Shown piece after piece: positions 1 to 64,000 of a stretch of DNA of 64,000 bases. Numbering within the stretch: position 1 is the stretch's first letter; each line of letters opens with the position of its first letter. The position numbers were made by a program, and so were the translations under genes. The notes beneath the pieces were generated by a model that saw only the letters and a program-made list of their open reading frames with translations, was not told where the DNA came from and did no database searches. This DNA comes from Malus domestica (taxonomy: Eukaryota > Streptophyta > Magnoliopsida > Rosales > Rosaceae), in NCBI RefSeq assembly GCF_042453785.1, contig NC_091675.1:1562501-1626500 (forward strand), written 5' to 3'.

Positions 1-630
1 TCCTGCCGTGACAAGCACCGGCTTTGGGATCCCAGTTGCACCTGAAGTGTATTGAACCAAATACAAGTCCTCTGCTCTGCAGCCATTGTATGGTGAATGT
101 TGTAACGTTGTATCTTTAGTTTTGATGTCGTCTATGGCGATCCATCGAAGATTTTTCAATCTTTGGACAAGATCTTTATCGGAGGATGGCAAAGATATGT
201 AATGCTGAATTCTTGTGATGTAAGTAGAATGAGCTAGGGCAGCTTTAGGCTTTGTTTGGGAGAGGGCTCTTATAAGGTGGTGGAAGTTCTGGTTAGTGAA
301 AGAAGGGTCGGGCGGGGAAACAGGCACGCTCAAAAGGCCGGCTCGTTGGCACCCGAAAATGGTCTCAACGAGCTCGAGGCCTGGCGAGCATAGGATGACA
401 ACGGCGTCACCTCTTTGGAGTGGGATGAGCAGTTGAGAAGCAATGCATTGCACTGAGTCATTCATCTGGCCATATGTTAGGGTTGAAGTGGCCTCATTGG
501 CTGAGCCATCTTCAACCCAAACGAAGGCCGGCTTGGACCGGAAGGCAGGGAGGCTAGCCCATACCGGAAAGTAGAGATCCACCACAGGCTGGTCAGGATA
601 GGAAGGGTCATAATTCTCATAGTTCATCAT
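1..630 (-). CDS. AMP-forming acyl-activating enzyme (fatty acyl-AMP ligase-like), 5' part
   Basis: The minus strand is open from an ATG at 630 to the window edge (210 codons, no stop); the rest lies outside. The translation reads like the N-terminal subdomain of an AMP-binding (ANL superfamily) enzyme. It has a helix with LTYGQMNDSVQ, the segment GDAVVILCSPGLELVETIFGCQRAG, here described only by its start GDAVVILCS and end CQRAG, and at residues 194-204 the phosphate-binding motif YTSGATGIPKP. ANL enzymes adenylate a carboxylate with ATP; the arrangement recalls fatty acyl-AMP ligase/Dip2-type domains, some of which lie in large plant multidomain proteins. Substrate, downstream domains and localisation cannot be seen. 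No intron is needed in this part. A second ATG follows at once (MM), so the start may be codon 1 or 2. Family call fairly sure, FAAL subtype less so. Confidence 0.8.
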   Translation of the reverse strand, partial: MMNYENYDPSYPDQPVVDLYFPVWASLPAFRSKPAFVWVEDGSANEATSTLTYGQMNDSVQCIASQLLIPLQRGDAVVILCSPGLELVETIFGCQRAGLLSVPVSPPDPSFTNQNFHHLIRALSQTKPKAALAHSTYITRIQHYISLPSSDKDLVQRLKNLRWIAIDDIKTKDTTLQHSPYNGCRAEDLYLVQYTSGATGIPKPVLVTAG

Positions 631-2639
631 GGTGGTGTGTGCTTGTTTTGTGTTTTTTTTTTTTCAAGTGGCTTATACAATCACTTGAGTGCATTTTATA
701 GTTTCAAAATAGGCTAAATTGCATTAATAGTCCTCACAATTTAAATGGATTTTCACTTTTAACCATTAATATTTTTGTTGTATTTTCAATTCTGAAGTCT
801 CATGATATAGCGTGAGAGGTGTCCTACATCTGAGTGAGATGATGTACACAAACACAAACATAAAGAACATTGGACCAAAGTGAAAGTAGAATAAAACTAC
901 CACAACGAAAACGTAAGAAAAAAAACCACATAAACAAAAGTGAAATTTCGGATTAAATACACGAACGATTAGCTGAACTCTCCCTCCAAAATTGGCATAG
1001 AGATGTAGAGAAAAAGACATATGGCGTTGTCCATAGTGTATGAAACCAGAAAAAGAAAGGAGAGAATAAGAGATATTCGAGGAGAATATCCCACTCACTA
1101 ATCTAACAACTGGAAAAAGAAAGCGTCGCAGATCACCATTGTTGTGTTGATGTCGAAGTTTCATGTTTTCTAGCTGCTGTCTGTGAAGTGTGTGCGCGGT
1201 ATATTTTGCCGTCCTAAATTTTTTGATTGTACGTGGAGAGAATATACGTATATTTGTATGAAACTACCTTTTTGATTTCTTGCGTGACAGGTAAATCCCC
1301 AAAGGATTAGATTTGGAGTGTGGGAGACATAATTAAAAAGCATGGGGAATGGTGAAACATAATGTTTGTTTATTTAAGGTTTGCCGATTACTACAATGAG
1401 GAGGTCTGTTTTATTTTGATCCTATGTTACTTTGTACGTGGAAGGAATGATGTGTCCACTTAGAGCAAGTTCATCCATTTTGGGAGGGTGAGGGTAATGG
1501 TAAAATACTTGAATTGTCCTTATTATTCACTATGAGCAGTAATTATCTTTGTGCAGTTCTATCCGTCTGAATATGGCAAAAATGATTACTATTCACAAAA
1601 ATATTTTTTAGAAATAAATGTGAACTTTGTAGGTTTTTTTTTTTTTTTTGGGGAAAATAAAATGATTGTCTAATTCCAATAAATGATTTCAAATACAAGG
1701 CAAAAACATACCATTACAACAAGCATTATTAATTAAACTTAGGGGATAAAATCAGTGTGGCTCAGTCTGTTTTCCCTTGGAGTGTATGGATCTTCCGTGG
1801 AATGAAAAAGATGGTTGGGTAATTATAAATTTTTTAAAAATGTTTTTGGATTTTTGATCGCTGGATTAGTCCTAGCCATTGATTTCTAAATTTTTTTAAA
1901 TTAGATGAGCCAAATTGTACCACGTGGCACAACAGAAAAATTTTCATTATTTTACCGTTGGCCCACTACCAGCGGGCTCAAGGCCCCGCTATTACGGACC
2001 GTGTTCTACTTTGCCCTCTTAACTTTTAATTTGATCCACGAGCCGCATATATTTTTAACTTGTGTCAATGTCCTTCCGATGTTATAAGTAGCATGATCGG
2101 CCTCTTCTCTCTCTCTCTCTCTCTCTCTCCCCCAACACATTAACTGCAGTGCAGATCGAAACACCACAAGGAGCATCACGCTTGTTGAAAGGAAAAAAAA
2201 AAACGAGAAGGCGGCGTCGGGGTCGCCAAATTCGGTACTATTCTGGTTACGTGGAAGCGACATAGGTATTTCAGGGAGTGTGAGAGATGAGAACCTTGTT
2301 TATAAAAGCCTTGCGGCCCTGCCCAATTTTTAACTAATGGGATATTGGCCCAAATGAACCATGGGTTTGGGGCCCTTTGGGCATCATCATCACTACTTGA
2401 ATTTCCGGCTCATTTGGGGGGGGGGGGGGCGGAAAACATGAAGAGACTCAAAAGGGAAAGAAAAGCAATCCCTCCTAGTCACTGAAAATCGTTAGCATCA
2501 TCCTCAAAGTTTTGAATGCAGGAATTAAACTGAAACATAGTGAATGCACGGGTACCTTAGCGCTAGCGATCAACCGCTAAGTGAGAAGCCGAATCCAGAA
2601 AATACACCTCACGGAAGCTAAAGTCTTGTCCTTCGATAT
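631..2639. other. Gene-poor spacer upstream of the acyl-activating gene
   Basis: Contains the presumed promoter and 5' UTR of the minus-strand gene ending at 630. I see only AT-rich sequence, a CT dinucleotide run around 2103-2129 and a poly-G run around 2419-2430. The open frames here have no protein-like composition. Confidence 0.5.
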
Positions 2640-2869
2640 TTACTTGTGAACAAAAATGCACAGGGCTGTTTTAAGTACCAGGGCAAAATCCAAATCAGCC
2701 AAGTTATGGTCTCAGATGTTGAAACCGCGCCCACACCGAGCGCCGGACCACATCCACAGGTGGTGGGTGTTTTCTGCGTCTACTGAACCTTCAGGGGTAA
2801 AGACGTTGAAGAATAGCATTCTATCGAGTCCTACAAGAGGTCTCGTCGCCCACTTAAAGTCGATGTTTT
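2640..2869 (-). pseudogene. Protein-like exon remnant, unknown family
   Basis: Behind a plausible acceptor (TTTAG, just above 2869), the minus strand gives a frame with real-protein character. It includes KWATRPLVGLDRMLFFNVF and VDAENTHHLWMWSG, then an in-frame TGA at 2712-2714, then a further 23 codons beginning DHNLADLDFALVLKTAL and a TAA at 2640. Continuation in the same frame past one stop suggests a last exon carrying a nonsense mutation. I do not recognise the family. A second short frame on the same strand (3168 down to 3013, 51 codons, ending SAWAVQE) may belong to the same decayed gene or to a UTR. It could also be chance. Confidence 0.3.
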
Positions 2870-4759
2870 CTAAATTGAAGACAATAAAACTTGAGCACAG
2901 ACAGTTTTTATTCAATCCCAAAACGTAAGTACAGAATAGGGTTCAACACACTCTGATCCTTGGAAGGGCTTGAATGTCACATAGCTTTTAGCAGCAAATT
3001 TCCGCACGCGAACTATTCTTGCACTGCCCAAGCTGAGTTGAGAAAAGATGCGGATGGACTGACAAACGTCTCAATTCCATTCCCGTTCAAGGTGCCCAGG
3101 AACAGGCCCTGCATCACATGGCATGGAAAAGGATAGTTCACCATGAATGCATGCACCATTCCTTCCATAGAAAGTGAAAACAATTAAAACTCTTACATAT
3201 ATACATTTATTTCATCAAATAGCGAAATACGATGAAAACTGAACTATCTAAACCAATCCAGAGTTCATACTCAAAATAACAATTACAGAAATCGATGGTC
3301 ACCGCAATCAAATAACAAGCAACAAAGAAAAACTGCAAATGCATGGTGCATCATGTAATATTCATTCACGAAAATCTACCACTACCACCCGCTGAACCAG
3401 ATACAGGGGCAATAAGAAGAGATTTTCGCAGACGACTAGAATATAAATAAAACAAGGACCACAAGCAATGGTAGACCAATAGTTCTTACTATCGTGCATG
3501 GTCCTCAAAGATTATATCGACCCAAAACACTCTTAAGGGCTCTCAGTCTCTAAGAAATTTCTTCACAACAAGCCAACAGTAACAAAAACTGAAGAACCAC
3601 AAAACTAATACCATAAAGCCATCAACAACAGAGAAGAATTGAAAAGACCTGCTGACAAAAGTGATGGCCTTACCTTGTTCTACTATACACATTTACATCT
3701 GAGAAAAGTACAAGCATGTTTCATAATTCATAGCCCTCGAAGAATACCAAGCAACTAAGCTGACGTGAATAAATTGGGAAACAACCTACGCTCGCTCTTA
3801 AAGGGTTCTAATGAAGAAAAATTCCAAATAACTTTCGCATTTTGGATAAATGCCGAAGCGTTGAAATGGAAATACTTAAAGTTGTGAAATTCAAGCGTTG
3901 CCATGGGAGAGGTAGAAAGAAAAAGTTGCTGGTTGTGGTCCAAATGAAAGAGTACCCATTAATTTCCTTAGTAAAACACGATGCAAGAACCCATGGAGGA
4001 GAGAGGGTGCATAGGGAGTTCAGTAACAGAAGAAGAAAGCAATGTAGTCAGTTTACATCGCTACATGTTATAAAACCTATGTCTGCCATTTAAATCCAAA
4101 AGAAAGAGTGCTTATTATCTTCTTACATTTAGCATGATGTACTAGGACATGTTCACCTTGTGTTTCAGTGGAAGAAGGTAAATTTCACATAACTTGTTGA
4201 CACAGTTCTTTTAACATAAGTAAAAGTGGCCAAATCTCCTTTCTCTTCTCCATGACGCCAATAAAGAGACACACGTTGTAACGTTAACTAAATGCCCTTA
4301 GCTCTAGGTCGTTTGTCAGTCCAAAAACCATGGAGGGAACATGAGAGATGAGTGTCGAAAGTATATAGAATCTTAGAAGTTCCACTTACTTTGCGTTACG
4401 ACAATGTTATAAGCACATAACAAAATAGGCAACGTATAACAAAGTAGTACGGAAGCACAACTTCAACAACAGCTAAACTCTACGAGTGAACACAAAATTA
4501 CAAGGAATAAAAAGTTGATATAAAAAAAACATGCTTCAGCAACGAACACGCAGTGTTACACTCCCACAGAGTACGACATAGTTCAGAGAAAGTGAAGCAC
4601 AACTTCAACAATTGTAAATTGTAATATTCTCAAGCAAACTCAGTAATCTTCCGATAAGTACAAGACCCGGCATTTCGAGTGAACACTCCTAAAATACACT
4701 CAATATGCACAAGTATCAAGCAAATGGATTTATTTGGGGATTAATTAAAGTGAAAGGGG
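2870..4759. other. Spacer and probable 3' flank of the DNA glycosylase gene
   Basis: AT-rich sequence without a convincing gene. The part next to 4760 should hold the 3' UTR of the minus-strand glycosylase. No clear repeat boundary was found. Confidence 0.45.
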
Positions 4760-5887
4760 TTAAAATTTATACCCAATGTTAATAAGACTGCTGAGGGAAT
4801 CCATAAGCTGCTGTTGCTGGGGATGCTGCGAGTGCTGCTGCTGCTGCTGAAGCTGCTGTGGTCGCAGACAAGCACCGGCTGCCACGGCGGCTGCGCTGGA
4901 AGGAGCCCCATTTGACTCGGAAAATCTCCACATATACATCGTCGCTACAGACCGGTATGGCCGCCACTTTTCGCACAGCTGCTCCATCTGCGACGGCCGA
5001 GGCAACTCCTCGAGATTGTACAGAAGCTGAACGCCTTTTCGGATTCCGAGGTCGTTGATCGGAAGCACGTCGGGCCTGTGCAGCGAGTTAATCATGAACA
5101 TGTGCACAGACCAAGACCCGATCCCGTTGACCATCGTCAGCATTGTGAACAACGACTTGTCGTCCATATTTACAATCGCCGAGTCCGACAGAATGCCGTT
5201 CTGGTACTTCCGCGCCAAGTCGTGGAGGTAACTCGCTTTCCGGCCCGAAATTCCGATTTGCCGGAGCTGCTGTGGCGTCTGGGCGAGCACGGTTTCGGGT
5301 ACGACGCAGGCCTCGCCGCCGCACAGCCCGATGAAGCGCGTGTAGATCGACGTGCCGGCCTTGTATGCGAGTTGCTGGTAGAGAATGCTGCGGGTTAGGG
5401 CGAGGAAGGGTGTGTGGAAGTTGTCGAAGGTCGGCCGCGGGTGGCGGTCGATCAACGGAGCTAGGAGCGGATCAGCGTTTCGGAGATAGCGAATCGCCGT
5501 CTCGATCTCTCCCTCGCAGGAAAGCGGCCGCGCTACGATTTTGGGCGCCGCAACGGCGCGCTGCGGGACGGTCTTGATCTTGGAGGCCTTGGTGGCGGCG
5601 ACGGGTTTGGGAGTTTCGGATACGGCGACGATTTGATGGGAGGAATTGGGGTCGGCGGTATCGGGCGAGAGCTTCCGGATCTTTCGGGGGCGGAACGGGA
5701 TTTTGGAAGGGGGGGAAGAGGTCTTGGACGGAGCATTGCTCAGTTCGGTGGGTGTGGGGCCGACTTGAGCGATTGTGGTGTCGTCGATGGAGTCATGCTG
5801 CGGCGGCGGCTGAGCCGGAGTCGGAGCCTGAGTGGGAGTCTGGGGCTGGTCTTGGGCTTGGGTTTGGACCTGGGTTTGCTCGCCCAT
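4760..5887 (-). CDS. DNA-3-methyladenine glycosylase-like HhH-GPD base-excision repair protein
   Basis: Uninterrupted 375-aa frame with an ATG at 5887 and TAA at 4760-4762, probably one exon. Residues 1-120 are low-complexity, with Q/P-rich then basic PFRPRKIRKLSP stretches that could act as a nuclear signal. The catalytic domain spans about 125-330: LTRSILYQQLAYKAG, the helix-hairpin-helix TMVNGIGSWSVHMFMI (about 251-266), and PINDLGIRKG, whose Asp279 fits the catalytic aspartate of HhH-GPD enzymes of the AlkA/Mag1 type. The family removes alkylated purines such as 3-methyladenine from DNA. Length and layout, including the Q-rich C-terminus, match the Arabidopsis At1g19480/At1g75230 proteins. 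It is a monofunctional type: no Lys precedes the HhH glycine loop and no Fe-S cysteine cluster is visible. Confidence 0.9.
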   Translation of the reverse strand: MGEQTQVQTQAQDQPQTPTQAPTPAQPPPQHDSIDDTTIAQVGPTPTELSNAPSKTSSPPSKIPFRPRKIRKLSPDTADPNSSHQIVAVSETPKPVAATKASKIKTVPQRAVAAPKIVARPLSCEGEIETAIRYLRNADPLLAPLIDRHPRPTFDNFHTPFLALTRSILYQQLAYKAGTSIYTRFIGLCGGEACVVPETVLAQTPQQLRQIGISGRKASYLHDLARKYQNGILSDSAIVNMDDKSLFTMLTMVNGIGSWSVHMFMINSLHRPDVLPINDLGIRKGVQLLYNLEELPRPSQMEQLCEKWRPYRSVATMYMWRFSESNGAPSSAAAVAAGACLRPQQLQQQQQHSQHPQQQQLMDSLSSLINIGYKF

Positions 5888-6162
5888 ATGTGGTGAGTGT
5901 GTTTCAAAATCAATGGATGGGTTGACTGAGAATACGTACGGCGGTGGCTGCTTCGGTGTCGGTGTCGGCGGAGGTGGCGGAGTGCGCGGTGGTTCAGTTG
6001 GAGGATGGAATTGGAGACATCAAAAATTGGGAGCGTTTGTGTGTAGAGAGAGAAGGGAAGGGAATGTAGTTTAAGAATTGACTGTAACGAGTTTCCGAAC
6101 GAGTTTAAGCGACAAACTCAGAAGTCTTAACTCAGTCGGATTTGTATTTTTATGTTTTGATT

Positions 6163-6195
<33 letters not shown>
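6163..6195. repeat. CT microsatellite in the glycosylase 5' region
   Basis: About 15 CT units, read as GA on the coding strand, about 280 bases upstream of the glycosylase ATG. GA runs are common in plant 5' UTRs and core promoters. Confidence 0.8.
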
Positions 6196-6199
<4 letters not shown>

Positions 6200-6283
6200 C
6201 GAATCCGAGAGTCCTTTAAGAAAGCAACAGGTGGCGTCCGTTTTCTCCTCCGACAAGTAAAAAAGTTCATCCTATAATAATAA

Positions 6284-6896
6284 GGATAAATTGCAGCAAT
6301 GAACCTTGTAGTTTAATCAGTTTTTTCTTTCGTCCTTATAATTATGTTGTTTTACTTTTGTCCTTGTAGATTAGTTCCATTTTCACTATTAGTCCAACAC
6401 ATTAACTTCATCTTATGTCTTCTTCTTTATACATATTGGTTATGGTGGAGCATGATTGGTGTGTTCCCCGTCCGACGTAGTTATTATGATCATGCGTAAG
6501 ACAATCTCCCAATTTTGAATGTTCAGGAGATGACCTGTGTTTTGAAGATCTAAGCCTTCTAAACCAAAATGCATAGTCGCATCATGAACATAGGTTTTTT
6601 GGTCGTAGAATGTAATAATCAATAGTATATATTTATTTGATTTACCAAGTCTTTCTTATGTTTTGTGCAAATTAAATTCCAAGTCATATTCAGCCACATA
6701 TAGAGTTTGGTGGGTATCTTGGTCCAAAATTCGATGTACATAAAGTATACATGAATAAAAATAGACGTTGGAGTTAACGGATTGGACCAATAGTCGAAAT
6801 GAAACCAATCTATGAGGACAAATATGAAATAAAATAATCTAGAGGGATAAAAGTGAAATATAACTATGCCACAAGGTGGATTTCTGCAATCTAACC
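6284..6896. mobile_element. Non-autonomous Mutator-like MITE with long terminal inverted repeats
   Basis: The left end (GGATAAATTGCAG, from 6284) and the reverse complement of the right end (GGTTAGATTGCAG, ending 6896) start a divergent inverted repeat of about 130 bases. Both arms contain recognisable blocks such as TAGATTAGTTCCATTTTCAC against TAGATTGGTTTCATTTCGAC. Long TIRs with a short unrelated core fit a Mutator-type MITE. No clean 9-bp duplication is visible at the edges, so the ends are approximate. Confidence 0.6.
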
Positions 6897-8022
6897 AAAT
6901 GAAAAGTTAATAAACAAAGAAGTCCAATTAGGGCTTTGGTGTGCGACGCTCCTCTGAGCGCGTGTTGCACGTGAGTAACCATTGTGTTCTTTGCAAAATT
7001 GCAGTACAAATTGATTGTTCTTTTTATTATATCTTATTAAACATGCCTAATTTGATTAATAATGACCTTGCTCATCCATGGAGTTGCATTATTACCGCTA
7101 AGAAATATGATTATCCACCGTTAATTAGTAATGTTAGTTGGCTTGGATTACTTAGGGCTCATATATATGTGTTTTTAAAATGATTAAAAGCGTTTTTGGG
7201 GAAAATGTTTTTTTATATCAATCCTTATAAAAATCCAAGTGGATTTTGGAAAAAACCTTTAAGTGCTTCTTGAAAAAAACTCATATCTGGTGTTTCTTTC
7301 AAAAAACACTTAAAATATTTTTGGAACTCAAAAAAACCCATAACAGGCTTGAGGACTTCTGGTTCTGGAAGGCACGTGAGTCTGAACGCTGTGTTGAATG
7401 TGCAATCGACACTACACTACATAGGTACCTGTGCAAGTGAGGCGTCGGTCGGTCCTATAAATTGCACTAGCGGTGTGAGGAGTTAACAACTGGACGTGTT
7501 GCAACCTAGGGATCACCAAGCAGCTCTTTCACTCTATAGGGATTGAGATACCTCATTGATAAAAGTTTATATCTTAAATTGTTGTGGTGAAGTTCGTCAT
7601 GTTTTAGGCTTAGCGTGAATGTTCCGTCGAAGAGTTTAAGTTTGTCATGTTTTAGGCCTAACGTGAATGATGTCAAATTTTTATTAATTATTTACACGTA
7701 CGACTGATATATAAAGTTTTTTTTTTACGACAAGTACTATCTTTCGACTACGTTATTACCATGTGAACTGTTAATCCGGTAAAGCCTATTAAATATTAAT
7801 GGATCGGTTGTACAACAATACTAGAGTGAACTCGACTGCCTTTTGGACAATTAGGGCCCATTATCAAAACAAAACTTTGGAAATGTAAACTGTAGATTGG
7901 GCCTTAAACATCACAATTTAACAGGCTTAAACCCAAAGATCTCGTCATAAACAGAACTAAATTTCCGGCCCCTCTCCTGCATATCAACGCAAAAGGTGGT
8001 AAAAAAAAAAAAAAAAAAAAAG
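6897..8022. other. Spacer with MITE debris
   Basis: No gene seen. About 7168-7345 resembles the MITE remnant at 59505-59673 (shared AAAGCGTTTTTG-like and AAGTGCTTC-like blocks). An imperfect 32-base direct repeat (GTCATGTTTTAGGC plus TAACGTGAATG) occurs near 7588 and 7643. A 20-base A run precedes 8023. Confidence 0.4.
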
Positions 8023-8172
8023 AAACTTTAACGAAAAGCTTCCAGTACTGTTTACTTAACAAAAAATCACATTTTTACACTAAAAAAATCAATCATGATA
8101 CTATTCACTTTACCATTTATTTTGTCCTTATCGTTAAAACTCTAAGTTTTAAAGTTTTTTTCATTAGTTTTC
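8023..8172. mobile_element. Short MITE (GAAACTTTAACGAAAAGC family)
   Basis: About 150 bases with imperfect terminal inverted repeats: GAAACTTTAACGAAAAGC at the left and the complement of CTTTAAAGTTTTTTTCATTAG at the right. Inside is CAGTACTGTTTACTTAAC and a second ACTATTCACTTTACC block. I recognise this as a very common Maleae interspersed repeat. Superfamily not assigned. Confidence 0.5.
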
Positions 8173-8617
8173 CTATAAAAAAAGGTTGAGATTTAATCAA
8201 ATCTTATTCGTGAAAATCAATATGCACGTCAAAAACAATTTCCATTCAAAACTTCGTATAATTAATTGATGCATTAAAATATAAATGGATAACAGAGTTG
8301 ATATATTATAGACATAAGTAAATATTAACAAATAAATACACATTTTGTAACATGTGAAGATTAATAATATTATGTGGCGATGTGAGTGCCATACGAAAAT
8401 TTCCACACAAAGGAGAAAGTTTTACGCATGTAATTCTCATGTAACCTGGTGTAAAGATAGGGTAGTTTTAATCTCAAATATCATCTCCTTGGTATAAAAC
8501 TAAAGAAAAGGGGGTTAAAAACTCATTATATTTGATTGGCATAACGATAGTGCCGTGTTATGTATATATAATTTTTTCTTATATAAAATCATATTATTGA
8601 CACAAAAATGTTACAGT

Positions 8618-9133
8618 TGTTGATGCACAAAATCAGCGAGGACTTTGGTATAACAGAAAGTGTCAGGTTTGTGACCTTCGCTTGGTTGCTTCGATCACTA
8701 GTGAAGATAAGTACGTAAATGAATAAGGACAGGGAAGCAAACACAAGATGTACGTGGTTCACTCATATCGGCTACGTCCACGGAGTAGAGGAGTTCTCAT
8801 TAATTGTGAAGGGTTTACACAAATACATAGGTTCAAGCTCTCATTTTGTGAGTTCTAGTGAATAGTTTAGTACAAAATGACATTAGAGATTATTGTGGGA
8901 GAATGATCCCTATTTATAGAAGAGAGTTTCTAGTTTTGTTCTAACATTGACACGTGTCGTGTTGTGATTGGCTTCTGATGTTGACACGTGTCGAGCTGTG
9001 ATTGGCTTCTGATGTCGACACGTGTCGCATTGTGATTGGCCTCCTGGTTGAAGGGAAGCTCTTCTGGGTCCTTGACGGTATAACGTTGACCGGTGCTCAG
9101 TAGTTTCGGGATTGGTCAAGTATGGTACAAACA
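8618..9133 (-). mobile_element. Solo LTR of a gene-poor retrotransposon, 516 bp, with 5-bp TSD
   Basis: The segment starts TGTTGATGCAC and ends GGTACAAACA (TG...CA). It is flanked by the perfect direct repeat ACAGT at 8613-8617 and 9134-9138, as expected for integrase-mediated insertion. No second LTR or internal domain is attached, so it is a solo LTR left by recombination. A related partial copy begins near 35003. Strand is not determined by sequence; minus is a guess. Confidence 0.8.
8949..9026. promoter_or_regulatory. Three G-box/ABRE-like palindromes in a 34-bp tandem repeat
   Basis: The palindrome GACACGTGTC occurs at 8949-8958, 8983-8992 and 9017-9026, exactly 34 bases apart, each followed by a variant of GTGATTGGCTTCTGATG. 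CACGTG is the core bound by plant bHLH and bZIP factors, and GTGATTGG contains a CCAAT box on the other strand. The array lies inside the solo LTR, so it is probably part of the retrotransposon promoter. A role for host genes is inference. Confidence 0.6.
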
Positions 9134-9663
9134 ACAGTAACGACCCTTCGTATTATAAAGTTGATCTCTATGTATATTGGTACTAAAAAAGAATAAGATG
9201 AAGTTTGAAAGAATCTCACTCAAACTATACCGCATATACCAAAACATGATGACTCCGTTTGTCGTAGAATTGGACCAACAAACAGCGACGAATGGTTTTG
9301 TTTGGTATCCACGTGCACCATGCATGCAAGTAAATTTATTAACAATTGATTTTCGTACTCTTCATTTTTTCGGTTCTAATATCATATAAATAAATAGACA
9401 AAGACAATAAACGTTGAAAGAGACACTGAGGACGTGAAAATTACGACAACAAAAAGTTTCTATTTTACATAGGACTCATCGATTTTCGATGTACAACACG
9501 TTACTCGGATAACGTACGAAAGTTGGCATTTGTAAGCTTCAAGTTTTGATCAAGACATTGATTGTGACTCTTATGAAAGGGTGCCTCTAAAACTAAGGAC
9601 TGTTAGGTATATGTTTAGAACTGACGAATCCAATTCAGCAAGTAACCCAATATTGTAATCAGG

Positions 9664-9860
9664 TGTTTTTTTTATAAATAAAGTACGATATTCATTTTAT
9701 AAGGGAACAACGTATAATCAATGGGAAATAGTGCTAACAATAGGCCTCAATAAAAACATTTCCGATGAACAAACCCGAATGAAGGGAAAAAGAATGTCTC
9801 GCACCAACTAAATTAAGAATTAAAGTGATCCTTCAAAATAAGATCAGATATTACATCGGG
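9664..9860 (-). mobile_element. LINE 3'-end remnant
   Basis: This stretch shares an ordered set of blocks with 17340-17500: AAAGTACGATATTCATT, then CCTCAATAAAAAC, then GAAGGGAAAAAGAA and TCTCGCACCAACTAA. At 17.5 kb that block lies next to a LINE RNase H frame, so this is read as another 3' end of the same LINE family on the minus strand. No coding part remains. Confidence 0.45.
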
Positions 9861-9941
9861 AGGTTCTTCAAACCAAAAACTGGATGTGCCAAAGTGAGAC
9901 CACACTTTAAGGGCACCACAATTATTAGGGTGATATGTATA

Positions 9942-10190
9942 AATTTATAAAATTTGGTTCAAAGACACAAAAATTTAACGAGAAGTGTGGTTTGTCATTT
10001 GAAAATAATGAGAAGGTCTTGGGTTCAAAACACCATGTGTGCTTATTTACTTTCCATTTTTTACAAAGTTCTTTTTATAAGAGTATAAATTTATAAAATT
10101 TGGTTAAAGGATCAAGAAGTTTAATTAGAAACAATGATTTTTGTTGTTTAAAATTAACAAAAGGTCCTAAGTTCGAAATGCTATGTGCAT
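9942..10190. repeat. Two adjacent SINE-like repeats
   Basis: Two units, starting near 9945 and 10085, share ATAAATTTATAAAATTTGGTT and carry RNA polymerase III B-box-like blocks: GGTCTTGGGTTCAAAACACC in the first and GGTCCTAAGTTCGAAATGC in the second. The similarity is imperfect, so these are old copies. Clear target duplications were not found. Confidence 0.35.
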
Positions 10191-12452
10191 GTTTATTTTT
10201 TTCAATTTTTCCAAATTTTTGTTTGGTTGTTAATTTATTTTTAGTTACTATCTAGTAGCTATGTGGGTTGTTATTTTTAAATATTCGTTTTAATTCAAGT
10301 CTAATTTTTAACAAAGAATAATACGTAGACCAAATTTGCAAATTATATGATGTGTCATCAAAATGTTTAATTTAGTGCCCATTCATTAATAATGCATATC
10401 AATTAAAGACTCGAAAACATCATTATTTTTTAGTCCCATATTGACAAAGTTAGTAAATAAGAAAAAAAATCTCACGATTTATTAAAAAACACATTCACAT
10501 TTCAAATGGAAAACAAAACTCATCATCTATCTACTTGTAAGTCCGAAGTTTTTTTGTTTCCCTCTTTCAATACAAAATAAATTAGCCTTTATGTGTTTTT
10601 AAATTATTGAGTTTGAAGTGTTTTTCTAAGTATAATTTTTTCGATGTCTTATGTGTGAAAATAAATAATTTTTTTATATGAATTTAAGACACTTTTTTTT
10701 ACGTCGCTTCGGGCCTAAAAAATCTCTGGACCAGCCCTGAACTTCCACTGCTGAACAGATTGAAAAAGCCTACGTATGTCAGTTAATATATGGCCAAACG
10801 GTCCATAATCACGTGTTTTAACAAGTTAAAAGTTGTGCGTTTAAGATTAAACAAAAAGAATTAGGGCGAAATTAGAAGATAAATTTAGAAGCGTGGAAAA
10901 GCACGTGTTTTTTGCTTGTTTTAGATTGAATTGGTAGGTACACAATAAATAGTTAAATAATAATTGAAGGAGAAGAAGAATCCAGAAGGTGAGAGAAACA
11001 AGTGCAACTTGATGAGAAATTAAACGGACGGACAATGATATGTGATAATGGCTAATGATAATACCACTGGCCTACAACTACAAATATCAACAAATTAACA
11101 TGGCCTTCATTTAATTAGCATTTGAAAAGATAATCCCTATCCACAAAATTTAAAAAGTAATGCCAAGATGATTAATTTTTTAAATTATATGACGTGTCGT
11201 CAATAAAAAATAAATACGTTAATCAATACTTACATAATAATTCAATCACTAAAAACCACGTCATATAGTTTACAAAATATGATTTAAATAGAGAGAAAAA
11301 TTTCAATTGAGAACCTGGATCAGCCAATTGATCCGATTAGACTTACAAGGAGTGAGATTGGTGCATAGTAAGTTGCAAGTACATGATTGATTTTGAAAAA
11401 TCTCTAATGGCGGATGATACATTCCTTTATAAAAGTGTTCGCTTAGATCAATCCTACAAACGATCAGATCATGTACGTAGTAAGTGGTACATGCGTGAAG
11501 CTAAAAAATTTACTAATAGAGATGACACATTCTCTTATATCCAACCATCCAATTGATCAAGCTACAATTTCAACAAATTTCACCAAATAAACAATTAGAC
11601 ACATGCTCAGCATGGAAATTAACTTGGCATAGTACTAGACACGCCAACTGATATATATGTATTTCGTTTAATATTATTCAAACCCACTTATACCTTATTA
11701 TTCACTAGAAAAAGTAAGAAATATTATATTACACGCCGTATCAATTAAAACTGAAAAATTAGGATAGTAATTGGTAACTCTCGACTCCTTTTTTATACAA
11801 AAAATGTCCTTCTCTTTTTAAAATAAAAATGCCCTTTTCTATTTTTTGAACCATATTATTATGGTTCGTTTATTGTGATGTTTAGTCTACTCTCACACCT
11901 CCTTAGTGTAAATAATACGTTTGTTAAAAAAAAAGGGGCAAAATAGTAAAAAATGATGCATCCCCACGTTTTTTTTTTTTTTTTGGCAACATTTTTCTTT
12001 TGAAAAATTTGAATTACATATTCCAAATTTAAATTCATTCAACAAAAATAAAATAAAATAAAGAGCAAATTGGCACACATGCGAGAGTGGAAAGTTGCAA
12101 GTTTTGTTATAACCATGCAGAGACCATGAGGAATGCAGGAAGAGATTTGTTTGACACGCGGAGACGTGGCAGAAGGAGAACACGGTTGTACAGTCATACC
12201 ACGAGACTGGAGGTAACGGCAAGGACCGCAGTCGTACAGTACAGCACAGCAGTCGCACAACGCGATAAACAGACGATTGGACACAATAATCATGGAATAT
12301 AGAATGAATACCCACATCCCATAGGCTATCCATCTTTTTATTTTATTTTTTTCCGGTGTTTTTTTTCGTTGGGGGATTTCGTCGACCACTTTCTGCGCGC
12401 GGCGAGAAAGCTCTGTCACTTTCTGTTTCTCTGATCGGAGAAGGCGAAAAAA
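10191..12452. other. AT-rich spacer and promoter of the sugar transporter gene
   Basis: No coding sequence is convincing. The last 100-200 bases before 12453 are the likely promoter and 5' UTR of the transporter, with a GC-rich patch (GCGCGCGGCGAG near 12400). The minus-strand frames across 11.9-12.7 kb are shadows of this region. Confidence 0.5.
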
Positions 12453-15400
12453 ATGAGTTTCCGGGAAGACAGTGAAGAGGGGAGGGGCGATCTGCGGAAG
12501 CCCTTCCTCCACACTGGGAGTTGGTACCGCATGGGTTCCAGGCAATCCAGCATGATGGGCTCGTCGCAGGTGATTCGAGATAGCTCCATCTCTGTGGTCG
12601 CTTGTGTCATGATTGTCGCTCTGGGTCCTATCCAATTCGGCTTCACCGTAAGCACAGCTCTTCTTCTTCTTCAATCGTTTTCCGCCATTAGATAACCTTG
12701 GGCTATTGGGTTTTAGGCAAAGCTGATTGCAGAGAGCTCAATTGTGCTTTTTTTTTTTGTATTCATTTGTGCTGAATTATGAATCACTTTTTTGGGTTTT
12801 GCAGTCTGGCTATTCTTCTCCAACCCAAGCAGCAATCGTCAAGGATCTAAAGCTTACAGTATCAGAGGTTTGAATCTCCGTGTTTTTGCGTATTGGGTTT
12901 GTTTTTTCTTATTTAATTTGAGTTTCTAACTATTTTTTATCATCTGGGTCAGTATTCGCTTTTCGGTTCTTTGTCGAATGTGGGAGCTATGGTTGGAGCT
13001 ATAGCCAGCGGTCAGATTTCCGAGTATATTGGACGCAAAGGGGTAGGATTCAGTCACTTGTTCTTTTCCTTATTAAGCAGCTTTGATTAATTCTAATCCG
13101 GGGTTTTGTTAATTACAGTCTTTAATGATCGCGGCTATTCCTAATGTTATCGGTTGGCTTGTCATATCATTTGCCAGAGTGAGTTTTCATAACTTATGAA
13201 AAATGCAGCCGGGAACATGCTGTCTGATATCATTCTTTTTGCAGGATTCTTCTTTTCTCTACATGGGAAGGTTGTTGGAAGGATTTGGCGTGGGAATAAT
13301 CTCCTACACGGTAAATTCGAGTTGTCTCAAGCGTTTCTGTTGTCGAAAATGTGTAGTCTGGAACTGTGAGAGTACTGATTTGGTTTGATCATACTAGGTG
13401 CCTGTATATATAGCTGAGATAGCACCTCAAAACTTAAGAGGCGCTTTGGGTTCAGTCAATCAGGTTGGCCTTGTTTAGTAGCGTATTTTTACCATGAGTT
13501 GCTGTTAGTGGTTACTAACATCTGTCTCTAATCAGATTATTTAAAATCCTTCTTCTGTAGCTCTCTGTAACGATTGGAATACTGCTGGCTTATCTGCTTG
13601 GACTTTTTGTTCAATGGAGGATACTTGCAGTTCTGGGTAATCTTCTTAAAAAGTCACTGTGTTCACATCACTTGTTCTTACCTGTCATGGATGTAGGATT
13701 TTCTTAAATTTGATTTACTTGAAAGAATTACGAACTCATTTGCTTACTAATGGTAATTAGAAATTTGAGTACACAAAGGACATCTTATACGATATTTCAG
13801 CAAACACTTTAAACTTGGCTCCAATGCCTCACTTACATTCCCAAGCCAATTAACTTTTGGCATCCGTGGAGTGGTATTTGGTTTTCTATAACAACTTCTC
13901 TATAGCCATAAGCAAAGACAAGTCATGCTATTAACTTTAATAACTTTAATTACATTCAGTGAAATTTCAACTTCTTATCCTCCTTTAAGGAAGGAAATTA
14001 ATTATTCAAGTGTACACTACTAACAGAAGATTAATACCCGGGTAAAATTTCAGGAATATTGCCTTGTACGATATTGATACCTGGGCTCTTTTTCATTCCA
14101 GAATCTCCTCGATGGCTGGTAAGTTCACAGAAACCTCTTGATCACAGTTACAATGCTAAATATGATATCACAGTTGTCTTTTTTTTGTTTTGACCTCAAC
14201 AGGCAAAAATGGGCATGACAGAGGATTTTGAAGCTTCTCTGCAAGTTCTCCGAGGATTTGATACGGATATTTCGGTTGAAGTCAATGAAATCAAGGTACA
14301 AAGCCATAATTTCCTGATAATGTCATTTGAACTATGCTATGACCACATCACTCTTGGAAATACACCTATGTAAATAATTTCTCTGATATGTAATGGGCAG
14401 AGGTCTGTAGCATCAACATCCAAAAGAACAACAATTCGGTTTTCACAGCTTAAACAAAGAAGATATTGGCTTCCTCTAATGGTATTAGTTATAGTCCAAA
14501 AGAGTTGATTCTCTAGTTTGGTATCCTCTAATCCAAAATGTGATCTATATGTCAAAAAGTAACTGTTTTCACAAACTGTTCCCTTGCAGATTGGAATTGG
14601 TTTACTTGTTCTTCAACAACTAAGTGGAATTAACGGTGTTCTATTCTATTCCACTACCATTTTTGAATCTGCAGGTAAGTTTCCCCACTCATATGAAAGA
14701 ATATAGTTGGGATGCTCTACGGAACCATATGAATACTTTGATATCATTTGCTACTTGTTTCCTTTGACCCAACATGAAGTGTGTACATGTACCGCCTTAT
14801 TATTGTGTATATAGTACACTCATAGATACCTGTATTACATGTATGTCGTAGTGGAAAACTGACTGAAGTCAGATTTATTTAATGTGCAATGGCTCTTATT
14901 AGTTTTAGTGTTTGAACAGGGATTTCGTCAGGTAATGTAGCCACAGTTGGTCTCGGAGCTGTTCAGGTAAAAGCAATAAGACAACTTCAGAATTTGTTTC
15001 TTCTCGCACTCAATATTCTCAATTTGCAAACATAACAAGAATCTTGATGCATTTAGGTCATAGCGACTGGGGTGACTACATGGTTGGCAGACAAAGCAGG
15101 CCGTCGTCTTTTGCTTATTGTGAGTTTGACTTCTTTTTTTCTTTTGTCAATATTGAGCCGTTTGTATATTATCTGTTTGGAGTAGATGGAGAAAATTTAT
15201 ACTTTTCATTGTAGATCTCTTCTGCTGGAATGACGATTTTCCTCCTCATTGTTGCGATATCATTCTACATAAAGGTATTAAACCTCTCATGTTTGTACAA
15301 ATATCCTATGGCTATGTTATTCTTTTGTGTATATTCTCAAAAGGAATTCCACCTGATCACAGGATCTTGTGGACGTTGATTCAAATATTTATAGCATATT

Positions 15401-15837
15401 GGGCATCATATCAGTGGTTGGAGTTGTGGTATGTACATTTTTTAATATCACGAGTCAAAGGATAGTGCTTCTTCGTTTTTCCTATACGTAATTTCCATTG
15501 TTGCGTGCTATTCTTGCAGGCCATGGTAATTTCATTCTCTCTGGGTATGGGAGCTATTCCATGGCTTATAATGTCTGAGGTATGCCAATAATAGAGTCAC
15601 GTCAGGTGTAGTGTTTCATGACTTGCATCGAGCACGAAGTTTTGTTCTTATTACTTGTTGCTCAATATTGTTTTTGAAACATCTAACAAATTGTGAATTT
15701 GGCAATTCAGATTCTTCCAATTAATATTAAAGGCCTTGCTGGAAGCATAGCAACACTTGCCAATTGGTTCACAGCCTGGGTGGTCACGATGACAGCAAAC
15801 TTGCTACTGGAATGGAGCAGTGGAGGTATGCCTCCTC

Positions 15838-15877
<40 letters not shown>

Positions 15878-16160
15878 CTCCGTCTCCCTCACTACAGCTG
15901 GTAACATGTATAAAAAAAGCTGTGGTTGCATCCCAAAGAAATGTGGAGACCTGTGCACTTGCCTTTTTACCGTTCGTTGTACTGTTGAGTAGTTTTGTTG
16001 ATCTGTTACATTTTTCGGGCTAATGCCTTTGGTTCCACTTTCAACAGGAACCTTCACCATTTACATGCTGGTGAGTGCTTTCGCCGTTGTATTTGTTTCC
16101 ATTTGGGTTCCGGAGACAAAGGGAAGAACTTTGGAAGAGATTCAATGGTCCTTTAGATAA
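12453..16160 (+). CDS. ERDL6: Sugar transporter ERD6-like 6 (tonoplast monosaccharide exporter family)
   Basis: Eighteen coding exons join in phase to 487 aa: 12453-12647, 12805-12867, 12953-13042, 13119-13178, 13245-13310, 13398-13463, 13561-13636, 14054-14118, 14203-14295, 14401-14481, 14590-14674, 14920-14966, 15057-15119, 15215-15274, 15363-15428, 15520-15579, 15711-15825 and 16048-16160 (stop TAA). All junctions are GT-AG. Seen: a hydrophilic N-terminus of about 45 aa, twelve expected membrane spans, GRKG after span 2, PESPRWL before the central loop, [17 protein letters not shown] in span 7, DKAGRR in the 8/9 loop, and [11 protein letters not shown] near the end. These mark the major-facilitator sugar porter family. 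Length equals the Arabidopsis ERDL6 protein. Known ERDL6 proteins, including apple MdERDL6-1, move glucose out of the vacuole with protons; transport by this copy is inferred. Confidence 0.95.
15838..15872. repeat. CT microsatellite in the last intron of the sugar transporter
   Basis: An uninterrupted run of about 17 CT units just after the donor of exon 17. It produces long spurious frames on both strands. Confidence 0.85.
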
Positions 16161-17334
16161 GGTTTTCTTTACCGTTCTTTCATACTACTTGCTCTCTCCT
16201 GTTCGAAGATACCAGTTCTGCAGTCCCATTTTGAGATTATCCTACAGGAACTGTGCAAACGCGCATTTTTCGTGAATTTCTTCAGCCAGCACTGCACTTG
16301 GTGTTCTCTTGCCACATTCATTGCTTGTTTGTATCTTTCAATAGGTAGTTATAAACTCACAACTGTCTTACAGTTTTATTAAATTTCTATGGCCCTCATA
16401 TGGTCCTTTATGTATGTAAGAACTCGATCGGTTTCCATGCCAGCAGCTTTCTTCAGTCATAAAACCTTACCAGTTTTATGTTCATACCATGTAAAGATTT
16501 TAAATTCACTAAGATGGGTAAAAGGGTTTATTTATCATTGAAATTCCCGTCGTAAACTGAACATTAGTAGGTTTTGGCGGGCACAACTTATTGGTTTGGA
16601 ACACCGCCACCTCGATTATTGGCCAGGGTTACCGCCACTGCGGCTTTACTCTAGGAATGAGAATCTGTAGACGGGGGCATGTGCTGACTGCCCTCTGCTC
16701 GCGTCCCTCGATTCTCAGAGGGAGGCTTTGGTAGGCATGGACCATCTAACTTTGTAAATTGGCCTAGGCCCACGGGTCCACTGTTACTGTTAGTTTGTGT
16801 GTTGGGATAACTAGTGAGTAATTTGGAGCAAGTCCCTGTACTTATCTACGAGTTATATTTTAGCCCCTCTTAACTTGTTTTTAGTTCGTGTAGTCCTTCT
16901 GTCGGTTTTGTTCTGTAAAGTTTGCGTAAATTTCCCAATTTGAATCGGAATTGGGAGCGAAGAACAATTTAAACATCCCTTCTTCTCTTTGTCCAAAGAG
17001 AACTCCATTTAATTACTAATTGAAGACGAGAATTAAACAACGACATAAAGGTGTATTAATGTTGATTAAACTATAAACGACATATAAGCAGAAATGACAA
17101 GGGCTTACCTGCGCCGAATATGCCACGGTGATGGTAATGCACACCAATAACGTCATTGTCATGCGTTTCAGCTTCTATATATGAAAATGTTATAGTAATT
17201 TGAAATACCGTTGCAAAGGCATGTTTGGGAGGATGATAGACCTTGATAAAATAAGGGAGATGAATCTCACACACTATTTTTCACCTCTCACATCACATGC
17301 CTCTATTTCTAGTCACTGAATTATTATTTTTTAT
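16161..17334. other. 3' flank of the transporter gene and spacer
   Basis: Begins with the transporter 3' UTR. A GC-rich stretch around 16570-16760 stands out from the surroundings but shows no frame, repeat boundary or RNA I can name. Around 16820-16930 are phrases similar in style to the Mutator-type MITE at 6284. Confidence 0.4.
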
Positions 17335-17714
17335 TTTATAGAAAAGTACGATATTTATTGATATAAAATCAAATGTACAAAGAAGAGAATAGTGTGCTTA
17401 AATGAGTCTCAATAAAAACTTTACCGGGACTTTCAATCCGGTCGAAGGAAAAAAGAACGTCCCTCACGAACAACTAACTTTACCTATCCTCACACCAAGA
17501 GATAAAACAAGCAAAATCATAAAGAGTTGTCTTCCATAAGAGTATCCGCCAATAGCTTAGGAGCAGTCCCCCTCCATTGAAATTCATCAATCCTGCCAAT
17601 CCCCGATCGAGCAAGTCGATGGGCAGCGGAATTGGCCTCCTTTCGAACGTGATTGAGCTTCACATGGGCACGTTCCAGCAAAAACAAGCGGATGTCATTA
17701 ATAATGGGGCCCAA
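17335..17714 (-). pseudogene. LINE 3' fragment with RNase H-like remnant
   Basis: The minus-strand frame 17714-17517 includes LNHVRKEANSAAHRLARSG. This is the C-terminal signature of the RNase H-like domain (RVT_3 family) found in plant non-LTR elements and their relatives. Downstream, to 17335, is AT-rich sequence shared with 9664-9860, taken as the LINE 3' UTR. The element is 5'-truncated and lacks reverse transcriptase here. Confidence 0.65.
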
Positions 17715-18539
17715 AATAATTCAAATAAATTAACAAACATCATTAAACAAAAGTGTGTGGGAGATGTGCGGTTATTATGTCCCAAAATAATTGAAGTACC
17801 ACTCTAAAATATGTATGTTTGTATCCATAGATAGATGAATCTACAGACAGGGCACGCGCCACCTCTGCACTCACCTTCCAGCCTGTGCATCCGTGTCTCC
17901 TTATCTCAATTTTGGAAAAGTTATAAAAAAAAAAAAAAAAGGTTTGAAATTCATTCAAAGCATGTGCTGTAAAGGATATAAAAAAGTTTGAATTTTCGTT
18001 GATGAAAATTTAGTAGTTTCATCGCTGAGGTTATGTTCATGTGTTGTGTGTGTGTTATCGCTGAGGTTTCTTCAATCCACAGGGTGAGCCCAGAAGCGAA
18101 GAGATGAAGATCAGCAGAGTTTTGTATAGCGCGGCAACACAATCAGAACTCTACCATGCACAAAACGTTCATCAGAATGAATTTATTTTATTGAGACTAT
18201 TGAAGCCAGAGATTCTGATACAAGTTGAATCAACTGAAATCGAAAAACTAAACTCTATATGTTGACATACAATTAGAGATCCATCCAACATGGCAAATGG
18301 GAAGCATTCACAATACCAAAAATCAGCAACGCTACAAATTGTAACTTCCCTGGACAAATGACTGAAACGTATGCGATGATCGAGCACCAAAAGACCACAG
18401 TTTGACATCAAGTATCTAATACAACAAAAACCAAATAAAGTACAACGTCAGGAAGTGAAAAATGCAAGATGGACTGGTTAGGCTAGTAATGACAGAGAAA
18501 CCTGAATGGAGAGAGTCTAACCAGGATAATGTTCTTGAG
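17715..18539. other. Spacer and 3' flank of the ketoacyl-CoA synthase gene
   Basis: The half next to 18540 should contain the 3' UTR of the minus-strand KCS gene. Nothing else is recognisable. Confidence 0.45.
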
Positions 18540-20090
18540 CTAGGAAACTACTTTCACAGGATACTTGTCAATGCAGTCTTCCCAAGGACCATTACGAGAT
18601 GGCTTCACATTCCGAAGCGCCTCCCAGACCGCACTGTTACATTTAAAACCACTTCCAAAGGCAATCTGCCACACACGGTTGCCCTTGCGCATCCTCCCCT
18701 TGGCCTCCATATACGCCAGTTCATACCAAATGGAGCTCGACGAAGTATTCCCAAATCGGTGTAGAGTCATCCGAGAAGCCTCCACATGTATAGGCAGCAA
18801 CTGCAGGTTCTTCTCCAGCTCATCAATCACAGCCCTTCCCCCGGCATGTATGCAAAAATGATCAAACGCCAGCTTGAAATCCGGGATATAAGGCTTGACA
18901 TTCGACTTGAACAGCTTGTTAACCACAATTGAAGAAAAGAAAAGAAGCTGCTCGCTTATCGGAAGCACAATAGGTCCCAAAGTGGTAATGTTGGTCTTAA
19001 GCGCCCCACCGGCAATTGCCATCAAATCTTTGGACAAGGACACACCAGTCTTCCCCTTTTCATCCTGCTCCTGATAAACACAACGAAAAGCTTTATCATC
19101 CGCGCCACGATGTGTCCTCACGACATGAACAAGCTTGTACTTAGCCCGTCTCCTATCCACGGACTTGTTGGAAAGCAAAACCGCGGAACCACCAACCCGA
19201 AACAAGCAATTGGGTATCAACATAGACTTCTTATTCCCAAAATACCAATTCTGAGTAATGTTCTCGGTGCTAACGACAACCGCATAAGTGTTCCTATGGA
19301 TTTGCAACAAGTCCTTTGCAAGATCAACAGCTATGACCCCAGCACTGCAACCCATTCCCCCCAAATTGAAACTCCTAATATTACCCCTCAATTTGTACTT
19401 ATTAACAATCATGGCGGAAAGCGACGGCGTCGGATTAAACAAGCTGCAATTCACAACGAGAATCCCAATGTCCTTCGGCTTCACATGGGTATTGGCGAAT
19501 AGATTGTCCAACGCACCATACATCACCTGCTCCGCCTCATCCCTGGCGGCGGCCATCGAAGGCCGGGGAGGGATGTAATGCATCGCCTCCGGGACATAAG
19601 TCTCCTCGCCGAGGCCGGACCGCTCGAGAATCTTGCGCTGGAACTCTAGCGACGAGTCGTCGAAGTCCTGGGTGAGGCGGGAGTGCTCCATGAAGCGCTG
19701 GTAAGGGGCCTTGAGGTGATCGGGCGGGCGGTAGCAGGCGTAGTCGACCAAGTAAACGGGTCTGGGTCGGGTCATGATGTAGACGGTCAACCCGAAGACG
19801 AGGACGGCGGAGCAGATGATGACGGAGACGAGATTGTACTGGAGGTGGAGCCAGAGTTGTTGAATGTCGTGAATGTCCATTTGGGAGGCTTCGATTAGGG
19901 TTACGATAATCAACGGGATGAAGCAGAGGGTTAAGAGATTAGAGATCAAGTAATGGTACCCTAATTTCACGTACTTGAGATTAACGCTCTGGAGGAAATC
20001 GGGAAGCCGTCGGTTTTGGTGGATCTGGACCCCGACCTGACCGCCTCCTCCCCGCGCGGTGGCGACATCGGTTGCGCCGCCTGGGTCCAT
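18540..20090 (-). CDS. KCS11: 3-ketoacyl-CoA synthase (KCS11/KCS4-type fatty acid elongase)
   Basis: Single-exon gene for 516 aa. The ATG at 20090 ([10 protein letters not shown]) is chosen because the frame upstream has no ATG. KCS enzymes condense malonyl-CoA with long-chain acyl-CoA in the ER, the first step of very-long-chain fatty acid elongation for waxes, sphingolipids and suberin. Seen: [20 protein letters not shown] (27-46); two hydrophobic segments at about 47-66 and 88-106; the FAE1/CUT1 condensing domain; active-site Cys248 in [10 protein letters not shown]; His415 in [10 protein letters not shown]; and Asn448 in [10 protein letters not shown]. The spacing of 33 residues between His and Asn equals that of Arabidopsis FAE1. 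The C-terminus [11 protein letters not shown] is typical. Sequence resembles the Arabidopsis KCS11/KCS4 pair most; which one is not resolved. Confidence 0.93.
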
Positions 20091-22424
20091 GGCCGGTGTC
20101 TCCGCTTCCGGGGTAGGTGTGAGAAAGGTCGTTGCTCTCTGTTTTCTTGGAGAGGACCGAGCGAGAGCGTTTTGAGAAATTAACACAATAATGGTGGCGG
20201 TGGGGGTGGGGTACGGCGGAGAGCGGAGTAGTAGGAGGTTTCCGAGCTCCGATAGGGAGTGGGGAGGGTTTTGTCTTGTGTGGTGGTGTGGGAGATGAGA
20301 TCATGAGGAGGGAGTTGAGAAATGGGGGAGTGAATGATTTTGACGGTTAAATAACCGTTACGTGGGAAAACTGGGAATAATATACGAATAGCTGGTTCTC
20401 GAAGGACGGCGCCCCTTGACTAATCAATATTTTTTTTTTTTATCAAAACCTTTTTCTTTGGATAAACTTGTTTAATACAATTAATGGTCGATGTGTCAAT
20501 CTCAAGTCTTACGTCAAATTTTGTACTTTTTCAGCTGAATTATCAAATGTTATTTTCTTATTTAAATAGAGCTTTAAATGGTTGTAATTATTTAAAAAAA
20601 ATGTTGAAACAAAAATTTTATTGGTTGAAATGTTAATTGAATAAGGGACTCACCATTAAAATAAATTAAAAATAAAATTGATATTGATGTCAAATTTGGG
20701 TTGGATAGACTTTTGATGTCAAATATACAAAGTGTCATTCCACTTAGGATTTTGACAACTCATTTGAATATGCTCTTAGACGTCATTGATACTTCCGTAT
20801 ATACGAGTACGTCATTGTGTCATCTGAAGTGTCATCTGAATAAATAACACAATGTCATGTATGAAAGTTAAATTGAATAAAACTGCGATATTTGTAGGAT
20901 GAGAGGGAGTATGCGAGTTTTTTTTTTTTAATCAAGGGATTAGGCACGTTAATTGTTTTATACTTTGGTTCGCGTAAACATTTTTATTCGAATTTAATTA
21001 AATTATATGGTTGATTTTTTTATTTTTTTTTTGCGTTTTTTAGAACTATTTTAGGTAAACATGAGCATCATCTATTCGTTGCCAAAATTTGTGTTTAAAT
21101 TGAAAATTAATTGCGTCATTAGGCGAAGCTAATGATCCTAGTGCCAACAAAGTTCCTTGTTTCCTAAAGCCGGCCAACAGGCCGACACAATAAAACTAAT
21201 CTCTAACAAAACAGATAAATACTTCAACTGGGGTCGGTGTCTTATTGATCAGTTACCTTCTATTGCTGGTTGATTTAGAGTTATCGAAGTCGAATTACAC
21301 GATCACGTGTTTTTACTGTGATGTTTACATGTGATGAGTCATTCCTACTTGTAGACAAAACCGAACACGACATGTTTGCAAAACCTTTAGTTTTAGCTAT
21401 ATGTTTTTGATATATGTATTACACTGCATTTTGCATGTACAAAAAAAGAAAAATTCATTACATTTGTTTATTTGGGTTGGTATGTAGGTCTGGGCACTTC
21501 CAGTTTTCATTCGGACCAGTGGACCACCCTTAAACTAGAATTGGAACCGGAATATATCAACAGCTTGATTCTATTTGGCCCGTCTTATTTTATTTCAAAA
21601 ATCGTACAATTACGTTCACGTCAAATCCAGTTTGGTTTTTTAATTTTACGTATTTTTTTTCATCTTACAATTCAGTTCGATTTTTCAATTTCACGGTTTT
21701 AATGCCCACCCCCTAAGCGAGGTATGAAAAGGAGGGGCTTCATATGGACCTCTCCATCTTTCAATGAATGTAGAGGTCCAACACGACTTGTGCAGCCAAA
21801 ATTTAAGAATCCACCGGCCTCTTATCTTTCGATGCCAGTCGTGATGCCTACTGCCCGCAAATTGTAAAGGGAATTGAAAATCGAGACTTTGTAAATGGTC
21901 CTTACGAAGAGAAACATTTATCTTGGATGTCACTGTGGCAGTATCACTGCAAACGCATTTCATGTGGCATTGCATGATAGGCTTAGCATACCACAGTCCC
22001 CTGTGTGGAGAAGGTCTGGGCACCTCTCTCTCTCCCCCTCGCATCGGTCGTACTACCGAGGCAGAAGCGTATGCAAGTCTAGAAAGTGCAGGTCTTCGCT
22101 ACTACTATGTCGAAATATAAACAAAACCATCTGAGAGAAGTCATGGCCTTAGATATTACGCGGCCAGCGTTTGCTTCTAAATCAATAAAATGTCAGAGAC
22201 CAACAACACAAAACGAGATGGGGTGTATGTAACGATGAAGGCATTACTCTACAACATTTCAAAAACAAATTGATTCAAGCAGCAAATATAGTTCACAACA
22301 GATACAGATGCGAATAGCAGGTAGTTGTAAAGTTCAGCAATACTAGATCAGAAGCTTAACGACAGAAGAAAAGTCAATTAGATAAAGTACCGGTACATAA
22401 AAATGCGGAAATCTCCAGCTGCAG
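20091..22424. other. KCS promoter side and 3' flank of the Maf-like gene
   Basis: 20091-20340 is the GC-rich 5' leader and promoter of KCS. 20400-21450 is AT-rich and probably holds old MITE pieces (for example near 20660-20780) without clear ends. 21700-22140 is more GC-balanced, but no frame or RNA was recognised. 22150-22424 is the likely 3' UTR of the Maf-like gene. Confidence 0.4.
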
Positions 22425-25270
22425 CTAGACGGCCTCTTTCAGTAGTCTCCTTGTGAGATCTATGGGAAGTCCCATCACACTATCGGTTGTCCCTACCTGC
22501 AAGAAGCACCAGCATTTCAAATATGAGGATGACTATCAAGACACTGCTCAACAAAATAGTACGTTCGTATCAACATGACTAGTTATTGGGTAAAGACACC
22601 TAATAAGTGGATCAGAATTGATGAGCTTTCAGGATCCATTCAATAAAAGATCGTGGATGAAAAGGCAATCAATTAAACTGTTGAAACAGACACATGGTAC
22701 CGTAAATATACTCCAGTATGCTTCTCTTGCCCCACATTTACCAAATGTAATACTTACAACTTTAGAACAGAGGGTAGAAAACCAACCACTTCTTTAACAA
22801 AAGGAAGTATTAGAGGATGTTCTATTATGAGTCCCCCTGCTACTTTGAGCACTATCCCCTCCTCAATCTGACATGGACATAGTGGACGGGGTTAAATTGT
22901 CATTGTCCAATCAAGGAAATAAGTGAAACAACCAAATTTGATACAAAACAACTCTTACCAGCTTCTCAATGACTTCATCTGGTATTTTATGGAAATAAAT
23001 CTGCAAGGAACCCCAAAGAGCTGGGAAGTTATTCAATTTCATCTTTCAGAAGCTACAACAAGAAAAAGCAAAAGGTACCTCCACTCGATCCCATTCTCCT
23101 TTACTGAATCCCGTTTTAAGGTTTGTAACATGTACAGATCCCACTGTTGCTGCATGCCCTCCAGAATAGTCTGCAATTCATGTTAGGAAAATTATCAGAG
23201 TCAAAAAGTAAAACATCAGGGACATGGAATAAATAACCATTAAACCAACCTTTCAAAAATTGCCGTGCTTCTTCCTTGCCGGATGGTTTTTCCCGAATCA
23301 CACCTTCATAGACCACCACCTCCAGATCATTTTACAATAAGAGTAAGAAATAACAGATTTAATGTTCACTGACTCATAAAAGGAAAATTCTAAATTCCTA
23401 GTGTTGCAAACAAGTCATATCACCATAGGCCATTTATGTTGAAGGACAAACAAGCGTACACAAGGCCTTGGGGGTAAAAAAAGTTATTGTGTGGAAAAAG
23501 CTGATGTCTGGAGCATCTACGACATAAGTTATATCAGATACTCCATAAAGAATGAGGAGGAGAAAGAGCTAAAGCACACATTCATGCATAAGATATCAAA
23601 ACATGTAATATGTAAACATGGGCCCAAAATGAAGTTTTGTGATTAACAATATCGCAATATGACGCAACTCCTACGTATAATTTATTTTCCTGAACAAGTT
23701 TCTCAGTCAATAGAATCTCACATAACTGACATCAAAACATTACTTAAACCTATACTTATTACTTTCTTCCTTACCCTCTCCAGAATATTGAGGAAGCGAT
23801 AGGAGTATGGTAAAAATTCCATATACACATTTTGGTGTTTTATCCACAACACACAACACACATATGACAAGAGTATAGAGACTATAAATATGGTATAAGA
23901 TGTGATGTATACTTGATCAGAAGTAATTAATAGCGTTGGTTCGGCATCCTTTATGTAGTCACCAACTGGGAGCCTTTGTGAAATGGCTTCTGCCTGAGAA
24001 GTTTCCATCAGCTCAGATAGGTAAGCAATTCTATTTCAACCAGAAACTAGTTGAGACAATGTCATTACATTATGCAGTAAACAAACAACTGCAACAAAGG
24101 GTGCACTAACACGCACAATTTCAGACACTCATACACATGCAGAAAGAAACACCTACAGTTACGAGGCTGAATTTAGTTGAGCATCACAACTAATTAGTAT
24201 CTTTCTTTAAATACTTTTCTTCTCAACTACTATTGTACAATTACGTAGTCAAAATCCCAAAATGAGCCTCAGAAGTCTAAAATTGTAAAACACGATTCTT
24301 CCTCTATAAAAAGAAAAAGGGGATGTCTCTTCCATAAACGGCACTAGGTGATACCAGACTTTGATGGCTTCAGTAGTTAAACAGAGTGATGATACCAAAC
24401 ACATACAATATATATAAAGAAATGACATACTGTGTCTGCCGCAATCACAATCGTGGTCTCAGCATCCTTTTCTTGATTATTGATACTTTGCAACTTTGAT
24501 ACGATAGCATCGGCCTGACACACAATTCACATTTGACAAATGTGAGTGCGTAAAACCAAAACAACCCTAAACTAAAAGAAGCAAGTTCCAAAATTTAGCT
24601 GATTAGCATTTAGTGTTACATTTCCAATAGGAAAACAACGAAAAGGAGAAGAACACCAAACCTTTGCCTTGGCAAGAACCAAAACCAACTCCTCTGGTTT
24701 TTCCGTTCGGATGGATTTTTCGTCAATGTCGGCAGTCTACAGTAAAACAAGAGTTTAATTTCTAAAAATCATCAGGGAAATTAGGTTTTATATATTTCAG
24801 AGAAACAAATGGTAGTACCATGACTGTGAATTCATATCCCATTTCAGCCAATATTTTTCGACGTGCTATCGAAGCCGATCCCAAGATTATCTGCAAAATC
24901 AACCATTAACATCATCTTTCTGGAGCAGCATAGTTTCAGAGGAAAACGAGTACAATGTTCCACATTAGACTAAAAACAACACAAATTCTCTGTTTGGCAG
25001 AAGCAGCTGCAACCAAACAGAGCCCTAATATCCAGAACTACAACCTCGTCCTAACATTTTTCAACCATTTTTAAAGCTTCAATTTGTACTGCAACTAACC
25101 ACAAGGGGAACGACGACGTTTCGTGTTTGAATTCGTCTCAACAGAAATGCATCGAATCGAAACCCTAGCTTTTAGTTCAAAACTTCGAGCTGAGCAATGG
25201 AAAAATAAGAAACTCAGTTGAAGACGAAGAGTGAGTCACGTACCTTGAAGGAAGATGAATCGGCTTCCAT
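22425..25270 (-). CDS. Maf-like nucleoside triphosphate pyrophosphatase
   Basis: Nine exons join in phase to 204 aa: 25270-25244, 24890-24819, 24736-24662, 24514-24431, 23319-23250, 23170-23079, 23000-22959, 22867-22787 and 22496-22425 (stop TAG). All introns are GT-AG. Exon 1 codes for only nine residues (MEADSSSFK). Maf motifs are all present: ILGSASIARRKIL near the N-terminus, EKSIRTEKPEELV, VIAADTVV with the catalytic Asp, REKPSGKEEARQFL, and TDSVMGLPIDL at the C-terminus. Maf/YhdE-type proteins hydrolyse dTTP, UTP and modified nucleotides to monophosphates and act in nucleotide-pool cleaning. The length is usual for the cytosolic plant form and no transit peptide is seen. The upstream neighbour is a transposon inserted 226 bases before the ATG. 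Confidence 0.93.
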
Positions 25271-25496
25271 GGCTGAGTCAGCCGGCGAGTCAGTCTGAGA
25301 CCTTGAAGCTTGGAAGAAGCAGTTGTTGTGGCGGCGTTTGGCTTTTTTTCTTCACGCCGTTTACTCGTTTAGGCGCGTTTTTACTATTCCGTCTTTGCAA
25401 AGTACGACCATTCTGTATTGGTCGTTTTGGCGAGTGGAGTTACCATTTCAGCCTTTTCAGGTCCATTTTTTTTATACGAAGGGGCCCAAACTCTAA
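25271..25496 (-). promoter_or_regulatory. Short promoter region of the Maf-like gene before a transposon
   Basis: Only 226 bases separate the Maf ATG from the left end of a Harbinger-type element, so any promoter elements further upstream have been displaced by 7.7 kb of inserted DNA. No TATA box is obvious. Confidence 0.4.
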
Positions 25497-26472
25497 GGCC
25501 CTGTTTGGCAGCCTGTATAAAGCATCGGATAGGATAAATAATACGGACCCGAGTGTTTGGCGTTGTTCCGTACTAAATAGCAACCGGATTAATTATACCG
25601 GCCCCACATGATTTATACGGTACACACCTGTTAATTTATCCTCCCTAAAACGTAAGGATTATTAGTCGGGTGGGAAACAACGATCGCTCTCTCCCTCTCT
25701 CCCTCTCTGTCCCTTACTCGTCGCGTTCCTTTCTCTCTCTCTCTCATCGTTCAGCCATCGTCGTTCGTCGTTCGTCGTTCAGCCGTCGTTCAGACGTCGT
25801 CCAGCCGCCGTCGTTCTGCTTCTACTTTGCTCTGCTCAGTTCCTTTCTCTCTCTCTCGCATCATTCAGCCGCCGTCGTTCTTCTTCTACTTTGCTCTGCT
25901 CCGCCCTAAATTATTGGGGAAGTTATAGATCCCTTCAAATTAAGTTTTAGAACTCCATAATTTCTATAAAATTCTATGAAATTACTGAGGGTTGGAAATC
26001 CAATTAATAGATTTGGTTAACAGGATTTGAAACCCAACGACCTGCAACCGCCTATTCGCCGGAATCTGGAGCAGATCTCATCGATTCCCGGAAAACTTCA
26101 AGAGCCAAAAGCTCTGTCAATCCTCGCCGACGTGGCTGGACCTTCATCTCCGTTTGAAGCCGCACCTTCACAGTGCCTCGATTTGACTTAAAACACACCC
26201 TTAACGGATCCATGTTGTCTGCAGAAGATCAACCAAAAAGGGTTTTATGCCAAACATGAACGACAAATTAAAGGCACTGCCCTTTGTTGATTATTCTATC
26301 ATTATTTTTCTTTTTTTATCATATCCGGTATAAAACCAAACATCGTATAAATAATACGGTCATTAGTCCGATACTGCACCAAACGTCCGACTAATTTAGT
26401 CAGTACTATCCGGTGACTATTTATCCTATCCGACAGAAATAGTCAGTACAGTCCGAGCTGCCAAACGAGGCC
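25497..26472. mobile_element. Non-autonomous PIF/Harbinger element, 976 bp, with TAA TSD
   Basis: Ends GGCCCTGTTTGGCAGC at the left and, as reverse complement, GGCCTCGTTTGGCAGC at the right. Flanking TAA lies at 25494-25496 and 26473-26475, the 3-bp target duplication of PIF/Harbinger elements. Subterminal CGGATAGGATAAATA blocks occur in inverted orientation. Inside are CT-rich and GTCGTTC-rich repeats and a protein-like 55-codon frame (26024-26191). That frame follows an acceptor-like TTAACAG and begins DLKPNDLQPPIRRN, so the element may carry a captured host exon or a remnant of its autonomous parent. Confidence 0.7.
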
Positions 26473-26670
26473 TAAGGGCACGTTTGTTTGACATGATTAG
26501 CAAGGCTTGGACTGGACTAGACTATAATCCTGTGTTTGGTGTGCAACCGGATTAGCTTTAATGAGCTTAACCCGGACTCGCTTGGACTAAGGACCTCCTT
26601 AGGTGGTCTTCGCGAGCAACCCCAAAACTGGGCTGATTCGTAAGCCAGAGCAAACCGAGAGAGTTTCTGC

Positions 26671-26756
26671 CTTCCCTTCGTCCTGTCTTCCCTTCGTCCT
26701 GTCTTCCCTTCGTCCTGTCTTCCCTTCATCCCTTCGTCCTGTCTTCCTTTCGTCCT
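26671..26756. repeat. 16-bp minisatellite in the Harbinger 5' region
   Basis: About five units of CTTCCCTTCGTCCTGT, the fourth extended by an extra CATCCCTT. On the minus strand it yields spurious RTKGRQDEGK-type frames. Confidence 0.8.
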
Positions 26757-27640
26757 CATCTCTACGTTCCCTCTCATCTTCGTTATCGTGCTCTCTCATC
26801 TTCGTCCTCCTCACCCTCATCTGAGCGTCTTCCTGTCTCTGCATCTGCTCGCCTCATCTGAGTTGTACGGTAAACTTCGATTCTTCTATTAATTGCATGT
26901 ATTTGTGTTGCAGATGGTAATTTTACTGAGTTTTATGTGATTTGATTGTTTTGGGTTTGATAATTTTTGAATCATAGAGATCTGCACTTGAATAAATTAG
27001 GGTTTTGATATTTAGGTGAAATTGAAATTAGGATTTGGGCTTTTCATAAGATGAGATGGAACTTGGGAATTTAGGATGTCAATGTTGTAAAACTTGGAAG
27101 TCCTACCCACATGTTGTTTTCGATTTTTAAAAATTGGGGTTTCAACAATAGGAGTACTCTGTGCGTGTGTGTGTGTGTCTGCGTGTGTGTGTGTGTGTCT
27201 CTATGTGTGTGTCTCTGTGTGTGTGTATAATTTATGTGTATGTCATTACCAAAAATCCTCGTCTCCAAGCATACTCTCTCCAAGCACCTGTTTCACTGTA
27301 TGTTTCTATCTGCCAAATTAGGATGAATTGATGAGTTAGTACAGAAGAGTTTCCTCTTCTCGATTTAGTGTTAAAGTCTGTCATTCACTAGAAGGCCTTT
27401 CACTGCCAAATTAGGTTAATCGAACATAACTGGGCATAGTTGTTTTGGTATGTTTTAGCTCATATCGAAACATTTGCGTTTCTTTAGCTTAACTATTCTG
27501 GATGATGAGGTCAATTATTCTGTTTGCATATTTTAATGTCACTGAGCATGGATAACTTGATTGTGCATTTCTCTTTTCTCTTAAGTTTTTGTTTTCATTT
27601 TTTTAATTCTTGTTTCATTTTGTTTCTTTATAACTTTCTC

Positions 27641-28221
27641 TGTGTGTGTGTGTGTAATTTCTGTGTGTGTGTGTGTTTGTGTATGTAAGTTCTCCGTGTG
27701 TGTGTGAGTGTGTGAGTGTGTACTGTGAGTGTGAGTGTGAGTGTGTGAGTGAGTGTGTGTGTGTGAGTGTGTGTTTGTGTGTGTTTGTGTATGTAAGTTC
27801 TCCGTGTGTGTGTGAGTGTGTGAGTGTGTACTGTGTGTGTAAGTGTACTGTGTGTGTGTGTGTGTGTTTGTGTACTGTGTGTGTGTGTGTGTGTTTGTGT
27901 ACTCATTAACGTGGGGGGGTGTGTGTATGTGTGTTTGTGTACTCTGTGTGTGTGTGTGTTTGTGTACTCTGTGTGTGTGTGTGTGTTTGTGTACTGTGTG
28001 TGTGTGTGTGTGTTTGTGTACTCATTAACGTGGGGGGGTGTGTGTGTGTGTGTTTGTGTACTCTGTGTGTGTGTGTGTGTTTGTGTACTGTGTGTGTGTG
28101 TGTAATTTATCTGTGAGTGTGAGTGTGAGTGTGAGTGTGTGAGTGTGTATGTGTGTGTGTGTGTGTATATTTAGTTGGTGTGTGAGTGTGAGTGTGTATG
28201 CAGTGTGTGTGTGTGTATGCA

Positions 28222-28256
<35 letters not shown>

Positions 28257-29272
28257 CAGTGTGTGTGTGTATGTATGTATGTATGCAGTGTGTGTGTGTA
28301 TGCAGTGTGTGTGTGTGTGAGTGTGTGTTTGTGTGTGTTTGTGTATGTAAGTTCTCCGTGTGTGTGTGAGTGTGTGAGTGTGAGTGTGAGTGTGTGAGTG
28401 TGTGAGTGAGTGTGTGTGTGTGTGAGTGTGTGTTTGTGTGTGTTTGTGTATGTAAGTTCTCCGTGTGTGTGTGAGTGTGTGAGTGTGTACTGTGAGTGTG
28501 AGTGTGAGTGTGTGAGTGAGTGTGTGTGTGTGTGTGAGTGTGTGTGTGTGTGTTTGTGTATGTAAGTTCTCCGTGTGTGTGTGTGTGTGTGAGTGTGTAC
28601 TGTGAGTGTGAGTGTGTGAGTGAGTGTGTGTGTGTGTGTGAGTGTGTGTGTGTGTGTTTGTGTATGTAAGTTCTCCGTGTGTGTGTGAGTGTGTGAGTGT
28701 GTACTGTGAGTGTGAGTGTGAGTGTGTGAGTGAGTGTGTGTGTGTGTGAGTGTGTGTGTGTGTGTTTGTGTATGTAAGTTCTCCGTGTGTGTGTGAGTGT
28801 GTGAGTGTGTACTGTGAGTGTGAGTGTGAGTGTGTGAGTGAGTGTGTGTGTGTGTGTATGCAGTGTGTGTGTGTGTGTGTATGCAGTGTGTGTGTGTGTA
28901 TGTATGTATGCAATGTGTGTGTGTGTGTGTGTATGCAGTGTATGCAATGTGTGTATGTATGTATGCAGTGTGTGTGTGTGTGTATGCAGTGTATGCAGTG
29001 TGTGTATGTATGTATGCAGTGTGTGTGTGTATGCAGTGTATGTATGTATGCAGTGTGTGTGTGTGTATGCAGTGTGTGTATGTATGTATGCAGTGTGTGT
29101 GTGTATGTATGCAGTGTATGCAGTGTGTGTGTGTGTATGCAGTGTGTGTGTGTGTATGCAGTGTGTGTATGTATGTATGCAGTGTGTGTGTGTGTGTATG
29201 CAGTGTATGCATTGTGTGTATGTATGTATGCAGTGTGTGTGTGTGTGTGTATGCAGTGTGTGTGTGTGTGTA
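27641..29272. repeat. GT-rich low-complexity block with ~107-bp higher-order repeat
   Basis: About 1.6 kb made almost only of G and T on the plus strand, with interspersed GAGTGT, GTATGTATGCAG and TGTACT variants. The marker TATGTAAGTTCTCCGTG recurs near 27682, 27790, 28344, 28449, 28558, 28664 and 28770. The last five are spaced about 105-109 bases, so a composite unit has been tandemly amplified. A smaller GT tract lies at 27161-27228. The long frames here (His/Thr-rich on minus, Cys/Val-rich on plus) are repeat artefacts. Confidence 0.9.
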
Positions 29273-29370
29273 CTCGGTTTATAACCATGATATTACAATG
29301 TGAATGTTTTGTATTGTGTGTACTTGGTTTATAACCATGATATTACAATGTGAATGTTTTGTATTGTGTG
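29271..29370. repeat. 50-bp direct duplication
   Basis: Two near-identical 50-base units starting TACTCGGTTTATAACC and TACTTGGTTTATAACC, at the right edge of the GT-rich block. Confidence 0.85.
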
Positions 29371-29578
29371 GGGTTGATGCTGAATTGCAATTTTTTGTGG
29401 TTGTTGGTTGCAGAGAAGAGGAGCATAAACGGAAGGCTAAGGCTAAGGCTACTGCATTACAGGTGTCCTTTAATTTCCCTCTTCACATGCAATGCCTAGC
29501 AATGATAGCAATCCTCATACTAGTGTTCTTAGACACATGTTTATAGATGTATAAGAGTAGAACATTTTGAATATGATG

Positions 29579-29885
29579 CCTCGGGTTAATGATAACTTTT
29601 TTTTTTCAACGCCACCTGTATATTTGTTGCCTCGGGTTAATGATAACTTTTTTTTTCAACGCCACCTGTATATTTGTTGCCTCGGGTTAATGATAACTTT
29701 TTTTTTTCAACGCCACCTGTATATTTGTTGCCTCGGGTTAATGATAACTTTTTTTTTTCCAACGCCACCTGTATATTTGTTGCCTCGGGTTAATGATAAC
29801 TTTTTTTTTTTCAACGCCACCTGTATATTTGTTGCATCGGGTTAATGATAACTTTTTTTTTTCCAAAACCACCCGTATATTTGAT
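29579..29885. repeat. Six-copy ~51-bp tandem repeat
   Basis: Units begin CCTCGGGTTAATGATAAC at 29579, 29630, 29680, 29731 and 29783, and CATCGGG at 29835. Each has a T run of variable length followed by CAACGCCACCTGTATATTTG. It lies 150 bases upstream of the transposase start codon. Confidence 0.9.
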
Positions 29886-30034
29886 GCCTCGGATTGTGAC
29901 TTCGCTAGTTACTTTGATCTAGTTCATTTCGTATCATATTCACTTCATTTCCATCACCCTTAATAACAGTAAATATTACATATATAATGATCTAGTTAAT
30001 TTGTTTTTTGTTTTTTTTTTTTGTTTGGATAGAT

Positions 30035-31419
30035 ATGGATCGAAGGAAGCTTTTATTGATCTTATTGTTAGAGATGTCTTATTTGGAGACAATTTGCATT
30101 TGTACGATTCTTGTGTTGATGATGCTACGTGGCAAACAGAGACATGTTGAACGACCCACATTGACTAACCGTTCACTTATTAGACGAGAGATTAGTTTGT
30201 GTTATCTGAATGGTATAATAGGGAATACTGATACTGAATGTGTCAACGAATTGAGAATGGATAGAAAGACTTTTGGCATATTATGTGACTTACTTCGTCA
30301 AGATGGGAGGGTAAAAACTGATGGTTTGGTGTCTGTAGAGGAGCAGGTGTGTATGACTTTACAAATATTAGCACATCATACTAAGAATCGTAGTGTTGGC
30401 GGTAGATTTTATAGGTCGGGAGAGACTATAAGTAGGTATTTCAATAGCGTATTGCAAGGAATTTTGCGATTACAAGGTATCCTACTAAAAGTCCCTCAGC
30501 CTGTGCCTATTGATTCTACAGATCCTAGGTGGCGATGTTTTAAGGTATGATGAGAATTTTTTTTTCATTTTCCCTAATCTTTAACTCTTCATTCCCTTTG
30601 TATAAATTAACAAAAACTTTTTTTTTTTTTTTTTAAGAATTGCTTGGGAGCATTGGATGGAATACACATTGATGTGCATGTACCTGAAATTGACAAACCA
30701 AGATACCGAACAAGAAAGGGTTGAGTCGCAACTAATGTGTTAGGTGTGTGTTCAGGAGATATGCAGTTCATATATGTGTTTCCGGGGTGGGAGGGTTCCG
30801 CATCAGACTCTAGAGTGCTACATGATGCAATTACTAGGCCTAATGGTTTTAAGGTACCAGCGGGTAAAACTATTACTTAGTCTCAACTTTGTAAGTTAGG
30901 TCTAGTTCTGTTTGTCAACTACAAAACACTAATAAGGTTTGTTTTTTTTTTTTTTCATTAGGTTATTATTACCTTGTAGATGGTGGTTATACAAATGGTG
31001 AAGGATTCCTTGCACCCTATAGAGGAATACCTTATCATTTATCTGAATGGGAGGGACGAACACCTTCTAATAAGGAAGAATATTTTAACATGAAGCATTC
31101 TAAGGCAAGGAATGTAATTGAACGCTGTTTTGGCTTGCTAAAAGGAAGGTGGTCGATACTAAGAAGTCAATCTTTCTATCCGATAAGGACACAAGGTCGA
31201 ATAATTACCGCTTGTTGCCTACTACACAATCTTATTAGGCAAGAGATGTCTATAGATCCAATGGAGAATTTGCCAATAATAGAAGATGGACAAAATACAG
31301 AAGAAGGTGAATATGTTGGTAGTGTTCAAACATCTGACCAGTGGACTGCAATGAGGAATGACATAGCTCAGGAAATGTATAATGAGTGGAGAGCAATTAG
31401 GAACCAGCAACCGAACTAG
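30035..31419 (+). pseudogene. PIF/Harbinger DDE transposase (HARBI1-like), one in-frame stop
   Basis: Three exons (30035-30544, 30638-30863, 30962-31419) join in phase to about 397 codons with GT-AG introns. Seen: an N-terminal helical region with RMDRKTFGILCDLL and LQILAHHTKNRSVGGRF; the first catalytic Asp in CLGALDGIHI; RYRTRKG; the second Asp in [33 protein letters not shown]; and the acidic third residue in VIERCFGLLKGRW. These fit the DDE_Tnp_4 family. A TGA at 30722-30724, right after RTRKG, interrupts the frame. A C-to-T change in a CGA codon (a typical methylated CpG decay) would explain it, as inference. Everything else is intact, so inactivation looks recent. Confidence 0.85.
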
Positions 31420-31599
31420 CTATATGTGTTAATGATAACATTTTATTTTAGTATTCCTTTTTATCATGCATTTGTTAGATATTAGCACAATGATTGGATG
31501 GTATGCAAATTAATTGGATATTATGCAAGTTGATTGGATATTATGCAAATTGATTATTTGTATGGTATTTTCCTTCATTAAAATATTTTTTGTTTAGGT

Positions 31600-32600
31600 A
31601 TGGATAACGAAAATATTTTGAATGCTACTCAAGAGCCAAAAGGAAGAAGGCGTAAATGGGAAGCATTTGAGGAAGAAGTATTACTAGGAGTTCTTGAGGA
31701 TTTTGTTGCTCGGAAGCAACGGTGTGACACCGGTGCTTTCAAACAAGGTACTTTGGTTGAAATAGCAAAAGCTGTCAATGTTTTATGTCCTCATTCAAAT
31801 ATAAAGGCAAATCCACATATTGAGTCCAAGTTGAAGAAATGGAAAAAAAACATATAGTATGGTCGTTGACATGATAAACACAAGTGGATTTGCATGGAAT
31901 GATGTCAAAAAGTGCGTTGAAGTTGACAGTGATGACGCATGGCAAACTTATGTGCAGGTTCATATCCTATTTTATTTATACATTAGTTATATTCTTGCTG
32001 CTATATTTGTTACGCATGCTAAATTTTAGTTTTGCTATGTTGATATAATCTTAGAGAAATAAAGAAGCCGATGGATGGAGAAGCAAACATTTTCCACTGT
32101 TTGATAGATTTGCATATATATTTGGAAAAGATCGGGCTACGGGTAATGTAGCCGAAACCCCTGCTCAAATGGTGGAGGAACAAAGTCATGATCATGTTGG
32201 TGAAAGTGATATTGGAGGTGAAAATTTTGTTTCTTCAATGAACCAACAAAGCCAACAAAGCCAACAAAGCACCCCATCTGAAAATAGCCAAAGAAAGAGG
32301 AAAAGAGCTGTGGGAAGTTCAAGTGATGGAACCGAGGCAATTATCAGTGGACTGAAAGATTTTTATGTTGAAAGTGGGAAGAGGATGCAAATGGTAACTG
32401 AAGCTTTAGTTCAAGGTACTGCAGATCATATTGACATAGCTAATGAACTTGAAGCAATGGGTCTCTCTCCTATGGATCAAATTGATGCATTGTCTCTTAT
32501 TTTGGATAAACCAAAAAATGTGGGAGTGTTCAGGGCAATCAAACCGGAACTCAAGAAAGTGTTCGTCCAAAGGCTTTTAAGCGACAACGCAAGCGGATGA
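31600..32600 (+). pseudogene. Harbinger accessory SANT/MYB-like DNA-binding protein, frameshifted
   Basis: Two exons, 31600-31957 and 32055-32600. Exon 1 starts MDNENILNAT and has the trihelix/SANT-like block RRRKWEAFEEEVLLGVLEDF (Myb/SANT-like family PF12776), then runs into a stop at 31855. Reading one base shorter through the A8 run at 31845-31852 continues the domain (VDMINTSGFAWNDVKK) to the donor at 31958. Exon 2 gives RSKHFPLFDRFAYIFGKDRA, a Q/S-rich linker with SQRKRKRAV, and a conserved C-terminal helical region. Product would be about 300 aa. In characterised Harbinger elements this partner binds the ends and helps the transposase enter the nucleus. The A8 indel could be a sequencing slip. 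Confidence 0.8.
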
Positions 32601-34396
32601 GGATTTTGGCTAATGTTAACATGGATGTATTTTATTAATGTTAACATGGATGTATTTTATTAATCATACAATCTTATGTTATGGCTTATAACTTAGCTTT
32701 GCACTAGTATTTTGGCTTATGTTAACTAGCCATTTTGTAAATTATGGAGATCTATTTTGGCTAATGTTAACTAATGTTAACTAGGATTTTCTAAATTATG
32801 GAGATCTTCTTATGTACTTGTATTTGTTGAAATTGCATGTATTGAGCACTATTATTTTTCTTCTGTTGGGTGATAGAGTTTAAACCAAGCTACATTTGCA
32901 AATTAAACCCAATTCTATTAGCAGGTAATAGAAACAAAACAATTGTCAATTTTTTTTAAGATTCATAATATACATGGCAAAAATATGCTCCAATTAACCC
33001 ATATCATGAGATTTGTAGCATTACTTTATTACACAATGGCAAAAATTTGTAGTCCTAGTCTAAGCAAACACAAATCTGGTGAACAGTACTGTTTTTCTTA
33101 TCCTGCTTCTTAGTCCGACATTACACCAAACGCTTCACTAAGTTAGTCCAGCTTAGTCCAGTCTAAGCCAGTCCAGCTTAGTCCCGGCAGCTAGTCCAGT
33201 CCGAGACAGTCCGGCGCAACAAACGCACCCTAAAAGCCCAAGCAGAATCGCTAAACAAAGAAAGATATCAACCCAAGGGGCTTACACAAACGGTCGGAGT
33301 TTTAGTAACTCCGGAAATTATCTATATACTAAAACCCGGTGAAAAAATACTGTTCACGAGCAGTGTATTAGCGAAAATAGCCCTCACCTGCTACCTATTC
33401 TCAGCTTATTTTTTTGTGTTGAACAGTTAATTTACGATTTTGACCCTCCTATACACGTGTTGCTCATCGTGGACGGGGAGAAGGATGGAACCATATTCTT
33501 CCATTTGCTTCCGGGCTCTTCCATTTGGTCTCATTTGCTTCCAAGAGAATCTTTCGACCTCTCTCTTAGAACCACGAAACATCCTCCTCTCTTCAACAGC
33601 ATCTCCTTCCTCCTCCAATGGACAACATCTCCCCTCCAGGCTCCTCCCTCATTCCTTCTCCTCCGTTGGACAACATCTCCTCCACTCTTTCTCTGGGTAT
33701 TTATTTCATCTCTATTTTCCCTCATATCCCTTCTTTTCCTTCAATTTTTTTTAGTAGATCTCACGTAAGCGTTTTTATGTTTCTTTGTTTGTCTATATCA
33801 TTTTTTTTGTTTTACTGTGTTTGGATATTAATCAATTGAATTGCTCCAACTAATTTAAAAATATAAATTTGGATATCCTAATGGGTTTTCTGTGCAAATT
33901 TCGTTTTAGTTATGATAAGGTGTTTATGGATTTAGAATTTTATGTGTTCATGGATTTTGGAATTTTCAATATGATTTTCCAATTTCCCTTTGCAGCATTC
34001 TTTTTTTGGTTTCTGAAGTATCTATGTGATTTATGTTCGTTCCAAGACATCATGACTTCAGTAGACATCTGATCTCCATCTTTTCTTTGTTCATGCAGTT
34101 GAAAGATTAGGTGGACAAGAAAGTAAGTGTAGTACATATAAATCAAAGCTAGGTTTTGGGATTAATTTATGAGATTAGCCTAGAGTCCCCATTAGTTCTT
34201 ATTTCCTAAATAATTGTGAATTAATGGTGCAGGGGCAACTCCGAAGTTGGTTCTTCAATTGATGAATTTTAAGGGTCTGGGTATAACTCATGTCAAGCGC
34301 CATCTTCAAGTAATTGATTTGATCCCATCAATTTCATGATCTATATATATTTTCTCTACTAATTGTACTATATATATAAGATTCAATACTTTACAA

Positions 34397-34998
34397 CAAC
34401 AACAACAACAAAGCCTTTTCCCACTAAGTGGGGTCGGCTATATGAATCCTAGAACGCCATTGCGCTCGGTTTTGTGTCAGGTCCTCCGTTAGATCCAAGT
34501 ACTCTAAGCCTTTTCTTAGAGTCTCTTCCAAAGTTTTCCTAGGTCTTCCTCTACCCCTTCGGCCCTGAACCTCTGTCCTGTAGTCACATATTCGAACCGG
34601 AGCGTCAGTCGGCCTTCTTTGCACATGTCCAAATCACCGAAACCGATTTCTCTCATCTTTCCTTCAATTTCGGCTACTCCTACTTTACCTCGGATATCCT
34701 CATTCTCAATCTTATCCTTTCTCGTGTGCCCACACATCCCACGAAGCATCCTCATCTCTGCTACACCCATTTTGTGTACGTGTTGATGTTTCACCGCCCA
34801 ACATTCTGTGCCATACAACATCGCTGGCCTTATTGCCGTCTTATAAAATTTTCCCTTGAGCTTCAGTGGCCTACGACGGTCACACAACATGCTGGATGCA
34901 CTCTTACACTTCATCCATCCAGCTCGTATTCTATGGTTGAGATCTCCATCTAATTCTCCGTTCTCTTGTAATATAGATCCTAGGTAGCGAAAACGGTC
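34397..34998 (-). pseudogene. LINE reverse transcriptase C-terminal fragment
   Basis: On the minus strand the frame from 34998 reads FRYLGSILQENGELDGD, IRAGWMKCKSASSMLCDRR, AIRPAMLYGTECWAVKHQ and MRMLRGMCGHTRKDKI, typical of the thumb and C-terminal region of plant LINE reverse transcriptases. Near 34620-34640 the reading shifts to another frame, which continues QRRPTDAPVRICDY and GRGRPRKTLEETL to a stop at 34424, so a small indel breaks it. The 3' end is an (AAC)n run at 34395-34412 on plus, a (TTG)n tail on minus. Strongly 5'-truncated. Confidence 0.85.
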
Positions 34999-36424
34999 GC
35001 TTTTTGTGATCTTCGCTAAATTGCTCCGGTCATTAGTGTGGATAAGTATATAAATGAATAGAGATAGGAAAGCAAACACAAGATGTACGTGGTTCACCCA
35101 GATTGGCTACGTCCACGGAATAGAAGAGTTCTCATTAATTGTGAAGGGTTTACACAAGTACATAGGTTCAAGCTCTCCTTTAGTGAGTACAAGTGAATGA
35201 TTTAGTACAAATGACATTAGAGTACAAATGACATTAGGAAATATTGTGGGAGAATGATCTCGTAATCACGAAACTTCTAAGTATCAGAGTGTGGTATCAT
35301 CTTGACTTGCCTTATCTGTCTCATAGGTAGATGTGGCAGCTTCTCTGGAAGTACTCTTCCTCCATCCAGGGGTGGTATCTTTAACTGGTGGAGATGCACA
35401 AGGTAATGTATCAATTTCACTTGAAGCTTACTTGTAGTTTCAGGCTTGGTCAAGCGCGATACAAACCATGTAGTAGGAGTCCCCCAAGTCGCCGAGCTAG
35501 GGGATTTGCTGAAAGAGGTGACAGACAAGGTAAGCAATCAGAGCTCCAGCTGATTGTTCACCTTCTCCCCATCTTGCAGCAGCATGAAGGATAAAGAGAA
35601 GAAAAATGAGAAGAGATGATATGGGATACTTTTGCTTTTGAAGAAGTAACTTTCCACAGGCTTATTCTTGAACTGAGCTGGAGGGTTTTCTGGTTTCCTC
35701 CAGAGTATAAGGCCGACTGAAGAATTTGAGAGTCAAAACAAGTCCATCAAATCTAGAGTACGTTCGGCCCTGCTGATATGGGATACTTTTGCTTTTGACA
35801 GAGTAATGGATGGATCGGCACGTGTGCTGTTACGCTTGTCTCCACATGCTTCCTTGTATCCTTCGCACTTGCCCTATCTGTTCCTCAAGCAGATGCGGTA
35901 TCTTCCCTGGCAACATAAGATGTTGAAGATGAGTACTCGAGAGCAATGCCAGGTAAGTAATCAGGTAAGGGGTTCCAGGCTGTCAGTTCCTGGCTGGAAG
36001 CTTGATTTCAAGTGCTGACTGATTGCTCTCTTTCTCCTTGTCTTGCAGGTAAAAACAAGGCCAAAGGAAAAGACAGGGAAAAAGCATGATATGGGATACT
36101 CTTGCTTTTAACCCTGATGATATGAGATATTCTTGCTCTAGTATAGCTTTTTTGCAAAGGTATTATCGGAGGGAAAGAAAGCTGAATATTTCGAAAGGCT
36201 TCGTTGGGAGTGCCCTCTCAGATATGAGGAAGGGTTGAGCATTTTTGCAGGTCTGCCTGTCCGTTGGGGATGGAGGTCGACATATATAGGAGTCTCCCTA
36301 ACAACAAGTAGTAATGCTATTCCTTTACCCTGCTTGGTCATAGCACGGTAGTGGGAGCTGCCAGCTTCACATGTTTTAACTCTGTCAGAGCACTTTGAAA
36401 AAGTGGTATGTGGTATCTGGCTCT

Positions 36425-38010
36425 CGAGATTCAGAGAACGATGCTTCTTCGATTTTTGAGAAAGCAATCATGGTGGGGGTCTGGCTCTCGAGATTCGGGG
36501 AGCAGTCTCTTCGATTTTTGAGAAAGTAATCATGTTGGGAGTCTGGCTCTCGAGATTCGGAAGGCAGTGCCTCTTCGATTTTGGAGTAAGCAATCTTGTT
36601 GGGAGTGTTTTCTCGGATGTGAGTAAAGGTTGGGCATGTTTGCTAGTCTACCTTGCCACGAAGCACGGAGGTTGACACACAGGGACTTTCCAATTATCCA
36701 GCAGTGGTACTGTTCCTTTACCCTTGTGGGTAATAATATGGTAGCTAGACCTTCAAAATTTATGTGTCTAAACTTTGTTAGTGCTGTTTCTTTGCTATTC
36801 TTTTACCTTTCTTGGTCAGAGTGATGTAGTGGGAGCTGCAAGCTTCACGTGCTCAACTTTGGCAGAGACTTTGACAAAGTTATCTGTGGTACCCATGAGC
36901 TATTGTTGCGTGTGGGAAGTGGGTGATTGAACAGTAAGATTCATGTGCTTTCTACTTCACCAGAAGTCTTCGACAGAATGCCCATAATTTCCGCAAAGCT
37001 AAGTGTGCGTGTGACAGGTGCTGACAAGGCTAGAAAAGAAGGTGCCTCTTCGATTTCTGAGATCGGCCCTCGTGGTCTCTGAGCAGCCCAGCTTTTGAGA
37101 AAGCGAGCGCCTCTTCGATTGATTCGGAGAACGATGCCTCTTTGATTTTTGAGAAAGCAATCATGCTGGGGGTCTGGCTCTCGAGATTCGGGGAGCAGTG
37201 TCTCTTCGATTTTTGAGAAAGTAATCATGTTGGGAGTCTGGCTCTCGAGATTCGGAGGGCGGTGCCTCTTCGATTTTGGAGCAAGCAATCTTGTTGGGAG
37301 TGTTTTCTCGAATGTGAGTAAAGGTTGGGCATGTTTGCTAGTCTACCTTGCCACGAAGCACAGAGGTTGACACACAGGGACTTTCCAATTATCCAGCAAT
37401 GGTACTGTTCCTTTACCCTCTCTTCGATTTTTGAGAAAGTAGTCATGTTGGGAGTCTGGCTCTCGAGATTCGGAGGACGGTGCCTCTTCGATTTTGGAGC
37501 AAGCAATCTTATTGGGAGTGTTTTCTCGAATGTGAGTAAAGGTTGGGCATGTTTGCTAGTCTACCTTGCCACGAGGCACAGAGATTGACACACAGGGACT
37601 TTCCAATTATCCAACAGTGGTACTGTTCCTTTACCCTTGTGGGTAATAATATGGTAGCTAGACCTTCAAAATTTATGGGTCTAAACTTTGTTAGTGCTGT
37701 TTCTTTGCTATTCTTTTACCCTTCTTGGTCAGAGCGATGTAGTGAGAGCTGCAAGCTTCACGTGCTCAACTTTGGCAGAGAACTTTGGCAAAGTTATCTG
37801 TGGTACCCATGAGCTATTGCTGCGTGTGGGAAGTGGGTGATTGGACAGTAAGATTCATGTGTTTTCTACTTCCCCAGAAGTCTTCGACAGAATACCCATA
37901 ATTTCCGCAAAGTTGAGTGTGCGTGTGACAGGTGCTGACAAGGCTGGAAAAGTAGGTGCCTCTTCGATTTCTGAGATCGGCCCTCGTGGTCTCTGAGGAG
38001 CCCATCTTTT
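36425..38010. repeat. Tandem ~0.7-kb duplication with nested 218-bp duplication
   Basis: 36425-37118 recurs from 37119 onward, with matching starts GAGAACGATGC. Inside the second copy the block 37201-37418 is immediately repeated as 37419-37636, both starting TCTCTTCGATTTTTGAGAAA. After this the rest of the 0.7-kb unit continues (GTGGGTAATAATATGGTAGC at 36728 and 37640). The copies are only slightly diverged. Confidence 0.85.
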
Positions 38011-38165
38011 GAGGAAGCGAGCGCCTCTTCGATTTCTGAGATCGGCTTTCGTGGTCTTTGAGCAGCCCAACTTTTGAGAAAGCAAACACCTCTTCGATTT
38101 ATGAGATCAACCCTCGTGGTCTCTAAGCAGCCCAGCTTTTGAGAAAGCAAACGCCTCTTCGATTT
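37959..38165. repeat. 65-bp tandem repeat, about three copies
   Basis: CCTCTTCGATTT starts at 37959, 38024, 38089 and 38154, exactly 65 bases apart. Each unit also contains CTCGTGGTCTCT- and CTTTTGAGAAAGC-type blocks. It ends 170 bases before the ATG of the retroelement ORF. Confidence 0.9.
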
Positions 38166-38331
38166 CTGAGCAGGCGCCTCTTCGATGTCTGAAGCTCCGT
38201 CGAGTGCAGCTTTTTATAGGGGCTGGCATTAAGTTCCAAAGCACACTTGAATCTCCACCAGTAGAAGCTCCATTCTTGCACTTCTAAGATCTTGATTTGT
38301 CCGACCTCTTCTCTCTTCAATACCTTTGAAA

Positions 38332-39006
38332 ATGTCTGGCCCCTCCGACCGTCGTTTTGACTTGAACCTTGTTGAAGAGGCAGCCCCGCCTTCTCTAGAC
38401 AACATATGGCGCCCATCCTTCGTCTCCCCTACTGGTCCTCTTACCGTTGGGGATTCCGTGATGAAGAATGATATGACCGCTGCGGTGGTGGCCAGGAACC
38501 TTCTCACTCCCAAAGATAACAGACTACTTTCCAAACGGTCTGATGAGTTAGCTGTTAAGGATTCACTGGCTCTCAGTGTTCAGTGTGCAGGTTCTGTGTC
38601 TAATATGGCCCAACGCCTATTTGCTCGAACCCGCCAAGTTGAATCATTGGCGGCCGAAGTGATGAGTCTCAAACAGGAGATTAGAGGGCTCAAGCATGAG
38701 AATAAACAGTTGCACCGGCTCGCACATGACTATGCTACAAACATGAAGAGGAAGCTTGACCAGATGAAGGAAACTGATGGTCAGGTTTTACTTGATCATC
38801 AGAGATTTGTGGGTTTGTTCCAAAGGCATTTATTGCCTTCGTCTTCTGGGGCTGTACCGCGTAATGAAGCTCCAAATGATCAACCTCTGATGCCTCTTCC
38901 TTCTAGGGTTCTGTCCAGTACTGAGGCTCCGAATGATCCCCCTCCGATGCCTTCTCTTTCTGGGGCTCTACCGACTACTGAGACTTCTCCTAAGCAACCT
39001 TTGTGA
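38332..39006 (+). CDS. Retroelement-encoded coiled-coil protein of unknown function
   Basis: Intact 224-aa frame from ATG at 38332 to TGA at 39004-39006. The N-terminus MSGPSDRRFDLNLVEEAAPP is followed by LDNIWRPSFVSPTGPLTVGD. A central helical region (about 75-145) with RQVESLAAEVMSLKQEIRGL and HENKQLHRLAHDY looks like a coiled coil. The C-terminus is a Pro/Ser-rich tail with three imperfect copies of LPSSSGAVPRNEAPNDQPL-type units of about 20 residues. No gag zinc knuckle, protease or polymerase motif is present. It lies at the 3' side of a gene-poor LTR element after a repetitive leader, where I recall similar frames in other apple copies. A structural (gag-like) or host-derived role is a guess. 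The open frame, despite repeats around it, suggests recent constraint or youth. Confidence 0.65.
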   Translation: MSGPSDRRFDLNLVEEAAPPSLDNIWRPSFVSPTGPLTVGDSVMKNDMTAAVVARNLLTPKDNRLLSKRSDELAVKDSLALSVQCAGSVSNMAQRLFARTRQVESLAAEVMSLKQEIRGLKHENKQLHRLAHDYATNMKRKLDQMKETDGQVLLDHQRFVGLFQRHLLPSSSGAVPRNEAPNDQPLMPLPSRVLSSTEAPNDPPPMPSLSGALPTTETSPKQPL

Positions 39007-39235
39007 AGGCTCCATCTTGTTTGTTTATTTTGACTCATGTATATGTACATATTTGTAGCTTATCGGGGATATCAATAAATAAGTTTTCCTTCATTTCAAC
39101 GTATTGTGTTAAATACACCAAAGCCTTCTTCGCTAAGTTCTTTGAATTTTCTTTTGTTGAAGCTTGTATGTTGAAGCTTTCTGAGTGGAGCATGTAGGTT
39201 GGGGTAGTGTTCCCTTAATTTTTCGATATAAATTA

Positions 39236-42200
39236 AGGGTTCATCTCTGATTAATATTGTTCTACATTTTCTTCTTTGATTTCATCATCCGATGTATAGG
39301 AGCAAGAAGATGGAAAACCCCAATCGAGGTGAACAAATTAACAAATTGCACACAGGCTCATCTACTCTTCCAATAGTTAATACAAAAGTTAGGGTTTACA
39401 TATTTATAAACTTGAGAGATCTTGCTTTCTTATTATATGACAGATCCAGCATTATAGCTCCAATCAAACGCATAGTGTCTATTTTAATTTTCTCAGTGTG
39501 AATTGGCCATTTCTCCTTTACAAAATGGTGCACCAAAATACTGGATAGTCGGAATGTGAAACCAATTTAACTCTCACTTAAAAGCATAGATAATTTCAGT
39601 GTTATACAGCTGCAAGTTATGTTTTACTTATTCTTTGAACCCTTTACTTCCCTTCTAAGCTTGAAAGCAGGAAACTAAGTCGCCAAGACCCTAGACTGTT
39701 CCAAGGGCTAGGAGGTCATCCTTGAGCAACCTGGCATGTGGATTTTAACAACATGGTTGGGCTTCTGAACCTCATTATATTTCCCTTTTTTTTTTCTTAT
39801 ATAGAATGCATCTATCTGCAGATTTAAACAAGTCATTTTCTGAATTTTCAGGGCATTGAAATTCAAGCTCAGGCGGTACCCCTATTTCAAAGAAAATGAG
39901 ACCACTTGAAAATGGTAACCCAATTACTTTCTTTGTTGTTTTTCCTTAATGGGATATCGATTCCTTGCTTTTTAATGAATTTTTGGCTTACGTATTTTGA
40001 ATTTTTGAGTTTCAAGGCACAGTTGCCCAGTATGTATAATTGTTTTCGTAATTTTATATTCAGCACCGCTTGCCAATTTATTGTATGAATACTTTCAATA
40101 TCAATGTAAAACTAAAATATTCAATAAAGAACAAATAAGCATACTTCATCCTGTACTCTATATTAAATTATGTTTAGTCAAACCAATCTAAAGTATGATG
40201 CATTTAATGTTTTTAATTTCAAAACATTTTTATACACCAACATTATTATTCTAATCAAAAGTTGTCTCTGGTAAAGTTTTTTGCATGATGATATAGCAAC
40301 GGTTATAGCTATAGCTAATAATAATATATGTATATGTCAACGATAGTATATACCACTGCATAAATATATCAGTATGTGAAGGTTAATGGCATACTTGATC
40401 CTTGCATGACATGTACATGAAATACTAAGTTTCATACCACTGCATAATATATACCTCAAATTCTGTGGCATGCAACCACCATTTTTAATTTGCATGATGT
40501 CATATTAGTTTCATTACATAAAAAGTTCCTGTTGATAAATTTGTGCTGACATCATGCTCTGCGTGATTTTGTTCACGCTTATCTCTTAAGGGTTGAAGTT
40601 GAGGAGCACCCAGAGATATTCGAGGTGCCTATTCGGTTTCTGTTGTGCCGTTTACTGCCTTTGCCAAGGTATGCTTATACGTGTTTTCTTGGTGGTTTTG
40701 ATGTTGCCAGTGTGATTTTTTTAATAAGCATTATGTTGTTGGATATCAAATGGGAGAAAAAGGTTTTACATTTGGTTAATCAGGTTGTATGAATGTGGGG
40801 TATTCATGTGTTGCTACTGTTGAGTTGTTTTTGGTGGCATGTACGGTTTACAATTGTGTTAAGGGGGTATTATTATTGTTAATTATATGATAATATTGGT
40901 GGTATGATTTGTTTTTAATGAGAATTGAGTATTAATAGGCTCCGTTTATGATGCCAAACTCAACATTTGAGAGACGGAGGTAGAAGTTTAATTGGAACAC
41001 TTTGTTAGTTTGTGTTACTAACAAAACAGTTGTGATACTAATCTAGAGCTACTTTCATATTGATTCATCATCATTGATAAGTTTTCTTTGGACCCTATAG
41101 AAATCATAATTAACTATTCACTAATCTGCTGCTTTATTGTCACTGACTCTTTAGATTGGGAAGCACCATATTGTTTCCAAATGATTAGTTTGATAGGTAC
41201 TTAACAATTTCCCAAGGCATGAGGCACTTGCTTTTTTTTGTGTGTAAAAGACTAACACCATGCGTCCATGATAACTATTATAATTAAGAACCAATTTGTT
41301 TAAAAATACCTCAATTATTGAGAACGACATATATGTCCATGATAACTATTATAATTAAGAACCAATTTGTTTAAAAATACCTCAATTATTGAGAACGACA
41401 TATATGTCCGATTAGTTTGATTGAAACTAACAATTGTTCAAATTGCAAAGAAAATGAAACATTCTCTCTCTCCTCTTTTTCTCTCCTATTGCATTTGGGT
41501 TTATCCCTGTTTCTTTTTTTGTTGATCTAATTTGGGGTGAAGTTGAATTTTGGTTGAACTAGAATGTGGGTTTAATTGTGTTTGGTTTTATTTGTCAATT
41601 CTATTTTCGTATGATTAGTGTGTGGTTTTTCAGACCTTTATGGCCATTTTGGGTCTGGCAAAGGTACTAATTTTACTCTTCATTCCACCACTTTCATTTG
41701 AATGCCTGGAAAAATTTGGAATTGAAAACATGATTGGGTTGTATTAGTTTTTGTGAAGATTACTTCTTGATTTGAGGTGTGTGAAAATATATTTTGATGA
41801 TCAGGAGATGAGAGTACAAGTTTTCGCTTCTATCTGGACATTCAAGAACCACCAAATTGCATTATGTTTTCATCACCGAATTCAGGACAAGAAAGCTGTA
41901 CATGCCTCATGTATTACGTATAATCACTTGCTTACATTTCTGTTTCTCATTTGTACCTAATTGGTTCAGATTTTTGTTTTTTTATAAATAGTAATATGTT
42001 CTATGACAAGCTGGCTCTGTTTCTGATTTCATTCTTAGTTTGGATTTATATATAAACCTGCAAGCATGCAGTTGATTAGTATATTTGGTGTTTTCCCTCT
42101 TAATGGACAAACTTGCAGTTACATAATATATAAGTTTGGTACGATCTGATTATTGTGTTTATCTCATTACTTCAACAGCACAAAAAATCTCTCCTAATTA

Positions 42201-42280
42201 AGCTAAGTAGTTAAGCGAAAGAAGCCCCCATACCTACTTTTCTTTATGTGTATATAATTTTGGTATAGACAATTTCTATT
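39236..42280. other. Remaining Helitron interior with exon-like fragments
   Basis: After the GARP exon piece at 39292, the sequence is intron-like. Two stretches look like captured exons on plus. About 39852-39920 lies between TTTTCAG and GTAACC and can read ALKFKLRRYPYFKENETT then stop. 40605-40669 reads VEVEEHPEIFEVPIRFLL and CRLLPLP before a GTATGC donor. I cannot name the family. A 71-bp perfect or near-perfect tandem duplication occupies 41264-41405. Nothing else is recognisable. Confidence 0.4.
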
Positions 42281-42311
42281 CCCGCAGCAACGCGCGGGTT
42301 TCAATTTCTAG
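42281..42311 (+). other. Helitron 3' terminus: hairpin plus CTAG
   Basis: CCCGC at 42281-42285 pairs with GCGGG at 42294-42298 around an eight-base loop. TTTCAATTT follows, then CTAG (42308-42311), then host T. This is the recognition structure for rolling-circle termination in Helitrons. Confidence 0.75.
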
Positions 42312-42411
42312 TATCATCTACAAGTAAACCAACAATTGAAGGAGGAACGTCATCCAATATGATACACAGCCCAGGTGAAAAAAAAAAAAAAAAACTCAGG
42401 TCGTTCTATTT

Positions 42412-42620
42412 CCTGGAGGATCCTCTTTATCAGCATTCTGGGGATCTTCAAATCGTGTCAGTTTATCGTATATCATGCGATCAGTTTTCGTTAGGTACTA
42501 TTTATATTTAATTTAAAATAAAATTATTTAAAATGATTTATGAACGCACAATATACGATGAACGTACATGATTTAAGGATCCCAGGATCTTCACAAAGAG
42601 GATCAAGAAAGGATCCTCAT
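42412..42620. mobile_element. MITE with GAGGATCC ends and 11-bp flanking repeat
   Basis: Inverted ends GGAGGATCCTCTTTATC and, reversed, GAGGATCCTTTCTTGATCC. Flanked by the direct repeat TCGTTCTATTT at 42401-42411 and 42621-42631. The core includes TTATTTAAAATGATTTATGAACG and ACAATATACGATGAACG, shared with the copy at 53931-54131. The 9-11 bp duplication suggests Mutator superfamily. Confidence 0.65.
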
Positions 42621-42981
42621 TCGTTCTATTTAGGGGCAGAACCTTTTTGTTCTATCTTTTCCTTTTTTTTTTAATCTTGGTTGAAATGTAGCACAATCAT
42701 TCAAACTCTTTAATTTTTCATTTGATTAATTTTTACATAGTTGATGTTCAAATAAAATATAAACGATTGTAATTATCATGTAACATTGCAGAAGTAGTAG
42801 AAAAGCCAATGAGAAACCTCCCAAATTATTAACTTGCAAAGGTTTTTCTTCCACTTAAACTATTTAAATAGAAAATGAATTCAAATGTGGGGCCGACGAA
42901 GGAGATTATAAGTCCTACCGATCAAAAACTTTAAAATATAGGATACCTCGGAGCAAGCTAAAAAATTCCTGTTCTCTACAA

Positions 42982-45900
42982 CTACGAGTGCATGGCACTC
43001 AACACTTTGAGAGCAACAGCTTCTTGTTCCGCCAAAGATATTGAGTCAGCAATGAACCCTAATTTATCCTTACTTTCTTTTATCTCACCATCATCATCAT
43101 CACTGCCAAAATATATCTTTGACCTTTTGTGGGGTCGATTTGCGTATGCCTCTCCTTCTGAATCAGAAACATCCTCCTCCTTCTCGTATGTGTTTCCTCT
43201 CTTCCACTTCATCTTATTCTTCAAGCGTTTTTCACGACGGCGATTGTGGTATTGAGCCTTGTCATCCTTGTCCTCCTTCTTCAGACCTTCCCTGAGCTTC
43301 TTGTAATATTCGGTCTTCTTGTCTGCATAAAGAAAGAGACACATTTCAAGGCAACAATTTTTTCAGAAGAAGCAAGGTAAAACACCGTGTTTTTCCAATA
43401 GATGATGTTATTTGGGCACACGAAACTGATGCACTTATCGACACAATCTCTACTGCATACCTTGAATTTGATCAAGCGGAGCTCTGGCATTGTTGATATC
43501 AGCCAGCCTTGCTAGTGGCGGTAGTGAGTTGCCTTCGTCATCAAAGACAACTCTAGTTCCCACTGGTCTGTGGATATTGATCTTTAACTTCTTCTTCTTC
43601 TTCTTCGAAACCCGGGTTGACAATGTAGAAGGCGACCTATGAGGAACGGGATTATCATATATGAGCTCAAAGTTTGATGCATCCACAAATACTAAAGGTT
43701 GATGAAATTTTTAAGCGATCATTTGATAACCATTTCGTGACAATGGTAGCCCCTTTAAGCTAATAATCCGAGTTAAAACAAGTATAAAAACATAAAATGC
43801 AAGAAACTCACATAGTATGTTCGATTTTTCTTCCTTCCCAGTCTGCGGCATTTGCTGTATCATTTGTAAGAAAAGGATCTTTCTCCCTATCTTCTTCACT
43901 AGAATCACTGATATCAAGCTCCTCCTTAGGAAGCAGCTCAAATTTGTTAGTGTTACTCTGATTTTGCTGGGTTTGTTTTAGAATGCTGAACAGAAGCAAA
44001 GCAAAGATGGAAGATGAACCGAAATAGTTTTTTTTTTTCTTTTCTATTCTCTCTGCTGCAAAAGTATTGCAGAGGAATATTTTTGTACTACTCAGAAAAA
44101 TGAGCACTCACACTGCTTTACATTTAACTGATGGCCTTAGCTTTAGGACCACACTAAACACTACTTTTAATCTTAGTCACTCACCAACCTAATTACATGG
44201 ATCAAACACCACATGGCACTCATGGCCTTACATCATTTAACCTTACACTTGGCAGATATGCTCAAATGAATACACACATTAAAACTCATCTTATTTCTAA
44301 TACTTAATCAGCTAGAGACTTATAATTCAACACTCCCCTTTAAGTCTTGAGCTGATTTCACTCCTAGCATGTTCCTGAGATAATTAAACCGATCTTTAGG
44401 CAGAGGTTTTGTGAAGATATCAGCAAGTTGTTCATTAGTTGGACAGTACACCAGATCAATGATACCATCCTTCAGTGCATCCTTGATGAAATGGTATCTT
44501 CTGTTAATGTGTTTGGTCTTTTGATGAAACACAGAGTTCTTGGTGATTGCAATTGCTGAGGTGTTGTCACAGTGCACTGGAGTGGCTTCGGTTTGAAATT
44601 CACCAAAGTCTTCAAGCACAAATCTCAACCAAATGGCTTGAGTAGTTGCTTCTGAAGCACTAATGTACTCTGCTTCTGCAGTGGAAAGAGCAACGCAATT
44701 TTGCTTCACAGATGCCCAAGAGAATACTCCACTGCCAAAGGAGAAAGCATAACCAGAAGTACTTTTACTGTCCTCAATTGATCCACTCCAGTCACTGTCA
44801 CAGAACCCAATTAACATTGAGTTCTTACCCTTCACATATTCCAGACCATAATCAAGTGTACCCTTAATGTATCTTAGCACTCTTTTAGCAGTTCCAACAT
44901 GCTTACTGGTAGGGCAGTGCATAAATCTGGCTAACAGACTGGATGCATACATAATATCAGGCCTGGTTGCAGTGAGATATAAGAGACTTCCCACCAAACT
45001 TCTGTATAACTCTTCACTTGCAGCACCACTTCCATCATTCGTGGTTAACTTCTCAGTTGCAACTAATGGAGTAAGCACAGGTTTGCACTCTTTTAGACCA
45101 AATTTGTCTAACAAAGAGCTTGCATATTTCTTTTGGTGGATGAAAATGCTTGAAGTGGTCTGAATTATTCCCATTCCAAGAAAATGATGTAGAAGGCCCA
45201 AATCAGTCATCTCATACTTTCGTTTCATGTCTTCCTTGAATTCTTCAAGCATTTGTTTGTTGCTCCCAGTATAAATTATGTCATCCACATAGATCGACAC
45301 AATCAAAATGCCTTTCTCTTCTGTCTTGATGTACAGTGTTGGTTCACTTAAGCTTCTTGTGAAACCACATTGTGAGAAATAGGTATCTATTTCTCCATAC
45401 CAGGCCCGTGGTGCCTGTTTTAGACCATACAAGGCTTTGTGAAGTTTGTATACCCTGTCTTCCTCCCCTTTAGCTACAAAACCATCAGGCTGCTCCACAT
45501 AAACCTCCTCCTCTAGAACACCATTCAGAAAAGCCGATTTGACATCAAGTTGATAGAGTTTCCAACACTTTTGTGCAGCCAATGCTATAAGAGTTCTGAT
45601 TGTATCTAAACGGGCAACAGGAGCAAAGGTCTCGTTGTAATCTATTCCTGGTTTCTGGGCATATCCCTTTGCAACAAGCCTTGCCTTGTTCTTTTGCACA
45701 GTTCCATCCAAGTTGAGCTTGGTTTTAAACACCCATTTTACTCCAATTATAGGCTTGTTACTTGGCCTGTCCACTAACTCCCAGGTTGCATTCTTTTCAA
45801 TCATTGAAAGCTCATCCTTCATGGCATTCATCCAAGATTCATCCTTACTTGCATCTTCATATCTCTCTGGTTCCATAATGCACAGATTACATTTAGCAAG

Positions 45901-48900
45901 TACATCATCCAGCCTTCTCCATTTTAATGGAGTATGATCAATCACTTGTGAATCTCTTGTACTTTCACATGATCTACTAGAGGATTCAGTAGATTGGACT
46001 TGAGGAGTAACCGGTGCATTATCAGTATCACTTGTTATTTCTGTCAAACTTCTAGATGGCAAAGTATTAGAGGCTGGGGTCTCAACCTCTGTGAATGCAC
46101 TGCTTGGTGACTCACCAGACTGCCCTTCATAATTGAACATAGACACATGTTTCTCTGTGCTTTCCTGCCAATTCCAACTTGAATCTTCATCAAACACAAC
46201 GTCTCTTGACAGTATTACCCTTTTAGAAAGTGGATCAAAGACCCTATAACCTTTCTCACACCTTGCATAGCCAATAAAAACTCCCTTTAGACTCTTAGCT
46301 TCTAATTTGTGCCTTAATTCAGCTGGGATATGAACATAACAAACTGAGCCAAAAATCTTCAAATGTGCAATACCCGGTTTCCTTCCACTGTAAGCTTCAA
46401 AGGGGGTTATGTTATCAAGAGACCTGGTAGGACATCGATTCAGAATGTACACAGCAGTATGCACAGCTTCTGCCCACATATAATAGGGCATTCCTTTATC
46501 GTGTAGCATAGACTTAGCCATTTCAACCACGGTTCTGTTTTTCCTTTCCACCACTCCATTTTGCTGTGGAGTGTATGCAAGAGAAAGTTGCCTTTGAATG
46601 CCTTCTGTATCACAGAACTGATTGAACTCAGTAGACAAGAACTCCCATCCTCTGTCACTCCTCAGACATTTCACCCTTAAACCAGTTTGTAACTCAGTCA
46701 TTGCTTTGAATTTCTTGAAACAGGAGAAGGCCTCAGATTTATATTTAAGAAAGTATACCCAGATCATTCGTGTTGCATCATCCACAAGCAGCATAAAGTA
46801 TTTGTTTCCTCCAGTGGATTCATTTCTCATTGGTCCACATAGATCAACATGGATCAATTCGAGTGAAGCACCAGCTCTTTGTGCTTGACCACTAGGGAAA
46901 CTTTCTCTGTGCTGTTTACCATATTGACAACCTTCACAGACTCTATCATTCTCTTCTAGATCTGGTAATCCATGAACCATATCTTTCCCCTTCAATTGTT
47001 TGATTCCACCAAAGTTCAGGTGGCCAAGTCTTCTGTGCCAAGTCCGGGCACAGTTAGCAAAACTGAGCTTCAACACAAGTTGCTTTTCAGGACTTAGAGA
47101 TAGGGGATAGCATCTGTTTCCTCTCATCTTCACACTGATAATTTGACATTCCAGAGAAGGGCCATCAAAGACAGTACACATACCTCCACCAAACACAAGA
47201 TAGTATCCGTGCTCATCCATTTGTCCTACACTAAGTAGATTCTCTTTCAAGCCAGGTAGGTACATGACTTCTCGAATGTATTTTCTTCCTCTGTTAGTCT
47301 CAATTTCCAGTGATCCAATTCCTGCCACATTAACTAATCCTCCTGTTGGCATTTGAACCTTCCCTGCAACATTTGTATTCACATCAACAAGAAGATCAAC
47401 ATTTCCTGTCATATGATTACTGCAGCCGCTATCTATGTACCAATCTCCATTAACCTTAGTCTCAGCAACTGCACAATTTGCATAAAACAAGTTCCCTGTT
47501 ACTTCCATTTGATTGGCACAGTTTGCCTTTTGAACAGACTTTCCAACAGTACATTCTTTTGCCCAGTGCCCAAATCTGTCACAGTTATAGCACTTAGATT
47601 TCCCCTTATACCTACATTCACCATAATGAAACTTTGAACACACCTTACATTGAGGTTTTACACTCTCTTGACCCATACCCTGTGAGGAAGTACTATTCTG
47701 TGCAACACTTGTGTATGATTTTTGCTGAAACTTTGGTTTTGACTCCCATTTCTTGCCCTTTTTATTCCAATTTCTCTGTGGTTTAAAGGTACTAGACTGA
47801 GCATAACTTCGATTCTGCCCTTTTGAACAAACAGTAAGAGAAGAAAATGCTCTCTCAGTTGCATCTGAGGAATGCAAATCAAACCTCTGCTCTTGACTCT
47901 TCAATATAGCTAATACCTCTTGCAGTTCAACAGATTCTAAACATTTAGTGTTTTCTATCACTAAGCATATAGGATCATATATCTTAGTGAGACTGATTAA
48001 CACCTTCTGAACTAATCTCTCATTTGACATAGTTTCACCAAACGTCTTCATTTGATTAATCAGATCATTTAAACGAGTAAGATACCCAGTCAAAGATTCA
48101 TCATCACGCATTCTAGTGTATTCAAATTCTCGTCTAAGATTTTGGAGTTTCACAGATCTTACCTGATCCCCACCGTGATATTCGCCATATAACAGATCCC
48201 ATGCCATTTTTGCTGAGTCTGCGTTTGCGATTCGAGGGAAAATCTGATCGGAGACTGCGCTTTGAATGATTCCGAGAGCTTTTGCATCTTTCATGAAGAT
48301 TGCAGCCATTTTCTCATCATCGTCAGCATCAACCTCTGTATGTTCATCAGTCTTAGCTTTCTTCTTCTTCGAATCAGGAACCGGAATCCCTTTTTCCACC
48401 AGATTCCACAGTCCATACGACTTGAAAATGGTAACCATTTTGATTCTCCAGAACTCGTAGTTCTCACCGGAGAAGATCGGGGTCCTCACTTCAGCACTCC
48501 CAGGTCCAGCCATCGTGAGCTTGTGTGAATCCAGAAACACGTAGTTCTTAGATCACAGATAAGCTCCGGCAAACTTCACCAAGTCCAGAGACGGTGACGT
48601 TTGAGCTCACAGAAACACGCCCAGATCTAATCGAAACAAGGCTCTGAGGCCATGTTAGTGTTACTCTGATTTTGCTGGGTTTGTTTTAGAATGCTGAACA
48701 GAAGCAAAGCAAAGATGGAAGATGAACCGAAATAGTTTTTTTTTTTTCTTTTCTATTCTCTCTGCTGCAAAAGTATTGCAGAGGAATATTTTTGTACTAC
48801 TCAGAAAAATGAGCACTCACACTGCTTTACATTTAACTGATGGCCTTAGCTTTAGGACCACACTAAACACTACTTTTAATCTTAGTCACTCACCAACCTA

Positions 48901-51494
48901 ATTACATGGATCAAACACCACATGGCACTCATGGCCTTACATCATTTAACCTTACACTTGGCAGATATGCTCAAATGAATACACACATTAAAACTCATCT
49001 TATTTCTAATACTTAATCAGCTAGAGACTTATAATTCAACAAAATTCATTGTCCTTGTCCAAATTTTCTGGTTCAACAATGGGAGATAGTTCGGACACTT
49101 TCTTAGAGGAGTTATTGATTTCGTTGTTTAGAAAACGCATTCTGGGTGGGAACGGTAGACCTATCGATTTGGAAAACTCATCAATTGGTAGTTCTTTAAC
49201 GTCGAAAATCTCTTTGTCCTTCTGTTTTTTAACAGACTTTACATATGTGATAACGGCCCTATTAGCCACACCACGTAGTAGATCTGGGTCCTGGACTATC
49301 TTAGATGCCAACAATTTAGACAGTGATTGCACAAGGTCCTTGTTAGGCTGAGAAATCAGTAAAACAGCTAATTAGTTTAGCGTAGTACACAAGCAATCGG
49401 AGATGGCGGGAACGATAATTAAAAAGATGTGAAATGAAAGAAAATATAACCACCTTTTTTTCCCGAATGGGTATTTTTGCTGCTTGTAGTTTATCAAGCA
49501 TTTTTTCTTCAGACGGCATCAGAAATAAAAGCGATCTCCCTACAGAATCGAAGCGAGCAGTTCGACCAACTCTGTGTATGTAAGATGCAACATCTTCTGG
49601 ACAATCCACCTACACATGAGAAAAAGTATCAGCACTTAACGACGCTGTGACGAAATGAGTAACGGATGATTCGGGTCGAGAGAAAATGAAAAGCTCAGGG
49701 GCTATATGATTAATAACAACAATCTTGGAGTAGCAAAAAACTCACCTGAACAACCCAGTCAACTGCCTGGTCGAAGTCAAGGCCTCTTGAAGCCACATCA
49801 GTCGAAAAAAGAACTATAGGATTCTTACTAAACTGTGAGACTGTTACCATTCTTTCCTCTTGCTTCCTCTTACCATGAATACGCTTCAAAGGTATTCCGG
49901 GTTGGAGTTTTGCAAATGCTTTGTATACAAATTCTACCTATTAAAACAAAAATTCGACAATCAAACTTGGTAAAAATATGGATCAGGCAACAGGTGTATT
50001 ACGTGAAAAAATGGAGGTGAAATATTCACCCCGATGATCAGGCACGACATTGGAATCTGAGACGCATTGAAATAAGTCAAAACAAGGTCGGCGTACCTGT
50101 TTTCTGGTTGATAGAAACACTAGAATCCTAGATTTTAAGTTACTTCTTATGAAGCCCCACAACATGTCTAACTTTCGGTGAAGAGGAACGATGATATATG
50201 TTTGCTGCAAATTAGTAGGAGTGGCTGTTACAGACTTCTCATGCACACTGACGAACTCTGGATCTTTCAAACAGAGAGTTGCAAGATCCTTAACATCTTT
50301 TGGATGAGTTGCTGAAAAGAGAAAAATTTGCCTATCCTTTGGTAGATCTTTAATGATTAACTCCACTGCGGGCTTAAAACTTGCATCACTGAGCATACGA
50401 TCTGCCTCATCAAGGACTAAAACCTGTTCCCTGGCCGAAAAAGTCCACCCAAATCAGCAGAAAAAATAGAAACGCAACTTATGTGACAAGGGTACACCGT
50501 TACTCTGGCATCCCGCACCAATGATACAACGTCAAGGTAACTTTGGACAATAGGATGCAAAGTGAGACCGATTTTAAGTTGCATGATGTTGAGTAAGACA
50601 CATTGAATTTCAGATGTTAAGTGAGACCGAAATCAAAATCATAACACTAATAGATGATAAAGTAAACCTGAAGCTGTGAACAGAAAAAATGTTCAGTCTC
50701 ATTCATGTGCTGAAGAAGCCGGCCAGGCGTGCAAACCAATATGTTGAGCTTATTTGCACGCTCCTTCTCTTCTTTGACTCCTTTTCGACCCCCAATTAGA
50801 AGACCAGCACTAAAATCATGGTGCCTCCCAACCGAATTCAACACAAGAAAAGTTTGAATGGCTAATTCCCTTGTTGGAGATAGTACGATAACGCCCACAC
50901 CATCGTCACGACACCATCTCTCTCTATACAATTTTTCCAAAAGCTGAAAAGGGAAAGGCAACGAAACTCACAACTTGAATATTTTTGTTTTCTTTTTCAC
51001 AGTTTCTAACGTGCCCAATTTTCAACGCCTTCCATATTTAGCTAGATTAGTTTAAACTTTATATTATGACATCACTTGCATAAACACACAAAAAAACCCT
51101 AAACCCTAAAAAACCTTACCGGTATAACGAAAGCTAGGGTCTTCCCGGATCCAGTCTTGGAGGCACCGCGAACATCTCTGCCGCATAGGGCATGGGGCAA
51201 AGCGGCCCTCTGAATATCGGTCATTACAATGTACTTGGATTGGCGTAAGGCGTCCTTAGTCTTCTTGGAGATGGGCAACTGCTCGAACCTAGTGGCGCCG
51301 GCGTACCGCGAAAAGAGGGTGGGGTTGCCCACGCGACCGAGAGGGGCGTCTGAGGGCAAATCGGGAAGAGACATGGGGTTAGAGCCGCGTTCGGGTTGCT
51401 GGGATTCGATCCACGATTTCAGAAGCTCAATTTCTTGGAGTTCCTCCGAGAGTTTCTTTTTGATGCGATATTTCTTTGATTTGAGTTTTCTCAT
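42982..51494 (-). CDS. RH32: DEAD-box ATP-dependent RNA helicase 32, coding exon 6 interrupted by a Copia element
   Basis: Exons on minus: 51494-51120, 50943-50668, 50423-50097, 49937-49746, 49609-49454, exon 6 split as 49347-49047 and 43944-43812, 43636-43461, 43322-42982 (stop TAG). Leaving out the retrotransposon and one 5-bp duplication gives 758 codons in phase, close to the 739 aa of Arabidopsis RH32 (DDX10/Dbp4 group; nucleolar 18S rRNA processing). Seen: Q-motif region [15 protein letters not shown], motif [10 protein letters not shown], Ia PTRELA, Ib [52 protein letters not shown] and [13 protein letters not shown]. The C-terminal extension is Lys- and acid-rich. With the insertion, translation would stop one residue after the junction (about 545 aa), keeping both RecA lobes but losing about 213 residues. 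Confidence 0.92.
43945..44332 (-). repeat. Copia 3' LTR
   Basis: Plus-strand sequence TGTTAGTGTTACTCTG to AATTCAACA. Preceded by the TSD AAATT. The gag-pol stop codon lies 13 bases inside it (44320-44322). Contains an 11-T run at 44028-44038. Confidence 0.95.
44320..48513 (-). CDS. Copia gag-pol polyprotein
   Basis: Uninterrupted frame of 1397 aa from the ATG at 48513 (MAGPGSAEV; the frame continues upstream without ATG) to a TAA at 44320. Domains in order: gag with [13 protein letters not shown] near the N-terminus (UBN2-type); a zinc knuckle [14 protein letters not shown] at about 315-328; protease active site [10 protein letters not shown]; pre-integrase [16 protein letters not shown]; integrase core with [16 protein letters not shown] and [13 protein letters not shown]; reverse transcriptase (RVT_2) with the catalytic YVDDIIYTG; and RNase H with [16 protein letters not shown] and HCDNTSAI. 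No stop or frameshift is present, and catalytic motifs appear intact, so the copy is potentially autonomous. Transcription cannot be judged from sequence. Confidence 0.95.
44333..44341 (-). promoter_or_regulatory. Polypurine tract of the Copia element
   Basis: On minus, AAAGGGGAG directly precedes the 3' LTR start TGTTGAATT. It is the expected primer for plus-strand DNA synthesis and overlaps the last codons of gag-pol. Confidence 0.75.
48640..48652 (-). promoter_or_regulatory. Primer-binding site of the Copia element
   Basis: On minus, TGGCCTCAGAGCC immediately follows the 5' LTR. It resembles the initiator-Met tRNA site TGGTATCAGAGCC with two differences (CC for TA). A tRNA-Met primer is inferred. 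Confidence 0.6.
48653..49041 (-). repeat. Copia 5' LTR
   Basis: Same sequence as 43945-44332 apart from a 12-T instead of 11-T run (48736-48747). Followed by the TSD copy AAATT at 49042-49046 and helicase exon 6 sequence. Confidence 0.95.
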
Positions 51495-53010
51495 TGTGGT
51501 TTTGGTTGTGTTTCAACTTTGGACTGTGGATGGATGAGGAGAGACAGGTTCTAGAGAGAGAGGGGCAAGGTCTTGGAGAGAGAAGGTGAAGGTAGAGATT
51601 AGGGTTTATGTTTGGTGAAGGTAAAAAGTAGGGTTTATGCTTGGGTTAAACGGCTAAGTTATTGGTTTGGGAAAGGAAATTAACTTAACGTGTTTATGAC
51701 GGAATAATGGTAACGTTTCAATTGCATCCCTAAATTATAATTATACATAACAATTAGTTCAAATTAGAATATCTTGCTGATTTAAAAAATTAATAATAAT
51801 ATACTGACCTTTTTTTATATAAAATCTACAATATGAGTAACAAATGTGCGAGGAAATTCGACTTTTTACAAGAAGCGAACACCTTAGATATGCATCCCAA
51901 AATTGCAAAAATTGAATCTATATAGACTTCTAGAGAAGAACGTCACTTGAATTATAGAGACGACAATCATTATCTGCTGGCCTTGAACTCTTGCAGTTCA
52001 GAAACTTCCATGCGAGTTTTATTATTTGGTTAACAAAATGAAGGAGATCGCATGGAGTCTCATAAGTGTGATATATAAGTCAATTATTAACAATAATTTT
52101 GTTGGGGGTGATGACGACCAACCTTTCAAACTTGATGCCGATATGATCATGTCACTTCTTTCCGACATTTGAAAAGTACTGGTTTAATTCGATACTTCCA
52201 CCTTGGACGGTTCTGAATGAACCTACTCCATGAAAAGCAACGATTCTATATCCATGTCATTATGCATGTCTTTAACTTAAGGATTCTACATATTCGATCC
52301 AATTTAGCACATGTATTGTTTGTTTTAATTTTTTTTTTAATATAAACAATACTCCACTCTAAATTTAATCTCAACTTCGCTCAGAAAGAATTATATATAA
52401 CGGAAAGAGGGATTCGAGTTTCGGTGTCGAGAGAAGAGTCCATTATTTTAGCAAATTTGGCTAATTCAAATACGTGTTATTAAATAAAGGTTTATAAAAT
52501 TATTATGATAATGATATATAGTCTCTTGATTCTCTTCATTTATCCTTGACTGTCTTCATTTATCCGAGCCTAAGCATTTAGCTTTTCTGCATTTTTATGT
52601 GTTTCGCTTAATCTAATCGGTCTTCAAAGGTTATACTAATTAAATGACGTGGCATGTTTTAAGTTGTTAGATTATTATAATGGACTATATAAATAAAAAA
52701 AGCAGAAAAGCTATAATTAATGTAGAGACTCATAATCCTTCATTCATTGAGACAAACGAAGTGGCCTTTTTTTCTTTTTCTCAGGACATTTAAAGGAGCT
52801 GAAAGGAAAATACAATGACTTTTGGAAAACTAAAGGAAAAACGCAACATTTTAGCTAATCACATTTGACTCTTGTTGTCCTGTGTAAATATATATATGTA
52901 TATATATATATATATATATTGCTACTTGGACGGTTCTGCATTTTCTTTTATGTTGAAACTTAAAAATCTTTATTTCCATCTATGAACTGATCGATCTGGC
53001 TTTCTCTCCT
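51495..53010. other. Promoter side of RH32 and spacer
   Basis: 51495-51640 is the likely 5' UTR of RH32, with GAGAGA stretches on the plus strand. The rest is AT-rich, with a (TA)n microsatellite at about 52889-52919. The part next to 53011 would be the 3' UTR of the RADIALIS-like gene. No other gene seen. Confidence 0.5.
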
Positions 53011-53735
53011 TCATTGAATTCTCAGACTCTTCATCCTGCATGAGAACAACAATTAACATCATCTGTGGTAAGGGCAAATTAAAGCATGAAAAATTCATCC
53101 CATTGAATATATAAAAAGGCTTGTCCAGCTTGGGGTCATGTTATATCACATGTTTTATTCATTAAATTTTACTCTAAAAATCCTCGTTGGTCTGTATTAT
53201 AACAGATGAGTTTGTTAAGTCACGTTTGGTGATTCATGTTTATACATTTTCTTAGAAATTGAAAATAATGAATGTAGAATAGAATGAGTAAATTGTTTTA
53301 TCATTTCTTAATGCAACGATATGTGAATGAATGGAGTTATGTACCACATATATGTGAAAGGCTCAAACAATCATGTTTTATGGGTAAATATTCTTGAAAG
53401 TTTTTAAAAGCATTTTCCTTTGTATAAATGAATGCAGTTCAAGAAATTAAAAACATTCTATTGAATTACCTGTCTTCTTGATCAATATCCCTGGAATAGG
53501 GCTTAGTGCTTCCTCCACCAGATCTTCTATAATTAGGCAAAGGCACCTCACCAGCCTCAATCTTGCTCACATCTTCCACAAGCATCTGATAGTGCCTCTT
53601 CACTTCCTCCACTGATTTCCCACCCACAGCCCTCGCCAGATTGTGCCACCTGTCCGGTGTGTCCTTGTCGTAAACCGCCAGAGCATTCTCAAACAGCTTG
53701 TTTTGCCTTGCCGTCCACGATCCTGACGACGCCAT
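53011..53735 (-). CDS. RADIALIS-like single-MYB (SANT) protein
   Basis: Two exons (53735-53470 and 53035-53011) join through GT-AG to 96 aa, typical for the RAD/RL family (about 80-100 aa). The single SANT/MYB repeat spans about 5-58: [61 protein letters not shown] follows, a family signature. The tiny last exon adds MKSLRIQ and stop, like the MRNLKLQ-type ends of other RL proteins. These small nuclear proteins lack an activation domain. Antirrhinum RADIALIS competes with DRIF-type MYB partners to control cell expansion and floral asymmetry; the role of this copy is unknown. The 5' region holds a GA run (53884-53905). Confidence 0.92.
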
Positions 53736-53930
53736 TGATCGATGGAAACCGAGCTTCGCTAGCTACAACAGATAGAATGCTTGTTGGGAGGGGGCTGAAA
53801 ATGCCAAATGGAAGTAGGCTTTATAATTATGTTGAGCAAAGAGAACGGCAGTGTTAGCTCCTTATATACTACTGGAGGCAGGAGAGAGAGAGAGAGAGAG
53901 AGAGATGGGTGTGTGTAAAGAGAGGGAAAA

Positions 53931-54131
53931 GGATCATCGCCGGATCATTTTTCTTAGATCTCGGGAGATTCTGTAATCATAACCGTTCATCGTACATTGT
54001 GCGATAAAAAATTATTTAAAATTTAAAATTAAATATAAATAATACCTAACGAAAATTGACTTCACAATATACGATGAACGATTATAATCACGAGATTCCA
54101 AGATCTCCAGTAAAAGGATCCGACGAGGATC
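53931..54131. mobile_element. Second copy of the GAGGATCC-type MITE
   Basis: Ends GGATCATCGCCGGATCATTT and, reversed, GATCCTCGTCGGATCC are inverted. The arms AACCGTTCATCGTACATTGTGCG and, reversed, ATCGTTCATCGTATATTGTG are also inverted (quoted here by their first 20 bases or fewer: AACCGTTCATCGTACATTG and ATCGTTCATCGTATATTG). The core ATTATTTAAAATTTAAAATT matches the copy at 42412-42620. Sits 0.2 kb upstream of the RADIALIS-like start codon, next to a GA repeat that hides any target duplication. Confidence 0.6.
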
Positions 54132-56118
54132 AGAGAGAGAGAGAGAGGGAGAGAGAGATAGGTAAGGGTGGGGTCGAGTTGTATTTTGTTGCACAGCTGT
54201 TTCTTTAGTTGCAAAACAATGGGGGAGGAATTTGAACTTTGTAATAACCCACGTGGTTTTCTTTTTACTTTCCAGGTAATATTTTATGGGTTTGCGGACT
54301 TTAGGGCTTTAAACCCCCAAGAAATTAACAAGCCGACTTTGTTTTACCCAAATAGAAAAGGTGACGACATGATCGCCCTGACTCCAGTTCACTCTCCTTC
54401 ACCTTCTTACACTTTTCTTCTCGTAAGCTTCGTATATACACTGTCCGTTACCACATTCTAGTTGTAATGCTTCAAATGAATAATATTAATTAGGGTTTAG
54501 AGAAATGCTATTCACACTCTTAATTTATATGCTATCTTGCATTTTTTCCGTGAGGATTATTTTAAAATTGTAAAATATTAATCTCCAACTATACAATGAC
54601 AAATTGAAAACATGAATAACCGTCGTCTAATTAGTTTTTGCTTATCACTCTCAAGTGGTGCACCACTCTCCTTATTAAGATTTGATAAGTTTAAATTTTG
54701 AAATTTGTATCTATTTATTATATAGATCTCGAAATTTAAATGAATGTAACAGTAATGAATGAAGTGGTGAGCATCATTATCACTTGAAAGTGGTGAGCAA
54801 AAATATTACTTTTAATTAGTGTTATGAAACTTTTACGTTTATCAATCTAACTGACAATAGATTGTGGTGGAGAGATTTTTTAGTGTGTCCAGAACACGAG
54901 ATTATTACATGTCATTATACAATTGTAGGGACTCCTGAAAAGAACAACTTCCTCCAACTGTATAATAATATTGGTGTTCCGTGTTCCGATCACACTGAGA
55001 AAACTCTTGTGGCTGGACGGTACCTAATCCCGATGTGAATAGGCATGATTTACGTGCAAGACGAAATTCCTCTCACCCATTTGGGGTAAAATATTCAGTT
55101 ATTTTGGGACATGCCTTTCCCAAGTCTGTTTCAAATAGGCTATTTATGTAGTATAATCAAATCAACATTCTTGTATATCTACATCTCTCTTGTTAGTTTT
55201 TATGATTGGTAGGACTTCAGTATAGTTGTTGCTGCAACTAGCAATAAAAAGCATTTCAATATCTATAGATGACCTAGATTGTGACTTCAAATTTCCATAT
55301 TTAAAAGTATATAATTAACACTTAATTATACCTTAAGTTAGTTTATCAAGAGTAGTACTTGTGCACATGGAATTGAACCCCCTGCAAATTGAATTGCTTT
55401 AACTAGTATATATATTAATATATTAAACAAAAACTAGCATGGGGGACCAGGTTAATCCATACTTGGTTTAACTTTCACGGGTGCACTTTTAACACCATGA
55501 GACCTAGATAATCGATCTTATTCACGAAAAGAGTGTTATCGAGCTATATGAGATAACACACAAAAATCACTTTAAAAGTCTATCTTTTTCCAAGCGTTTT
55601 ATATATGCATTTCATGGTCAATCTCATGTCTAACCCTTGAAGAAAAACTCAAGTAGAATATTCTTAATCGCATCATTTGTAAGACATTTTTTACAAAAGT
55701 ATGAAATTTATGTTTTTTTAATATCATCTGATTTACCAGTACTCCTTTGTTTGGTCGTTACTCTCTTTTCAAATAACCTTCCAAAAAATACCTAGCTGGC
55801 TCATCTCCTTTAGCAACCCTCCTATATCTCTCATTCCGTACTACTGTTGTACACCCAAATTAAGTCAATGTATAACCCAATAAATAGAACACAGACTACT
55901 ACTTTATCCTTGTAATTTGAGTGTATATAGTTTCGGTTATCGTGATTTAACGCTAGTAATTTAAAAGCAACAATTTAACTTCATCAACTTCTTAATTTCG
56001 ACAAAATTATAGACAGTAATGCAGAAAACTCTGCAGAACTTGGTGTGTGTTTCAACTATTTTTAGAGCAAAAGCATAGCTGTATGTATTGTACTCTCCTC
56101 TTACTAAACCAGTAATTA
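54132..56118. other. AT-rich spacer
   Basis: A GA run at 54136-54158, then about 2 kb without a convincing gene, repeat boundary or RNA. Confidence 0.5.
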
Positions 56119-56330
56119 GGGCTGGTTTGATATTGCTGTGCTTTGAAAAAAAAAAACTGTTTATGCTGTTCTGTGAGAATAAGCTCGTTTTTGCTGCTTC
56201 ACGTTTTCAAATTTTTTTCACCAAAAACTGTGAAAATAAGCTGTTTTTAAGTGTTTACCAAATACCTTATTGAGTTCAGCTTTTTTTTATATCCACTTTT
56301 TATAAAAGCACCTCAGTACCAAACCAATAC
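56119..56330. mobile_element. Short MITE with GGGCTGGTTTGATATTG ends
   Basis: Left end GGGCTGGTTTGATATTGCTG and reverse complement of right end GTATTGGTTTGGTACTGAGG form imperfect TIRs. GTGCTTT follows on both sides. Flanks are TTA and TAA, so a Harbinger-type TWA target is possible but not proven. About 210 bases, no coding capacity. Confidence 0.5.
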
Positions 56331-56789
56331 TAAGACGGTTGGCAATTGCTTTCTGTATGACTTGATTTTCGAAGAACCTACCTAATCATAATATTTACGG
56401 GGCTAGTGGCAACCTAAATTAGCCAAGCACTGCCATGGGGTGAAATAGTTACAACTTACAAGTCCAGTGTGTGTACATATATATATAGCTCTTAGTGAAT
56501 TGTGATTCTAATTCCCAGTTTAGTAGCACAATTGGATCAAATACCGATGCCTAAATTACTATTCCTCCAATTTCTTGATAGAGTCACAGCACTGCAGCTG
56601 TCTTGAAAGCAAACATGTCTTCTTTCCATCATTAAGTTCAAGAGATCTCATTCGTATGATTAAAAAAAAAATGTGATGGATGTACCAATATACAATTGTA
56701 TTTACATTTTCTTTTGTTCCAAATGAGGGGGATTTTTAGCTTACTAGCCTCCCTTTGACAGTCAGAAATTGAACTCAGAACATGTTGTT

Positions 56790-57146
56790 TTAACATATAT
56801 CATATACACGCATTGAATAAGACTGCAACTTTTTTTGCAGGACATATATCATAATCCACGTCCGATCGATGAAAGAATTTAATTTATCTATCCATGGATG
56901 CCTGCTGCCTGCCTTTCCTTCAATTTCAAAGGCTTTGACACCTAACAGTACTAGTTTTCCTTTTTTCTGGTGGCCCTGATTCCAAGTTGGATCCTCGTCA
57001 CCCTTGGCCTCCACATTTCCATGGTTATCATATGCCAGGCAGATGAGTTTCGATTGATGGATTCTTCGAAGACCAAGGACTGGATACCGAATAGGTTGTC
57101 CGATTAGACATTGCTGAGGGCAATGGGGAATCCATCTTCCACCCAT
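56790..57146 (-). CDS. Hypothetical small ORF, 118 aa
   Basis: ATG at 57146 to stop at 56790. The translation starts MGGRWIPHCPQQCLIGQPIR and is hydrophilic in the middle (YDNHGNVEAKGDEDPTWNQG). TATAAAG lies about 30 bases upstream on the same strand. I recognise no domain. It could be a chance frame or an exon of an unknown gene, and its isolation in an 8-kb gene-poor region argues against a real gene. Confidence 0.2.
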   Translation of the reverse strand: MGGRWIPHCPQQCLIGQPIRYPVLGLRRIHQSKLICLAYDNHGNVEAKGDEDPTWNQGHQKKGKLVLLGVKAFEIEGKAGSRHPWIDKLNSFIDRTWIMIYVLQKKLQSYSMRVYDIC

Positions 57147-59504
57147 TTTATTTGAGGAGATAAAGTCTTGATCTTTATAGACCTCTCAACAAGCAAAACC
57201 ATCTATAGAAGGATTAGGATTCATACAAATTAGGTATATATTACAATGTACGACATATATTTCTTATCCAACGTTGATTATCATTCTATACTAATTAATA
57301 TGGAAAGGTGAACCTGTCAAATTAATTCAGTGGTTAAAAAGTTGACGTATGATAGACATTGTTGTATGGTAGAATTTTCTAACAAGTAGTAGGGTGGAAT
57401 TTTTTTGCCATTCTACCATACCGGACCATATCATTACCATATACCGTACCATATTGATTTTTTGCCAAACTGTAATGGTATGATAATTGTACCAAACAAA
57501 CATATTTGGTATGTTATTAGCATCTAAAACTAATACCGACAATATACCATATCGTTTTAAATTATTTATATAAATACATCATATATAATGCTAATTACTA
57601 ATTACTAAATTTTAATTATTCTTTATGTATTTCGTTTAATAACTGTACCAAACCCATCCATCCGTAGTAACGCTCACTTTGTTGTGACGAAGACTCCTAC
57701 TATTTTGGTATAGAGACGGTGACATAATATACCAAAACGGGACCGATGAATGGAAATATAGAATCCTTATCATTGATCATTTATGCATTATTCCAATATA
57801 AAGTTGCCTTTTATATGATTCTGCATGTCCGTCAATGGCTTTGCATTACAAAACCCTTTAAATTTATTCTTTCTGCATGTGCATCTATCTGCCCCTCCTC
57901 ACAAGCTGGAATTGGCATAAAGGATTAGCGATGGCAATTCTAATTATTAAACCCGATAACCATGGATAATTGCCCGAATATATTTAATTTGGATATGAAA
58001 ATTTGAGTATATTTAGGGTATGGGGAAAAACCATGAATATTATTCGGTTATGGTTTTGGATATGGTTATAGGGGTCCCCAATCCGTATCTGTCCCCGAAT
58101 CTGAACCGAATAATATATAGTATAATTATTCATACTATTAAAGTATTAAAATATATATATACACACACACACATATGTATATTCATTATTCGCCAAATCC
58201 CTTACTTTGAGTGTAAATACAAAAATTGCATTATGTGCGTTGCATTTTATGAGAAAGTTCATAAGTTTTGATATGAATCAAAATCTATGAGAATTCAATG
58301 GTACTTATGAGAGATATCAAAGATCAGCTAACATTATCAATGTTTAACTTTAATTTTTATACTCCACAAGATCCATTCATTAAATCATTTTATACATTAA
58401 ATATTTAATGATGAAATTAATATTTATTAAATTATCATGCGTTAATTAAATGAATATATTTTTTGTATTAAATTATCATGCGTTATTAAATTATCAACGA
58501 TATAACCGTTAATCGTTGAGAAATCCGTTATCCGGTGGGTATGGTTATGGATAATACCCGACGGTTAATTTACGTTTATGAATATGATTAATTTTTGTAG
58601 TTATAGGAATGAATATAGCATTTTCGTCCCCAAACTTCAGCTTTGCATACCAGAAGTTTTGTAGATTTTTTGATAAAAAGGAGAAGCCAGCTGGTTGATC
58701 TTGTTGCTGAAATTTTGAGATATATTGAAAGAAAACATCAGAAGCAACCAGGTGATACGATATGCATAACTTGACATATAAGCAGAGGGACATATACTAT
58801 TCTTCTCCATTTGACTGATTTGATAGAAAGTTGGAAAACCATGCACATAACTTTCCTTCATTTAATTATAATTCAAATATTAATTAAGCATATGAAAAAT
58901 CCTACCGTGCCTCCAAGTAAAGTTCAACGGAACCGGATCTCCTCTATTTCTAATAAAACTAAGCATGTTGAGTAGGCGATCAAGATCGTTGAAATTTGAT
59001 ATAACGGCTACAAATAAGGGGTATTCTAAAAGTTATAATAATTGTAAACGGTCCGGATCGTCTGCTCAGTATATATGGATCCCGAGGGGATCCGGTTCCA
59101 AGTTCAACAACAAAATTTTAATTGTTGTATTTTTAAATAAAAATCTAACGATTAAAACATCAAGAATATCTCATGCTCTAGAGTATCGTAAAAAATTAAG
59201 GTAATAACAATTGTTTAGGAAAAGTAAACTGGATTCTTCTTTTTAATTAGGTGCAACTAAATATCTAGTATACATGCATAATATGCCTGTGGCAGCATCT
59301 AAGCTGCAATTTGATTAAAGATTTGCAGCAGGATATGGATTCTTGCACCCTGTCTTTATATATGATGTTATCATGAACGTCATAGACCAAAAAATCTTAT
59401 TCTACTTTATAATATTGTCATAGACCAATAAATCTTATTCTACAGCACTCTGGGACATGCAATTTTTGTGGCTCGGGTGTATAAAAATGTCTTGTTCGCA
59501 TGAA
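57147..59504. other. Spacer with degenerate repeat phrases
   Basis: 57400-57700 is rich in ACCATACCG/GGTATGG-type phrases on both strands and may be an old MITE. 57930-58560 contains inverted GATAACCATGGATAA and TTATCCATAACCATACCC-type phrases around 0.5 kb of AT-rich sequence, also suggesting a decayed MITE. No gene seen. Confidence 0.35.
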
Positions 59505-59673
59505 GTATTTAAAGCTTATTTGAAAGTATTTTTAAAATTATTAAAGATGTTTTTCGTGAAAATATTTTTGATCTCAATACTTAGTAAAAGGATAGGTGAA
59601 TCCGAAGAAACACTTCCTGCAATAAGCACCAATTTTGGATCCCACTTTTAGTCCTTTTAAAAACAGTTTCAAA
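59505..59673. mobile_element. MITE remnant hosting a SINE
   Basis: Blocks such as AAAGATGTTTTTCGTGAAAAT and AAACACTTCCTGCAATAAGC resemble the stretch at 7168-7345 and a frequent Maleae MITE. The SINE-like unit at 59674 is inserted at its right side, after which CAGTTTCAAACAAGC continues. Confidence 0.4.
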
Positions 59674-59784
59674 TATGCAAGTGGCGCTCTACCATAGTAG
59701 TGAAGATGAGTATTACCTATGCACCATGGTGTAGTTTCGAATCTCATTGACTTCCTAATCTAACTGTTTGACCAAAAAAAAAAT
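59674..59784 (+). mobile_element. SINE-like retroposon with 11-bp TSD
   Basis: 111 bases ending in an A-rich tail (CCAAAAAAAAAAT), flanked by the perfect direct repeat ACAGTTTCAAA at 59663-59673 and 59785-59795. Contains a B-box-like GTTTCGAATCTC near 59733 and an upstream GTGGCGCTCTACC that could be a tRNA-like start. Features fit a tRNA-derived SINE mobilised by LINE machinery. Confidence 0.65.
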
Positions 59785-60161
59785 ACAGTTTCAAACAAGC
59801 ATTTAGTGAGGCAAATGTTTGTATTCATATTGCTGACGAATTGGGCCAACTGAAAATGCCCAGCTAAAAAGCCCACAGAAATCATGACTCCTGGGCCACT
59901 CTTGTAGACGGAAAAGATTCAAAATTTATTGGGCCCTAATTGAGGGCTATCCTTTCTTGGTTGGCCTGCCTATTTTTCTTTTTTCTTGGTTGGCCTTAAT
60001 TAAAAAACTCACTTCAAGTTCAAAAAGTACACAACCGATACTTCTTTTAGTAAGTATTTTAAGGTTTTTTTCTCAGCCTATAAATATTTTTTTTGTCAAA
60101 TACTATCAAAAGCGTTTTTGATAATTAAAGCGCTTCTAGTTAAACCAACCCTAATATACAT

Positions 60162-60323
60162 GGTAGAATTTCAAGCCCGTATTTCACACGGCATGATCTG
60201 AGTTCGATTTCTGACGCTGATAAATCACACGATGATGACCAGAAAGAGACTGAAATGCCTCTATAAGACTTCCCGACTCATCCAAAGAGGTGGTCCCCTC
60301 TATATATAAAAGAAGAAGAAAAA
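60162..60323 (+). mobile_element. Second SINE-like retroposon with 9-bp TSD
   Basis: 162 bases between direct repeats AATATACAT at 60153-60161 and 60324-60332. Has a B-box-like GAGTTCGATTTCT near 60202 and an AGAAGAAGAAAA tail. It lies within AAAGCGTTTTTG-type MITE sequence (about 60060-60160). Confidence 0.55.
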
Positions 60324-62483
60324 AATATACATAGAAACATTATTTATTTTTAATGGCGTGTAGTGTCACAATCTTATACGTGGAATTTGTTAAAAAAAAA
60401 AAAAAACAATATGAAGTTTCTTTTTGTGATGGCTTTGACGCGGAGGCTGTCGAGTGAAAGTGGGATCACGTGAATGGAAATGCCACGATCGCAATTATTT
60501 GCCCACAAAGTCGTTGTCGTTTTCTTTGTTTGTGGGAGACTTGGTTTTTAGCCTTTTCTAATTTCCATCGCTCCCATCGCTTTATTATTTGCCCATTTCA
60601 TATTTTGAGTCGACTGGACAATTCATTCTTTTGTATTTTGGAGCCATATTTGACTAAGAATAATCGTTGGCCGCCCCATCAAACTTTTCTAATTCCCTCT
60701 TTGGCCCCAAGAAAATTTATAGTTTTTCATTATTTATTTTTGTTTATTTTCATTAATTTTATTATGATAATCATCAAAGGAGTATAAATAAATCATAGAA
60801 TAATCATTAATTCTACTTTGATTTATTGAAAGTGTAGGTGTTACGAAGTCTTGGTCTCTCACCAATTAACTAATAATTAAGTACTTTTGATTATAAATTT
60901 AGAGACAATATTGGGGTATTTATTGAAATTCTTATCTAATTACGTGAGTTGATAATTAGTTACAATATCTACTATTATCTAGTTGTTATTTAGATGGCCT
61001 TACATTATTAACCATTTTTTGTTTGTTCGTTGTGTCTTAAACAATGCACAAGAAAACATAAGAAAAACACAAATATCATCCTTAAAAATATGAAGATAAA
61101 AAAATATACGATCAATGTTGTGTCATATTTGTTTTTTTTTTAGATGAAATAAGTAATATCATGTATCATATTCGTACTAATAATACCGACACTTTTATTT
61201 ATATCGTTGAAAGAAGTTTCGTACTCGAATTGGAATTGGATTTTGGAACAAAGAAACTAATCAGAACGTTCAAATAATATCGCTATCCATAACCAAAAAC
61301 AATAATATCACGATCATTCTGGCCAAATATTTAATGGAAGTATGTGACACAAGGCTCCAAGGTATCAATAATTTCATATAAACAGGAGAAAAGAAAATTC
61401 AAAGCCAAAGACATAAAAAAACAAAATACAATTATTTAAGAGAAACAGACTCTTATACGGTTAAACTCATATATAAAATTACAACAAAGAATTCAGTTAT
61501 TTTTTAAGTAAAATCATCGTGGTAACTTTCTCGATTATTGAGTTTCACTTTAACGCATTCATCTAAACTTCACTTTATAGCGAAAATCAAGTGTCCAAAG
61601 ATTTAAGTAGGAGAGAATTTTCAATGTACTTAGAATATGAGATGATACATCACATGTCGTTATATAAATAAAAAACAAATTTATTTTTCAAGTGTCACTC
61701 CACTTGCTAATGACATATAATGATGTAACACCTGTGTTTCAGGTATATTGATAACCACTCACAAGAAAAGTAATAATAAATTGTTATTAGTACTCCAAAA
61801 ATCTCATTTGATACTCCAAACTTTATATAATTAGAAAGAAAAATACACTTATAACAAGTGTAGAATAAAATTTTTAAAATGCTAATAACAATCCTAATAA
61901 TAATGTCATGTGGTCCCTTTCCCAATCCAAACACAATCCCAAAGCACCAAGACCAAAATAGTAATTTTATTTAAGTCAACCAACAGTAATCAGTTAATCA
62001 CACACCCAAAAAACTTAACACCCCCCACCTCCACTCCATCCCGCGAATAATCTCATAATTTATTCCAAATATTTTCAACCACACCACCAAAGCCAGGCCC
62101 AGAACTGTTGCCACTGCAAATAGCTAGAACGGCTTCATGGCTTCATTAATGGCTTCCGGTGACTCTGAGAGTGACTCCGTAATACAATACTAGACATAGA
62201 CACACTCTTCCTTGGCGGTTGGTAGGGCATACTCCTCGCTGCCTCTCTCTCTCATTAAACGTTCCACCATCTTCTTCTTCTTCTTCAAGCCCGCTCTCTG
62301 TTCGCAGAGCATTCTTAAGTTTCTTCTCTTCTGTTCGATTCCACTGAGCAGAAAAGAGAAAGATATTTTCAGTTTTGTTTGTTGGGTTTTTGAAGTTTGC
62401 AATTTTATTTGGTGGGTTTTTCACTTTTTCTTGAGTTGCTCAAATTTTCTATCTTGGTGGAGAAAAGAAGAATTTTCAGAGAA
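60324..62483. other. Spacer and 5' region of the LRR kinase gene
   Basis: AT-rich without a gene to about 62000. 62000-62483 is the likely promoter and 5' UTR, containing a short ATG frame (62135-62191, 18 codons) whose presence in the transcript is unknown and a CTTCTT-rich stretch around 62270-62290. Confidence 0.45.
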
Positions 62484-62513
62484 ATGGCGAAGACCAAGAA
62501 GAATCTCCATTGA
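62484..62513 (+). CDS. Upstream ORF of the LRR receptor kinase gene (9 codons)
   Basis: ATG in a good context (GAAATGG) followed by eight codons, translation MAKTKKNLH, and TGA, ending five bases before the main ATG at 62519. So short a distance would make re-initiation inefficient, so it may lower translation of the kinase. Regulation is inferred. Confidence 0.5.
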   Translation: MAKTKKNLH

Positions 62514-62518
62514 CGACC

Positions 62519-64000
62519 ATGAAGTTGTTCTCTGTAACTGAAACGGCAATGGGGGCGAGAGCCCAAGTCGGCGCCTTTGCAGTAACGCTAATCTTGTTCG
62601 TGATTCAGAGCGGTTTTGCGCAGCAGGTTTCTTTGAGCTCCGCCGTGGAACGGTCGGCGTTACTGGAGCTCCGCTCGTCGTTGGGTCTCAGAAGCAAAGA
62701 CTGGCCCATAAAGGCCGACCCTTGTTCGTCCTGGACGGGAGTCACATGCAGCAAGAACGGCCGAGTCACTGGGGTCACCGTGTCCGGTTTGAGGCGAACC
62801 CGACTGGGCCGGAGAAACCCCCGGTTCGCCGTCGATTCACTGACTGATTTCACCCTCTTGTCTATTTTCAACGCCTCCGGGTTTGCGCTTCCCGGGTCCA
62901 TACCCGACTGGTTCGGCCAAAGACTTGGCGCACTCCAGGTGCTCGACCTTAGGTCTGCATCAGTCACTGGTCCTGTTCCTCAGTCGCTCGGTGATTTGAA
63001 AAATCTTACCGCTTTGTATTTATCTGCCAATGGCATCACTGGGATTTTGCCTTCTGCATTGATAAATATAACACAGTTGGAAATTCTTGATCTTTCGAGG
63101 AATGCGATTACTGGGTCAATACCTTCTGGCTTTGCCAATCTTGGAAAGCTTGAAAGTCTTGACCTTTCTTCAAATTTTTTATCTGGGCCAGTTCCACCAG
63201 GTTTGGGAACCCTTTCATGGCTTAAATTCTTGGACTTGTCTGATAACAGTCTCACCGATTCGATTCCGGTTCAGTTTAGTAACCTTTCCCGGTTAGTTGA
63301 GCTTAATCTTACCACGAATTCGTTGTCCGGGTCATTGCCTGCGGAGTTGAGAGGGTTGAGGAGTTTGAGGAGGATGGAGATTGGAGATAATAACCTTGAA
63401 GGTCCAGTACCGCAGGGTTTGTTTTCGAGTCTTGTTCAGCTGGAAGTTCTGGTTCTGAGTCGGAATAAATTTGATGGTGCTCTTCCCGGTGCATTGTGGT
63501 CACTTCCCAGTTTGCGCTTTCTTGATGTATCCCACAACAATTTTACAGGAACTCTGCTGGGCCTCGGTTCAAATGCTAGTGTTAGTGGTGCTGTGTTCAA
63601 CCTTTCTAGTAATCTGTTATATGGAAATCTGACCTTCCCTGTTGGGAAATCTGTCTCAGTCGATTTGTCTGATAATTTTTTCCAAGGCAAGGTAGTCGAA
63701 GATAGTCTAAGCAATGGTACTCTTACTGGAAATTGCCTACAGATAGTACCAAATCAAAGGAGTTTGCAGGATTGTAGACAGTTTTATGAAGAGAGGAGTT
63801 TAACTTTCGATGATTTTGGGGTCCTACAACCAGCTCAGCCACCTTTCCTAGAACCCAAATCAAAGAGTAAGAACCGATTAACATTTATTTTGGTTGGGAT
63901 ATTTGGTGGACTTGGCTTTGTTGTGATTTTGGTACTGGTTCTGGTAGTGCTCCTGAAAATGTGCAATAAAGGCACAAATCAACGAGGAAGTGCAAATGTT
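62519..64000 (+). CDS. LRR receptor-like protein kinase, At2g16250-like, 5' part
   Basis: Open frame of 494 codons from ATG at 62519 to the window edge; the kinase domain lies outside. ATG at 62549 (MGARAQVG) is an alternative start that leaves a cleaner signal peptide (hydrophobic TLILFVIQSGFA, then QQ). Next: an N-terminal cap with DPCSSWTGVTC; about ten leucine-rich repeats of plant type (for example LEILDLSRNAITGSIPSGFA and LKFLDLSDNSLTDSIPVQFS); a short Cys-containing juxtamembrane part (GNCLQIVPNQRSLQDC); and a membrane span at about 454-482 (FILVGIFGGLGFVVILVLVL) followed by KMCNKG. The layout fits the probable LRR kinases of the Arabidopsis At2g16250 group, whose ligand is unknown. 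A tiny uORF precedes it. No intron is needed so far. Confidence 0.9.
   Translation, partial: MKLFSVTETAMGARAQVGAFAVTLILFVIQSGFAQQVSLSSAVERSALLELRSSLGLRSKDWPIKADPCSSWTGVTCSKNGRVTGVTVSGLRRTRLGRRNPRFAVDSLTDFTLLSIFNASGFALPGSIPDWFGQRLGALQVLDLRSASVTGPVPQSLGDLKNLTALYLSANGITGILPSALINITQLEILDLSRNAITGSIPSGFANLGKLESLDLSSNFLSGPVPPGLGTLSWLKFLDLSDNSLTDSIPVQFSNLSRLVELNLTTNSLSGSLPAELRGLRSLRRMEIGDNNLEGPVPQGLFSSLVQLEVLVLSRNKFDGALPGALWSLPSLRFLDVSHNNFTGTLLGLGSNASVSGAVFNLSSNLLYGNLTFPVGKSVSVDLSDNFFQGKVVEDSLSNGTLTGNCLQIVPNQRSLQDCRQFYEERSLTFDDFGVLQPAQPPFLEPKSKSKNRLTFILVGIFGGLGFVVILVLVLVVLLKMCNKGTNQRGSANV

Follow-up and report, generated by a model that had tools for sequence, protein, structure and literature searches.

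A recent Copia insertion ends the frame of what looks like a diverged RH32 helicase duplicate in apple

Does a retrotransposon in a coding exon of a ribosome-biogenesis helicase gene mark damage to an indispensable gene, or the loss of a copy that the plant can do without? The question is raised by a 64,000-nucleotide stretch of Malus domestica DNA (the window; C15:1562501-1626500), in which a Copia element lies within an RH32-like gene. The first-pass annotation of this stretch took the gene to be one usually needed for 18S rRNA maturation and expected the allele to be hemizygous or heterozygous, or covered by a paralogue from the Maleae genome duplication.

Reading the window directly, we found a structurally complete Ty1/Copia element of 5,097 bp on the minus strand (43945-49041), in the same orientation as the helicase gene. 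Together with its target-site duplications (TSDs) it occupies 43940..49046, exactly as first annotated, and the LTRs, the AAATT duplication and the domain order all agree with that call. The LTRs are two direct repeats (388 and 389 nt) spaced 4.7 kb apart, with TG..CA ends and a 5-bp TSD, and aligned to each other they are identical at 388 positions and mismatched at none, the single gap falling in a T-run. The position of a primer-binding site beside the right repeat, and of a purine tract beside the left one, places the element on the minus strand (Table 1); the primer-binding site, TGGCCTCAGAGCC, resembles the complement of the initiator tRNA-Met. The single gag-pol frame (1410 codons from stop to stop), translated and searched against Pfam in three separate pieces, gave Retrotran_gag_2, zf-CCHC, gag_pre-integrs, rve, SH3_retrovirus and RVT_2 in that order, with YVDD, D-D-E, HHCC and CCHC patterns in the frame. 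Integrase thus precedes reverse transcriptase, and both the gag and RVT_2 are of copia type. At substitution rates of 1.5e-8 to 4e-9, zero changes over 388 LTR sites give a 95% upper bound on insertion age of 0.26 to 0.97 million years; the insertion had been called recent, and LTRs that differ by one homopolymer T bear this out. No viral contig matched a 32-nt LTR pattern exactly, and searches of the 64-kb window for Rfam families (gathering score) and for tRNAs were both negative.

Table 1. Window coordinates of the Copia element and of the RH32-like gene that it interrupts
Feature	Position	Strand	Remark
3' LTR of Copia element	43945-44332	-	388 nt
5' LTR of Copia element	48653-49041	-	389 nt; minus-strand start TGTTGA gives the in-frame TGA that ends the helicase frame
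TSD AAATT, left copy	43940-43944	unstranded	
TSD AAATT, right copy	49042-49046	unstranded	
Primer-binding site	48640-48652	-	immediately after 5' LTR
Polypurine tract region	44333-44350	-	immediately before 3' LTR
gag-pol frame, single and uninterrupted	44320-48513	-	1397 codons from first ATG; stop just within 3' LTR
RH32-like gene exon 1	51120-51494	-	ATG at 51494
RH32-like gene exon 2	50668-50943	-	
RH32-like gene exon 3	50097-50423	-	DEAD motif
RH32-like gene exon 4	49746-49937	-	
RH32-like gene exon 5	49454-49609	-	
RH32-like gene exon 6, 5' part	49042-49347	-	up to residue 544
RH32-like gene exon 6, 3' part	43812-43939	-	from residue 545; separated by element
RH32-like gene exon 7	43461-43636	-	cut off
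RH32-like gene exon 8	42982-43322	-	cut off; stop and protein end similar in all three copies

The Copia family to which the element belongs is recently active. A search with its LTR gave 213 candidates, 40 of which were scored and 30 fetched, and 14 LTR pairs (the window's included) could be measured from 28 of the 30 loci, L048 and L054 being excluded because the partner was not fetched. Pairwise K ranged from 0 to 0.010, six of the 14 pairs had zero mismatches, and 12 of the 14 had a 5-bp TSD, the exceptions being the copy on C9, which has none, and that on C10, where one end is unresolved. Among the 40 scored of the 213 candidates, the closest other LTR (C2:7.44) is 97.4% identical without gap columns (the initial search had given 94-95% at best), and the source copy is thus not among the scored candidates. 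A misassembly may have arisen at the element borders, though 11 of the 13 sister LTR pairs measured align to both LTR ends.

We also screened the outer flanks of 12 other copies (C10 was omitted for its unresolved left end) for stop-free frames of at least 50 aa that end no more than 12 nt from the junction, a definition under which intronic insertions would be missed. Twenty such frames occurred in nine of the 12 copies; three had a Pfam match above the cut-off and 17 had none. The C9 copy splits a matrixin gene between its PG_binding_1 and Peptidase_M10 parts, and on C5 a Sey1_3HB frame adjoins the element on one side. Recognisable coding sequence therefore adjoins three of the 13 members whose flanks were examined (window, C9 and C5). 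As separate observations, the C9 sister element (G000 C9:2507569-2512666; L031, L032) has identical LTRs within the matrixin (MMP) frame and no TSD, and next to the C1:6.85 copy there is a frame of 322 codons that may be coding. Another Ty1/Copia element with exon targets is ATCOPIA93/Evade in Arabidopsis epiRILs, which, according to PMC6668482, prefers exons and has essential genes under-represented among its targets; the insertion described here appears to fit that pattern.

The host gene has eight exons on the minus strand, with GT..AG at all seven introns. As the sequence stands, its product is 545 aa long and ends in DKDNEFC, the stop codon being the TGA of the LTR start TGTTGA; with the element removed and a single TSD copy kept between the flanks, the frame runs to 758 aa. 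The eight-exon model confirms both lengths as first annotated, and the AAATT duplication does fall within coding exon 6, with both flanks coding in one gene frame. Under a codon model trained on exons 1-5 versus the introns of this gene, the last 40 codons before the junction score +12.5 bits and the 42 codons after it +27.3 bits in the gene frame, while all 21 intron frames score negative, a result to be read with the fact that the same seven introns trained the model. Exon 6 is, moreover, continuous and free of the element in both paralogues described below (on C8 and C13), so the insertion site is coding sequence, and an intronic insertion was rejected on these two grounds. A C-terminal fragment started from the 3' LTR was considered and found weak, its first in-frame ATG (172 residues) standing behind two out-of-frame ATGs in exon 6.

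The retained part of the protein contains the Pfam domains DEAD (residues 92-264), Helicase_C (301-410) and CTE_SPB4 (469-512), and the core DEAD-box motifs are present, although motif V was read by eye, the regular expression ARG.D having matched nothing; the helicase motifs are thus spared by the insertion, as had been proposed. Over the first RecA domain (RecA1), the best solved chain is human DDX10 (266 bits), followed by DDX18 (174 bits), and the assignment to the RH32/DDX10 family holds on this comparison. The whole 545-aa query places DDX18/Has1 chains first, the solved DDX10 entry being RecA1 only. In its RecA1 match and in the order of DEAD, Helicase_C and CTE domains the protein thus resembles DDX10/Dbp4/RH32, and a table in PMC5809497 groups AT5G54910 (AtRH32), DDX10 and Dbp4p in a single row.

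We searched the assembly (651 Mb, 19 contigs) for further RH32 loci by exon DNA searches and by a search with the protein sequence of the tail, and found three in all, on C15, C8 and C13. The C13 copy, which answers the suggestion that an intact paralogue be sought, is intact by sequence: it encodes 744 aa with GT..AG introns and no element (L009 8145 to ~4092, minus strand), and its first 579 residues have the same three Pfam domains as the C15 protein. To DDX10 the C13 copy scores 305 bits, the C15 copy 266. Six acceptors of its exon 7 preserve the frame (700-786 residues), of which we adopted the acceptor that has a pyrimidine tract. In this copy, exon 2 is fused to exon 3 (L009 6605-7201), without the intron 2 that the C15 and C8 copies have. 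The C8 copy is broken, with TAG at codon 235, a one-base insertion (+1 frameshift) near codon 309 and DEVD for DEAD; differences at its exon 6/7 border hinge on splice-site choice and were left uncounted. Its exons 1-7 lie in L003 and exon 8 lies 17 kb off (C8:1518514-1518852), across an intron 7 of ~17 kb (C8:1518852-1536179).

A paralogue that could cover for the interrupted gene therefore exists, as anticipated, but it does not come from the Maleae duplication. By NG86, Ks/Ka is 0.366/0.145 for C15-C8, 0.538/0.176 for C15-C13 and 0.516/0.169 for C13-C8, and two neighbouring C15/C8 pairs that serve as a yardstick have Ks of 0.196 (a KCS gene) and 0.157 (an HhH-GPD gene). The C8 partners of these two genes and of window 62605-62979 lie within one block, at 2.081, 2.096 and 2.115 Mb. 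In this collinear block, window 42716-42816 corresponds to 2103401-2103501 and window 52008-52222 to 2103607-2103801, leaving 105 bp between the matches where C15 has RH32; the RH32 exons had a single 15-nt match (E 0.007) and nothing else in 20 kb of the block. The C8 RH32 copy lies at 1.52-1.54 Mb, ~560 kb away, so that the C15 gene is without a collinear homoeologue and the C8 copy is another locus. The C15/C8 pair is thus neither collinear in position nor equal to the neighbouring pairs in Ks, and, given Ks above that of the neighbours and absence from the collinear C8 site, the RH32 copies are not whole-genome-duplication copies. The empty collinear site may reflect either loss on C8 or gain on C15. 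We rejected the C8 copy as intact genome-duplication cover on its broken frame, its Ks of 0.366 and its non-collinear position.

Window 25451-42716 (~17 kb, from the KCS-side genes to RH32) has a counterpart of ~224 bp in the collinear C8 block and contains several tandem repeat arrays. A 1.6-kb degenerate TG-rich tandem array (27641-29271; strong GC skew, +0.57 over 28001-30000) overlaps long open frames in several frames, one of which was searched in Pfam without a match. The KCS gene (FAE1/CUT1-type, window 18543-20300) has dispersed partial copies at C14:14086603, C16:30346468 and C13:35807007 (94% identity) that share common borders (query 460-1460, together with a separate piece that starts at 149 and stops at 326 or 331), with shorter pieces at additional loci, and it looks as though a KCS fragment was captured and spread by a mobile element. 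Two parts of the HhH-GPD gene (window 4763-6019; query ~370-452 and 510-600) recur adjacently at ten other loci with 79-94% identity, as if this gene held or had donated a repeat. Elsewhere in the assembly, none of nine RuBisCO large-subunit matches, including those on large contigs (G000 C11:39518576-39519502 and C2:3873467-3874195), is a full uninterrupted frame, and the best has an internal stop.

Which of the three RH32 copies is the conserved one was judged over RecA1, where identity to human DDX10 is 140/211 for C13, 128/212 for C15 and 124/212 for C8. In Tajima tests over this domain with DDX10 as the outgroup, C15 has 20 unique changes versus 8 in C13 (p 0.023, 211 sites) and C8 has 19 versus 4 (p 0.002), while C15 and C8 do not differ significantly (10 versus 14, p 0.41). 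C15 and C8 also share changes beside motifs II and III at positions where human DDX10 and C13 agree: the DEADRILDxGF common to human DDX10 and C13 is altered in C15, with C8 similar, and C15 has SATHPKD, again with C8 similar, in place of the common SATQTKS. The C15 gene thus looks, from its sequence, like a diverged duplicate, its faster rate being shown over RecA1 (211 sites). It follows that the presumed requirement for 18S rRNA maturation need not extend to this copy.

Branch estimates over the whole coding sequence, made by hand, gave Ks/Ka of 0.194/0.076 for C15, 0.172/0.069 for C8 and 0.344/0.100 for C13 plus stem, hence Ka/Ks of ~0.39, 0.40 and 0.29, respectively. The C13 estimate, which is the largest, cannot be separated from the stem, and it therefore speaks neither for nor against C13 as the conserved copy. 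The value of ~0.39 indicates that the C15 duplicate was evolving non-neutrally before the insertion and may have had a role of its own. In neutral simulations on the C13 coding sequence (kappa 2) at the C15 rate of 0.194, none of 400 runs stayed free of stops (mean 13.7 stops), which argues that the C15 frame was under selection until lately. The single stop in C8 fits a neutral time of ~0.01-0.02 substitutions/site (mean stops 0.9 and 1.8). In this assembly, each member of the pair thus seems to have been lost recently and by an event of its own.

Taking these results together, we consider it probable that a member of a recently active Copia family inserted recently and thereby ended a diverged RH32 duplicate, one selected until lately, and that the C13 copy remains. 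The element inserted, in the gene's orientation, into coding exon 6 of what looks like a diverged RH32 (DDX10/Dbp4) duplicate. Transcription from the RH32 promoter would then enter the 5' LTR, whose first bases would stop translation after residue 545. A message ending at LTR poly(A) signals would encode a helicase core without its C-terminal tail, and one that runs on would be decayed as a nonsense message, so the C15 copy probably gives little or no useful product and would be null or nearly so. We propose that the plant tolerates the insertion because it still has the more conserved RH32 on C13, which may act as functional cover. The disruption accordingly looks like the ordinary loss of a spare, diverged copy and not like damage to an indispensable gene, and it need not have cost the plant an essential function. 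The evidence comes from one assembly, and the other haplotype may be intact. Among the literature matches listed, no title or abstract opening names the insertion, which does not amount to its absence from print.

In another, unlikely reading, C15 and C8 formed a second, specialised RH32 lineage, selected since before the genome duplication, changed at residues common to human DDX10 and C13, and now being lost by two independent routes; point mutations in C8 and the Copia insertion in C15 would be those routes. If C15 still yielded the 545-residue core or were spliced back, segregating alleles would be a natural test, probing the role of the Dbp4 tail and of the second lineage.

That the 545-residue helicase is abundant and functional, or acts as a tail-less competitor of the C13 protein, strikes us as quite unlikely. 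In its favour, all catalytic motifs and the CTE are retained, the stop follows immediately past the junction, and poly(A) signals could come from the LTR. What is missing from the C15 product, however, is the C-terminal extension with its end, encoded by exons 6-8 and cut off by the element. The end in exon 8 is alike in C15, C8 and C13, and C13 retains it with a putative end helix; the cut-off C15 residues matched no Pfam family at E 0.01 and no solved structure up to E 10. In yeast, the Dbp4 C-terminal extension carries a coiled coil that orthologues are said to share (an unpublished observation of the authors of PMC3950691), and an AlphaFold model in PMC9160021 places Dbp4 754-770 near Bfr2. 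Given the similar end in all three copies and this modelled yeast contact region, the lost tail may be important for function.

Splicing of all or part of the element out of the pre-mRNA, with near-normal helicase still made, we regard as improbable. It has a precedent in Evelknievel, like the present case an LTR retroelement with a target duplication that truncates the frame of a coding exon (Arabidopsis CMT1, exon 13): PMC6238269 reports three variants from which splicing removed the entire element, one of them (25%) frame-restored. Evelknievel differs in its host, CMT1 as opposed to a helicase duplicate, and in being a silenced element, partly spliced out, that leaves very little full-length message, whereas the C15 insertion is known from sequence. 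Here, 181 GT-AG combinations that start in exon 6 and end either in the 3' LTR or in the remainder of that exon would leave the frame open to the gene stop, and the 3' LTR offers a good acceptor (ACTTTTGCAG, score 9.1). However, many such combinations are expected by chance, and among the best 15 of the 181 the top donor scores 4.0 versus 4.6 for the weakest authentic donor on a rough matrix.

Disruption of an essential gene, kept only as a heterozygote or hemizygote, is very improbable: Dbp4 is essential in yeast (PMC9196750), a table in PMC5809497 lists one DDX10/Dbp4 gene each in Arabidopsis, rice and maize, and the matching LTRs would allow a young polymorphism, but another RH32 copy, on C13, is intact by sequence in the same assembly and closer to human DDX10 over RecA1, so that the hemizygosity first expected does not follow.

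The preferred reading, loss of a diverged duplicate with C13 remaining, makes this locus a clean case of a young Copia insertion that ends a housekeeping-type gene present in duplicate, two paralogues of which display the empty site. It illustrates that what appears to strike an essential gene may in fact have struck a diverged duplicate, and that lethality should be inferred only after a search for other copies. The locus would be usable as a marker if polymorphic, and, with both members of the diverged RH32 pair broken and the older paralogue intact, it is useful for studying the fate of duplicate genes.
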